A stretch of DNA of 64,000 nt from Ceratodon purpureus (taxonomy: Eukaryota > Streptophyta > Bryopsida > Pseudoditrichales > Ditrichaceae): assembly GCA_014871385.1 (NCBI GenBank), contig CM026426.1, forward strand, positions 26,944,265 through 27,008,264, written 5' to 3'. The notes beneath the pieces are model-generated. The model did no database searches. It saw only the letters and a program-made list of their open reading frames with translations, and was not told where the DNA came from. Position 1 is the first letter of the stretch; each line of letters opens with the position of its first letter. A program made the translations under genes and the position numbers. Below are positions 1-64,000 of the stretch, one piece after another.

Positions 1-50
1 CAGAACATGGGCTGAAATATTGTTCAGAATAGCACAACACAGATGTGAAG

Positions 51-1347
51 TCATCTTCTCCTAGGTGCTTTCCTGGTTGACCTTCGGATGGCAAGTGGTA
101 AGGCATTGTCTCTACACATTTTACTCTTACACTTACAAGAAAACTGAGGTAGGTCCGGATCATCATTGTTAAAATTAGTGCCATAGTCCCAAGTTAGTTC
201 CTCCCCAGGCCGTATGATACGATTTGCAAAAAATGCTACATGATAGAAGCGGCGATCCACACTCTCTATCGAGACAGGTACATCCACTAGGTTAGAATCT
301 TCACACCTGTAATGAGAGAGGCCCACCGTCAGGTCAGATTGAAAACGTGAGGACAAAGACCGCTGAGTATATAGAATATGGTCGCAAGTTCTAACCTGTG
401 GTTCAAAAACCTGGCCACATTTCCAAACCGAGAAGAGTCCAAGCATAGTGCACTGTGGTCGTCCAGTTTCCGCTCAGTGGCCCAGTCAGCATCAAGTTGC
501 AAGCTATAGGACTGACCCCCAACTACCTCCAAGTTCCTAACCATTTGCTCAGCATTTGTTAAAATCTCTCCCGTCAACTCAAAAACAAACGCACCTCTAG
601 GAATTAGCTCAGTCGTCCGAATCCCCCACCCCGTATGGGCTGTAGGAGAAACCTCTACTTGATACTTCATCCCCTGCTGGACAACACGATTGCCACAATC
701 ACGATGACACCTACACTTGACATTGCACTCCTTAACAAAAAGACGACCTACATGACCCCGGCACACTGAATCTCCATTAAAACAGCGTGCACCCTTCTTA
801 CAGTAATGTGCATCTTCTTCGTTGCGTGGCTCCAGGTACGCGTCCTCCAATTGGCCTCCTTCACTATATGCAACGCCTCCCCGTGGACTAGATTGGCATG
901 CACAAGTACCATTCGCCCCCAAGCATTCCGGGGAACATATACAGAAGTCCCCGGGGCGGAGGCTTTGAAGGGTGGTAGGCACGACTGCTTGGTCAAAGAC
1001 CACACTCGTATTCATATATTGAAAGTATGTCATAGCAATTTCAGACTGACCGACAAGGACAGGAATCCTCTCTCGCCCCTTAGATAGGTCTGCTGCATCA
1101 TACCAAGCTTCAGCCTGGTTGAATCACATCCCAACAGACCACCTTCCCCTCGTCATTCTCTTAAAAATAGAAAAGATAGGTTCTAGGACTGCAGGGGAAA
1201 ACTACGAAAAGTACAAATGCAAAGGAAAAAAAAATGGGCCGCAAATAGCACAACCGCATGGGGAAAAAAATAGACAAGCTTTGAACCTTCCCTGTTAGGA
1301 AGACCTCAGTGATGAGGTAAGATACATTAATATACCTGCAAATCCAT
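51..1347 (-). CDS. SUVR4-like: SUVR4-like histone H3 lysine-9 methyltransferase (SET domain)
   Basis: The predicted nuclear enzyme transfers methyl groups from AdoMet to histone H3, probably Lys9. Proposed exons are 1347-1336, 1114-396 and 306-51 (328 codons plus stop). The introns 1335-1115 and 395-307 have GT/AG ends and the spliced frame is exact. A Cys-rich pre-SET region (many CxC and CxxxC pairs) spans about residues 40-130. The SET domain shows GWG, then RFLNHRC, then ELTWDYG; a post-SET CxCxxxxC follows (CKCKSKMC). The NHRC form, instead of the commoner NHSC, is typical of plant SUVR1/2/4, as is the VPV..ES.D..FYHVAFF stretch. The start ATG encodes only MDLQ in exon 1, so the long N-terminus of angiosperm SUVR proteins is missing. 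Further 5' exons cannot be excluded. Family call is firm; exact start is not. Confidence 0.82.
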
Positions 1348-1438
1348 TCTATGCAAGCATTCTACCGCAGCTCAATAGATCAAAAAACAAAAAAATTAAA
1401 CACTACAAGCAATCCTACTGATTGCTGAAGCCTGTATT

Positions 1439-4400
1439 CTATGTGGCAACACCTCTCCGCCGTTTCTGTGAGGCTGCGCCACCTACCTTGCCGCCCTTAA
1501 CCTTCTCATTCTTTTTCCCCTTTGCCCTGGTCTTCTCAGCAGACTCCTCTGCTGCTTGCTCTGCCTCCTTGGCGGTGCGTGCCCTGGTCCGCACATTGAC
1601 TTTAGGGACAGCAGCGGGACTCCCACTCACTCCGGCAATCCCGGCCAGCTCCTTGTATGTGGTCCTGTCGGCTGAGTACAGATTCTCAGGTGCAGTCTGA
1701 TGTCCCGGCCCAACATCATCCTCCACATTCGGCCCCTTCATCCTCTTTGCTCTTAGCTTGAAAGGAGACCCGGGCGATACTGACTTCGACACCTGGGCTC
1801 CTTCTTCCTCCGGTGCTCCCAACGACAAGTCCTCCAGAAGATCCGCTTCATCCACCGCGGCTGCCTCCCCACCGCGGCTGCCTCCCTCCTCTACAAGCAA
1901 CGTTGCACCTCCCTGCTCCTTTGCTGCCGGCTCCTTCTGCTTTGCTGCCGGCTCCTTCTCCTTTGATGCACCCTCGGCCTTCCTTCTTGGTATCGCCATG
2001 AACTTTGCAGCAGCCTCCACCGACACCAGAGTCTCAACAAATCCCCCAGCCGTGATTCCTGCATTCTTCGACACCAGATCTCCCCAAAGCCCTCTTCCCT
2101 TGCGCCCTGGCAGGCATTGTGACCCCGGCTTGGGGGGCGATATTTCCTTCCTCTCAGGCTTCTCCGGCGTGTCCTTCCCCTTCACCCCTTGCGGTCCCTT
2201 CTCTTTTACCTACGGTTCCTTCTGTGCATGCGGTCCCTTCTCCACTGCCCGCGGTCCCTTCTCTTCTACCTGCGGTCCCTTCTCCTCTGCCTGCGGTCCC
2301 TTCTCCACCCCCTGCGGCCCCTTCTCCACTACTTGCGGCCCCTTCCCCACTGCTTGCGGCCCCTTCTCTACCCCCTGCGATCCCTTCTCCACTGCGTGCG
2401 GTCCCTTCTTCACGACGCCGGCACCTTGATCCGCCTTCTTCCCGCTCCCACTGACACCAACAGCAACAGCCCGATCACCCTGACCCCCTCCTTCTTCCCG
2501 GGGACTCATCACCTCTACATAATCCTGCTCTTCCACCTGCTCTTCCACATCCCCTTCAACGTCTGGCTGTTGTGGGCTGCCTTTTCTTTGGGCTGGCTGT
2601 GAAGGGCGCACCTCCACACTGATGTCGCCGTCTCCTGCCTCCTCTGTCCCCTCTTCAGACGACTCATCATCAGACGAGCTTCCATCCGAACTCGAACCCT
2701 CTTCGGTAGTGCCAGAGCTCGAACATAGGGGGGACATCTTGACGGTGGGCCCTTCGTCATCTGAAGAATCCTCCCCCGACTCCAGGTCTGGTTCAGACCC
2801 CTTCAAGTGAGTGCCCTCCGCGAGAGCCTCCATGACCACCTTCTCCACCGGCTTCTCCAACCTTGGTTCATCTCTTGAGCGTACACTCTCGCCCCTCAAA
2901 ATCGGGTGCGGCACACTACCAAACTCCTGAGGCACGGCTCCAGAGCATGCTGCCTGACTTGTCTCCCCTTCGAATGTTAGTCCCGCGTTGTTGAAGGCCT
3001 TCTTTGGTGATGCAAATCGGAGGCTAGAACCTGCCACGACACAAGAGATTAGAGTCTATACACATAGTACATAATGTAATTTCAGTCGACCCGCACAAAT
3101 GAAGCAGTACTATCACTATGTATTGGATTTGAACTGCTGGACCATTTGTACAGGTCCGCAATTCGGAAAGTACTGTAGGACCAGGACTCAATCTATGTTT
3201 ACCACGTAGGACTTCTAGTGCCAAGTTAAAAAAAGACAAGAAATACCTGTTGTAGCTTCGTCAAGTACAATGTCGTCTGTGTACAGCACCGTAAGTACAT
3301 TTCAACCACATGGAGTACATAAGATACTTGCTCTAAGTAGCCGCATGTACCTGAAGATTAGGCCTACTATACAAATATGACATTTCCAGCGCCTAACCAA
3401 AATCACCAAGTACTATGCAACACACAATAATCCTCCACATTCTGTGAAGCAACTTCTTGTACACATGTTGCATTTACTGAACTTGACACTAATATACAAA
3501 CATGACATTTCGAGCGCCTAACAAAAATCACCAAGTACTATGCATTACAGAGTAATCTATGGAATTCATCAAAGCAACTTCTTGTACACATATTGCATTT
3601 CAACTGCGACACTAAGATACACGTTCAGTCTCATGCCGTTAGTGAAATTGGACTCCTTATACACTGTGCAAGCTTAACTGAAACTAAGATCACGATCAGA
3701 TGAGGGACAGCAACCAAAACAAGTACACCGTGTACAACCTTACCTGCCAACACTAAACTGGTTATCCTTACTATAACAAACTTCTAGAACTCAGCAGAAG
3801 TGGAACAAAGACATACTACACTGTGAGCTTCGAAGTACATAAGCACTCGAATCCCTACAGAGCACAACAAATACTATTCATTGCAAAGCACATAATAAGA
3901 GTCTGAAAATTATGTGCTCTTGAACTTACCATCCAAAGGCACCTTTGCCATTGCCTGGTTTCTTCTGTCTTCCATCAGTCTCCTCCTTTCTTCGGCCAGT
4001 CCAAGCATTCGGGCCTTCTCCACCAAATCCGCAGGTGGCTCTCCCCAACCGAAACTTCGGTGCCAATCTGGGTGACACATCTCCCCACACCCTGTGGCCA
4101 CGCACTTACAGCTTCGAACAAAGACAACTGAAGCACAGAACGGATGATACAAATGTCTACAAGAGGTAACAACCATGTCATTCTGCGGGAATGGGAAGGA
4201 ACATAAGCAACAAGTTGTAATCCTGATCAACGAGGCCTCATCAGAAGAACCAAACCTGGGCAGAATTGATTCCCCAGCCGCATACACCATTGGACTTGGC
4301 GTATAGTTTAGACTACTCCTCCCTTGCTTCAACTGAAACTTCTCGGCTGCAAGGGCATCAAACTGAAGCTGACCCGACTCCAATTCCCTTGTTAACACCT

Positions 4401-5925
4401 GGATCTCAGCCTCGGCAGCCTCGAGCTCCTTCCTCGCAGCCGCGACCATCTTCTCCTCCTCATCCAGCTGCTCCTGAATTCCCTCCATCTTGATCTTCTC
4501 TTTGAATACATCACCCCCTCCCTCTTCAAGTGCTTGGATCAACGCCGTCTTCTGCTCCTCCTGTTTCCTCAGTTGTCCCATGCCCCATTCGGACTGCTTG
4601 CTCTTCCAAATGGCTTGGTCAAGTCGTTCTGTTGCCTCCTTCTTCAGCTCCCGCTTAATCTTTTGCTCCAAGAAGATAGCCTGCATTAACCCCTCCACGT
4701 CTTGCAGCCGCTCTTCCACTGCCTCCTTCGCCAACCTCCCACTTGGAGCACGCGCCGCCGCATCCTCCTGCAAGCAGACTCCCGAGGCCATGGCGGATTC
4801 AAGTCCTCCCCTTGACTCACCCGGTGCCCCACGACCCCTCACCCTCATCGCATCACCTTGCTCCACCTTCCCTTCCCAGCCGGGCTCCACCTTGATGCCG
4901 CGCCATTCCTTCCCTCTCACGTCCACCTTCTTCTTCCCCTCCTCAGCCGTGGACTCCGCAATACTCTTGCGCAGCTCCTCTAGCTTTCCCCTATCCAGCT
5001 TGTATCTACTCCTCTGGCGCTTATTGGTCTCCTCCCCGAATGCACACCAATTCACTCGACCCCCTCCTTCCTCGTACTCCAGAGCAATCCCTTCGGCAAA
5101 CCTGATTGTAATCAGGTTCGGATTCTCCTCCTCTTCATGCTGGTATAGAATCGGGTGCAAGTATTTCACCCTGTCCACCACCTCCTGAACTTCGCAGCCC
5201 TGCCAATAAAATCCACTGCGGCCTCCATCTCCGTATGGCTTTCCAAATAACCTGCGCACCGTGTCACCTGAAACTGTGCCTCGACGGAAGTGGTGGGGAT
5301 TGTCTCCCTCGTTGGAGAGTCCATACTCTCCTGCGAAATCCGCCTTCTTCAACTCCCGCGGGGGCTTCTTCAGCCTCTCAATCTCTTCATCGACGTCCTC
5401 AACGCAATTGAAGGCCTTCTCGGAGCGTACATTCCCCTTCCCCTTCTTCTTCGCGGTGGACTTCAACACTGCCTGCTGTTCTCCATCGTCCTCGTCGCGG
5501 CTTTGTGCTCGACCTCGTGTCACTCCCCCTGTCTTCTTCAATGCCGGTGTTGCAGCCCCTTCTTCCACCTCGCGGCTTGGTGCTGGACCTCGTGTCGCTC
5601 CTCCCATCTTCTTCTGCGCCGGCGTTGCAGCTCCTTCTTCCACCTCGTCCCAGCCTCGTTTGTCTCCTCGGTTGGCAGCTGACTTCTTCCGGATCTCCTT
5701 GGCCTCAGGCTCCTGCGCAGATGACCCGCGTGCCTTCTTCCGCGGACCCTCCCTCCTAGCGTCGTCTTCATTGGGGGGGAAAGTTCGTACGTGAGCGGAG
5801 AGCGTAGAGCGGAGAGCGGTGAGCGCAGAATGGAGAGCACAGAATTGAGAATTAGGAAAATTTTCAAAAGCAAAGTAGACCCTATAACCGTGGAAAATTA
5901 CTAAATTAAGGCTTGATTTTGACAC
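1439..5925 (-). CDS. Unknown two-exon gene: coiled coil, RING-like Cys/His cluster and EKGP repeats, with an in-frame TAG
   Basis: I do not recognise this protein. Exon 1 is open from 5925 to 3930 and ends at donor GTAAGT; exon 2 runs 3030-1439 after a GGCAG acceptor. The split Gly codon is restored and total length divides by three (1,196 codons). Exon 1 encodes a basic N-terminus, two 26-residue repeats (VEEGAATPA..KK near 5490-5660), a Lys/Glu coiled coil, and a Cys/His cluster (CCLC, CRHLYHPFC, CKC, CGEMCHPDWH; about 4030-4190) that resembles a RING-type zinc fold. Exon 2 is acidic and Ser-rich, with about a dozen six-residue EKGP repeats at 2166-2420. A TAG at 2210-2212 interrupts the repeats where Gln is expected. 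No upstream in-frame ATG is visible (5925 is GTG), so the 5' end is unresolved or decayed. It may be a repeat-family gene. Confidence 0.5.
3031..3929 (-). other. Intron of the coiled-coil/RING-like gene, holding a two-copy 125-bp tandem repeat
   Basis: The 899-bp intron starts GTAAGT (3929-3924) and ends GGCAG (3035-3031). It holds two diverged copies of a roughly 125-bp unit, starting near 3368 and 3493. Both begin TATACAAAYATGACATTT and share GCGCCTAAC and CACCAAGTACTATGCA. No coding potential was seen. Confidence 0.6.
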
Positions 5926-5960
5926 TTTTTTTAGAAAAAGAATATATTACCGTGGAAATT
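5780..5960. repeat. Copy 1 of a dispersed 5'-flank repeat rich in GCTCTCC/GCTCACC
   Basis: The stretch upstream of the coiled-coil gene combines CCACGGTTATAGGGTC with runs of GCTCTCCGCTCT and ends at CTCACGTAC. Read in the gene's direction, the same order of blocks recurs on the plus strand at 24470-24670. This suggests a shared promoter or leader of a gene or element family. The second copy is not followed by homologous coding sequence that I can see. Confidence 0.55.
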
Positions 5961-6533
5961 AGGGTTATCTCTGGTAAGAATTTATTACGTTTGTTCTCTA
6001 AGATACAAATTAGGGCAAATGTCATGATGACGTCATGTATATATTTTGTTATATTTCTCATGGATTTAGGCAAGATATAATGATCAGGCGTTAAGTTTTA
6101 GATCAAACAAATAATTCTTTCATAGGATTATGTAAATGCAGAAGGAAAAAAACAACTTTCACAGAACATAAAGGAGGCAAGGTTTGAAAACTTCATGGAA
6201 TATTTCAAAATTCGTGTATAATATCTTAACTGCTGAAACCAAGATATACCTTGTTAGAGTCCTTGTCTTCATCAAAGATTACTCTCTCTTCGTAGGCAGC
6301 AAAGCATCTTCATTTCAGTGATACAAGTAGGAGATTTTCATCATCAAACAACACTTGGTAAGCTGGGTTCCAGAGAAGGAGGTCACTCTTGGTTTCTTGA
6401 GCTTCTCTCTAGATGGCGTATTTGGATAGTGACACAGTCCTTGGCATGCTGTGCTGTATGCGAAGGTAGCGTAGGAGTTCGGGGATGTCAATCTGCAAGC
6501 TTGCCTGTAACGTTTTAAGACTACAAGAATTCA
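5961..6533. other. Spacer without recognised gene; contains one arm of a diverged direct repeat
   Basis: This AT-rich spacer holds no ORF I can defend. Bases 6190-6250 (GGAATATTTCAAAATTCGTG, then GCTGAAACCAAGATATACC) match 7074-7133 at about three quarters identity. The two copies flank the small ORF at 6534-6917 as direct repeats. Confidence 0.4.
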
Positions 6534-6917
6534 GTGTGTTGCGCGATGCCGAAGGTGTGTAATGCGAGATCCAGGAGGACGAGAGCGGCTGTAGGTTTGC
6601 CCCCAAAGGCACCGGCGAGTTATGAGGAGCTGCGGCCGTGGCTGCTGGAGGTGGAGCGCGCCAGGAAACGAGGCATGGACCTGCCACCGTTTAGGCACAT
6701 CGGAAGCCTCCATGTTGGTGAAGGTGAATGGCGTTGGACAGTGCTTTGTACCAATGAGCTTCTCCGTATTATGGAGTTGTCTCTAATCCCGTATCCCTTG
6801 CTATCGAACGTCGATGAGAATCCAGTTGTTCAGCTGCCCGAAGTGATCATATCGGATGGCGAAACTTGCTGGTTTGATATGGACAAGAGTTGGACTGTAT
6901 ATCCTTCGAAGGATTAG
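6534..6917 (+). CDS. Small unknown protein
   Basis: The 127-residue reading frame is not recognised. A second ATG (MPKVCNARSRRTRAAVG) four codons in is the likelier start, giving about 123 residues. The N-terminus is basic; the middle (YEELRPWLLEVERARKRG) looks helical; the C-terminus is acidic with Trp residues (ETCWFDMDKSW). Composition looks more protein-like than the shadow frames around it, and no tandem repeat explains its openness. It lies between two diverged direct repeats (about 6190-6250 and 7074-7133), so it may belong to a small mobile unit or a local segmental duplication. It could also be one exon of a larger gene. Confidence 0.35.
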   Translation: MCCAMPKVCNARSRRTRAAVGLPPKAPASYEELRPWLLEVERARKRGMDLPPFRHIGSLHVGEGEWRWTVLCTNELLRIMELSLIPYPLLSNVDENPVVQLPEVIISDGETCWFDMDKSWTVYPSKD

Positions 6918-7430
6918 TACTGTGAAGTCTAGTGGGGTGTTCGAATACAATCCTTAAGATTTGGTCATTCATTGGATCTACATACGAGTATTCCAGCATG
7001 ATGGTTTTAGATAATATAGATGATTCTAGAAATAAGAAAAGAAAAATCAACTACAAGAAATGGTCTTAGAAGTCCGTGGAATATTTCAGAGTTCGTGTAC
7101 AATAATGGAGTAGCAGAAACCAAAATGTACACCAACTCGAGAATAGGTAACATGGCTATGCAAATGTGGGATTTTGAATGAGTAAAATATAAATAACAGC
7201 ACAATATTATATTTGAGCCTTTATTTTGTAACATTTCATTCTTCATATTATATTTTGAGCATTACAGTTGTGACATTTCATCCTTTACAAACACGGAGAC
7301 AAATTGGATATGAGAATCATAACAAGTTTAGGTTTAGGGTAGTAGAGTAGACGAAGGATTACCCAATGAACTCCAATTAAATCAAATCAAATCAAATGAA
7401 AACAACAATAGACCGAAGCCTACTTCAAAC
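6918..7430. other. Spacer with second arm of the direct repeat; no gene seen
   Basis: AT-rich sequence between the small ORF and the 3' end of the ParB-methyltransferase gene. It holds the second copy of the diverged repeat at 7074-7133. The 7260-7430 part probably includes that gene's 3' UTR, with short (AATCA)n runs at 7376-7396. Confidence 0.4.
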
Positions 7431-10400
7431 TCACAACATGCTACAGTCGGTACTTTCACTCTCAGAACTAGATGACTCTGAATCTCCTTCTACCGCCTCG
7501 TCATCGATGAATAGAAGGGCCCTGGGATCAAAAGTAGTTGGCCGACTAGGAACATATGTAAGGGCTCCAGATTGAAACGCCTGTGCTAAGCCCTCTGCGT
7601 AGTCCGGAAGTATGAAAGGCTGAATCGGGCTGGAATGAAGACGCCACGATGGAGTGGACACTGATGTTGGCCCACGTGGCGGTGTTGCTGAAACTACTCT
7701 GCAATAGAGAACCGATTGTGGTTAGATAGAGTACGTAGAGCTGCAAAGAGAAGTAATGCTTGGATAATTTGAACAAAGAATGAAAGACTTACACCACTTA
7801 TCAGGTCGTGGTCTCTTTGGAGGCGCTTCGCCTGTTGCTGCCGGCCTTGGATGTTTAGGAGGGCCCATGGCGGATGGTTTGAGAAGGGCGTTGAATATGG
7901 CTTCGTCCTCCTCAAAAGCGAGAATGTGACGACCAACAGCCTGGGCGGCCTTGATGGAGGCCCCTGAAACTCGAAGAGAAACAAAGAAATGAGAAACTTT
8001 GGAAAAAACGAGAGGAAAAATGAAGCAGAGATATGTAAGAGAGATACCTGTCCCAGCATTCCAGTCAACGACTATGTCGCCGGGCTTGGACAGCTCCTCA
8101 ATGATGTTCTGCATCATCTCAGGGGATTTCTCCCTTGGGCCTCTCCACGGCACCTCCCCATTCATGAGCTGAGATTCGGCATCGGTGAAGTTGAAAATGG
8201 CATCACTCTCGGTAATGTTGAGGAGCCCATGTATCAGGTCTTCCTTCTTCGTCTGGAAGGAGAAAGTACTGCCACTACGAACGTAGACGCGAATCCAGAA
8301 CCGCATAGTCTGGAGTCAAGCAGAACTAGTGAGTAAAATTAAGCGGAAGGGTTATCAGTAAGCGAAGAGAAGGGCATGTTTAAGAAAAGTACCAAGTTCT
8401 CGGGGTTCGTAGGAGAAGTCAGGCCGAGTACATTGACACCCCACCAGTCCTTGAACAGCACGTATCCATTAGCAGCAGCTTCTTCCTCGATATCCTTAGC
8501 CAGCTTCTGATCAGTGTTGTAGATGAGGCAGATGGCACCATCTTTCTGCAGGAATTCATCTGCAAAATGGAAGATGTCGTACAAATAATCCTTGTAGCGA
8601 GAGTTCCAAGGCGGAATACTCGTGGGGGGAATGGAAACGGATGGGACGGGAAGATTCTCAGGGATGTCGGCAATGATCAAGTCGACTCCCAGATGGTTCT
8701 CTTGTTTGCACCGGTCCGGAACTTCGTTTTCGCGGCCTGCTCCAAACTAGAGGAAACAAGAAAGGAGAGTTAGTAACTACATAGCGAGTAGAGGTGGCAG
8801 AATCCAGTAGATGTCAAAATATAGGAACAAACCTTGCGAATGAAGTCTTGAGTCTTGATCCAATCCGGGTCGCCCCCTTTATTCTCCCGTCTCCTATTTC
8901 GCCGTAACAAGGAATCCACAGATGAGTTGAAGACGGAAACATGTGTGGAAATCGAAGCTCCAGCTGAAGAAGTTGTTTGAGGATATAGTTTGGCCTTCCT
9001 CTGCTGAAGGAGACCTCTGGTGATCTCCGAAGCACTGATCGATGAAGGAGCCGGCGAAGAAGCTGGAGAAGGGTTGGTAACGATCATACCCGGAGAGGGC
9101 TCTGGTGCCTTCTCAGCTGGCGCGGAAGAGTCTGCACCAGTTTGCTGTGATGCCTCAGACTGAGAACGCAGAGATTTCAGTCGCCTTCCTCTCCCTCTCT
9201 TTGGTGGTGGAGCAGAAGACTGATCCTGTTCTCCTTCACGACCTTCTGCATCATCCACGGAGTCCTCCGCCACAACCTCACCCCCATCGTGTAGAGTCTT
9301 GACGTCCGCCTCTGAGTCAATCGTGAAACCACGAGAGCAATCAAGATACCAGCATCCCTCAAGCAAGTGAGAAGCTTTGTACCTTTTCAACTGTTGAGGA
9401 GAATAGATACACTGGTCCGAGGTTTTCGACGTCCAAGAAAGGAAGTAGCTTGGGAACTGCTGAACCTTGATTACCCCCTTCAGAACAAGCTGTCGCTTGA
9501 AGTACCTATGTAAACCAATATGTAGAAGGTTAGTATCAAAGAGATAAAGAGACCTCGTTCTGGAATTTGAATCTGATTAAGAGGAATGTATCGTACCGGT
9601 AAGTAACCCGCTTGACAACTTGGGCGGTTCCAGGAAATTTAGAAAAAATGGACTTCTTGTCGAAGGGCTTATCTGCTGATTTTCCAATGAACGTAGGGAA
9701 GGCCTTGTCCCACAAGAGAATACGTGAACTCTCCACATAATCGCCCGGCTGTTGGACATCAGGAAATGCCATCCAATTTATATCGAGGTTCTCCGTCTTG
9801 AATATGTCCTCGACTTCGTGGATGACGGCTTCCTCCAACTGTAATACAAAATTGATATAATTAGCAACGAAGAAGGAATACGGTAAAAAAATAAAGGAAC
9901 AAGTAATTGGAATGGATTTCTTATAAAAATTACCCCAGCCCAGAATGAAGCTTTGTTCAACCATGGGTCGAAGTCGGTGTCTTTGAATTCAGATGGCAGA
10001 AATCTGTAAGACGTTCGAGCACTCGGGGATGAGTTCCACCACTTCAACCAACGAGCCTTGTATTTGGGCTCAACGGCCGCAGGAACAATCTTCTGAAGCT
10101 TATCCACTGACATCTCAGGCTTATTGTTGAGACTGAAATGGCGATTAATCTGCAAGAATTACCGAAGTTTGAGAAAGATAAATACAGAAATTATTGAAGT
10201 CATGCGAAACAGCGAATTGAACAATGATCAGTGAGTCACCTCATTGAGGAAGTCGTCACCATTCTTGGGATTTGCAATAGCCAAGTACTTGGTGAAGTCC
10301 TTCTTCTTGATGGCTTCGACCATTCTCTCTGATGCCTCATTCATAACATCCCAAACTGCACTTGCAGACTGCTTATCCTTAGGTGTCTTCATGCGGTAGG

Positions 10401-12161
10401 CATTGGCTGCTTCATCGGAGGCCGCTGCGAGTTCCCGCTGTAGAAAGAGAATTCAGACTTAGGAAATTCCATGAGTATTGAATAATAAGACGCAAATAGA
10501 GAGAGGAAGTAGGACTTACTCGGTACAGAAATGCGATGAAAACTTTAGTTGTCAAGGGAAACCAGGAGGGATTAGGTGGCTTGTTCTTCAAACAGACGTC
10601 ATACTCTTGAGGACTGAGGAGGTCTTTGAATTCCTCCAGCTTCATCATTCCGAAAGAGCGGATTCGAAATAGTTTTGCAGGGAGATTACTCTTGACGTGG
10701 TCATTCTCAGTCGACCTGAAAATAAACCAAAACACGTATGATGAATAAAAGAGATGAGATAAACCAACAAATGAAAAACAGGAGAAAAGAAACAAGTACT
10801 TACCAGTTGATGTCGTGCATTGCGTGAAGAAGATTGCCAACGTGGCCACGGGGGTCGAGTACTATGCAGTGCACAGAGATGTGCCAAGACGGGTCGTCTG
10901 CATGATGCTTGTTGATATGACGAAGCCATGCTGAGAGGCGATGGTTACCTTCCCAGACAAAGAACATCTTCCCCGAGAATTGAGAGTAGTCCTCGTCACT
11001 TTGAAGCTCAAATTCGAAGGCATCATTCGCGTCCCTCCATAATGGGCTCCATCTAGCCATGACCTCATCCGTAACATCTCGCGTCTGCTCTTCGTTGTTG
11101 TACATGGAGATGTACATGACGCGGTCGCCATCTCTATACCCCTTGACGAACTCACGCTCCAAATGCTGCACACCCACTTCGCCCACTGGTCTGACCTTTG
11201 CCATTGGGATCATCCGACACAGGGGCACTAACATTCGGGACTTCTGCGATGGCTTGATCCTGAGCTTGTTGATGACGGCGTTGGAGTCCACCTTGTATAA
11301 GGTCTGATGTTCTAATTCCCCTTCTGTAGCAGTCTTCAAGTTTATCGGACAAGATGGTTTCACCAAAACATCTTGTGTTTGCGTAACCTGCGAGGGGGTG
11401 CGCAAATTAGGAAAACAAGCACAATCGAAGAAAGTCATGCAAAGTAGACAAGTATGTAAAAGAAAGTAACAATATATCTTCATACTGTCATCTCTCTTTT
11501 AACAACTCAATCATCATCTGTGATTGATAGAACTATCTACGTGAGGATCGACTATAGTACTCCTTAGACTGTCTACAGTTCCAGTGACGGCGCCTCCTCC
11601 AAAATCGCCTGGTCTGTTGGATTGGGCACGGTAGAATAGCCGGCAGAGCAAAGACGACATGGGCTGGCCTCCTGACTCGAATCGGCGAGGAAGGAGAGGG
11701 TGGAGACATCGGCGGGGAGCCCTGTGGAGGAGAAGTGGGCATATAGCCCGGGGAGGTAGGCTCATACACCGGGGATGTAGGCATGTACACTGGAGAGGTA
11801 GGCATGTACACTTGAGAGGTAGGCATGTACTGTGGAGAGTGGACCTGGAGAGGTCCACTTTCCACACCTACAGGGTTGGCTACATCACAGGTACAGTGGT
11901 ACTGATCAAATGAATCCGAAAGATCGGAAACATTGATGACAGAAATGGGGGAAGTAGCGGACATCTCAGGAGCATCGGATGATACCTACATTAGGAGAAA
12001 TGAAGAGATGATCAACTGCCCTAATTAAAAGAGTAGGAAACAAAGAAGGGAAGAGGGCGAATAGAACTCAACATCATAAACATAAAAAAGGAATATAAAT
12101 TGTAGATTGAATGAAATACCTCAGTTTGTGCTGGCGTAGGGTCTTGACGTTCGCTCCCCAT
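7431..12161 (-). CDS. ParB-like domain / beta-class DNA amino-methyltransferase fusion with CTD-like heptads
   Basis: The gene has at least 12 exons: 12161-12120, 11985-(about 11620), 11387-10804, 10715-10520, 10437-10240, 10149-9934, 9838-9597, 9505-8833, 8746-8393, 8309-8048, 7963-7798, 7698-7431. All introns have GT/AG ends, and exons 3-12 keep one frame for 1,052 residues. Exon 2 encodes five heptads of YxPTSPx type. Exon 3 encodes a ParB/Srx-like domain with WEGNHRLSAW (GNHR at 10938-10949). The middle region is unrecognised, followed by a Ser/Pro/Arg-rich linker. Exon 9 holds a motif-IV-like strand, DLIIADIPE. Exons 10-11 hold motif X/I, KPGDIVVDWNAGTG then AAQAVGRHILAFEEDE. This IV-then-I order is the beta class of N6-adenine/N4-cytosine methyltransferases. 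DIPE replaces DPPY/SPPY, so catalysis is doubtful. The donor of exon 2 is unresolved (possible frameshift), and exon 11 uses a weak GTGGTG donor. The C-terminus is acidic and Ser-rich. Confidence 0.8.
11725..11829 (-). other. Five RPB1-CTD-like heptads encoded in exon 2
   Basis: Five consecutive seven-residue units read YMPTSQV, YMPTSPV, YMPTSPV, YEPTSPG and YMPTSPP. Each keeps the Y-x-P-T-S-P frame of the RNA polymerase II large-subunit tail (YSPTSPS). Codons differ between units, mostly at third positions, so the repeat is not a fresh DNA slippage product. The flanks are Ser/Pro-rich. Confidence 0.85.
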
Positions 12162-12447
12162 GTGATCCCCATCAGAGTCCTTAATTGTAAACAATGTTGT
12201 AAGTAACAAAAAGAACAGGAACTTTTAAGATACAAACCAGAACCTCGAGAAGGCTCCCTAGAAAACCTTTAAAACTCATAAAGACTTATAAGATTTTATT
12301 TAAGACTTCGTAAATTAAAACCCTTTCAATCAACACAAAAAATCAAAGAGGAAAAAAATGGAACAACTATCAGAAATCCCAAATTGTCCCCCAACCTTAA
12401 CATTCAAATACGAATACCATTTTCAACAAAGAACACATTTCCATCGG
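12162..12447. other. 5' flank of the ParB-methyltransferase gene
   Basis: No separate gene was seen. The stretch upstream of the ATG at 12161 is open in frame to 12209 but lacks another ATG. An AG at 12183-12182 could be the acceptor of a further 5' intron. The satellite array begins within about 300 bp. Confidence 0.4.
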
Positions 12448-15400
12448 GTTTTTTATTTTTACAAAATTAAAAAAAAAAACATCATCAACAAAGACCATAT
12501 ACTTATGAAATACTTTATATTTAATTCGGTCCTAATCAACAAATCACTCAAAGAATAAAAAAAAAATTAAAAAAAATTCAGAAAACCGAAATGGAGCAGC
12601 ACCCTCCCGGCCTACTGTCGTTGACGACAGTAGGTGGGCGGGTTTTTTATTTTTACAAAATTAAAAAAAAAAACATTGAAATACATATTCCAAGATCAAC
12701 AAAGACCATATACTTATGAAATATTTTATATTTAATTCGGTCCTAATCAACAAATCACTCAAAGAATAAAAAAAAAATTAAAAAAAATTAAGAAAACCGA
12801 AATGGAGGAGCACCCTCCCGGCCTACTGTCGTTGACGACAGTAGGTGGGCGGGTTTTTTATTTTTACAAAATTAAAAAAAAAAACATTGAAATACATATT
12901 CCAAGATCAACAAAGACCATATACTTATGAAATATTTTATATTAAATTCGGTCCTAATCAACAAATCACTCAAAGAATAAAAAAAAAATTAAAAAAAATT
13001 CAGAAAACCGAAATGGAGGAGCACCCTCCCGGCCTACTGTCGTTGACGACAGTAGGTGGGCGGGTTTTTTATTTTTACAAAATTAAAAAAAAAAACATTG
13101 AAATACATATTCCAAGATCAACAAAGACCATATACTTATGAAATATTTTATATTTAATTCGGTCCTAATCAACAAATCACTCAAAGAATAAAAAAAAAAT
13201 TAAAAAAAATTCAGAAAACCGAAATGGAGGAGCACCCTCCCGGCCTACTGTCGTTGACGACAGTAGGTGGGCGGGTTTTTTATTTTTACAAAATTAAAAA
13301 AAAAAACATTGAAATACATATTCCAAGATCAACAAAGACCATATACTTATGAAATATTTTATATTTAATTCGGTCCTAATCAACAAATCACTCAAAGAAT
13401 AAAAAAAAAATTAAAAAAAATTCAAAAAACGGAAATGGAGCAGCACCCTCCCGACCTACTGTCGTTGACGACAGTAGGTGGGCGGGTTTTTTATTTTTAC
13501 AAAATTAAAAAAAAAAACATTGAAATACATATTCCAAGATCAACAAAGACCATATACTTATGAAATATTTTATATTAAATTCGGTCCTAATCAACAAATC
13601 ACTCAAAGAATAAAAAAAAAATTAAAAAAAATTCAGAAAACCGAAATGGAGGAGCACCCTCCCGGCCTACTGTCGTTGACGACAGTAGGTGGGCGGGTTT
13701 TTTATTTTTACAAAATTAAAAAAAAAAACATTGAAATACATATTCCAAGATCAACAAAGACCATATACTTATGAAATACTTTATATTTAATTCGGTCCTA
13801 ATCAACAAATCACTCAAAGAATAAAAAAAAAATTCAAAAAAATTCAAAAAACGGAAATGGAGGAGCACTCTCCCGGCCTACTGTCGTTGACGACAGTAGG
13901 TGGGCGGGTTTTTTATTTTTACAAAATTAAAAAAAAAAACATTGAAATACATATTCCAAGATCAACAAAGACCATATACTTATGAAATATTTTATATTTA
14001 ATTCGGTCCTAATCAACAAATCACTCAAAGAATAAAAAAAAAATTAAAAAAAATTCAAAAAACGGAAATGGAGCAGCACCCTCCCGGCCTACTGTCGTTG
14101 ACGACAGTAGGTGGGCGGGTTTTTTATTTTTACAAAATTAAAAAAAAAAACATTGAAATACATATTCCAAGATCAACAAAGACCATATACTTATGAAATA
14201 TTTTATATTTAATTCGGTCCTAATCAACAAATCACTCAAAGAATAAAAAAAAAATTAAAAAAAATTCAGAAAACCGAAATGGAGGAGCACCCTCCCGGCC
14301 TACTGTCGTTGACGACAGTAGGTGGGCGGGTTTTTTATTTTTACAAAATTAAAAAAAAAAACATTGAAATACATATTCCAAGATCAACAAAGACCATATA
14401 CTTATGAAATATTTTATATTTAATTCGGTCCTAATCAACAAATCACTCAAAGAATAAAAAAAAAATTAAAAAAAATTCAAAAAACGGAAATGGAGCAGCA
14501 CCCTCCCGGCCTACTGTCGTTGACGACAGTAGGTGGGCGGGTTTTTTATTTTTACAAAATTAAAAAAAAAAACATTGAAATACATATTCCAAGATCAACA
14601 AAGACCATATACTTATGAAATATTTTATATTAAATTCGGTCCTAATCAACAAATCACTCAAAGAATAAAAAAAAAATTAAAAAAAATTCAGAAAACCGAA
14701 ATGGAGGAGCACCCTCCCGGCCTACTGTCGTTGACGACAGTAGGTGGGCGGGTTTTTTATTTTTACAAAATTAAAAAAAAAAACATTGAAATACATATTC
14801 CAAGATCAACAAAGACCATATACTTATGAAATATTTTATATTTAATTCGGTCCTAATCAACAAATCACTCAAAGAATAAAAAAAAAATTAAAAAAAATTC
14901 AAAAAACCGAAATGGAGGAGCACCCTCCCGGCCTACTGTCGTTGACGACAGTAGGTGGGCGGGTTTTTTATTTTTACAAAATTAAAAAAAAAAACATTGA
15001 AATACATATTCCAAGATCAACAAAGACCATATACTTATGAAATATTTTATATTTAATTCGGTCCTAATCAACAAATCACTCAAAGAATAAAAAAAAAATT
15101 AAAAAAAATTCAAAAAACGGAAATGGAGCAGCACCCTCCCGACCTACTGTCGTTGACGACAGTAGGTGGGCGGGTTTTTTATTTTTACAAAATTAAAAAA
15201 AAAAACATTGAAATACATATTCCAAGATCAACAAAGACCATATACTTATGAAATATTTTATATTAAATTCGGTCCTAATCAACAAATCACTCAAAGAATA
15301 AAAAAAAAATTAAAAAAAATTCAGAAAACCGAAATGGAGGAGCACCCTCCCGGCCTACTGTCGTTGACGACAGTAGGTGGGCGGGTTTTTTATTTTTACA

Positions 15401-17032
15401 AAATTAAAAAAAAAAACATTGAAATACATATTCCAAGATCAACAAAGACCATATACTTATGAAATACTTTATATTTAATTCGGTCCTAATCAACAAATCA
15501 CTCAAAGAATAAAAAAAAAATTCAAAAAAATTCAAAAAACGGAAATGGAGGAGCACTCTCCCGGCCTACTGTCGTTGACGACAGTAGGTGGGCGGGTTTT
15601 TTATTTTTACAAAATTAAAAAAAAAAACATTGAAATACATATTCCAAGATCAACAAAGACCATATACTTATGAAATATTTTATATTTAATTCGGTCCTAA
15701 TCAACAAATCACTCAAAGAATAAAAAAAAAATTAAAAAAAATTCAAAAAACGGAAATGGAGCAGCACCCTCCCGGCCTACTGTCGTTGACGACAGTAGGT
15801 GGGCGGGTTTTTTATTTTTACAAAATTAAAAAAAAAAACATTGAAATACATATTCCAAGATCAACAAAGACCATATACTTATGAAATATTTTATATTTAA
15901 TTCGGTCCTAATCAACAAATCACTCAAAGAATAAAAAAAAAATTAAAAAAAATTCAGAAAACCGAAATGGAGGAGCACCCTCCCGGCCTACTGTCGTTGA
16001 CGACAGTAGGTGGGCGGGTTTTTTATTTTTACAAAATTAAAAAAAAAAACATTGAAATACATATTCCAAGATCAACAAAGACCATATACTTATGAAATAT
16101 TTTATATTTAATTCGGTCCTAATCAACAAATCACTCAAAGAATAAAAAAAAAATTAAAAAAAATTCAAAAAACGGAAATGGAGCAGCACCCTCCCGGCCT
16201 ACTGTCGTTGACGACAGTAGGTGGGCGGGTTTTTTATTTTTACAAAATTAAAAAAAAAAACATTGAAATACATATTCCAAGATCAACAAAGACCATATAC
16301 TTATGAAATATTTTATATTAAATTCGGTCCTAATCAACAAATCACTCAAAGAATAAAAAAAAAATTAAAAAAAATTCAGAAAACCGAAATGGAGGAGCAC
16401 CCTCCCGGCCTACTGTCGTTGACGACAGTAGGTGGGCGGGTTTTTTATTTTTACAAAATTAAAAAAAAAAACATTGAAATACATATTCCAAGATCAACAA
16501 AGACCATATACTTATGAAATATTTTATATTTAATTCGGTCCTAATCAACAAATCACTCAAAGAATAAAAAAAAAATTAAAAAAAATTCAAAAAACCGAAA
16601 TGGAGGAGCACCCTCCCGACCTACTGTCGTTGACGACAGTAGGTGGGCGGGTTTTTTATTTTTACAAAATTAAAAAAAAAAACATTGAAATACATATTCC
16701 AAGATCAACAAAGACCATATACTTATGAAATATTTTATATTAAATTCGGTCCTAATCAACAAATCACTCAAAGAATAAAAAAAAAATTCAAAAAAATTCA
16801 GAAAACCGAAATGGAGGAGCACCCTCCCGGCCTACTGTCGTTGACGACAGTAGGTGGGCGGGTTTTTTATTTTTACAAAATTAAAAAAAAAAACATTGAA
16901 ATACATATTCCAAGATCAACAAAGACCATATACTTATGAAATACTTTATATTTAATTCGGTCCTAATCAACAAATCACTCAAAGAATCAAAAAAAAATTA
17001 AAAAAAATTCAAAAAACCGAAATGGAGCAGCA
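12448..17032. repeat. 211-bp satellite array with central palindrome and 8-mer higher-order structure
   Basis: A CCTACTGTCG palindrome recurs 21 times at exactly 211-bp steps, from 12611 to 16831, with no length change. Each monomer holds the palindrome, a GGGCGGGTTTTTTATTTTT segment, a long A-tract, ATTCGGTCCTAATCAACAAA, then two more A-tracts. Monomer variants recur with a period of eight (1,688 bp): TATTAAATTC in place of TATTTAATTC follows palindromes 2, 5, 10, 13, 18 and 20, and CACTCTCCC precedes palindromes 7 and 15. The last recurrence comes one monomer early, as unequal exchange would give. The first unit (from about 12448) lacks the palindrome, and the last runs out near 17032. The identical 98-residue ORFs inside are by-products. 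Confidence 0.95.
12611..12634. repeat. First of 21 perfect 24-nt palindromes (11-bp arms)
   Basis: Arms CCTACTGTCGT and ACGACAGTAGG pair perfectly around a TG centre. Every one of the 21 monomers keeps this palindrome intact although neighbouring positions vary. The outer CCCGG/GGGCGGG flanks could add partial pairing. A GC-rich hairpin followed by a T-run lies in every monomer. Confidence 0.9.
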
Positions 17033-17290
17033 AATCCAACAAATGCACAAGGCCTCATTGGAGGCCGAAGCCTCCTCGGCTGGAGTGCTCAAACATCAAC
17101 TACATCAAGACATTAATACAAAACCGAGGCTTCCTCGAAGGCATAAGCCTCCTCGGCCTGCAAGAGTGTGAGCAGAGGGGAGCCTCAACAAATCCAAACA
17201 AATCCCAAGTAATGAACTACAAATCGCAAGCACCAAACAACATAACCAAAGCTCACAACCAAGCCCAAGTATCCAACAACAGGACCATAA
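17033..17290. other. Unique spacer with GAGGC-rich short inverted motifs
   Basis: Between satellite and minisatellite, the segment repeats GAGGC, GCCTCCTCGGC and CCGAGGCTTCCTCG in both orientations (17050-17160). No ORF of interest. It may be the unique flank of both arrays. Confidence 0.4.
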
Positions 17291-17550
17291 CCCGAATCCA
17301 AATGCAAACTCACAACCCGAATCCAAATGCAAACTCACAACCCGAATCCAAATGCAAACTCACAACCCGAATCCAAATGCAAACTCACAACCCGAATCCA
17401 AATGCAAACTCACAACCCGAATCCAAATGCAAACTCACAACCCAAATCCAATTTCAAACTCACAACCCGAATCCAAATGCAAACTCACAACCCGAATCCA
17501 AATGCAAACGCACAACCCGAATCCAAATGCAAACTCTCAACCCGAATCAT
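17291..17550. repeat. 25-bp minisatellite, about ten copies
   Basis: Units begin CCCGAATCCAAATGCAAACT at 17291 and every 25 bp to 17516, with a partial copy to about 17550. The unit at 17441 carries several changes. Because 25 is not a multiple of three and the unit lacks stops on the plus strand, all three frames stay open, giving spurious NPNPNANSQPESKCK-like ORFs. Confidence 0.95.
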
Positions 17551-17680
17551 TTTAAACCACAATAATGTTCAAATCCAAGTACATTGTACAAAATCATAAT
17601 CACAAACCTGGCCGTACGCACTCATGATGGAGATGAAGTCCGTACGAGAGAATCAACCCAATATTCAAAAAACCCATCAT

Positions 17681-18061
17681 TCAAACAATCGTCCTCGGAA
17701 TCAAGGTGGAGGAGGTGGGCGGTACCTGGTCTTCCTCTTCCTCGTTTTCGAGAGGATTCTCCTCTTCCTCTTCCTCGCTGCCCTCGCTCCCGTCGCTCCC
17801 GCCTGGAGCTCCAACCCCGAGCTCAGGCTGAGGCTCGGGCTCCTCCATCCGCAGGTCGTCTTCTCCCAGGCCTTGGGCCTCTCCTCCATCTCCCTGTCCG
17901 TCCTCCTCGACTCGCCCTTGCTGCTCCAAGTCCCTGGCCGCCATCGCAACCCCACCTTTCCCACCCTGCAATATCCCCTCCCTGGCTCTCCTCGCAACTT
18001 CACGCAAGCGCATGCTCTCGGTGCCCTCTCCAACAAGTGAGAGTGGAGTTGAAACTCCCAC
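17681..18061 (-). CDS. Possible exon of an unknown acidic protein
   Basis: An open minus-strand frame starts after a possible acceptor (GGGAG at about 18066-18062) and passes a possible donor (CAG then GTACCG near 17723). It encodes a helical Arg-rich start (MRLREVARRAREGI) and a long Glu/Gly-rich tail ending in Glu runs. There is no ATG at its upper end. The family is not recognised; it may be one exon of a larger gene or simple-sequence drift. Confidence 0.3.
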   Translation of the reverse strand: MGVSTPLSLVGEGTESMRLREVARRAREGILQGGKGGVAMAARDLEQQGRVEEDGQGDGGEAQGLGEDDLRMEEPEPQPELGVGAPGGSDGSEGSEEEEEENPLENEEEEDQVPPTSSTLIPRTIV

Positions 18062-18218
18062 CTCCCTTATCCACTTGTTACTCTTTGTAAAATCAGGAAA
18101 AAAATAAGGATTATAAGTTGAAGGCCGTCAAATGTAATAAACTTGATTAAATCATACCCTAGTTTTGCAAAAAAAAAATGCTATATTTTTATTCAAATTA
18201 TAAATGTACATAAGAGAT

Positions 18219-18695
18219 TCATATTACACTTTCTCTAAGTACACTTACTTCAACAGAATTAAAGTCATGCTCGGATTGAGAATTAGGGCCCCTTGTCAAA
18301 GAGTCAATGAATCTGATAGAAGTCTCTGCTGATTCTACTCTCTGACTACAATTAAAAACTAGTTCATCCGTCATGGCCTCACGTGCAACTCCACTTACGA
18401 GTACCTCCACTTCGTGCTCTTGACGCTCAACAACGGTGTTCTCTAATATCTCTTCCTTCTCCTCCACTATAGACTCGAGAATGAGTTTTCGAATGCTACA
18501 GAACTTCAATGCTACAGGCAGGCCGACTCCTCTCCTTTTTACAGGAGCACTCAAATTGTCACCTTTAAAAACTACCTTCTTACGTAATGCTCTCCTCTTT
18601 CTAGCTCTCCTATCCGTGAAATCTGTACCACCTGGTTTTCTTCTAGGTTTAGGAGTGACATAAGTGGAGGGAGATGGCCCTCCAATCTCCTTCAT
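18219..18695 (-). CDS. Unknown basic protein next to the MULE transposase
   Basis: The 158-residue frame starts at a true ATG (18695). It opens with MKEIGGPSPSTYVTPKPRRK, is very basic up to about residue 60 (RRARKRRALRKK), and then becomes acidic and helical. A TATTTAAGG TATA-like box lies about 75 bp upstream on the minus strand. It is divergent from the transposase gene at 19301. Its position and size resemble the small ORF at 23238-23690 on the other side, so it may be an accessory ORF of the same transposon. No conserved domain was recognised. Confidence 0.45.
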   Translation of the reverse strand: MKEIGGPSPSTYVTPKPRRKPGGTDFTDRRARKRRALRKKVVFKGDNLSAPVKRRGVGLPVALKFCSIRKLILESIVEEKEEILENTVVERQEHEVEVLVSGVAREAMTDELVFNCSQRVESAETSIRFIDSLTRGPNSQSEHDFNSVEVSVLRESVI

Positions 18696-19300
18696 GTGTC
18701 TAACCCCAGGAAGGACTCTCTCACAAAAAAAAGACTCTCATGAGAGCTTCCTCCCACCTTAAATACCTATCACGTAGAACCCTAATTTGATATACAAATT
18801 TAAAAACTGACACATTCTCTACCCTCTCTCATTTAATGGAAGTAAAGTTAATAATTTGAACCTTTGATTAAAAAGAATAAATCCAAGAATACCATAATCT
18901 AAAAGATCTGATTCAAGCATTTCAATGCATGCTTCTTTTTATATTAATTGTTATAATTGTAGAATTTAAATGACGGCTCATTCTAATCTTATAATACATC
19001 ATGACAAATAGAATCCGCTTCACGATTCAAATTGTTAAAGTACAGTTCTAAAATTTTTGACATGATATACTTAGACCTGCAAAAAGTGGCATTGTAATTA
19101 GTTGGCGCCGTCTCTCTTAAATCTTACATTCGTTACCTAACAGAATGAATCATTCTCTAACTCTTTACTGGGCGTTCCAACCAGAATAAAATGATCAACA
19201 GCGACGCATCATTCCTCTCACTTTGTAATCGCGATACTGCTTCGCTAGTTCTCTCACTCTCCTCCCATCTTTCACTAGTATCACTGAGTTCCCTGCGAAC
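18696..19300. other. Intergenic region between divergent genes
   Basis: AT-rich spacer holding the likely promoter of the minus ORF (TATTTAAGG near 18765) and the leader of the transposase. The frame at 19301 stays open a little upstream (from about 19230) but has no earlier ATG in frame that I can place. No terminal inverted repeat could be recognised by eye. Confidence 0.35.
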
Positions 19301-22300
19301 ATGGGGATGGTCTGTCTGTACGCCCAAGGCATGGGCATCCCTCTTAGGTTTCGCGTAGATGACGATGGTCTAGCTACAGTCTCCTCTCTTCGCCTGAGTC
19401 TCAGATTCCACTTCCGTGAAGATACCATCAGTATAGAGGAGGAGATCTTTGATGACGTTACTGCCGAGGTTACCCACACCCTCGGGCAACCTTCAGTGAG
19501 AGATGAAAATAATATGCTGCAGTGGAGACTCCTTCCTGGATCCTATAGAGTCTATGGTCTTACTGATTCTCTGATGGCTGCATCCACCGAGATCCTCACC
19601 CCCCGTCGCTCTTCTACTTGCACAATTCAGACTCCCTTACCTCGTGATGTGAAAGTCAAAGTCGAGCCTGGTACTGAAACTTCAGACGTAGAGAAACCTC
19701 CTCCTCCAACAGTCATTTCTCTCTCTTCTGATGACGAAGTCAATCCCGTCAAGTTGGTGCCTAAGGTCCATGCAGATGCTCCTCCTTCCAATGTCTCTCC
19801 TCCATTGTCCCAGGTCACAGTTAGCATTGTTCCGCTCCTTAAAGAGATTGCTAAGACGCGTGGGTCCAAAAACATTTTGAAGAAGATAGACTATTCCACT
19901 ATTAGTCACGAGAGAGTAGAGTACTTGCCTGCGAAGTTTGATGGTCCGGTTCTTTTTGAGTTGCCCCCAGCTGCTGCAGGTTCCTCTAAGCTCGCCGCCA
20001 AGTCTATGCAGGGAATGGACAAACGATACGACGGACACTTGTGGACCAAGACCATCACAACAAACAACAAAAACGACTTCGGACTCTCTTTTCGAAGTTC
20101 CACCTGCGTCGGATGGCTGCGCTGCACCAACCAGGAGTGTGACTTTCTCAAGCGTGTTCCCAAGATCTTCGAGGTCAACGAGACTGAGTTCGAAGGCTGT
20201 ACCCTGCAAGCTTTTGTCATGGACCAGCCTCCTCCATCCGACTCCACGCTAGTGTGCAAGGTATGTAAAGAACCTCCATCATGTGTAGCTACATGCGAGG
20301 CTAAGATTTATTACGTTGTGGGCAAACCGAATCAGACTAGAGCGTGTATTCACATAGGAACACATGATCATCCAGTGAAAGTAGGAGACTACAGAGACTC
20401 TAAAGCAGAGATTAGTAGCTTAATAGAAGAGCAGGTAGAGATGAACAACAAAGCAACAAAGAGCGCCGTTGTCCTGGAGGCGAGCAAACTCCTCATCGGG
20501 AGCTACCTTCTACAGCCCGAGGATGCACCAGCGAGGAAGCTGACGATGGAGGAGCTGGTTCCTGTTCTGGATCGATGCAAAGACATGGCGTCGCCCAACA
20601 TCCGCAACAAAGTTGCCACCTTCAAAAAATTCGTAAGGTACGGAATCATGGACGGTATCACCAAGCTCCGTGGTAACAGTCTCTGGGCGTATGTCCAGGA
20701 GAATAGGTTTCCTGGACATGGATCGATGCGTGACAAAGTCTTTGTCTTCAAGATGTCGGAGGTCGGGCCGGGCAGTGGTGTCGACTTGGTCAGCCGTATG
20801 CAAGCTGGTGGCGATTTGGAGAACGCATGGATCATGTTCGACCATGTCAAACGCGTCAAAGATTGGTCGACGATGGCGTGCCATGTGTACGACGCCACCT
20901 ACTGCCGCGTGATGACAATCGCCACTTGCGACATGCAGTCCGAAGACACGGACGCCCAGCTCGTCTTCTGGAAAAACCTGAACCTGGTCATGGAGATCAA
21001 TGGCGTTGCAGCGCCGAACTTCAAGGGGTTCATGGCGGATAACGCACAGGCGAATTGGAATGCAGTGCGAATCCTTTACGGCAATGGCAACAAGGAGGAC
21101 CCAATGGAGGACCGGGAGAGGTCGTGCTTCTTCCACTGGACTCAGAACATGGTGGCGTATACGCAGAAGCACTTCCCCGAAGAACTCTGGGAACAGCACA
21201 AGAAGATGTGCACTCAGTACAAGAATGCGACCAGCATGGCAGAGGCGGAAACCCTGTACCACGCGTTGCGAGCATGGTGGGCATCCACCGGGGTCGTTGG
21301 CGAGAGCGGGCTCATCAAACTCGATCAGTGGCTGTCATTCTGGCACCACCGCTTCCGCCAGTGGGGGGGATTCATGACCGAGGTATTATCTCTGCTCTCT
21401 GTTTTGATGTTTTTGATACTGGTTTCCTAGCCCTAACCTACAAAACTCTAATCCGTGAATCTAACGGCATCTACTGTCAAATCTGCAGAAATTCACGAAA
21501 GAAGAACTCACAGAGATGCCCACCTGTAACCTCGCCGAAACAGTTCATAACAAGTGGCTCCAAGCCTCAGGAAACAACGGGAACGACCTGTACGTTGCTA
21601 CCGTGGACGATTTCGTTCGGGCTTTTCTAGAGGTTGTCAACTACTACCAGTTCCTCAAAGGTGACGTCGGCGGAACAGGACCATCCAAAAAGGAACTCAG
21701 GCTTCGGATGGCGGAACGCAACGCGAAGAAATGGGGAAATCCTACACTGCTCGACAAGCCCATGCTCGATATGCCAGGCGCGGATGAGTTTTGCACCCGT
21801 CAGCCTATCATGCCAGGAGCGGAAGTCTTCGGTTCAAAGAAGCGAAAAGCCGACGTCCTTATCGGAGCTGACGAAGAGTCTCATCGCCCGGATAAGACCA
21901 ACTTCTCACGCCCAAGAGGCCCAAGACGTGCCGTCAGGGCTCGCCCTATGCAGATGCCCGTCATTGTGGAAGACGACTCCGAACACGACACCGACGTACA
22001 ATGTACCCAACCTCCTGCCCAGGAAGTTGATTCCCCTTTACCTTCACCTGTGAACAAGGGCGGCATTCGCCATGTCAACGCGGTTGAAGAAACCAAGGTG
22101 GACGTGAAGGAGTGGCACATTTCGAGACTTCACAAACTTTCTGCGAAGTGCTGCTGGGCCCAAAGAGCTGAAACGAAGAAGAAGTGCACTGAGAGAATCG
22201 TCAGGGGGCCCCATTGCACAGCTGCACCGACCTACACTGGGCTCTGGACTAACTATCGCAGGAACCTAGTGGAGAAGACTGAGTTCTTCTTCTGCTCCGA

Positions 22301-22982
22301 CGATATCGAGCGTTGCGTGAAAGGCTCTAAGCGCAAGTGGGTAGCACACTACTCAAAGGACCAGGAATTCCCCTCCATTCCAGAGGTGTGGCCAGTGAAA
22401 CTAGGTACTAACCTAAAACTTACTGAGATTCTTGCCCTCGAAGCAGCGGGCTTTCAACTTCCGCAGAAGAAACCTGTCTCCCCAAGACGCCTCTTCTCCT
22501 CTGCCCCGCCCCCTGCAAATCTCAGCTCGCTGCCAGTCCCTGCAGACGCTGACCGCTACCCAGGGAAGAGAGACGGCAAGATGGTGCAGCGCACTGCCAC
22601 TCGTCCCAATCAAGCGCAGCGACTCTCCATGGGCTCCTCCGAGTCTCTTAAAGCGCGCCTCCGTTCCGTCACCATGATACCAGAGCCGGGCCACGGTTGC
22701 ATCATTGGGCTGGATTCGGGCGTCGCTCCACACATCACACGGTACCAGATTACCATCAGTTCTTACCCTGGTTGCACTTGCCCAGCATTCAAGAAGACGA
22801 TGACTACGTTCCGTGGCAAGACTCTGTTCACGTATTGTAAGCACCTATACTACATACTCTTGAAGGTCTGCAACCGTGATCCCGAAGCGGAGCTTTTCAT
22901 CCATGCGCCTACCTTCAGCTTCAACGAGGTCAAGCTTCTCCTAGAGAGTGGAATCTTGCGTCACCCCTTGGCGAAGAAGTAG
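19301..22982 (+). CDS. MULE-type (Mutator-like) transposase with SWIM zinc finger
   Basis: Two exons, 19301-21382 and 21489-22982, join in phase across a GTATTA...CTGCAG intron to give 1,191 residues. The transposase would bind transposon ends and cut DNA. About residues 240-365 contain spaced Cys residues and GTHDHPV, like the WRKY-GCM1/FLYWCH-type fingers of MULE proteins. A DDE-type core follows: CHVYDATYC (first Asp), GFMADNAQANW (second Asp) and RSCFFHWTQN (the C/H step of MULEs). The SWIM finger near the C-terminus reads CTCPAF...YCKHLYYIL. A bipartite basic, acidic linker separates core and SWIM finger. Terminal repeats and target duplications were not found, so it may be a domesticated copy. 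The frame is intact over its whole length. Confidence 0.8.
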
Positions 22983-23237
22983 GTAGCCCTCCTACTTTAG
23001 AACTGCCATTTCCACAATGGCCATTTGTCACGTAGTGAATGATTTTAGTAATATCCCATGTACTAAGTCAGCTATTCAGAAGCTGTATTGACTTTTTCAT
23101 TATATTAAGGGCTTTGTCGTTCACATTAATTGCATTCTATTTCAATACAATCTATCTTGAACAAGTGCACTATATACTTCGTATCCCCTGACATGTATCT
23201 TTTATAACTAGATGACATATACTTGTTATTAGATGTC
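22983..23237. other. Convergent 3' region between transposase and small minus ORF
   Basis: Likely 3' UTRs of the two convergent genes. AT-rich, no ORF. Confidence 0.35.
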
Positions 23238-23690
23238 TCAATCTTCGAACCTAACACGTTTAGGGTTGCCCACTACACTATCAGCAGGACTGCCAGCCGC
23301 TGACTGTACTACAGGACAAACTACATTCGCATTCACTTTCGTTCCCACACTTGGCAAATGTCCTTGGTATGATCGTTTCAGCAATGGCCCACCTCCCCGC
23401 CTCCGATTAACTGATTCCCTGGAATAGGTTCCCCTTGGGATCTTTCCAACCTTCGAGTATGCATGTGGTTGCAAAGGCACATCTGCGTCCTTCTCTAGCA
23501 CTATGATTTCATCCGAATTTTCTGAACGTGGAGGGTCAGCTCTTACATCCGGTTGGACGTCAACATCCGTTGTCGAAGGACGCCCTTGGCTGTTGGCCAT
23601 CACCTCTTCTTCGTCCTCCACCTCAACATATGGTTGAAATGGACAAACATCGTCAGCAAGTGAAACAACAATATCTCTGACGTCTTCCAT
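23238..23690 (-). CDS. Unknown 150-residue protein convergent with the transposase
   Basis: The frame starts at ATG 23690 (MEDVRDIVVSLADDVCPF). The first half is acidic; the second half is Arg/Gly-rich (SVNRRRGGGPLLKRSYQG) and ends NPKRVRFED. A TATTTAAG box lies about 80 bp upstream on the minus strand, as in the ORF at 18219-18695. No domain recognised. Size, strand and promoter similarity to that ORF suggest both belong with the transposon, but their sequences are not obviously alike. Confidence 0.45.
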   Translation of the reverse strand: MEDVRDIVVSLADDVCPFQPYVEVEDEEEVMANSQGRPSTTDVDVQPDVRADPPRSENSDEIIVLEKDADVPLQPHAYSKVGKIPRGTYSRESVNRRRGGGPLLKRSYQGHLPSVGTKVNANVVCPVVQSAAGSPADSVVGNPKRVRFED

Positions 23691-23922
23691 AGCTGCTGTC
23701 CCGCACTACGGAAAAGAGCTTCACATAACACCAACACAAAAGAGGCAGAGACATTCCCTACTCTTATCTTAAATATCCGCGAAGAAGATGCTTGGCGCCC
23801 TTGAAAATCGGCTATTCATTCATTGAGAAGTTGTCATCCTCTTAAACCGAATGGAAAAAGATGAAGGTTTAGCAGAGGTCATTTAGCATTTAAATTTTTT
23901 TTTTAAAATTAAAGAATGAAAA

Positions 23923-23958
<36 letters not shown>

Positions 23959-24469
23959 ATTTATATAAATTGAAATTAAAAAGATTAAAGAAAAGAATAG
24001 CAATATTTAAAATGAAGGTTGAAAATAATATGAAGAAGATTAACAAATTGAATGTGAAAATAAAATGATTGTGAAAATAAAATGAAGGAGAGAATTAAAT
24101 GAAAGGAGGCTTTTGACCCCTCTAACAAGATAGATAGAATAAAGAAAATTTTATAAAAAATACAAGACAAATTTCAAAAAAATTAAAAGAAAATAAAAAA
24201 AAGGAGAAAGGCGTGTAGACTATGGTGGATGAATTCTAGCAATGTTAAGAAAATGTTACGAAATTAAATGTTACTTGATCCCTGTTCAAAGGTTCAATAC
24301 CAATACATTTTAAGTAGTAATTTGCATATAAATTTAAGGAGATAAGGGGAATTACTGTATGCCTAACTAGTTAGAAGGAGCTGGAGCCTAGTAATTGGTG
24401 CACGTTAAAAAATTAATCACCAAGAAAAGAGAAAACCAACTACAAATTCAATGAAAATACTGTAATTAG
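23691..24469. other. AT-rich spacer with A30 tract
   Basis: No gene seen. Bases 23928-23957 are thirty uninterrupted A residues within a longer A/T-only stretch, followed by low-complexity AAAT and GAAAAT runs to about 24200. The tract could be the 3' tail of a reverse-transcribed insertion, but no LINE or SINE body was recognised beside it. Confidence 0.45.
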
Positions 24470-24680
24470 TCCACGGTTATAGGGTCAATTAAATTACTAA
24501 AATTAGTAAATTTCCAAAAATAAATTAAGAATATTCGAATCTTCTAATTTTATGATTTATTTTTAGTAAAAAAAGTGCTATTTTTAGGTTCTGTCCCCCA
24601 TTCTGTGCTCTCCGCTCTCCAAATCTGCGCTCACCGCTCTCCGCTCTGCGCTCTGCGCTCACGTACAAGCTACCCTCCTT
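24470..24680. repeat. Copy 2 of the dispersed 5'-flank repeat
   Basis: On the plus strand this segment has CCACGGTTATAGGGTC, then TTCTGTGCTCTCCG, repeated GCTCACCGCTCTCCGCTC and CTCACGTAC. These are the same blocks in the same order as the 5' flank of the minus-strand gene at 5780-5960 read in its own direction. Two telo-box-like ACCCTAAACCCTAAG motifs follow near 24857. Confidence 0.55.
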
Positions 24681-25015
24681 CATTGGGTTCTGCCCCTCGA
24701 CCCCTCCTCTCTCGCGCTCCAACACTCCGCCCCCTCCGCGCACTGTCCCTATCTCCGGAGCGTGCACTCCCGCTGCGCTCCATCACTACCCCACAAACCC
24801 CTTCTCCTAAACCCCACTGCCACCCCCTAAACCCCTTCTTCTCACAAAACCCTGAGACCCTAAACCCTAAGATCCTCACAATCTCCCTCAACCAACCTAC
24901 CCTCTCAACATCGCAATTCCCGACCCAGCATCCTCCACAGGCGGAGCTCGCAGCTTCTCCCCCCTCCACAACAACATGAGTCCCGACCCCAGCTCCAAAG
25001 GTGCGAGATGAAGAT

Positions 25016-25109
25016 GACCGGTGACCACCGGTCACCCAGCACTTCACACCGCCGGTCACCGGTCAGCTGTACACGCTCCACCTGCGGTAACCCGTGACCG
25101 CCGGTCACC
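25016..25109. promoter_or_regulatory. Cluster of GGTCAC/GTGACC half-sites
   Basis: In under 100 bp there are several GGTCAC or GTGACC words, some as near-palindromes (GTGACCACCGGTCAC, GCCGGTCACCGGTCA, GTGACCGCCGGTCACC). This arrangement is typical of a multimeric protein-binding site, but no factor can be named. It sits downstream of the dispersed 5'-flank repeat. Confidence 0.35.
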
Positions 25110-25186
25110 AATTCAAGTAATGAACTCCCGCCGTTTTCTAAGCCGTCACCTCTAACTTTTCTAGCCTCCAGCCTGCGTGTCAACAT

Positions 25187-27688
25187 TAATTAACATTTTG
25201 CTATTATACTCCCACACTTAATTCTCTCCTATCCTAAACCTCACTAGTTTAAAACCTCACCATTTTCAAAAAAATCCCCAAGAATTTAAAAACGTGCTCT
25301 TAGAAATTGTTGTATGTTTAAATGTATATGCAATTGTTTAAATAAATATTCTTTGTTTTCGCAATGACATTATACACTATAGTTTTCTTGTCCAAAAATA
25401 ACAAAATATTTACTACACTTTATTTTCAATTTCATAAGTATATTGCTACTAGAATGCATGAAAAATGTCTCTAAGAATTATCTCATCTTAGAATTAAATT
25501 TGTCTAATACCTTTAAAAAAACAATTTCAAATGAATTTGTTCATTCATCCTTTCAATTTTTTATTTCTCTCCTTTTTTGAGAAAATAAGATTGAGGTATC
25601 TAAATTGTTATTTTGGTGCGTACTGCTTTTTAATTAAAATCACTTAAAGTAGCCGTAAATGAAAACCAACTAAAATTCTTTTACTTCAATTTGATTTCAC
25701 AATTATGCCACACTTCAATACCTTCTCATATTCTCCTTGAAGCAACGTTCTTTTTTTTAAAATTATTTCTTTTCTAGTTTTCCACCTTATTTAATGTTCA
25801 TCCATTGATGTTTTTTTAAAATTCCTATCATCAAAAAAACTTAAAATAGATTACGATGAAATCAAAAAATCAAAAATGAACTACATATATAAAGTAATTT
25901 CTACAATATCTTGTTCTTTCGTCCTTGAAGAAATGCCCTTTTCATTTCTTTCAATTCTTCTATTTCTTTTAATGTTTCACATTTTATTTAAAGGGGGGAA
26001 GAAATAATCTTCATCTATTTTATTTTATTTTAATTTTCTCTAACAATCTTGATCTATTTTTTTTTAATTCTTCTTTCTTAATATATCATATCAACTCTTA
26101 AGAAGGGGAACAGAAAATGACGTTCATTGAACATTTATTTTTTAAATTTATTTTCCTGTCAATTAAATATCTTAAAGTAGCCGTACATGTTAAATAAAAA
26201 TATTAACTATCTCATAGGTTGATTTTTCACGTTAAATTTTTCCATCATGCTAATATCTAACGTCCCATGCCTTATTTTAAGAAAAGATTACATATAAACA
26301 AATCTACCTTCATTTTAGAATATTTTGTTTTCAAATTGCTATGTTAAGAATCCACTGGCATCCATAACTCTGATGAATAATGTTTCATTTCTCTATTACA
26401 TCACACTTCAATAGGGTATTCCTTCATCCTTCAACTAATTTATTTCTTTTTTTTTTAAATTTAATTAAATTTTTTCTTTTTTTCTTCTTTGACCATCTCT
26501 TATTTAATATTTCTTTTCCTTTTTTTTCTTCATAAGATCATTCATCCTTTTTTTTTCCCACCTTCTTTTATTTTAATATTTCATTCCCTTTTTTCTTAGA
26601 CATCTTTCTGTGTCCTACCTTTATTTATTTTTCTTCCAGATGTCTTACAGTACCGTATTTCATATTTGAATCCTTTTTTTTTACCCTTCTATTTTATTTT
26701 ATTTTTTCTTCTCTTTTTAAAAATTTTCCCCTTTTTTCTTTTATCACCATATTTCATATTTGTTTCTACTTTATTTATCCTTCTATTATTTTTGTTTTCT
26801 TCTTCTAAGTTTTTTCCTTTCAATTTCTTCCTTCTTTAATTTGAATATTTAATATTTAATTTTAGGGGGGGGGGGGGGGGGGGAAGGAAATGATGTCCAT
26901 ATTTCAATTTTTAAATTTTTCTATTATTAAAACAACTTCAAAAAGCTATACACAAAAAAAATTTTAAAACCCAGAAATAAACATGCTATATAGAGTACTT
27001 TCTTGCATTCTCCTTTTCCCACCATGCTAATAGCTCAACTTCTCATGTTCTCTTTTATAAAATGATGAATTCTAGAAAAAACTCTCAATTCAACGTATGG
27101 AGGTTTTTTTCCAAGATGCTAAATTATGAACCATATTCAATTCTAAAAAAACAAGTGTATAAATAATCAGCAATCATGGTTTTCAATTTATATTTTTTTA
27201 TAACAACGTATTGAAAAGAAAATCTTATTAGAGCCATGCTATAATTTAAATTCAATAGCTTGTATAGTATCTGGAATGCTTCAAACAACCAATCACTTGA
27301 CTGAACTAGACTTCATCCCAAGTTCATCTAAAAAAAACCTGAAGTGGAGACAAGTCCATAACTCTGAGGCCTTTAACAAATATACAGTTTTTAGGAGCGG
27401 GATGATTCCACATTCGAAGGATGATTGTAATCAAATGACCAATCTCAGAAACCTTGTCTAGAAAGGCTTGGATGCTAAATGCTTCAATGAATCGCAGATC
27501 CTGCCGCCGAGGCTGGACATCAACTCCCGCCACTCCATGTATTTGAATTCTGCCACATGTCATGTTGAGATGTGCTGGCCCATATGGATCTAAATCAAAG
27601 CGAATCCCTAGTGTCAGAATAGACTATCCTGATTGGCTGATACCAATCGCCTAACCCCGCTTCTTTCAAGGAATTTCAACGGCTCAGA
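25187..27688. other. AT-rich gene-free region with diverged internal repeats and a G19 tract
   Basis: No protein-coding frame of substance. Blocks recur in diverged form: CTTAAAGTAGCCGTA at about 25645 and 26171; a G-run plus GAARRAAATRA at about 25992, 26104 and 26865; CATGCTAATA at about 26246 and 27028. This suggests a decayed tandem repeat with a period near 0.5-0.9 kb. Nineteen consecutive G residues occupy 26865-26883. Confidence 0.5.
26865..26883 (+). repeat. G19 homopolymer
   Basis: Nineteen uninterrupted G residues in otherwise very AT-rich DNA. Could form a G-quadruplex; length is likely variable and prone to sequencing error. Confidence 0.85.
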
Positions 27689-30600
27689 TTGACTAAGTTA
27701 GAGTACTTATTGTACACTTTAGTACTAAAAGGTCCCAATGGTACAGTGGAGTTTTGCCAAAACTGCACTACCTCTAGTGTACTTCTACCCATGGCAACAG
27801 AGGAGTTGGTTGTACAAGAGAGGGAACAAGAACAGCTTGAACGGAAGAAGAAGCAACTTGCACAACTGCACGACCTGCGGAAGGAACAACAAAGGAGGCA
27901 AGAGCAGGGGCAGACTAACGGGATCACTACAAGGCCCCCGTATCTATTTACTCCCGCACCAGAGATATCGGTGGACATGAGCGCATCAGGACCACTTCCT
28001 GCAGCGACTTCCTCGACCGCAGATCGGCTTCCAGGATACGTGGATCATCTTACAGGCAATGGGTACGAGTCTACGCACCCGACTCAGTTAGCAGGATATC
28101 CCTGGAAATCAGCAGAGCCGACCTTTAGAGCTGCAGACCCTGGAACTACCCACGTGGGCCGGCCTACAGTCACGCCACTGTTTGCCGCACCTGTTGGCTA
28201 TAGTACCACCGTAGTTTCCGGAGGTTCACACGTTGCGCCATCTATTCCGCACATCCGGGCGCATTATCCAATGATACCAGTGCTGCATCCTTTGGTATTA
28301 CTAGTCGGGCGCACAGCCGACTTCAGATCAGCTCCTCCACAGCCACCTATCAGCACACAGCAAAAACAGTTACCGTACAGAGCCTACAAGGAAGGATGTG
28401 ATCCAGATGCACATCTCAGATATTTTGACAAGTGGAAATGTTTCAATGGTGAGATGGATGAATCGGTCATCATCACACTATTCGGAACCACCCTAGTAGA
28501 CAAGGCCCAATGCTGGGTTGATGATTGGCTGGACCATCATCCATACGGAACTTGAGAGGTGGCTAAGGCGGCATTTAAGTTGCGGTATAGAGAACAAGAC
28601 TCAGATGAGCAGGTGTACATGACGCTGCGGACTTTCAAACAGGGTGAAGGGGAGAAAGTCCAGGACTAGTACAAGCGCTTCATGAAACTGGTCAAGTGTC
28701 TTGAAACTGAGGTGGGTGAAGGATTTAAATTGACGTATTTCAAGGCAGGACTGTTGGATTACTTGAAGGTGACGACCAGCAGTTCTACAGCCAACACCTT
28801 GACGGAACTGAAGGAGTTAGCACGACGCTGCGAGACCAACTGTACAGATGCTCCAGGGAAGAGCCTGTACTTTCAGTCTAAGAGGACAGAGCCGACCAAT
28901 AGCCGGTCTACTACCACGCCAGTCCCTACAGTCGGAGCCGACACTGCCAACCGGAGATTTTGCACAGTGTGCAAGAAATTTGGACATGAGGATGGGTACT
29001 GCTTCTTCAATCCAGCCAACCCCAACAACCGACTTCCCCCACCAGAAGACAAACCGACGGTGGGAGTCAACGCTATCTCTGCTCATGAACAGGCCAGCAG
29101 CGCTGGGAAGCTTGTCAATAGCCGACCTAGGGGATATCCGAATGGCGGTTCTAGCAGAAATGATGCCTGCTACCTCTGCTTGGGCACTGGTCATCAAATG
29201 CGTAACTGTCCATTACGATTGAAGTTTCAGCAGTTACTAGCCTCTGAAAAACACTGTACTCATACTGTGGGTGTCAATAGTGTGGAGTTGCAGGAGCTAG
29301 AGGTTCCGGAGGTGGCAGTCACACTGACCGAAGCAGCCAGGATGAAGGCTGGTCTACCCTCGGAAGATAAGGAAGTTAACGGGCCGGAACCAAGACAACC
29401 TAAAACGAAGGCTGATTGGGAGAAGAAGGAGAGTGTTTGGAAGGAGTTCATTTCATTCACAGCAGAGATAAACAGGAAGAATGAGCTGGCTTGTCAAGCT
29501 AAGCAGGAAATCCGGAAGTCGGCTACGGCCGACTTGGCAGCCAATGCTCTTGCAGGACCAATTTTGGATGGTGACTGGGTTGGGTTTTCCGACCCTGATT
29601 GCTTACAGGACATCGCAAAGGAGGCGCTTGCACCAACCACGGAGGATCCTACCCAACCTCAGCCTCAAACTCTGGTCCCGACAGTCAGCCCCCAGATTCT
29701 AGAAACACTAATTACAATGTCGTTTGCAGAACTGCTGGCAATGGCTCCTAACCTTTCACGGTATCTAAAGGCTCAAGTGTTCCTGGACTGTAGAAGCAAG
29801 CCGACTGAGCCTGTAGACTTGGTCGAGCCGCCCCGACCAGCTGACTTTGCAGAGGCGAGTGCGTATGCCGACTCGATCGAGTCGCCTCTACCGGCTGACC
29901 TTGTAGAGTCGACTGCGTCTGTTGACTTGGTCGAGCCACCTCGACCTGCTAACCTTACAGCATCGACTGCATATGTTGACTCGGTCAAGCCACCTCCACC
30001 GACTGACCTTGCAGAGTCGACTGCCAATCATATTTCACCAACTTTCTCCAATGATACAGCAGTTGTGGGAGCTGTGGATATTGATCGGTGTCTTCCCATA
30101 ATTTCTGTACAGGTGGGGAATTTGACCTTGGAGAACGTACTGCTCGATGGCGGCTCTGGAGTCAACTTGATTACAGAAGGGGAGCGGATACGCCTTGGTC
30201 AGAAGGCCCCATCTCCAGCCCCTTATCAGCTTCGCATGGCTGATCAGGCAGTAGTCGAGCCAGTAAGATTAATTCGGAATGTAAGAATCCACATTCATGG
30301 TATTCCTTACAACATTAGTCTCACTGTTATTCGCAACCAAGAGGTAAATGAGGCTTCCAGTATGCTCCTTGGCTAACCTTGGCTGGTAGATGCTAAAGCG
30401 ACTCATGACTGGGGTAACCAGTTGGTGACCATTCAAGGGTCTGGTGCAGTCAAGACCATTTCCAATAACCAAGAAATGCGGCCATCCCCAAAGCTGCCTG
30501 AAGTGCTGGTTTGTTACAACCTTGTCGAAGAACGGACGAACAAAGACAAAGATTACCATACTTTAGAGTTCAAAAACCTTGTACGAGCCGACTTTGGTAG

Positions 30601-30790
30601 CGCCGACTTTCACGGAGCCAACTTTGACAAAGCCCACTTTGCTAGAGCTGACGTCGTCACAACCGACTTCAACAGAGCCGACTTCGACAGAGCCGACTTT
30701 GACAGAGCCGATTCTCGAGGCACAAAATTGAGGGGAGTCAATTCTGGACCAGCCAACTTTGGGGAAGTCAGTTCTGGACAAGCTCTGTAG
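27689..30790 (+). pseudogene. Gag-protease of element C, with three in-frame stops
   Basis: The reading frame is shared by 27689-28555, 28682-30376 and 30422-30790, and is broken by TGA (28553-28555), TAG in QD-stop-YK just before 28676, and TAA at 30374-30376 where element A has the Arg of GRPW. The likely true start is MATEELVVQ near 27792. Domains: coiled Gln/Glu/Arg N-terminus, gag (YKEGCDPDAHLRYF), knuckles CTVCKKFGHEDGYC and CYLCLGTGHQMRNC, a Pro/Ala/Asp tandem region (VDLVEPPRPAD, 29810-30030), then protease with [11 protein letters not shown]. It would form virus-like particles and cleave the polyprotein. Single-base stops suggest decay after insertion. Confidence 0.75.
30587..30721 (+). 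repeat. Nine 15-bp units encoding pentapeptide-like repeats
   Basis: Units of the type GCCGACTTTGACAGA encode ADFGS ADFHG ANFDK AHFAR ADVVT TDFNR ADFDR ADFDR ADSRG, in frame with the gag-protease. A(D/N)(L/F)xx is the pentapeptide-repeat consensus that folds as a right-handed quadrilateral helix. Weaker units (TKLRG, ANFGE) continue to the stop at 30790. Confidence 0.7.
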
Positions 30791-30799
30791 ACCCATTCC

Positions 30800-31288
30800 A
30801 TGGAGTACTTGGTATCGATACATGCGTTAGATGACGCCATTGGATTTGAGGAGCACATCTTTGATGCAAGGACAACTTCACACTCACCAGAGGGCTCTCC
30901 AAACATTGGTCGACACTGTCGACGGTTGATTCAGCATGGCCGACAGATCTGTCCGCCAGAGTTTCTCTCAGCTACAACCAGGATGCGACTTACGAGGCCA
31001 GCTGGAGATGAGGAGTTGAAGAGCCACGACATCCAGCCACTAGAGCATGTCCTTGCCGTTCTAGACAGTCGAGTCTCATTTGAGGAAAGTAGTTCCCTCA
31101 GCTGCTTTTGCGAGCCTACTTCCTTGCATAGCCGACTGCTAGAGCCTTCTTCAAGAGGCTCTCAGGCTGATCATCAGAGCTGCACTTCATTTAATTCTGC
31201 AGGTTCACCAAGGTTGGCGGATGATGAGTTACAGAGGCCTGACCCGACTTTTACACAACCGACTATCTCCAATTTCAGCACCGACTGA
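30800..31288 (+). CDS. Unknown 3' ORF of element C
   Basis: A 162-residue frame (MEYLVSIHALDDAIGFEEH) sits between the pentapeptide-like repeats and the polypurine tract. No domain recognised. It is Ser/Pro-rich towards the end (RPDPTFTQPTISNFSTD). CCGACT words recur in it and after it, as in the gag spacer, suggesting drift of one short repeat. Could be non-coding. Confidence 0.25.
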   Translation: MEYLVSIHALDDAIGFEEHIFDARTTSHSPEGSPNIGRHCRRLIQHGRQICPPEFLSATTRMRLTRPAGDEELKSHDIQPLEHVLAVLDSRVSFEESSSLSCFCEPTSLHSRLLEPSSRGSQADHQSCTSFNSAGSPRLADDELQRPDPTFTQPTISNFSTD

Positions 31289-31493
31289 GGCCCAACCGAC
31301 TTCGCACCAGCCGACTGCCTGACTTCACACCCGACTACTTCGACTGTGCCTTTCAATTTTGTAGTTTCTTTGGGGCTAGCCTTTTTTGATAGTTTGATTA
31401 GCTTAGACTTTTTCTCTAGGCTGGTTCTCATTTTTCCTTTCTTTTCCTCTGGACCTCCTGTTCTGGGACAGAACTACCGGAAAAAGGGGATAA

Positions 31494-32024
31494 TGTTAAC
31501 CAGAGATTCTCCAATCTCCCTTTCCCTTAGTTCCCCTTAGTCTCTTTTCAGTTTTCATCCTTACCTTCGACAGTCATCAAGTCGGTTGCATGAACTCTGT
31601 TGCAGCCAACTTGGATGAACTCTGTCACCAGCCGACTGGATGAACTCTGTCACTTGTCGACTGAATGTCTTCCGCCAGTTCATGGGGTTTAAGAGGCAGG
31701 TTTAGGGTTTTGAAAGATCATTCTACACTAAAGCAGGTAGAGTCACAGAGGTCTGAGAGCTGTTAGGGACTGCTGTACCATGTTTTGGGGCTGTTTTGAC
31801 TCATTTTATGCAGTTTTGACCTCTTTTTGCACTTGTATTGTACAATTCCAGCAACTTATGAGTGCTAGGAGCACTTAATTTAGTTGGGTTCTGTTGGGTT
31901 TTGATGGGATTGTGAAGGCTAGGGTTTAGTTGGTAAATCCTCTCTTTACCAGCATGGTGAGCGTTTAAATTTTCAAGAAACCTTAGAATACCTCAGCAAT
32001 CCAACCCCAGCAAAGTTGCCAAAA
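31494..32024 (+). repeat. 3' LTR of element C (start secure, end uncertain)
   Basis: The boundary is a polypurine tract followed by TGTTAACC. Within it, ATGAACTCTGT(C/T) units with AGCCGACTGG recur three to four times (31588-31650). No second LTR copy is present in the window, so the end is inferred from the next feature. Confidence 0.4.
32005..32021 (-). other. tRNA-Arg-type primer binding site (degenerate)
   Basis: The minus strand reads TGGCAACTTTGCTGGGG three bases after AACA. Ogre-type elements prime on tRNA-Arg with a TGGCGACTCTGCTGGGG-like site, from which this differs at two positions. It implies a minus-oriented LTR ending at 32025. Confidence 0.45.
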
Positions 32025-33766
32025 TGTTATTTGGGAAATTGTGATGGAGTTGCTAGAGGCGGTGATAGGGCAGGGATAGCGTGGGTACCTATGACTAGCA
32101 GGCACGGGCAGGGAGGTTTGAGAAGGGACACGGTCATGGAAACCCCGGGGTCCTAGGAACAGGACTCAGACCGTTAGGACTCCCTTAGACTGACCAGAGA
32201 TACGAGGGAGACGAGTTTCCAAGAACAGGTGAGGAGCTTTGCAGAGAATTGTAAAGACGCTTAGGGGATGCAGATTGGCCCGGGACCAACAAGGTAGAAC
32301 ATATGTGTTTTGCAGGACAGCAGGGGGATACAGTAGTGGGTGACCTCAAGCATCACTTGGTATCTCATAGTTAGGGTTAGAGGAGATTTCACGCAAGCAG
32401 TCCAAGGAATAATAGACAAGGAGCAGGGGAGGAGATGAGTACAAGAGCAAGTCTATTAACTGGAAAAACCCCAGGTCCTCACGGAGCATCGAGGCTTGTG
32501 CGTACAAGGAAGACAAGTAGCCTGCGACACTTACTCAACATTGTCTGGTAAAATCCAAGAGTGTGAGTTTCTCCTAGGTACCCTGATTATACTCTGAGAC
32601 TATCCTATATTTTGGCTACAACTGCTACTTTGCTTCTTCGACTGCACCTTCCCTCGGCTGCACTGTTAGTTTCCACCGCCCCTGCTAGCCTGGGTCACCG
32701 TGGCTGTGGTTGGTAACACGTGCACAAAATGCGTTATAGAATGCTCGTGATGTTTTGGCTAGGCATGGTATGCAGCATAGGGTGGGAGACGAGGCCTTCA
32801 AAGATGTTATTTCAAGGGCAGATTGCTTTTAGAGACTAATGGCGCCCCTAAGTTCAAGACGGCATTAATGTGGTTTTGTTGAATGGTAGGATTCCGCGAT
32901 TGGTAGGGAGACAAAGATCAACTTACATAAACAAAATTTGACTGTGTTGTCTGAAGGTGCAATTGTCCATTATTTGGACAAAAAAATTCAGCAAGGTGGT
33001 TATGCAACCATACGCAGGGTTCGCATCGAGTTTGCTGCTGAAATCTCTCCTCCTTGTATGAGCATGGGTCGTGATGGATGTCTGAGACTTCAGGGAAGGA
33101 TACCGGCTGACCAAGTGGTCGTTTAATGGGAACGAGGGTGTAGTGTGCTGGTGACCAGTTGAGAGGGTCGAGAAGGATATCTTAACGGGCTGAGTTGGTT
33201 CTATTCTAGGCTGTCAAGGCAAAATAGAGTTACTACTGGGTCGTCAAACGTTCTAGGTGTGATATGGGAACCGCGGCGACCTTGGTACTTCTAAGTAGTC
33301 TAAGTCTGATTGAGGGACAGGAGAATAGTAAGCAGAAGTAGGAGACGGACAAGCAAGGCAATCCATACGACAGTAGATTGTAGACAGTGGGCATACAAAG
33401 CATAGGGAAACAAAGTATCTTTCACTTATTAGCTCGCACGTTGTAGGGCTGCAAGGTTTGCCGGTAGATACAGAGAAAAAGGGTGGAGATCAAAGTAGTT
33501 CTAGAACGACGCCCTAGAAGTCTTCCTCTCTGTGCTCAGTCTTTTACAAAACGAGTTCAAGAGCCGTGGAAATTCAAGAGAGCAACTACGATGCTATACT
33601 ATCCTTTTATACTATCTGAATCCTGCTATTCCTGAACTCCTAACTCCCTGTTTACTTCGGTGACGATCTTGGAACTCCTAGTTGGCCACGGTGGCGATCC
33701 TTCTAACTGTTGGTTCGTCTCGGTCTGTCTTCCAGTCTTTGCCATGGTGCCCGTGGACGGGTAACA
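32025..33766 (-). repeat. LTR sequence in minus orientation (element B 3' LTR and possibly another LTR)
   Basis: The minus strand shows a purine-rich AAGAGAGGCTAAA followed by TGTTACCC at 33766, the start of element B's 3' LTR. A TATAAAAGG box lies on the minus strand near 33605. TGTTATTT words on the plus strand at 32025 and 32805 could each mark the far end. The one at 32025 is flush with a primer-binding-site-like sequence, which is unexpected for a 3' LTR, so two LTRs may be fused here. No gene seen in this 1.7 kb. Confidence 0.4.
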
Positions 33767-33813
33767 TTTAGCCTCTCTTAGTAGAGTGCAATTTGTCCTC
33801 GAATTTAGAGGAG

Positions 33814-35789
33814 CTAACGTCGCTTGCGTCGGCTAGCAGGTCTCCTGTCGGGGCGGGTTGCTTCACGACGAATCTGCTGCTGACGTCTGGGAGGGTCTTG
33901 GTTTCCGTAGAGGGTGGCTATGGCCGCGGCTTTGCCTCGGTGAAGCACATTGTGCTTAGACAAGGAGGTACGGGCATGTTGATACACGTCAAATACCGTT
34001 TTGCCCAAGAGCTTGTTACAAGCTGGACATTCAACGTTGGCTACCTCGGGGTTAGCCAGATCAGGGTGTGCAGCAAAATAATCTTTGACTGCGGCGATGG
34101 CTCTCTCGGCATCCTCTTCGGCATCACTATCCTCGCTATCCTCACCTTCCATCTCATACTCTTCCTCTAAATTTTGTAATGCAATTTTATGTTGTATGAA
34201 AGGTTTGGATTGAGCAGATACCATGGTCTTGGATTGACTTGGTGTGGCGTGGGGTGTTGGTGCAGGTGGTAGGCTGATGAGCTGCCGCGGTGATGCGTGA
34301 GGGGTGTCCTCTGTGTCGGTTGGAGCATCAGGAATGTGCACACGATCAGATGGTTCGTTCAGCTCGGCGAAGACAGCTGCAACAGGTAAGTGCACTACCT
34401 GTTCTTCGTGAAGGGGAATTGTAGGAGCTCCCGGGTTGTGGTATTGTCAAGTGCTTCCTCAAATTCTGCTCCCCTGGCGGCCATGGCATCCAAAGACATC
34501 CCTTCCAGATCCGTGTCCCAAGTTGGTTCAGGTTGCTCTAGGTCCAGCTCGGCTAGAGCATCGTCGATGCAAGCCTCCAAGAATTCCGGTGGTGGGACAG
34601 CCGTGGCTGGGGGGTTATCATACATCATGCGGTAGACATGCGTGGCGATCAACGTGGTTGCGTGCTGAACCCAGTTGGCCTTGTTTGCCTCGAAATTAAC
34701 TCTGTCATTTTCGGTATCGCTGCGTATTTGCTGAAACCGAGTGAATTCCTCACTGTTCTCTGGTGCCGTGGTAAGAGCTTTAGTGCCTTGAACTGATGAT
34801 TCACTGAGATTTTTGAATTTGGCTATTGCCTCAGTGTTTCGCTGCTCCAATTGGTGTGCCCTCTCCTCGGCCAAGGTCTTAGCTATTGCCATGGCATCTA
34901 CCTACTCGTGGGCAACAAGCAATTCTACTTCCATGTTCGCTACTTGGTTCCTGAAATTTCCTATGGTTTGCTGGGCTTCAGTCAGCTCTGTTTGGCTCAC
35001 CTAGCAAATTTCTTTGATGGCCTTCTGAGCTCGGGATTGGGCAGCTTGGATGGCCTGAGCTGCCTTTTGCTTGGCACGCTCTTCCACTTCTCCTTGGTGT
35101 GCCGTGATGGAGAGTCCCTCCCGTTGCACGGTGTGTACGAAGTGTAGCATCCGCTCCACACAAGTAATGATCTCCCTGCTCTATTCCTGGAAGTCGCTTG
35201 CTTGTGGTCCAAACTCTGCTATGACGTCTGTCCCCTCGTGCGTCTCAGGAGCCAATACCCTTCGCCGTTTGCTTGGGCCTGGTGCGTTTGGGTTGCGCGC
35301 TGCTACTACTGCCAACTCCCTCTGAATGTCAAGGAAGGTGCCCACCAGCGGTCCCTTGTTGTGCATCTGGTGGTATGCAAGGAATTTGTTGATGAAGGCA
35401 GTCAAGAAGGGTCCTATTAGGCTGGAGTACTCGGGATTTTGGTGGTAACCACGAAGCTGAACTCGAAACTGATCATCCAAGATCAGTCCTCAGTTAATCT
35501 TCTCCCCCTTGTCAGCGAGGAGAAGAATGCTCAGATGGTCGGGCTGTATACGGTTACAGTCATTTTTAAAGAAAATCTGGCTCACTACCCCGCGCATTCT
35601 AGCAAACCAAGGTTCTTTTAATGCACTGCCAAGGGCAAATACATCGAACCAGCCTTCTTCGTCGGGGTGGACGACCGTGATGGCCTCTGTGACGTTGGGC
35701 CGTGGTGTCGCACACTCCGGAGTCCACTCGGTAATCCCAGTCCCGTCCCGGCCGAAGAAAGCGTAAAGGTACCGTGGAGAGTATGTGAC
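33814..35789 (-). pseudogene. Element B extra 3' ORF, distal part, with SGS3 zf-XS-like finger
   Basis: This continues the open frame broken by element A: the same frame reads from the insertion point through 35490 (TGA), 35181 (TAG), about 35013 (TAG), 34900 (TAG) to 34395. A one-base shift then leads into 33814-34395. The segment 34860-35160 is a Gln/Ala/Glu coiled coil. The last frame has an acidic stretch (EGEDSEDSDAEEDAE), then VECPACNK...VYQHA....LHRGKAAAIATLYG, whose CPxC, Y-x-HA and K/H-Lx3YL spacing resembles the zf-XS finger of SGS3-like plant proteins. Function in the element is unknown. The stops show it is dead. Confidence 0.55.
35785..35789. repeat. Target-site duplication GTGAC (left) of element A
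   Basis: GTGAC directly precedes the LTR at 35790 and is repeated at 48874-48878 directly after the other LTR. Confidence 0.9.
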
Positions 35790-36386
35790 TGTTAAAGGGT
35801 GATTAAGCTTCACCCTTAAAAAGCTTGGTTACTTCTACTAAGTCAAAGGAAATCTGAAAAAAAATAGTACCGACCCTTCTTCTTCTACTGCTACTAATCT
35901 GATCCTGCTCATACCAGTAACCTACCCCTGCTCCTGACCTGATCATCAATGCAAGGCTTCCTCATTAAATTCCCCCTAACCCTAACATTAAATGCCCAAC
36001 TCAGATCTGTAGATTTAATGGTCCTTTACTCATTACTTTCACACCAAGTACAATCCTACTGCTCCACAATACTGATCCACAGCAGTATCGTCTCACCTCC
36101 TACCTCCTACTCCCTCTAACTCACTACCATACCTCTGAAACTCTAAGAGACTGAGAGAGAGTGAGAGCCGCCATGCTCTCACTCCTCACTACCCCCCAAA
36201 CCCTAGCCGTCATCCTCCTATGTCCATTTTTCATCCAGTTCAGAATTACATCCGACTGTCAAAACTTCATCCAAAACGCAGTGACTAGTAAATGGACAGT
36301 AACTAACTAGTTACTGCTCCAGGCAGTTTTACTATTCCTGCTCCTACCTTACTGCTCTAGTAAAATGGTAGAAAATCCCTTTAACA
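35790..36386 (-). repeat. 3' LTR of element A
   Basis: 597 bp, TGTTAAAGGG ... CCCTTTAACA ends forming inverted repeats. Identical to the LTR at 48277-48873 except near the end (36385 C against 48872 T). Confidence 0.95.
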
Positions 36387-36400
36387 TTATCCCCCTTTTA
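36387..36400 (-). other. Polypurine tract of element A
   Basis: The minus strand reads TAAAAGGGGGATAA directly before the 3' LTR, the primer for plus-strand DNA synthesis. Confidence 0.85.
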
Positions 36401-36540
36401 GTCTGCATCTGCCCTCAGATGCTCTAGTTCCTAGTTTTATGTAGTTAACCAAAAAATAAAAAGGGAATAAAAATTAAAATTGTTTATAACGAAAGAGTCC
36501 TCTAACTGGTCCTACCAGTATTCTTTTTCTTATTCTACTC

Positions 36541-39500
36541 CTAGCCACTAGTCTGTACGACCTCCATGGCGTCCTGGTCCTGCCCTCCTGATGTTATCTT
36601 CGGCTCGGGGACTGCTACTGGCCCGAGCAAGGTTCGAGTTGCAACTGGTCCTACTTGGACTGGTGTCGGAACAAATCCAAAGCTTGAGGCGGTAGGAAGC
36701 AGATCTGGTCCCAACGGGGTCGAACCTGGTCTTGGCTCCTCCACTACTGGTGCTGCTGTCTCAGTCGGAGTAGATTCGGCTTGCTGACCACTCTCATCCT
36801 CCACTACTCCCTGTTCCTCATCAGACCAATAGACGAAAGTAGGATAAGCTTCAGCGAACCTCACCAAGTACCTGTTTTGGCGTTCCTGGTCTTCATTGTA
36901 AGCCTTGATTTCCTCCCCGACCTGTTTCTTGGTGGTAGCCAAGATATGTCGCTGGAGCCCTCGACTGGTTGGCGTAGCACTGCTGTTGGCCACCTCTAGT
37001 TGGCGTTTCAGCTCCTGGTTCTCTAGGGCCAGTTGATCGAATCCTCGAAGGCGAGCACTGGTGGCCACCTCCAACTCGACTCGGCGCTTCTTAACCTCCT
37101 CCAACTTCTTTTCTCCAACTGCCCATGCGGTCTTTGCCATATGCTGTTCACGAAGGAGGGCGGTTAACTGCCCTTCAGTATCTGCCCATACGATCTTAAG
37201 TGCAGAGAGTTCCTGGGCTGTAGCCCGCAAGCACTCCTCTAAACCCTTAACCTTCCCTTCCAACTCCTGATTGACCACCAGCAATGAGTCGTATGATGGC
37301 TGTCGCTCCTCCTGTTCCTCTTGCTGCTGCCTGATGCGGGCTGTTTGGGCCACGACTTTCTGCAACTGCTCCATAATCTGCCCCAACTCTCCGGCTATCC
37401 CCTTGGTCTCCTTACCAGTCAATCCAAAGGTCCTGTCAAGCTTACGGGGGACCAGTATCTCGACGGTGTCCTCTTGCGGGTCCGTCCGAGCCAGTGCTGC
37501 CCTTGGAGTCTTCTGCTCCTGCTCTCGTGCTGGCTGCTCCATTCTGGTGGGTGAAGTTTGCCGACCCTCCTGCTGCTGCGTCGTTCTTAGTGTCAGCAGA
37601 GTTCTGGACACCTCTACTGGAGTGTCTCCTGGTTGTACCTGCTTCTCCCGCTTGGTCTTCTTCTTGGCTCGAGTGACTGGTGTCCTCCTGTCGCCCGAGT
37701 TAATTGCTCCTTTCTCTACTTCCTCGGCCTCCTTGGAATCTAAAGATTCCGATGAGCAGTCTTTGTACTTGGGCCGATTCTCCTGTCTCCGGAGTCTTTT
37801 CAGCGTTGCTCCCTGTCCTCTTGGTGTTTGGGGTTGCTTTCCTTTCTTCTTCCCGGTCACGAGTTTTTGTTTACCTGAAGAGGAGGATGACTGGTGCTCC
37901 TTCTCAGCTCCTAGTTTCTCGACCTCCTTTCTGATGATCTGCTCTCGTGCTCCCTTAGACCCCCCCCCACTGGTCACGTCTGGCGGTAGATCTCCTTCTG
38001 CCCTTACTGGTGTCCGATCAGGTTCTCCCTCACTATCGTCCTTCTCCTCTTCACTGACCTGGGCTAGGGGCGGCTCCACGTACTGCTTATTATCCGGAAA
38101 CCAGTTCTTCAAAAGGGCGTCTATAAGTTCCGCTCCTTTAATCTCCCGGGTCTCACTGGTGTGCACCCTGATCAGCATCCTCCTCAGGCTGGATAAGATC
38201 AACGGAGCCCAGTTGTGTTCCCCCCTCTTCACGGCTTGGTACATGTTCTCCATCAGCTCGTTGCTGGCGTATAATGACTTCTTCTTCACACACATTACCT
38301 CTACCAGGGCCTTGACTCTATCCTGATACGGCTCATCGAACCCACTGACCCTGGTCCCATCCGTCTTGTGGTCTGCTTTAGTCAAGCCAAACATCTTCAT
38401 GTACCTCGGGTCCAGGTCTCCACTTGCCTTCGGTACTTTAGATGTCTTGCTGCCCTCTATCCCTAGAGCCTGTGCTATTGTCCATGCCGTGATCTCGATT
38501 GGTACCCCCCTGACCGTCGCCCTGATTGGTGTGTTGTAGTCGGCCTTCTCTCCCCTCAGGTACTGAAAACCCTCCACAAAATCCGCCACCAATTCTTCTC
38601 TTGGTACTGGCCATGTGTACTCGTAAAACGCTCCCAAACCTACCTTTTCAGCCCAGATGTCGTCCTTCAGCTCCCGCCAGCCCTTCCAAAACTCCATAGG
38701 AATGAAGGTCAGGTTGATCTTCCTTCTCCTCTTCTTCTCCACTGTGACTGTCTTGGGGGCTCGAGCTAGAATCGGGGTCTTCTTCCTTCTTGTGTTCCCC
38801 CCGGTCCTCTGTATTTCCTCCCCCTCTGGTCCTGTTTGCTGCTCTTCTCCTGCTGTTTGCTGGGTTGGTGGTGGCGGTGCATCTTCCCCTTCCTGCTGTA
38901 CCTCCATTTGCTCCTGCCCTTCTGCTGCTCCTGTTGTTTTGATGTAATCGTGCAGGGTCCCCTTTACCCCTGGTCTGTTCACTGGTGTGTCTTCTTTTTG
39001 GCCCCCACTGGTACTTGCGATTCTGTCCATTGGTTCTCCTCTTCTTTTCTGCTGTACTGGTTCTTCGTATCTCCAATCCCTGAAAGTCAAGACTGACCCC
39101 TGGTTCCTATTTGCTCGACCTCTCTCGTTTTTCCGCTTTTTGTTCTTCCACTCTTTCTGCCTACTACCTCCTGCTCTTTCTCCTATCTTCTTCTGAATTT
39201 TCTGATTTTTTCTATGTTCTCTCTCTAAAGCCCTGATCCTTCGCCACTGCTCTACCCTCTCCCTGGTTGAACTCTTCAGAACCGGAAACCTATCTAAGCC
39301 TAATTGAAAACCCCCCCAAAAACCCTGAACTTCGGGAGTCACCTGATTGTTTTGATGTTGCCTTGCTCTTGTTAGGTATCTCCACTCTTCGTCTTCTCGC
39401 TTTTCCGATTGCTGCCCTGTTCCAATTCCCTCGCTGCACCCCACTCTTCCTCCGGTTAGGGTTTCCTCTTCAGGCTGGCTCCGATGTTCCTCCCATTGTC

Positions 39501-40779
39501 GTCGCTGGTCCTCGTCCAGCCGCCTCCAATGCTCCTCTTCAACTCGCCTTCTGTTTTCTTCTTTCGCTTGGTTGCTCCGCTCGTCTTCGCCCTGTCTTCT
39601 TCGCTGCTCTGCTTCAGTTCGTTGTGCTCTAGCTGTTCTCTGTTGCTCGGGCCGCCGCTGCTCTTCAAGTCGTTGCTGCTTTGCTCCCTCGAGCTGCTGC
39701 TGCTGCGCCTCTTCTAGCTGCTGTTGCCGCGCCTCTTCTAGCTGCTGCTGCCGCGCCTCTTCTAGCTGCTGCTGCCGCGCCTCTTCTAGCTGGTGTTGTT
39801 TGCGGATCTCCTGTTCTGCTTCCTTTCTAAACCCGTGATGTTCCCTTGTTTCCGCTACGCTGCCACCTTCTCTCCCTTGGTACAATGCCTTCTCTCCTCG
39901 GCCAGCATCGTCTCCTTGTGCGTCTCCACTCCCTCTGCTCCCCAGGTACCGTTGGCGACTCAAAGCAAAAGAGTTGGAATGGTTCCTTGGCTCCACCTCT
40001 TGCTCTCGGGTTCCCCTCTTCGTCTCTCGGATTTCATCCAGGTTGGATGAAATCAGTTGGTTCGCTTCTCTCCGTTGAAACTGAATGGATGAGGGTTTCA
40101 GTTCGGATGAATTCCATCCTTTTTCCTCCTTAATGGGCCGCCCACTTAACCTACCCTTCGTCTTTACTTCTACTGGTACGGCCTCCATTACTCCACAACC
40201 TATTATCTCTAACCCTTCCTTCTCATTTGTTTTTTCTTTTTCTCTTTTTTCTTTAATTTTTTCTTTTTTCTTATTTTTCTCTTTTCCATTATTTTTTTCA
40301 ATCACCTTCTCCATGTCTCCTTCTTCTGACTGCTGTCCTTCCTCTTGCTCATTTTCATTTATCTTTTTACTTTCACATTTTCCCGCACTGTTTCCTTTGC
40401 CCCTCTGCTGATTTACTGCTTCACTTTCTCCTTTTTCGCAGCTTTTTTCACTCTCTATCCCTGGATTTTCCAACCCGGACTGGACACTATCCCCCTTTTG
40501 CTCGTTGACCAGTCCTCTGGTCAAATGTGCGGGTGTCCTGGTTTCCACTACTCCTTTCTCATAAAATCGATATGGTTTTAACTTATTAATGTTAACTAAA
40601 ACCGGGTCCGGTTCGAAATTTTTTACCTGGACCAGTAGAGCAGTATTGTTGGGGAGCCTGTACTGGACCCTATAAGGTCCGAACCACCGACTTTTAAATT
40701 TCCCCACATGCTCCTTGTTGCCCTTGGGATACCAGAGCACATAATCACCTACTTGAAAATCCTTTCGTTTGTAGTGTTG
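36541..40779 (-). CDS. Element A integrase C-terminus plus long extra ORF (after in-frame TAG)
   Basis: The frame continues from gag-pol after the TAG at 40780-40782. The first about 65 residues are the integrase C-terminal module (VGDYVLWYPKG...KFKSRWFGPYRVQYRLPNN). Next come Lys/Glu-rich stretches and a LEEARQQQ tandem repeat (39660-39800, 24-bp unit). A folded-looking region at about 38050-38700 (PMEFWKGW, VPREELVADFVEGFQYL, RGVPIEITAWTIAQALGI) resembles the putative plant transposon domain of Athila/Tat extra ORFs. A coiled coil (37020-37330) and a Pro/Gly tail follow. The stretch from the possible internal GTG at 40740 has 1,399 residues. It would need TAG readthrough or separate initiation to be made. 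The extra ORF's function is not known. Confidence 0.75.
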   Translation of the reverse strand, partial: QHYKRKDFQVGDYVLWYPKGNKEHVGKFKSRWFGPYRVQYRLPNNTALLVQVKNFEPDPVLVNINKLKPYRFYEKGVVETRTPAHLTRGLVNEQKGDSVQSGLENPGIESEKSCEKGESEAVNQQRGKGNSAGKCESKKINENEQEEGQQSEEGDMEKVIEKNNGKEKNKKKEKIKEKREKEKTNEKEGLEIIGCGVMEAVPVEVKTKGRLSGRPIKEEKGWNSSELKPSSIQFQRREANQLISSNLDEIRETKRGTREQEVEPRNHSNSFALSRQRYLGSRGSGDAQGDDAGRGEKALYQGREGGSVAETREHHGFRKEAEQEIRKQHQLEEARQQQLEEARQQQLEEARQQQLEEAQQQQLEGAKQQRLEEQRRPEQQRTARAQRTEAEQRRRQGEDERSNQAKEENRRRVEEEHWRRLDEDQRRQWEEHRSQPEEETLTGGRVGCSEGIGTGQQSEKREDEEWRYLTRARQHQNNQVTPEVQGFWGGFQLGLDRFPVLKSSTRERVEQWRRIRALEREHRKNQKIQKKIGERAGGSRQKEWKNKKRKNERGRANRNQGSVLTFRDWRYEEPVQQKRRGEPMDRIASTSGGQKEDTPVNRPGVKGTLHDYIKTTGAAEGQEQMEVQQEGEDAPPPPTQQTAGEEQQTGPEGEEIQRTGGNTRRKKTPILARAPKTVTVEKKRRRKINLTFIPMEFWKGWRELKDDIWAEKVGLGAFYEYTWPVPREELVADFVEGFQYLRGEKADYNTPIRATVRGVPIEITAWTIAQALGIEGSKTSKVPKASGDLDPRYMKMFGLTKADHKTDGTRVSGFDEPYQDRVKALVEVMCVKKKSLYASNELMENMYQAVKRGEHNWAPLILSSLRRMLIRVHTSETREIKGAELIDALLKNWFPDNKQYVEPPLAQVSEEEKDDSEGEPDRTPVRAEGDLPPDVTSGGGSKGAREQIIRKEVEKLGAEKEHQSSSSSGKQKLVTGKKKGKQPQTPRGQGATLKRLRRQENRPKYKDCSSESLDSKEAEEVEKGAINSGDRRTPVTRAKKKTKREKQVQPGDTPVEVSRTLLTLRTTQQQEGRQTSPTRMEQPAREQEQKTPRAALARTDPQEDTVEILVPRKLDRTFGLTGKETKGIAGELGQIMEQLQKVVAQTARIRQQQEEQEERQPSYDSLLVVNQELEGKVKGLEECLRATAQELSALKIVWADTEGQLTALLREQHMAKTAWAVGEKKLEEVKKRRVELEVATSARLRGFDQLALENQELKRQLEVANSSATPTSRGLQRHILATTKKQVGEEIKAYNEDQERQNRYLVRFAEAYPTFVYWSDEEQGVVEDESGQQAESTPTETAAPVVEEPRPGSTPLGPDLLPTASSFGFVPTPVQVGPVATRTLLGPVAVPEPKITSGGQDQDAMEVVQTSG

Positions 40780-43700
40780 CTAGCTCCAAAGTGCCCTGTT
40801 CCACTGTTTGGCTCCTACCGCTTCCTGGGCCTCCAGTCTTGAAGTGTCCATCTGCTCCAAATCCGCAATTCTAGCTGCCAACACCCTGGTTGGTGTATAA
40901 TCTATCTCTGAATTGGTCCTCCTAGTCGGTACTATGTACTCCGTTGGCATTAACGGATGTAAGCCATATACTAGTTGAAAGGGTGTGTGACCTGTAGTAA
41001 CCTTGTACGCAGTCCTGTAGGAGAGCAGTACAGTATGAAGATGTTCATCCCAATCTGTTCTCCTATCGTTGACCAGCTTGCTCAGTAGGTGACCAATCAC
41101 CTTGTTTGTTGATTCAGCCTGCCCATTACCCTGAGGGTAATAGGTTGTTGATGTGCGATGCTGGAGCAGAAAATGCTCCACTAGGTGTTCGATAGCTTCA
41201 TTTATAAAATGAGAACCCTGGTCACTTACAAGTGTCAAAGGACACCCGTATCTTGAAAGGATCTGCTCATACAAAAACTTAGCCGTAACTGCTGCTGAAT
41301 TGGTTTTGAGCGCCCTTGCCTCCACCCACTTGGTAGCATAATCTGTAGCCACCAGTATGTACCTGTTCCCTGTTCTGGATGCTGTTGGTTTAATGGGCCC
41401 AATAAAGTCCAATCCCCATTTCATAAATGGTTCTGCTGGCATACTGGCCACTAAGGTAGCTAAACCAGTATTTGCCATGCCTCCCACTCTCTGGCATCTG
41501 TCACACGCCTTGCAGTATTCTGAAACATCCCGATGTATTGCTGGCCACCAGTATCCGGCGTCCAGTATCTTCCTGCTGGTGATATCTTGCGAAAAATGAC
41601 CACCTGCTACTCCATTGTGCATCTCCTTCATCACCACCTCTGCCTGCACTGGGTCCAGTACCCTCCTGACCACCAGATCATGTCCTCGCTTGTGCAGAAC
41701 TCCCTGGACCAGTGTATAGGGCAGTGACTTCAGAATCAGCTTCCCCTGCTCCTCCTTAGACAAGTCCTGTCGTACAACACCAGATTTCAGGTAAGAACGT
41801 ACATCCTCTAACCATTCTGGTTTAACATAAAACAAACTTGCATCCTTGGTCTGGTCCTCAACACCAGTTGCTGGTTCTCCGTTGGGCAGTCTTGACATCG
41901 CATCTGCCACACCATGATTTTTCCCTAGCTTATACACCACTGTAAAATCGTATTCTTGAAACAGCAGTAGCCACCTTGCTATCCTTCCTGACACCTGCGG
42001 CTTATTGACCAGATACACCAGTGCCATATGGTCAACATAGAAAACAAACTTATTGCCCAGTAGATAATGTCTATACTTGTTCAGAGCATAAACCATTGCC
42101 AAAGCTTCCCTTTCAGTAGTACTGTAGTTCCTCTCAGCAGAATTCAGCAGTCTACTAGCATAAGAAATGGGCTGGTCACACTTCCTTGTTGGATTCTGGG
42201 CCAGCATCACTCCTAATGCTATATTCGAAGCATCTGTATGCACATGGAACTCCAGGTCCCATCTTGGTGCAATGAGAATTGGCGCATTCTGGTACTGCTC
42301 CTTGATTTTCTTCCAGGCCTGCTCACACTGGTCTGACCAGATGAACTCCTCTGTCTTCCTCATGAGCCTGGTGATTGGCTCCATGATATGTGCATACGAC
42401 TTAATGTAGCACCTGTTAAACTGGGCAAAACCGTTAAAAACTTGTACATCTACTGGTTTTTCTGGTCTAGGCATGTTCTCGACTGCTTCAATTTTCTTAG
42501 GATCAGGAAATTTCCCTTCCTTAGACACAATGTGACCCAGTATAATACCAGAGAAGACCAGTAGTAAACATTTCTCAGGATTTAGACTTATCCCATACTC
42601 CCGGCATTTCTCAAAACACTTCCGCAGCTTGACCAGATGACTAATAATATCACTGTACACACTGAAATCATCCAAAAACAATTTCATGAAATCACCAATG
42701 AAATCACGAAAGGCTTTGTTTACTGCCCTTTGGTATGTTGGAGGTGCATTTTTTAGCCCGAAAGGCATGACTATCCACACGAATGCTCTCCAGTCCGTTA
42801 CGAAAGCAGTCTTGTGTCGGTCCTCTGGTGCTATCTGGATCTGGTGGTACCCGGAGTACCCGTCCAGAAATGAATACATCTCATGTCCTGCCACAGAATC
42901 CAACACTTCCTCAGTAAATGGCAATGGATACGGGTCCTTTTTAGTGGCAGCATTCAATTTGCGAAAATCAATACAAATTCTCAACTTCCCATTTTTTTTT
43001 GGAACAATGACAATAGGGGATAACCAGGTGGCATCCTCTACTGGTGTGATAAATCCAGCCTGAAGCAGTTTATCCAAATCCTGCTTCACAATACTGGCAT
43101 AATTTGGATTCATGTGATATCTGGCCTGATGGGACGGTGGGATATCCTTCTCCAACTCAATTCCGTGCTGTGCAATTGAGGGTGGGATACCCTTCAGGTC
43201 CTTATAGGTCCAGGCAAAGACATCCTTGAACTCCCGGAACAGTGCTTCTGCTTCACTGGCCTGTTCTGGACTAATGGCTGCATTAATCTTCAGATACTGG
43301 GGCTCCTCCTCTGTTCCAAGGTTAATTTTTCTCAACTGCTCCGACTCTCGTAAGGTCCAGGATGCAATCTTTAGTTTCTTCACTTTCTCCCGGGCTGGTG
43401 TCTCATCGACCTCAATGTCGCCCTCTTCAAAGTTGTAAAAATGGTCTGGGTATGCTCGCTCTGATCCCCCCTCCTGCTCCCGGTCCTGGTCCTGGTTCTT
43501 TGCCTTGTTCTTGGTGTTGTCCTGGTCTTTGTTGTTATCCTGGCCCTTGGTCTGCTCCATTCGAGGCAGAGTGACTGTTCCAACGGCCAGTAAGTCCTGC
43601 TCACTAGCTAACCACAAGGCTTCCTCCTCATCTGTCAGTCCTTCCGTAAAATTATAGCAGACTAGGACTTCAGGTAACTTAGGTCTGGGCCCCTTCCTCT

Positions 43701-46700
43701 GACTAACCGAGATGGTTTTTATAGTACCATTACCTCTGATGGTAACCAGATTGTTACCCCAATCGTGATTTACCTTAGCATCAATCAACCATGGTCTGCC
43801 TAGCAGCATACTATAGGCTTCCTTAACTTCTTTATTTTTAATAACAGTCAAGGTAATAAGGTAAGGAATACCGTGGATGTGAATTTTCACATTGCGAATC
43901 ATCCCCACCGGGTCAACGACTGTCTGGTCCGCCATTCTTAATCTGAAAGGAGCAGGCTCAGAGTCTTTGAGGCCCAGTCTCTTTCGCTCCTCCTCAGTTA
44001 TCAGGTTCACACCTGATCCTCCATCCAGTAGGACATTCTCCAGAGTCCCATTGCCTATCTGCACAGTTAACACCGGCAGTTCTCTGTCAACATCAATAGC
44101 CAGACTGCCTATTAAATCGGTCTTACCTGGTTGACTGGTTGTTGGCTTCTTGCTTGGTGCTGACTCTGGCTGACTTGGCTGGTCTGCTACCATTTCGGGG
44201 AATACGTGGGCCTTCACAAATTCTGTCAAATTAGGAGCCATCTTCAGCAGCTGTCCTAGTGAGACTGTGATGGGACTATCCAGTATTTTTCTTCCAACTA
44301 CAGTTGCATAGTGCTGCTCCTGGTTGTTCTCTGTACTGGTCCCCCCTTGTGCCCCCAATTCCTGCTCGACGGTCTTGGTGCTGTAAGCTAGTGTATCTGA
44401 GTCTGGGAATCCTGCCCACTCATTATCCAGCACTTTACCATCTCCTTCCTTCTCCGCTATTTTTAAAGTCGCCCTGAGTCTTTCTGCTTCTGCCTTCTCC
44501 TGCTCGGCTTGAAGCTCAATTTCCTTCAAGGTTTCTAACATCGAATTCCTGATTTTCTCTTCCTCCTGCCAGTCCTCCTTCGTTCTGGCCTTCCTTGGTT
44601 CAGGTTCCCTTGATTCATCCTGGATAGGTAACAGTCCTGCCTTCAGCCTCTGGGCTCTGGTCATGGTAGCTACCCCCACTGACTCTTCAGGTTCTTCTAT
44701 TAGCTCAATCTCCACATTACTGACATGGTGATCCTGCTTTTTGTTGGTCTTCTCTTGGTCTGCCAAAAACTGGTCCCATTGTGCCTTCTTGGGGCAGTTC
44801 CAGCTTCTGTGATCTACTCCTCCACACAAGAAACAACTTGGTGGTTGATCACCATAACTCCTTTGTTGGCTGCTGCCTGCCCTGGGATTAGGTGGTCGCT
44901 GGTATCCTTGGTTGTAACTGTAGGTTCCTGCTGGTTTAGAAGCAGAGACTTCATTGACACCAACATGTTCTTCCCCTTCCTTCTTCGCACCTGACCCTCT
45001 CTGGTTAGCTGGGTTGTACCAACAGTTCTTATCCTCATGGCCCAGCTTCTTACAAATACCACAGGCTTTCCTTGGAGCCTCCTGGTCTGGTTCCTTCCTG
45101 ATCACTGTGGCTGCCTTACTGCTGGTATCTACTTTCTTCACCTCGATCTTAGTGGGTTTACCACTAGAATCAGTGCAGTTCTCCTCACATCTCAATGCTG
45201 CATCCACCAACTCTGTCAAACTCCTGACTGGTGCCACACTGGTGGTGATCTTGATATACTCCAGCAGTCCTGCTCGAAAGTTAGTGATCCTGAACCCTTC
45301 TCCTGGATCAGATTGTAGACATTTAATTAATGTCATAAACCGATCATAGTAGTCCTGTACCTTCTCTCTGTCCCCCTGTTTGAAGGACTTCAATTCCCTA
45401 TATACTGCCTCGTCAGTAGTCTGGTCTCTGTACCTCCTCCTGAAAGCAGCTTTAACATCCTCCCATGAGCAGTAGACATGGTTCTCCAGGAAATTCTCAT
45501 ACCATGCACCAACTTTGTCCAGCAAAGTGGTACCCATCAGGTTGATTATCACCTGCTCATCAGTTTCTCCGTTGTGCCATAGGGTCCTCTCAAACTGCCG
45601 TATATGGGCATCTGGATTCGTCCCTTCCTTGTACTTCGTGTAGGTCAGCGGCTTCCTTTGTGCCACAAGAACTGGTCCTGTCATTGGGGGTACTCTGGGT
45701 CTAGCAGCTGGTGGGTAGGCTGGTGGACCATGCCTCACTGGATAACTGTTGTCCGCTGTATCCCCTGGTACTCCTATTCCTGCAGGTGGCCTAGTATCAT
45801 AAGGCATCTCTCTCATTATCTCCACTGGTCTTCTGTATCCTGTTCCTGCATCGGGAACTCCTGCTCCGGCTTCTGCTCCTCCGCTTGGCCAGTATGCAGT
45901 TCTGTTGACTTCTGGTCTGTACTCATCACCTGTGAGGTGATCCACATAAGTAGAATGTACTCCTCCTCCTCCTGTTGGGCTCACCCGAGTCCTCGAGGTT
46001 GGGAAATGATCTGTCCCTGGCCTTCCTGGTATAGCAGATGTGATGTAGGGTGCTCCCATCAATTCTGCTTCTCTCATCTGACCTGGTCTGTCCCCCTGGA
46101 CCACTGATAGGTCATATGCTGCCCACGGATCCGCCCTTGGTTTGGCCTGGAGCTTCTGGCTCTCTTCCCTCAGTATCTCCTGCCATTTGTATAGGGTCGC
46201 CTGCCGGGCAGCTTCCTCCTTCTTATTCTGATCCTCCAATCTCTGTGCTTCTTGTAACAAACGCAGGGCCTCCTGTCTTAACAGGTCCTGCTGCATTGCT
46301 TCTTTTCTCTCTGCTGCCTGCTTCATTTCCTCCCTTTTTTGAGTCTCCTGCCAGGTTCTAAGAGCCTCCTGTCTCTGCTTCTCCTGGTCCTGCTCTTCCA
46401 GTTTCTTTGTTTCCTGCCATAGTTTCATGGCTTCCTTCAGTTTGATCTCCTCTCGATTCTTCTCTTCCCAAGCCTCCATGGTTTCTCTGAACCTAGCTGC
46501 CTGGCCTAGCTCCTCCATCTGCCTCCTGTATAGGTCCTCTGTTGCCTGCTGGTTTCTTCGTTCTCTTTCTGCCTGCCTTCTAGCCTGCTGTCGAGCCTTT
46601 AGCTCCTCCAGCTGTCTTCTGTCCTCCTCATCTTCCTCCAGCTCCATTCCTTGGAACTGCTCTTGTGCAAAATGTACCACTGGTCTCCTGGGATTCACCT

Positions 46701-47313
46701 GTGCTGGCTTACCCGTTTTGTACATCTCTGACAGTGCTGCTGCTCCTGTCTGGATTCTGTCTCCAGTGTAAACCTCTTCCAATTTCTTCTTCAGCGTTTC
46801 CAATGTCTCCACCAAATCACCTGGTGTCTTCTCCCCTGGTTTTGGTGTGTCTAGTTTGCTGCCTCCTTTCTTCTCCTCCTCCTGGTAATGGTCGTATGCT
46901 GATGCCATTCTGGTCTGGGGGTTCCAGCAATGCTGTGTGTCTCCTTCACCTGGCCTTGGGAATTCTCTCCTGCTGGTCCTGGGTGATAGTGGATGTCCCT
47001 CATACTTCCGAATTTCTTCCTCATCCTCCTGCCAATTCTTGAAGCTTGGGCCAGGTTCTCCTCTTGCTGACCCTATCCTCCTGCTTATTCCAAGTATTGT
47101 CTCCTGGCTCGAATTCTCTCCTACCAGGTCCATATCAATCAGGTCCCTGGTTCTCCCCTTTGCTATGCTTTCTTCTGAACTTAATTGTCCTCCCATTGGT
47201 TTTCCTACTTCTGCTGCTGCTCTTTGCTCCCTGAGTTCGTATCTTGCCAACCGTTCTGCTGCTTGTCTCCTGGCTATCTCTTCCTTGTCCCACCCTGGGT
47301 ATTCTCTATCCAT
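40780..47313 (-). CDS. Element A gag-pol polyprotein
   Basis: The 2,177-residue frame starts at ATG 47313. Order: Gln/Glu/Arg coiled coil (about residues 190-390); gag ([19 protein letters not shown]); two CCHC knuckles, [14 protein letters not shown] and [14 protein letters not shown]; protease [11 protein letters not shown] (about 1095); RT with [13 protein letters not shown] and the active site LFLDDFSVY (about 1545); RNase [10 protein letters not shown]; integrase HHCC ([15 protein letters not shown]) and DDE core ([26 protein letters not shown]). All catalytic motifs are intact. It ends at a TAG before the integrase C-terminal module. Together these parts package, copy and insert the element. 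Confidence 0.95.
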
Positions 47314-48276
47314 TGCAGTACAGTTTTGCTGCTCTTCCCTTGGTACTCCCTGGTCAGATGTTCTACTGGTCCGGTTGGTGTCTCCAGTAACTGAGTCTGC
47401 TTCTCCAAAACTTCCGGGTAGGTGCTGTCGGCTTCTGTCCTCAGCCCTCCTCTGGTCTGTTGAATGCTAGTCCTGCTGTTTCCTGGTTTCTGCCCAGTCC
47501 ATCCCTTTGCCACCTTTCCACTCCGGTTCCTTAAGGGACTGTCAGTCTTTTACTGTCCTACTGTAGATAGTTTCATGCCCTTAGTTTTGCAAGTTCTAGC
47601 ATAGTCCTAGTTTTTCAAGCTTTCATACATTACAGTTTTGCAAGCTTCTAACCCCAAGTTGTCTCCTGGTTCTTTACTGTCCATTCATTTTTGTTTTTAA
47701 CTTTTCCATTTTTCCCATATTCCCATTTTCTACTTAAGCCAATTACTGTTTTCTTAACCCTTTTTTACTGTTTGCAGTTTTTCCCCTTATTCCCACTGTT
47801 ACCTTTACTATTCGGCCATTAGTTACTGATTTCGCAAATTTTTGATTTTACTGCTACTTTTTACTATTCGACTGTCTTTTACTGGATAGTAACTTTTTAA
47901 TTTTTTAACTGCTACTGTTTACTGCTGGTTTCTTCACACAACCTACTGTTCCTTTTTCTTACTGCCTGAATGCACAGTAGTTTGAAACATACCTGGATAC
48001 TGTCAACTATCCCCCCTCGACTGTGGAGCTGTCCTCAGCTCCTGCAGATGTTGACTGTCCTGCCATTGGCTCCTCCACCCGAACTTCTGAAACCGAATCT
48101 GCTCGCAGCCACGTACTGAGCTTCGGCTGCCTTGTGTGACGAATCCTTTGACTGTGATCTGTAACGTGAATCCCGTGCCTCGGCCACTGTGCCTGTAGAT
48201 CTGGTCCACCCCTGTCCTAGGTATGTACAGATTCGCAGCCAGAGATTCTGGTCCGTTCTTAATGCATGGTCGCCAA
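47314..48276 (-). other. Leader of element A with primer binding site
   Basis: Between 5' LTR and gag start. One base inside the LTR the minus strand reads TGGCGACCATGC (48275-48264), fitting a tRNA ending GGTCGCCA; tRNA-Arg is likely but not proved. The rest is rich in ACTGTTTTT-type repeats of TTTACTG (47690-47960). A short overlapping frame at 47274-47513 has no ATG at its start. Confidence 0.7.
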
Positions 48277-48873
48277 TGTTAAAGGGTGATTAAGCTTCAC
48301 CCTTAAAAAGCTTGGTTACTTCTACTAAGTCAAAGGAAATCTGAAAAAAAATAGTACCGACCCTTCTTCTTCTACTGCTACTAATCTGATCCTGCTCATA
48401 CCAGTAACCTACCCCTGCTCCTGACCTGATCATCAATGCAAGGCTTCCTCATTAAATTCCCCCTAACCCTAACATTAAATGCCCAACTCAGATCTGTAGA
48501 TTTAATGGTCCTTTACTCATTACTTTCACACCAAGTACAATCCTACTGCTCCACAATACTGATCCACAGCAGTATCGTCTCACCTCCTACCTCCTACTCC
48601 CTCTAACTCACTACCATACCTCTGAAACTCTAAGAGACTGAGAGAGAGTGAGAGCCGCCATGCTCTCACTCCTCACTACCCCCCAAACCCTAGCCGTCAT
48701 CCTCCTATGTCCATTTTTCATCCAGTTCAGAATTACATCCGACTGTCAAAACTTCATCCAAAACGCAGTGACTAGTAAATGGACAGTAACTAACTAGTTA
48801 CTGCTCCAGGCAGTTTTACTATTCCTGCTCCTACCTTACTGCTCTAGTAAAATGGTAGAAAATCCCTTTAATA
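48277..48873 (-). repeat. 5' LTR of element A
   Basis: 597 bp, same as the 3' LTR but its outer end reads CCCTTTAATA, so the element's first bases are TA rather than TG. GTGAC (48874-48878) follows. Confidence 0.95.
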
Positions 48874-48878
48874 GTGAC

Positions 48879-51800
48879 CAGTACTCCTTCTACGTAGCCC
48901 GCTGGAAAGGGTTCTTCCTCGCTGCGCTCCCCATTTGACCGCAGGAACTCCAAGCACCGAGCAATGTTGATTTTGCCATCCAAGCGAGTCCAATACTTCA
49001 CCAGGTTCGTCTTTGTTAACCATGCGCCATCGGTTTTCCTCTTCCATTCCCTCACCATCCTTGGCGTATAAATCGGCCCCATGGAGGTCTTGGTTCTCAT
49101 GGCGCTAGCAAAAACTACGAAGGCAGATAGAAAAGGAGAGCCGAAGAATAGGAGCGCGGTGTGCCCCAGAGATGAGATGCGCGCACAGAATGAGGAGCTA
49201 GTAGCTTGGAGAAGTAGAGAAAAGGGAAGGGGAGGAAGAAGAGAGAGGGCGTATGGAGGCGGCCCAGGATGGGATGGTCGGATGAGGGACATGACAGCAG
49301 AGGTCTGCTCTGGTGGGCTCCCCGCGGTTGATGGCGGCCGGGTCCTATCGATGCGGGACTGCTTCGAGTAGATGGGATGGCTGGGTTCTTGACCGGCTTG
49401 CTGTCCATAGGAAGAGACTGTGGAAGGATGAGAGTAGCTTGGGCTCATGGTGAGTTGCCTTGGAAATCCTTGGTGTGCATGATCACTGATGTGATGGGTG
49501 GAGGCTTGGGTGTCTGTGACAGGGGTAGCCTCCCTTCCTTGGTGTCTATGATGTTCAACGTGACCTAGTGAAGGGCACATACTAAAACGGTTTATGCAGT
49601 TGACGATGGGACGTCGGGGAGCTGTCCCATGACACGCCACATACCCGGGGTAGATACCTCGGGACACCATGTCTTGGTATGGGCAGCGTCGGTTCCTGAG
49701 GCCCTGCTGGTATTTAGGTCTGGGGTAGATACCCGCCGGGGGCAAGGTTGGGTCACCCATCTCAACCCGGATATGGTTGACATGGATATGGGGGTACGGT
49801 TCCTGAGATTCTGTCCGGGTTTCATTTGTGGCGATCGGGGAAGCCGAGTCATCCATGGCGATCGGGGAAGCCGAGTCATCCATGGCGATCGGGGAAGCCG
49901 AGTCATCCATGGTTTGTGCTTCGGTGTTTAGGTTGTTGTAGATCTCTCCCAAACTGAGTGTAGGGGAAATGCTGGGTGAGGTAGTATGATAATGTTTGAG
50001 TTTGTTTGTGTTAACAATAGTAGAATGGGGGTCATAATAGTCATCATTAACCAGGAGTGCAGTGTTGTTTGGCAGTACTAACTGGACCCGGAATGGCCCA
50101 TGCCACACGGATTCAAACTTGGTTTTTCTGAGTTTGGAATCGCGAGGACACCAAAGGACCCAATCACCTTTCTGGAACAGTCGTTCTCGTTTTGAGGACT
50201 GGAAATACTTGGCACTCAGTGCTTGTGTATTCGTGATATTTTTAATTGCTAATTCACGGATCTCTTTCAAGTGGTGAATATCCTGAATGCGAGCAGCTAA
50301 AACCTTGTGTGGTGAGTAGTCTCTGGGGTTCAAAGATTGGAATGTCAGGGCAATGTACTCGGTGGGGAGTAACGGCTGTGTGCCATAAACCAGCTCAAAG
50401 GGACTCTATTGGGTCGCAGTTTTGTTTGCCACACAGTAAGCCCAAAGGGCAGCGGGGAGACAATCATCCCAATCCGTTTGGTTGGCGTGGATGAACCTAC
50501 GCAGCATGTTGATAATTGTTTTGTTGCTTGATTCCGCTTGGCCGTTGCCTTGGGGGTAGTAGACCGTATTGGTCCTGTGTTTAATGATATGTTTATCCAT
50601 GAGGTCCTTGATCACCGAGTTAACAAAGTGGGAACCTTGGTCGGATACAATTTCCAGAGGGCACCCAAATCTAGTGATGATATCATCGTAGAGAAAAGTT
50701 GCCGTGACCACCGCGGTATTAGTTCGTAGCGGCTTGGCTTCCACCCACTTGGTAGTGTAGTCCGTGGCAACGAAAATGTATTAGTAACCTTGCCGGGTTG
50801 CTGGGCGAATGGGTCCAACGAAGTCCAACCCCCATCGTTGGAAAGGTCCTAACGGTGGTGTGGATTTTAAAGGGACCTTTCCCTGGTATTGGAAATTTGT
50901 AGTGGATATCTAACAAGCGTGGCAATTTTTGATGTAGGCGTACACGTCCCAATGGAGCGTCGGCCACCAATACTTGGCCGTTAATATTTTTTTTATGGTG
51001 GTTTCAGGACCTTGGTGACCGCCAGCAGGGCTATTGTGGAGGTGGGATATAATGGCTTGTTGCTCAACTAGGGGAACACACAAACGGATTTCATGGTCTG
51101 GGCCACGGCGATATAGGCGGCCATGGACAACTGTGTAGGGTAGTGTGGTCCTTACGAAACTGGTCTTTCTTATTCCAGTGATAGACCCGGTGGAAAGGTG
51201 CCGGCTGTCAAATACTGTATGATATTATCGGTCGAGTCTTGGCATGCTTGTGTTACCACGGTGGCTGCTTGGATGTATAACTCATTAAAAGAATCATCGA
51301 TTCCTTCCTCGGTGGTATTGGTATCCCGTGACAAATAATCAGCCACAATGTGTCTTTTACCAGGTATGTACACAACCTCGAAGTCATATTCTAATAGTAT
51401 CATTATCCATCTAGCAACTCTACCAGTGACCAAAGGTTGGTATACCAAGTAGGAGAGACTATGGTGATCCACCATGAATTGAAATTTCTTTCCCAAGAGG
51501 TAATGGCGGAATTTTTCCACGGCATAAATCATGGCAAGGGCCTCTCTTTCCGTCGTGGAGTAATTTCTTTCGGCCTGGTTTAATAATCTACTGGCGTAAG
51601 CAACGGGCTGATCGTGCTTGCCGTTGAGATTCTGGTCAAGTATTACTCCGACTGCCAAGTTGGAGGCGTCTGTGTGTACGTGGAACGGCTTGGTCCAGTC
51701 TGGGGCTATAAGAATCGGGGCGTGAGTGTATGCAGCTTTGATCTTGTCCAAGGCTGCCTCGGCCTCTACTGTCCAATCTCTAGGATAGGAGTATTTGGAG

Positions 51801-53185
51801 TGATTTAAAGCTGTAATAGGGGCTGTGATGTGGGCTAACTTTTCAATGTAGATGCGATTGAACTGTGAGAGGCCTAACAGACGCTAAATGTCTTTTTGGT
51901 CCTTGGACGGGGTCATGTCCATGATGTCCTTGATCTTGGCCGGGTCTGGAAGTTTACCATACTTACAGACGATGTAGCCCAAGATGACTCTGCCAAAAAA
52001 TAAAAACATGCACTTATCAGCATTTAGGCTAACACCATTGGCCAGGCAAGCATCAAAAATTTGCTTTAAGTGGGCAACATGGTCTTGCATTTGTCCGTAG
52101 ACAGTGCCATTGTCTACGTAAATCCAAAAGAATCGTTTTAAGTATGGGCGAAATATAAGCTCCATTACCCTCTCGAAGGTCATGGGAGCATTTTTAGCCC
52201 CAAAAGGCATCCGTTCAAATTGGTAAGGTCCCCATTCCGTGGAAAATGCTGTTTTATTTTTATCTTGGTCGGCCATAGCTACTTGGTATTATCCTGAGAA
52301 GCAATCGAGGAATGAGTACATCTCGTGCCCTGCGACTTCGTCAATTATCTCTTCTATGTATGGCAAGGGATAGTGGTCTTTCTTGGTGGCTGCATTAAGT
52401 TTTCGGAAATCTACACAAATGCGTAATGCACCATTATTTTTTGGTATAATAACCATTGGAGACAGCCATGGTGCGGAGTCGACAGGGGAAATAAACTTGG
52501 CTTTTAGTAGCTTGTCTAGCTCCTCTTTGACTCGGGCAGCATAGTTTGGGTTCATTCGGTAGCGTCTTTATTGGACAGGCGTGGCGTTTGGTTTCAAATC
52601 AATGGTGTGCTCTGCTAAAGTCCTTGGAATGCCCTTGAGGTCTTCATGGTTCCATGCAAAAATATCTTGGTATTCATGGAATAATGCAATCACAGCGTAT
52701 TTGATTTTGGCAGGGGAGTCTGCATTGATTTTAATGAATTTGGGATCTTTGGCTGTTCCCAAGTTTACCAATTCTACCTTTTCTTTGGCGCCGTGGGTCC
52801 AACTAGTGACTACCTCGTTTTCCAAGGCTCTGAAAGCTGGGGTGGCATTGACAGTAACAGATCCCGCGGTTTCTTTGGAGAACTGTGGCGGTAAGTCCAT
52901 TTCCTATGGAGTAGTCACCAAGCTGAGTAGGTGGATTTCCGCTGAAGGGATGAGACTTGGATTAGCGTGGAGCACCAAGGCTTCTTGAGCAGGTGTCAGC
53001 CCTTTTACCCAATCAGTGTCAGCTTTATGTCTTATCTGAGCTACCTTTGCACGGGTGATACAACTGTCAACAGGGATAATTACCGTCTTTCCTTGTCGCT
53101 GGATTCATATGTGGTTCCGAGACCAATCATGGACGGCGTTCATGTCTCGCAGCCAGGGGCGTCCAAGGATAAATAGAAGTTGGTG
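48879..53185 (-). pseudogene. Element B: decayed Ty3/gypsy pol (protease end, RT, RNase H, integrase)
   Basis: Minus-strand pieces follow pol order: LFILGRPWLRDM (about 53180-53150), pre-RT linker (52900-52568), RT palm (YSFLDCFSG to 52289, then KTAF...PFG to 51884), RNase H (51751-51170, HVHTDASN), integrase HHCC (HNSPAGGH, CHAC; about 51080-50910), DDE core ([19 protein letters not shown]; 50744-50406) and integrase C-terminus (GPFRVQLVLPNN; about 50100). TAA or TAG codons at 52568, 52289, 51884 and others interrupt it. The RT active site reads YVDN in place of a DD pair, so it is inactive. From 49900 to 48879 the extra ORF begins, with a MDDSASPIA triple repeat. Element A interrupts it at 48873. 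Confidence 0.85.
49830..49915 (-). repeat. Triple 27-bp repeat in element B's extra ORF
   Basis: Three copies of a 27-bp unit beginning ATGGATGACTCGGCTTCCCC encode MDDSASPIA three times. Confidence 0.85.
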
Positions 53186-53970
53186 TATAGTATCTGCCTA
53201 CCCACATGGTACCGGAAAACAATGCTCGACCTATTCACAACACACTTGATAACATCCTCGCCAATGTGAAACTTCTCAGCCCATCTAGGATTCATCAGAC
53301 TACTTAGGAGTGCCTCAGACGGAGAGTGTAGAACAAAGAGTGTACGAGTCTGCCGAATGCGGTCACATGTGACCGCAAACAAGTCCACCATAACATGGAC
53401 AGGCATAAACCATTTCTCATGGGCAAAACTACTACCAGTGGACGCTTACATCGCATTAGAAAAATCTGCTGTCAGCTTGGTCCTGAAGGCTTTAGAGGTG
53501 TGCATGTCTGGCAAAGGCCACTTGACGTCATTGAAACCAGGGAGCGCAATTGGCTCTACAACGTAGGCTCTACCGGAGGAAAATATACGCCACGAAGGAA
53601 GAATGTACCCGTGTCCAACAAGTCTGTATAGCTTCAACCATTCCGCGTTGCCTCCTCAATCTTTGCATGGAGCACAAGAATGGGACCGATGATAGATGTG
53701 GGGTGCACCCAATCACCAAAGTGCGAGGAGTATAGGTAGTTGGCCGTGCATTGCCTACTCGCTGCCACAGCGGGATCCAATCGTAAATGGCGAGGCTGAT
53801 ACGCATGCCGCACAAGCACCTTATCAAGGTTGCTTGCTCCAGGCACACCAGGTGTCTAGGAGAAATCCATGACCTGAGCCTTGAAGGCCCTACGGAAATT
53901 ATCTCCACCATGCCGCCGTGCCTCTCTACCTCAAGGCCCCTCCGACTTTGGTTGCAGCAGAACCCATGAA
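53186..53970 (-). pseudogene. Probable upstream part of element B (protease N-terminal side), frame-shifted
   Basis: The frame 53406-53140 (EKFHIGEDVIKCVVNRSS) runs into the LGRPWL protease end after a one-base shift, so it is probably part of the same polyprotein. Further upstream pieces at 53446-53637 and 53570-53911 are open on the minus strand but match no gag motif I know. No zinc knuckle or DSG/DGG motif was seen. Element B's 5' LTR was not found; the element looks truncated near 54 kb. Confidence 0.4.
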
Positions 53971-56900
53971 TTCCGGTCTAGCCTCATTAGGATCCAATTG
54001 CCATCGACGTCTTGATCGTTGTGCAAAATTACGCTCTAAACTAGCAATTTTGGCCGTTTAGCCGAGCTTCCCTAAACCCCAAGGTATTGGGAGACACAAT
54101 AATGAACTATAAAATTTTCCTTTCATACCAACCAAGGCGAGGGAACATGCTGCTAGCACAGGGAAAATCACATTTGCACGGTTTGAGCACTTGATTACAG
54201 CAAAATCCAGAGTTTGTAATTAAAGATGAAGTTTTCCATAATTCTCCCTAGTCACAACATTGCCCTCAGGAGGCAACGAAGCTTGGATCATGTCAAGCCA
54301 AGAATTGATTGAAATGCAGAAAAGTTACCTAGTTTTGCAGCTCGCTGGCAACGAACGGCACATTAAGTTGACAGCGAAGAAAGCCGCACTTCCACCTTGA
54401 ATTAAGATGTCCTACTCAAGCAAAATTTGCTACGTATACAACAGCCAATACCCCAAAATCACTTGGACAACTCGCAGCAAGTGCCAACTCTTGCTGCCGG
54501 CACCAAATTCCCCAAATCACGTGTTTCTCCCTTGGCACTAACCCGTGCTAGCTGCCCCCAATTTCCCAGATCACGTAGACACCTCGCTTCAAAAATGCGC
54601 TACCTTTACCGCACCCACTCTACCCAAAATCAATTGGATTCGTCACAGCCCCAACTCCCGCTGGCTGCATCCAATATCCCAAATGGCATGCTTCTTCCGC
54701 AACGCTAACCCCTGCTGGCTGCACTCAGTCTCTCTACGCGTTCAAAAATTTTTCGCACTAGAAGCTGCACTCGTCGTCGGTGGAGGAGGTAGGAGGGCGG
54801 ACTCATAATTTCCTCGTTCAAAGTGCTGGCAAAAAGTTTGCTGACACGAGCAGGCCGGCTCGGGATCCGGTCCTAACTCCGCCTGATTGTTGTCAGCGTG
54901 CCACTGTAGCAGCACCTGACACACGCCCTTCGCAAAGGTCATTGGTTCCACCTCCCGCGGCGGCGTTGCAGGCACCACGGTGGCACGTCCAGTGTCCCGT
55001 CAAAAGTGCGCGGGCAGGCTATTTTTTTCCTCTCACGAGCCGGCTTACACGGCCTTTTGGAGACCCCATTTTGCAGCTAATGCGGGACATACACGGATAC
55101 AGTAAATGGTCGTTGTTCATTGAGTCCTTTGTACATTTCCTTCTGGGATCCATGTTAGGATGTTGAATTTTGTAGAAGGATTCGGGTGTAAATGTAGGGG
55201 TGTTCATAGGGAATAGCATCATAGTTTTATAAATGACATAGACTTGATGCCATCATCAAATAGACAACGACCGACTAGACTCGGTCAAAACTTTGTGTTG
55301 GCCACGGCATTAAGCAATATAATATCAAGGAGTATTTAGAGTTAAACAGTTATGGAGTAGTGTCCTTCATGATTGTATATCGCATTGTTTGGATGAGTTG
55401 GCGAGTAAGTAATACCGAGCTATACCCGCACCCCAGATGTATGCATGTCCTCAAGGAGAATCTATATAGGTGAAACAGAGAATATCCCGGAGTCGTCGGT
55501 CAATGGAGGGTGCGAACACTCAAGCACGCCAACCTCTAGTTTCAAAGTCTTGGGAAAAAAAGTTCCCTATCCCTAAGGGTGGGTGGGCAAGACATCCCTT
55601 TACAGGGCAGCTTTTATCACCTTCCTCACCAAATTTCATTCTCAATCAGCCCATTCTCAATTCAAACCTAATCATATCTGTACACTCTCTTGTGATTCCA
55701 AATTACCAGTATAGACACATAGTGCTTTTCACCAGAGAATTCTCAATTAACACACTACTTACAATATAGTAGTGTATGACAAAACAATCCAAATAATAGA
55801 GAAAAGTTTGTCTTAAAACTGACAATACAAGATCAAACACAAAATAGTTTGAGTCTCCAGAAATCTTCTCATCCCTTGAATGTTGGTGTAGTAAAGTAAG
55901 AAAAATCCAGAGGTAAAGGACCTCACATGTCCCCATAAACACAACCAAAACCACAGTTAGGATTATGTTTATAGACAAGGTGTCAACAGCCCTTTAAAGC
56001 TTGTTATTGCAGTCACAAGAAAAATCAAACCCTACACCAAACATACAAATCAAAGGGAGAGATGAAAGAGTCTAATTGCAAACATAAATTAGAGGACCTG
56101 ACTAGTAGTTCCACCAGACTCAGCCATGTTGCACTTTGCTTCAGCTCCACACCACCATAAATTGAACTCGTAAAATGCTTATTTCTCCGAAGGGAGAGGA
56201 ACCTGACAGAAGCTTCTTCCACTACAACATCTGTAGAAAAGTTTCCAACGGTAAGGTCACCCCTCCACTTCAGTGCTAGAGTCGTGGCCGGCAGCACTGT
56301 TACCCGAAACTGAGAGGTCTTCGCAGTGTCAATGTTGTTGCTTGGGGATGCACAATAAAGTGGACCACAAAGTGCAACATGTGATCACTAGAAAGTGAAT
56401 ATGAAGTGCGTTGTTTTTCAAAGCTCAAAGGTGAGCATTTTGGTGTTGTTTTTGAGCATTTTAGTCACTCTCTAGGATATCACAAGTTATCTCACACATA
56501 TCTACATTAAGGGAATATGTTCAATTGAAACTTAATTTGACCGCTAGTTCTAAATCATGAAAATGAACTTTTCCAAAGTCTTAATTTCTTCATTTGGTGC
56601 CCTCTTTTGTCTTTAGAAGTTGTTTTTTCCAATTTAAAAAGCAATGTTCGCTGAAAAAAAACTCACAAAAGTACCGCAAAAGTGACCTTCTTAAAAAACA
56701 TCCTTGTGGTACTTTTAGAACCCTAAACAAATTACTGAATATATGAATTGACTATTTTAGAATGCCTCAAACATATTGAGGGCACCACTCCTTCAAAAGT
56801 GATTTTTGTTGAGTTCTTTGTTCTTTTCTAGCCACTTTTTCAAATGATTGCATTCACTTTGCTTGGATTTGAAGCCCTCATACAATAACTTCAAAGTGTC

Positions 56901-59766
56901 TACTTTGCACAAAACGTTTCTAAGTTGTAGAAAAAAAAGTTTAGAATCTATATTAGCAAAAAAAAATTGACTTCAATTACATCTTTCCATCACTTTTGTG
57001 CAATTTTTGCAAAATGGCTAAAATTGACAAATAGCTAAGCACTTTTTTGGTCCACTTTATTATGCTCCGCCCATGCTATAAAATGTACTTTTCAAATTTG
57101 CATTTAAGGTTTCTTTGGGCATATGAATAGACATCCTAGGTTTGGATTCCGAAACCTACACTACAAGGAAATTTGTGGCTTAATTGACTACATTTCGACA
57201 AAAATTTGTCAACCCACTTGTCAATTAGGGCACTTTATTGACACATTTTTGTCATCTCGGTGGTCATTCTAGACAAGATAGACATCAATAGCATTCTTCT
57301 GAATTTTTTTTGCCACGGTGGATTTACTTCACCATGTCAACAATTTCCTTTCATGGTAGTTTCGTTCATGCACAATAAAAAGCATTCAAAGAATTTTGAG
57401 GAATTTCCTAGACCGTGTGCAAGTAAATTAAACCCTGACCGGAATTTGTGGATTTTCGCAATTTCAGGGGAAATGAATTATTTACTGCACGGTGGTCTTG
57501 TGGCATTTTACTCTGAAATCAATCTCCAGGTTACAAGTTCTGAATTAAGTTATCCCAATTTATTATGGGCGCGTGTGAATTTTGCCTTATCTCTCGCTAC
57601 GCCATGCTCATTCCAACCGTATAATAATTACAACATGCTAGATCTAGGGGAAATTATGAGAACTAGGTGTACAGTAAAAAATGCATTTACAGAAACTTGT
57701 ATTGAAATTCATAGTCTTAATCACACTGCAGACGTTAAACGTAGCTAAATGGAAAAATGAATGGGCTCTGCAGTGAAATTGACAGCCAATTTGAACATCT
57801 ATGAAGAACAAGCCGAGACCTTAAACCACAAGCTTGTGTGCACATTGTACACTAAAAACTAGGTACTCACACATCATTCTGCTCCTGCTCCTTCGCCTCC
57901 TGCATCGCCCAGGCCTCTTTAAAACCTCGACCGCAACAGCTGTACAAAACCCAAATGACCAACGACACCAAACACCTAAAAAGCTGTACAAAACCTCAAA
58001 CGCCAACAACCTTGTACAAAACCATGCTCGGCTGGCTGAGCGCTGTGCTCGCGCATTAACTCTTGCAGGGCTGCCAAGGCGTGGGCACTGAGCTGCGGCA
58101 CATCATCGTCCTCCTCCATCGCTCGCTAGCCGGCCGGCCTGGTTCAGAAACAACCGTCTCTCACACTGCAAATCCAGAAAAGCTGCGATGAGACGCACCA
58201 ACGATCCACAAAAACACTGCACGCGAAACTCTAGTTTCTGATAAGAGGGGATGGCATGACTGGCACACAGTGAGTTACACCAACAGTCTTTTACAACGAC
58301 TTAGATTTCAATCCGATTCCAGATAACTTCATCTGATCCACAGCATGGATAAAATTGTCAGCCTACTATTAAAATAAGGTTAACAATCACAACCAAGATG
58401 TCAGCAAAAAATTAACAGAGGAATACCACGTGGAAAGCACATTAAATATGAAATACTTGAACAAGGCATATTGATTTTAGAGCACTTACATTTTTCAAGT
58501 GCAATTGCAGAGTCTCTCCTTTGATAGTGTATATGATGTATAGTGTCAAAGGTGCAATTTTTGAATTAATTAATTAATGGATGTAACTTTCTTGCCACAT
58601 GCACCCTCTTGAGAGGATGCCTCGTGGCATTTATAAACTAAGGCAGAAAGATGGTAAATTATAATGCTAGTTCGGGGGAGCTAGGTTATCTGAGTTCATT
58701 TGTTGTGGCCATATCCAAATGCTCTCACAGCTCAGTCTATGATATCTTGTCAAATCACCTGCACCTTTCTTAGAGTTCATCACTAAGAACATGTTGCCTC
58801 TGATTTGTTGAGTGCACCAACAGGCAGCATGTTCGAACTCAATGTTTTAACTGCAAAATCTGACACACTTAACTTCAAGGTAGTTGCTAAAAGCTCTGGT
58901 TCTAAGCTTGCAGAGCATGATAGCATTTCCTCGCTTTTGCATCCCCTTCAAGCTTCTTCCAAGTCTTCCCACCTCCACTTAACGTTTCCAACAATCCACA
59001 AACAGTGCCTGCCAAGCATCGATGCCTCAAGTTCACTCATCTCTCTTTGCTACACAAGCACCGTTTGGCTAACCCATTGTACACGTAGTGCGTATGATAA
59101 TTGCAGTCCACAAGCTTACAAGAAGCCAATATGAGTATTGAGTAAGCTATACACACAAATCAAATCTAGACATCCAAACTAAAGAGCTCGGACATTGAAA
59201 ACAATGAGCTCACCTGCCCCGAGTAATTGCAACATTCAAAATTTCTCGAAACCCTAGAGTCCACTTCACCACTGATCGTTCCAAGGAGGCATGCACAACT
59301 CATCCGCGGACCTAAAGCAGACGCTTCAACTAGCACACACCAAGATCTCTTCCTGACTGCCTTGTGCCACCTCTTCACCGCAACCTGCTTCTCACCACCC
59401 GAGTCAAGAAAACAAGTATAAAAAACAACCCTCCTTCACGGAACCCCCTCGCTTCAACCATATCCAAAACCTCGAAAACCTCAATTCCACAAACAAAAAA
59501 AACAGTTGCTCCCACAACGACCCACGTTGCGAATCCAACACGCACGGAACCCTCAACCTCAAATCCAAAAAACAAGACGCCATACCCAATTTGAACCACC
59601 AAACCAACACCACAAGAAAGCGCAATCACCTCGATCAATTAGAGATCGACAATTAGGGTTCGACCCGGACCCTCCAGGTCACTGCCCGTCAGACCCCTTC
59701 AGACCCCCTCAGACCAATAAATTAATTAATTGATCCGGGGTGGTTCGCAATTTTAGGCACATAGAC
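53971..59766. other. Region without convincing genes
   Basis: Only short unsupported frames. 54230-54720 has loosely repeated phrases (CCCAAATCAC, GCTGGCTGCA, CAATTGGA). A minus-strand frame at 54978-54742 (CQQTFCQHFERGNY) is too short to call. The frame at 57260-57748 (+) is 162 residues but has no domain and lies in AT-rich DNA. 56330-57180 is AT-rich with repeated CTTTTG and TTTTGAG words. 59440-59700 contains TTAGGGTTCGACCC and CAGACCCC repeats, like a gene 5' flank. Confidence 0.4.
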
Positions 59767-60174
59767 TGTTGAAGGCTTTGCCTCGTTTTCCCATATAATC
59801 TCTTCAGCTTCTTTTTTCTTATTCAGATATTTTGCAATAAATTGTCAAGGGGTATTGGTGGCAGTCCACTACCATTTCGCAATTATACCTTATCAACATA
59901 GATGCGAGAGCATAATTCATGCACAGGGTCACAATGATCAACAATTCATCTGTACTCAGAACTCTATATATCAAGGAGATGAAAATATTCAGAAGACCAA
60001 GCATACAAAATGAGTAGCAGTAGAGCTTATGCATGTTGGTATATTAGAGATAATGAAGAGAGAAAATACAAGTCTGGACGACGTACTTTACACTACAAGC
60101 GCCGCAAGACTTAGGGTGGACTTACGTCCATCCTAAGGATGAAACCCCAAAACTGGAATGAAACCGGTTTAACA
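59767..60174 (-). repeat. Possible 3' LTR of the copia remnant
   Basis: The minus strand has a purine tract (TTAAAGGAGGG, 60175-60185) followed by TGTTAAACCGG at 60174. CCTTCAACA on the minus strand ends at 59767. The second LTR was not found, so the limits rest on TG/CA ends and the tract alone. Confidence 0.35.
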
Positions 60175-60612
60175 CCCTCCTTTAACCTAGATCAAGCGAT
60201 TGAGGTTACAGAGGTTTCATTTGGTGTGGACTCTTTCGATGTGTCGATGGCGAGAGAATCCGCAAATTGCAAGGAAAATAGGAGCTTGTCCGAGAGGGAG
60301 GTGTGAGAAGTATCCTTGGGTTGATTGCCTGGGCAATTGCCGCGTTGATGCTGAAGTTGTGTGAAGCTTTCCTTGAGAAGGTTGATCGGTGGACGATGGA
60401 TCGGAGACGAGGAGAGCAGCATCAGTTGATGGCGGTACGTCTTGTGCAATTAAGCAGAGCGCGTGCTTGTCCAAAGGAAGTTGACAGTGTGGAGCGATGA
60501 AACAAGTCCAAGAAGCCAGAGGGTTTGTAAACATTCAATGGCGAGTTTAGGGTTTCTACTGGAAGAAGTGGAAATTTTTATGTTGATCGGCGAGGAAGAT
60601 TGACATGGGTTG

Positions 60613-62456
60613 TCAAGAGTTGGGAGGAGTGCAAGAGACGAGTTCATTGGTTTCGTGGAGCGCAATACAAATTTTTTGGAACCCTAGCTGAGGCCGTAGA
60701 GTATCTATCAGGTTAGGTTTGAGAAGCTGATCCTCGGCAATATGTAAGTGTTGTAGGCTATACAGATTGATGTTCTTGCGGTGGAGCTCAAATTTGAGTC
60801 TGCCATGGAACTTTGTGAGCAAATGAGCGGGTTGTTGAGAAGTGTGAATATACTTGAGGTTGATCCCCCCCCTCCCCCCCTCCAACCGGTCGCGTACAAA
60901 GTGATAATGGATTTCGATGTGCTTGCTCCTTGCGTGGAAAATTGGATTCTTGGCTAGTTTCAATGCACTTTGATTGTCGCAACTCACGACTAACAGATCG
61001 GGTACCAATTTTTGTCAATTGCTAAGTTGATTTGGGTGATAGGTACTGTCAAAGAAGGATGTGTAGTTTGTGAAGGAGAGGGAAGAGCCGAACGCCTTCT
61101 TGTACGCCTTCTTGTACCCCGTTACTTATACTCCAATTCGGTTGAGGAGGGAGGGATGGTCATCTGGCGCTTTGACTGCCACGAGACAGGACCTCCAACG
61201 GCTAAGGAAAGGTAAGCGCCCACACTTCTGCGAGTATTAGGACAAGTTGCCCAATCGGCATCCGTGAACCCCTGTAGTTTGAAGGATGGATCGTTGCAGT
61301 AAAGGATGCGAAAGTCTGGGGTGGACAGTAAATATGAAAGGATGTAGAGAGCATACTCCAGATGAGCCTGCTCAGGCTGAGACATGTAAGAGGCTACTCT
61401 ATTGACTGCAAATGAAAGGTTGGCACGAGTGACAATGATGGATATCAATTTCTCTATGAGCTGAGAATATGTTGTGAGTCTACAGGAGCAGTATTGATAT
61501 CGGTTGAGACGGTTAGGCCAGCTGGGAGGGGTGTTTTCCCAGGGCAAAGAGAGGCAGGAGCAAAATCTTGAAGGATTGAAGCAGCATACGCATGCTAGTG
61601 TATGAAAATGCCCTGGGGAAGATACTCAAACGTTACACTGAGGTATTTCTTGATCAGCCCTAAGTCTGTCATGTCATAGGTGTTTTGTAAATAATTTTTG
61701 AGCCATGTTATGAGATGAGCGCAATTGCCGGTGATGAATAAGTCATCGACAAAAAGCATCAGGAAAAGAATTTGGTCATTTTTGTAAGGGTTCTAAAGGT
61801 TTGGATCAAAGCTGCTTCTACTCAGTCCTAACTATCAAAGTGAGGCATCTATTCTCTCATACCATGCTCTAGGAGATTGTTCTAACTCGTATAAAGAACG
61901 AAGTAATCTACATACCTTAGATTCATGACCGCTAATGACGAATTTGAGGGGTTGTGTCATGAAATACAGGTTCCTTTAGAATGCCGTGGAGGAAGGCTGT
62001 GCGAACATCTATGTGGTGTATCGCCACTGGCAACTGGAAGCTACAGCAATGATTGTTCTTATGGTCGCCCACTTGATCTCGAGAGCAAAGGTTTTGTCGT
62101 AATCAAGTCCCGGCTTTGTTCAAAGCCCTAGCAACCAGTCTGACTTTCTTGGTGCCTAAGGTTCTCGGTAAGCCGTCTTTTAACTGGTAAACGTAGCGGT
62201 AGTTGATTGGACGAATACCTGTGGAAAAGGTCTCGAGTACCCAGGTCTAGTTTTTGTATATGCTCTGTATTTCTTTAGCCAATGCTTTGCGCCACTCGGG
62301 GTCTTGTTGAGCTTGAGGTAGGGTTAGGGTTTCAGCAGTAGTGATGTCTGGAACTAACGTGTCTTCGGGGTAACTAAGGGCTTGACAGTCAGGGGAGTTG
62401 GCTGAAAGATAAATGAAGTAATCGCCCAAGCGAATATTCTGAGGTCGCCAAAATGT
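60613..62456 (-). pseudogene. Element D: decayed Ty1/copia RT-RNase H remnant
   Basis: Minus-strand pieces in copia order: WRKALAKEIQSIYKN then stop and TWVLE (RT start, 62300-62230), LVARA (about 62140), LMLFVDDLFITG with the copia FVDD active site (about 61760-61725), RVASYMSQPEQAHLEYA, GFTDADWATCPNTRRSVGAYL and SWQSKRQ (61547-61122), and DNQSALKLAKNPIFHARSKHIEIHYHFVRD...HTSQQPAHLLTK (61008-60700). Multiple stops and shifts break it. Gag, protease and integrase are absent upstream of about 62456. It is an inactive 5'-truncated copy. Confidence 0.85.
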
Positions 62457-63500
62457 TAGGTTGGGTTGTCACAATGGAGATGGGAGATCATGGAAGATTA
62501 GGAAGATCCAAGGGAAGACTCCTACGGGAGGCAATATAAAGGAAAGACTGTATTCGTGGGTGTGGAACTCAATTCAGTGGCTATTTTGGTGTATGTAGCT
62601 GATTGTTTTGTCATTGTTATTGATTGCAGACGGTAACATCTTGTGGAATTATATATTGCTGCTGGATGAAGCAACAGCCGACATCATACAAGTAAGTTGT
62701 GCACTTTAAAATAAATTTTTCAGATTACTTGATTTTGTACCTTACAAAGAACACAATCTATATTTTATTCTTGAAGTCGGATGAGATGATTGAGATTTAA
62801 TGCAAAAATTGCTATTTTTTAGTAGAGGACGCACTTTCATGTATGCTTCGAATATGTGTAGGTGAATGCTATAGTAGCAAAAGTATTTGACATTTCTTCA
62901 TCAAAGCGCAAGTTGTTTGAAGATTTTCCATCTTCATCAAACAAAAATAAATAAATAAAAAATAAAATAAAAAATTCATCTATCTTTTTTTTAGTTGTAT
63001 TAAGCAATTGAAAATCTTATTGTATAAGTATGCATATTTTATATACATGTATTTTATGTTTATGTTTACATTGAATAGTACATAAATACTTCATGTTTAG
63101 AGTATATAGTATTTATATGTTATAAGATTTTCATACTTTATAGTTTCAATGTATTTTATATATTTGTAGTATATGTATTGTTTCCTGAGATTCCAAGACT
63201 TTTGAGGATACGAAGATTTCCAAGAATGCCAAGATCTTGATTTATTATTATGATTCATTAATTAACTATGCAAGAACTTTGACTTGCCAAAATGTCTCCT
63301 TCAAACGACCACGTATTTGTTTCACTTGAAAGACTAAGAGAAGCGAGTCAAGTTAATCATCATATTTTGCTTTATTCATTTGATGATGTGCTACTTTCAT
63401 ACAACTTGCATCTGAAACCTAGATATTACTATAATGTTGGTGAATGTTTATTTGATATTATATCTTACTTGCTTAAATAATCTATGTCATCTATCTCATA
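62457..63500. other. AT-rich region without recognised gene
   Basis: Begins TGTTAGGTTGGG with a GGCAATATAAAGGAAAG TATA-like motif at about 62532, which might be LTR U3. The rest is AT-rich (ATAAATAAATAAA near 62948, TATATAGTATTTATATG near 63105). A 62-residue frame at 63292 is unsupported. Confidence 0.35.
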
Positions 63501-63644
63501 GAGACAAAATAGCATTCACTCATTGAGACAAAATAGCATTCACTCATTGAGACAAAATAGCATTCACTCATTGAGACAAAATAGAATTCACTTATTGAGA
63601 CAAAATAGCATTCACTCATTGAGACAAAAAATACATTCAACACA
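63501..63644. repeat. 24-bp tandem repeat, six copies
   Basis: GAGACAAAATAGCATTCACT units start at 63501, 63525, 63549, 63573, 63597 and 63621. As 24 is a multiple of three the plus frame reads RQNSIHSL repeatedly; coding is not implied. Confidence 0.93.
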
Positions 63645-64000
63645 TCTCTTGAATATGTTGAAGTGTGGATTCCTATGGTATGAAAATCAAATAAATAATC
63701 AAAGTTGCATTATAAATGACTACATGTATTAAAATTATATCATTTTATAATTACTTGTTAACTTTATCATATTAATATCACAATATCAATCTTACCATAT
63801 TAGAATGAATAGAAATGATTAAAAACTTACAAATTCTTTAAAAACTTTTTAAAACAAATATAAGTAATTTATGATAAGAAATAATTTAAAATAAATATAA
63901 ATTTAATATGTTCAATTAATAAAAATACCACAAAAACACCAATGTATGATATTATCTCAAATTTGCAAAAGGAATATTGATAACTACCACATTTATTGGA
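63645..64000. other. AT-rich tail of the window
   Basis: Very AT-rich, with no gene or element recognised. Confidence 0.4.

Follow-up and report, generated by a model that had tools for sequence, protein, structure and literature searches.

The gene initially annotated as a fusion of a ParB-like domain to a beta-class DNA methyltransferase is carried as an accessory gene by a high-copy DNA transposon. In the window (the whole 64,000-nucleotide stretch of DNA analysed), it belongs to a complete transposon copy of 18,902 bp (5776..24677, no strand assigned), where it lies divergent to a transposase and is separated from it by a satellite array whose units each carry one palindromic 24-bp dyad. 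The element is a large, apparently young MULE-like DNA transposon, and its host is a plant, most likely the moss Ceratodon purpureus. By analogy with VANC proteins, we favour, tentatively and with slightly less than even confidence, an accessory protein that would bind the site array of its own element.

A high-copy MULE-like element in a plant genome

The extent of the element was set by alignment edges common to other copies, by its termini, and by imperfect inverted repeats. It is flanked by the target-site duplication CTTCATTGGG on the left (5766..5775) and on the right (24678..24687), neither assigned a strand, and is bounded by an imperfect left terminal inverted repeat of ~80 bp with ~7-bp subrepeats GAGCGGA (5776..5856, + strand) and by a right terminal inverted repeat (24595..24677, − strand), the inner edges of both being approximate. 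The 10-bp duplication was exact in all five elements with both ends in hand (the window, c3, c6, c8, and c10), and the latter four carry duplications of other sequence than the window's. MULE superfamily elements have target duplications of 8–11 bp and long terminal inverted repeats, a pattern matched here by the exact 10-bp duplications and the ~80-bp imperfect repeats.

A search of the 362-Mb plant genome scored at least 150 copies of the ParB-like exon, 88–100% identical, and at least 150 copies of the transposase. In the initial annotation, the fusion was a gene that an algal lineage had captured, a view replaced by that of a gene within a multi-copy transposon of a plant. A single captured host gene was ruled out by the copy number of the exon, and an algal host was set aside for a plant with light-harvesting genes, most likely C. 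purpureus. The gene family is diverse in the host genome, where well over 150 copies belonging to several types were listed, and the searches pointed to no source lineage for its capture.

The transposase (1191 aa; 19301..22981, + strand; exons 19301-21382 and 21489-22981) carries a CxC..CxH SWIM-like motif at its C-terminus, for which SWIM PF04434 gave E 0.21 and a score of 11.6 bits, the cut-off being 19.6. The MULE transposase model PF10551 gave no match to this protein, though other loci of the same genome match it, and we therefore name the transposase MULE-like only. A single-sequence AlphaFold model of a stretch of it was poor (pLDDT 49.5). Pooled dN/dS was 0.11 over 36 pairs. Of the 150 transposases listed, only 36 have a partner among the listed window-type ParB exons, both lists being samples. 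At 12 loci, a transposase 99–100% identical over a 213-aa query has, 6–11 kb away, a ParB-type gene that is absent from the window-type list, and the three such loci on contig C1 contain no exact dyad. The divergent layout of a ParB-methylase-type gene with a transposase is also kept in the diverged relative F40.

A constrained ParB-like exon and a methyltransferase-like domain with a degenerate motif IV

The accessory gene (7431..12161, − strand) was modelled with 12 exons, a structure backed by the splice sites and the selection seen across 10 copies. Exons 1–6 lie at 12161-12120, 11985-11659 (3' end provisional), 11387-10804, 10715-10520, 10437-10240, and 10149-9934, and exons 7–12 at 9838-9597, 9505-8833, 8746-8393, 8309-8048, 7963-7793, and 7696-7431, all on the − strand. 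Splicing at GT-AG introns yields one frame of 1176 aa, and all 11 introns keep GT/AG in 8 of the 10 other copies fetched (one site is changed in each of c6 and c10), bearing out the initial view of a spliced eukaryotic gene. Compared with the window, these copies are 97–99% identical in coding sequence and 93.5–97% in introns. The claim that all parts share one spliced frame holds in the 12-exon model and is less secure at the 5' end: the stretch 11540-11658, an intron in the model, is conserved like coding DNA (dN/dS 0.07), which allows for a longer exon 2 or for a separate gene made up of exons 1–2, and leaves their junction with exon 3 uncertain. Exon 2 also encodes about five heptads like YMPTSPV (11729..11839, − strand), which resemble the RNA polymerase II CTD heptad YSPTSPS; c3 has an extra one, and c6 lacks one.

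Pooled dN/dS for the gene was 0.24 over 55 pairs; here and for the transposase, the pairs are not independent, as the copies are related. Counted by distinct substitutions, the nonsynonymous/synonymous ratio was 0.07 in the ParB-like exon, the most constrained of six gene regions, 0.33 in exons 9–11, and 0.67 in exon 12. Both the gene and the transposase are under purifying selection, which within the gene is strongest in the ParB-like exon.

That exon (exon 3, 10804..11387, − strand) contains VWEGNHRLSAW and was delimited by this motif and by conservation in six aligned sequences, in all of which GNHR is invariant (forms EGNHRLSAW and DGNHRLVAW). The Box II-like motif of the ParB/Srx (ParBc) superfamily reads G-[EN]-[HR]-R-x-x-A and is present here. 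No ParB/Srx model from Pfam, PHROGs, NCBIfam, or PDB sequences matched the region, and its hhalign comparison with P1 ParB gave 0.4%. DndB matched one of six relatives at E 0.006, no stronger than chance-like matches to E2F_TDP (0.012, two of six), UzuA (0.005), and PtuB (0.006, one of six each). An AlphaFold model from the single window sequence, made as a check of the ParB fold, was poor (pLDDT 34). The assignment to ParB is conditional, a pattern call on the motif: of the ParB/Srx-like domain first annotated in exon 3 the GNHR motif stands, and of the two profile matches proposed as checks PF01555 was obtained and ParB was not. Collections of phages, plasmids, viral contigs, and prokaryote genomes yielded no relatives when scanned with the ParB-like region; tblastn gave one match at E 7 in phages and none in plasmids. 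The P1 ParB relatives seen in viral contigs were almost all identical.

Residues 1002-1057 match PF01555 (E 3e-8), as do all seven family members at E ≤ 1 (best 4.4e-10, window 6.6e-10). A seven-row profile of the methyltransferase-like region matches CcrM (6pbd) over profile positions 4-217 at E 1.7e-6, and therefore the beta-class motif order IV-X-I initially read from exons 9–11 is right. Exon 9 (8393..8746, − strand) carries the degenerate motif IV region VDLIIADIPENLP; motif X (RGPREK), motif I (VVDWNAGTG), and the PF01555 match fall in exons 10–11 (7793..8309, − strand). The motif X core and the Asp and next acidic residue of motif I are invariant in seven aligned sequences; copies c10 and c11 depart from RGPREK. 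The catalytic motif IV of beta-class enzymes is (D/N/S)PP(Y/F/W). In the window and all 10 fetched copies this position reads DIPE, and in F40 DVPE; we therefore regard the domain as a family homologue and do not file it as an active enzyme. The domain shares its motif order with CcrM-type beta-class adenine methyltransferases, but differs from them in motif IV (DIPE versus DPPY) and in a motif I of D-W-N-A-G-T-G. Because of DIPE, catalysis by the window-lineage domain is doubtful, and the domain probably serves to bind SAM or DNA while catalysing little or nothing. Motif IV reads D[QT]P[FY] in five members of the sister lineage, whose domain may still be an enzyme. The methylase alignment likewise found no prokaryotic or viral relative in scans of the phage, plasmid, viral-contig, and prokaryote-genome collections; tblastn matched the methylase core stretch only, in 33 phage records.

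A dyad array between the two genes

The divergent genes are separated by a satellite array of 21.6 units of 211 bp (12484..17032, + strand) containing 21 exact copies of CCTACTGTCGTTGACGACAGTAGG, the first at 12611. Each unit carries one such palindromic dyad, and within each of 11 elements the dyads keep one orientation. The fetched stretches of the 10 other copies hold from 7 to at least 48 exact dyads each. Genome-wide, the exact dyad matched 1706 times and its reversed control 0 times. Since units picked by the dyad, or by up to 8 mismatches from it, favour conservation, we counted units anchored on their flanks: across 11 element copies, 207 of 230 had the exact dyad, 14 had 1–3 mismatches, and 9 had more. 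Among the 11 array majority units, in which the 24 dyad columns are invariant by construction as units were chosen by the dyad, 21 of 22 columns were invariant in the block beside the dyad versus 69 of 169 elsewhere. The unit flanks diverge between copies; in the array of c7, the 46-nt block was not less variable than its flanks. Conversion may have kept the units alike.

Of the 13 window-type ParB exons on contig C1, 9 have an array no more than 3 kb away on their 5' side, and the other four have no exact-dyad array nearby. Among the 24 near-identical transposases listed there, 3 have an array within 15 kb and 21 do not; one array lies at 5.1 kb from another ParB type. In these counts, which are samples of listed copies, the dyad array accompanies the window-type ParB gene more than the transposase. 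No such array was found around the diverged relatives F40 (9.5 kb examined) and F29 (4.1 kb upstream), and the dyad was absent from the terminal repeats compared. Folded as RNA, the dyad forms a hairpin of −26.5 kcal/mol, with a z of −6.3, and a T6 run comes directly after it.

Candidate functions and known counterparts

The initial annotation had offered two roles, DNA modification or reading of DNA sites; the first is weakened because motif IV is DIPE in the window and every fetched copy, and the second gains circumstantial support from the adjacent array. In the mechanism we favour, the ParB-like region, which probably acts as a DNA-binding switch or as a DNA clamp that depends on a nucleotide, would recognise the dyads arrayed in its own element and coat the stretch between the two genes. 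The protein would thereby keep the element expressed or unsilenced, or adjust its own expression, with the methyltransferase-like domain contributing as a SAM- or DNA-binding module. A fuller, parS-like version, which we hold to be somewhat unlikely, would have the ParB-like protein and its catalytically decayed methylase module load at the 24-bp dyads, spread, and shield the element from silencing. Subfamilies would combine nearly the same transposase with ParB genes and site arrays of their own, each escaping silencing through its own code. If correct, a bacterial-style clamp-and-site module would be at work in eukaryotic transposon epigenetics.

Alternatively, another protein of the element or a host factor could bind the dyad, or the dyad could work as an RNA hairpin (z −6.3). 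That it is a site for the transposase or a host factor, the ParB-methylase gene having an unrelated role, we consider unlikely. The array does lie between both genes and near the transposase promoter, and repeated internal sites are known in other transposons, but the dyad accompanies window-type ParB exons more often than transposases on contig C1 and is missing from the terminal repeats compared. An RNA feature such as a stop or processing signal, kept for its structure in the transcript, would fit the very stable hairpin, the T-run, and the single orientation in each of the 11 elements; it is very unlikely given that the sequence itself is mostly exact (207/230 units), beyond what mere pairing would require. 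Gene capture is common in large transposons, and satellites tend to become homogeneous, yet we find it highly improbable that a captured gene and a self-homogenising satellite are ordinary passengers without joint function: selection purifies across the gene, a sharply bounded block is conserved within units that differ between copies, and the very diverged F40 keeps the divergent layout with a transposase.

The remaining alternative is an active self-methylating enzyme, whose ParB-like part would target the element while its methylase part writes N6-methyladenine or N4-methylcytosine on the element's own DNA, so escaping silencing. The PF01555 match, the invariant residues of motifs X and I, and D[QT]P[FY] in the sister lineage speak for it. 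DIPE and DVPE lack the aromatic residue of motif IV, however, RGPREK is altered in two copies, constraint is weaker on the methylase part than on the ParB-like one, and motif I lacks its usual Phe, so that we judge this reading improbable as well. Also in its favour, the same role is proposed for the Ectocarpus relative (PMC12477816).

In Ectocarpus, the 21.5-kb DNA transposon Sola1-1_Ec32 carries a gene for a 1104-aa protein with ParB and N4/N6 methyltransferase domains, on the strand opposite to the transposase; ParB-methylase transposon genes were already reported in algae, green and red cases included, and binding and modification of their own element is put forward there as a proposal only (PMC12477816). 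The moss element, likened here by description, is similar in placing a ParB-like and amino-methyltransferase-like protein on a DNA transposon, divergent to the transposase (PMC12477816), but unlike that brown algal Sola1 element it has 10-bp duplications, a SWIM-like MULE-like transposase, and a dyad array. The array offers a concrete candidate target, one dyad that stands beside the gene and recurs from 7 to at least 48 times in the individual copies inspected, and turns a vague proposal for ParB-methylase genes into a one-step testable binding question in a plant whose genome is available.

For self-binding by an arrayed motif, the closest analogue is VANC21, one of the VANC anti-silencing proteins of Arabidopsis VANDAL elements, described as sequence-specific binders with one-orientation tandem motif arrays in their own non-coding parts (PMC5735166). 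The likeness is one of description, and for the moss element, unlike VANC, we only infer that the protein binds the dyad. VANC is not known to have a ParB or methylase domain. If self-binding holds, the VANC principle of self-recognition through arrayed motifs would extend to a second, unrelated protein architecture, and a bacterial-type DNA clamp would have been recruited for transposon defence. Fusions of ParB-CTPase and N6_N4 methyltransferase domains tied to mobile elements, as described in phages and bacteria, have the same domain-type pairing but are prokaryotic (PMC12704722). TET/JBP dioxygenase genes ride fungal DNA transposons and likewise form a DNA-modification-type accessory gene common to several transposon lineages (PMC12730594), although enzyme family and host differ. 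More generally, what looks like a "captured methyltransferase" in a plant or algal genome can turn out to belong to a transposon and to be of doubtful activity as an enzyme.

The element has three further features. A small conserved ORF of 123 aa (6546..6917, + strand) is open in all nine copies aligned there (pooled dN/dS 0.13), c7 having no match in that stretch. An ORF of 172 aa (18222..18737, − strand) is weakly constrained (pooled dN/dS 0.36), and its Pfam search gave only a chance-like match. Lastly, a tandem array of 10.4 units of 25 bp occupies 17289..17548 on the + strand.

The ParB-methylase gene and the element that carries it

The ParB-methylase gene is a transposon gene. Exon 3 was searched for in the host genome, an assembly of 362.5 Mb in 151 contigs; the best 150 of 1905 candidates were scored and all 150 were 88–100% identical to the query. 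Ten copies, c2–c11, were taken with flanks for comparison of element edges; the sequence common to the copies ran from about 5776 to near 24677 of the window, with about 80-bp imperfect inverted repeats as the element ends. Both sides of the window element carry CTTCATTGGG as an exact duplication of 10 bp, and exact 10-bp duplications of other sequences flank c3, c6, c8 and c10, giving 5/5 elements with both ends examined. Among the matches listed, element copies were present on all of C1–C13. The C8 copy c2 sits inside another element copy, in the exon-2 tail of that copy's ParB-methylase gene (L009 1–2970; insertion at 2971). Matches to the light-harvesting protein family number 85 in this genome. 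C6, the contig of the window (C6:26944265–27008264), measures 110.5 Mb, 30% of the assembly, and the accessible text of PMC8000587 describes a 360 Mb Ceratodon purpureus genome in which the U and the V sex chromosome both exceed 100 Mb; we infer that the window is located on a sex chromosome. By hand count, most listed matches to canonical MULE (PF10551), 60/93, lay on C6, in contrast to the spread of the listed element copies over C1–C13.

The transposase gene (19301–21382 and 21489–22981, plus strand) has two exons encoding 1191 aa. By eye, the protein shows a zinc-binding-like N-part, D..D..C-x2-H..E-like residues and a C-terminal CxC..CxH, features which we take to resemble those of MULE transposases. 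The MULE transposase model PF10551 had no match in the 1191-aa protein, and the SWIM match was poor (E 0.21). The element is MULE-like and was not assigned to MULE: the 10-bp duplications fit, and model support is poor. For the transposase core, the best 150 of 2090 candidates in the genome were scored. Outside both main genes and inside the transposon, a 123-aa ORF (6546–6917) was open in 9/9 copies aligned there, with a dN/dS of 0.13.

Pooled dN/dS was 0.24 for the ParB-methylase gene (window plus 10 copies; 55 pairs, not independent) and 0.11 for the transposase (window plus 8 copies; 36 pairs). Lesions in the ParB-methylase gene comprised a stop in c2 and c11, a 1-nt deletion in c4 and an altered splice site in c6 and c10, and c3, c5, c7, c8 and c9 were free of such lesions. 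The transposase had a stop in c2, c3 and c8 and none in c5, c6, c7, c10 and c11; the stretches of c4 and c9 examined contained no transposase.

Parts of the encoded protein

The initial annotation had placed a gene at 7431..12161, correctly: 12 minus-strand exons, read from 12161 to 7431 and separated by GT-AG introns, join in a single 1176-aa frame, the link from exons 1–2 to exon 3 being provisional. Its domain order also held, with the ParB-like exon 3 followed by an N6_N4_Mtase match at residues 1002–1057 (Pfam, E 3e-8). The ParB/Srx-like domain it saw in exon 3 was borne out as to the motif VWEGNHRLSAW, which we take to resemble ParB Box II, and not as to profiles, exon 3 matching none of the ParB models nor any PDB ParB sequence. 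We therefore name this exon ParB-like only. A weak DndB match (E 0.006), obtained in 1/6 relatives, was no better than unrelated matches at similar E-value (E2F_TDP, UzuA and PtuB). Counted by distinct substitutions, the nonsynonymous/synonymous ratio was lowest in the ParB-like exon (0.07), which is therefore the most conserved part of the gene; it was 0.17–0.27 in exons 1–2, 4–7 and 8, 0.33 in exons 9–11 and 0.67 in exon 12.

A 7-member family profile of the methylase part matched DpnA (E 2.7e-9) and, over nearly the full length, CcrM (E 1.7e-6) in PDB. No variation among the 7 members was seen in motif X (RGPxEK), in the Asp of motif I or in the acidic residue after that Asp; RGPREK has changes in copies c10 and c11. 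Motif IV reads DIPE in the window and 10/10 copies and DVPE in the very diverged relative F40, and D[QT]P[FY] in five sister-lineage members (F29, F30, F33, F34 and F36). Judging from these residues, catalysis by the methylase part appears doubtful in the window's lineage because the motif IV aromatic residue has been lost.

Two further stretches lie near the start of the gene. The stretch 11540–11658, placed at the start of intron 2 in the gene model, shows coding-like conservation (dN/dS 0.07) and may belong to a longer exon, a separate small gene or another isoform. YMPTSPV heptads at 11729–11839, similar to the C-terminal repeat of RNA polymerase II, are kept in the window and 10/10 copies; relative to the window, c3 has one heptad more and c6 one less.

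The dyad array and its companions

Between both genes lies an array of 21.6 units of 211 bp, containing 21 exact copies of the 24-bp dyad CCTACTGTCGTTGACGACAGTAGG (11-nt arms and a 2-nt centre). In the 10 other element copies, the stretches examined held the same dyad 7 to 48 times each, and genome-wide there were 1706 exact matches compared with 0 for the reversed control. When units were located by 60 nt of flank rather than by the dyad, with the flank anchor itself derived from dyad-bearing units, the dyad was exact in 207/230, had 1–3 mismatches in 14 and more in 9. A 46-nt block that includes the dyad was invariant at 45/46 columns when the arrays were aligned through their majority units, one from each, 24 of the 45 being the dyad and invariant by construction; the free columns of the block were invariant at 21/22, compared with 69/169 across the rest of the unit. 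Within arrays, the block varied less than the flank in 10/11 (exception c7), the units having been picked by dyad likeness.

The array is found more often beside the ParB gene than beside the transposase. On C1, taken as complete because the dyad places are listed contig by contig and the list passes from C1 into C2, an array lay within 3 kb 5' of 9/13 listed window-type ParB exons (exon 3 and its 88–100% identical copies) and within 15 kb of 3/24 listed transposases, all three beside window-type ParB exons (Fisher p 0.0008, with entries not fully independent and distances chosen by us). The other 4/13 exons had no array within 3 kb 5', and one array had a ParB gene of another type 5.1 kb away.

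Genome-wide, 38/150 listed window-type ParB exons had a divergent listed transposase 4–40 kb away, and 36/150 listed transposases were in such pairs. A sister-lineage ParB exon used as query revealed further ParB types, set apart from the window's ParB by absence from the exon-3 match list alone. Among 96 listed matches at 44–51% identity to this query, 14 had a divergent listed transposase 4–40 kb away, 12 of them at 6–11 kb (shifted control: average 0.69, maximum 5); among listed matches at at least 66%, such pairing was found in 1/53. With divergent transposases beside further ParB types, it therefore appears that nearly one transposase is combined with different ParB genes. A very diverged relative at C5:15299500–15308999 (L040, L041) holds counterparts of exons 7–10 in one 569-aa open frame and a divergent transposase N-terminus with 42% identity to the window's.

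Proposed role, known systems and neighbouring elements

In the accessible text of PMC5735166, VANC21 of VANDAL elements recognises an arrayed, one-orientation motif in the non-coding DNA of its own element. By analogy, we infer that the ParB-methylase protein may be a self-recognising regulator or anti-silencing factor of its own element, with the dyad as candidate binding site. Nucleotide binding by some ParB-fold proteins, including a DndB-like one, and frequent N6_N4 methylase fusions in phages are described in the part of PMC12704722 available to us. The available part of PMC12477816 describes the 21.5-kb Ectocarpus element Sola1-1_Ec32, which resembles the window element in carrying a ParB-like and N4/N6 methylase gene encoded on the other strand from the transposase, and reports similar ParB-methylase proteins in green and red algal transposons. 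ParB-methylase transposon genes are thus already reported in algae; among the literature matches listed, whose scope left out most subscription papers, no report of a moss ParB-methylase gene or dyad array was found.

In a Ty3/Gypsy-type element elsewhere in the window (36544–47466, minus strand), matches to gag, reverse transcriptase, RNase H and integrase fall in one 2228-aa frame; past a single stop codon, the same frame stays open for a further 1412 aa, a stretch without a Pfam match at E 0.01. At 51173–51883, also on the minus strand, lies a further fragment, of reverse-transcriptase RNase H type (PF17917, E 2.8e-36).
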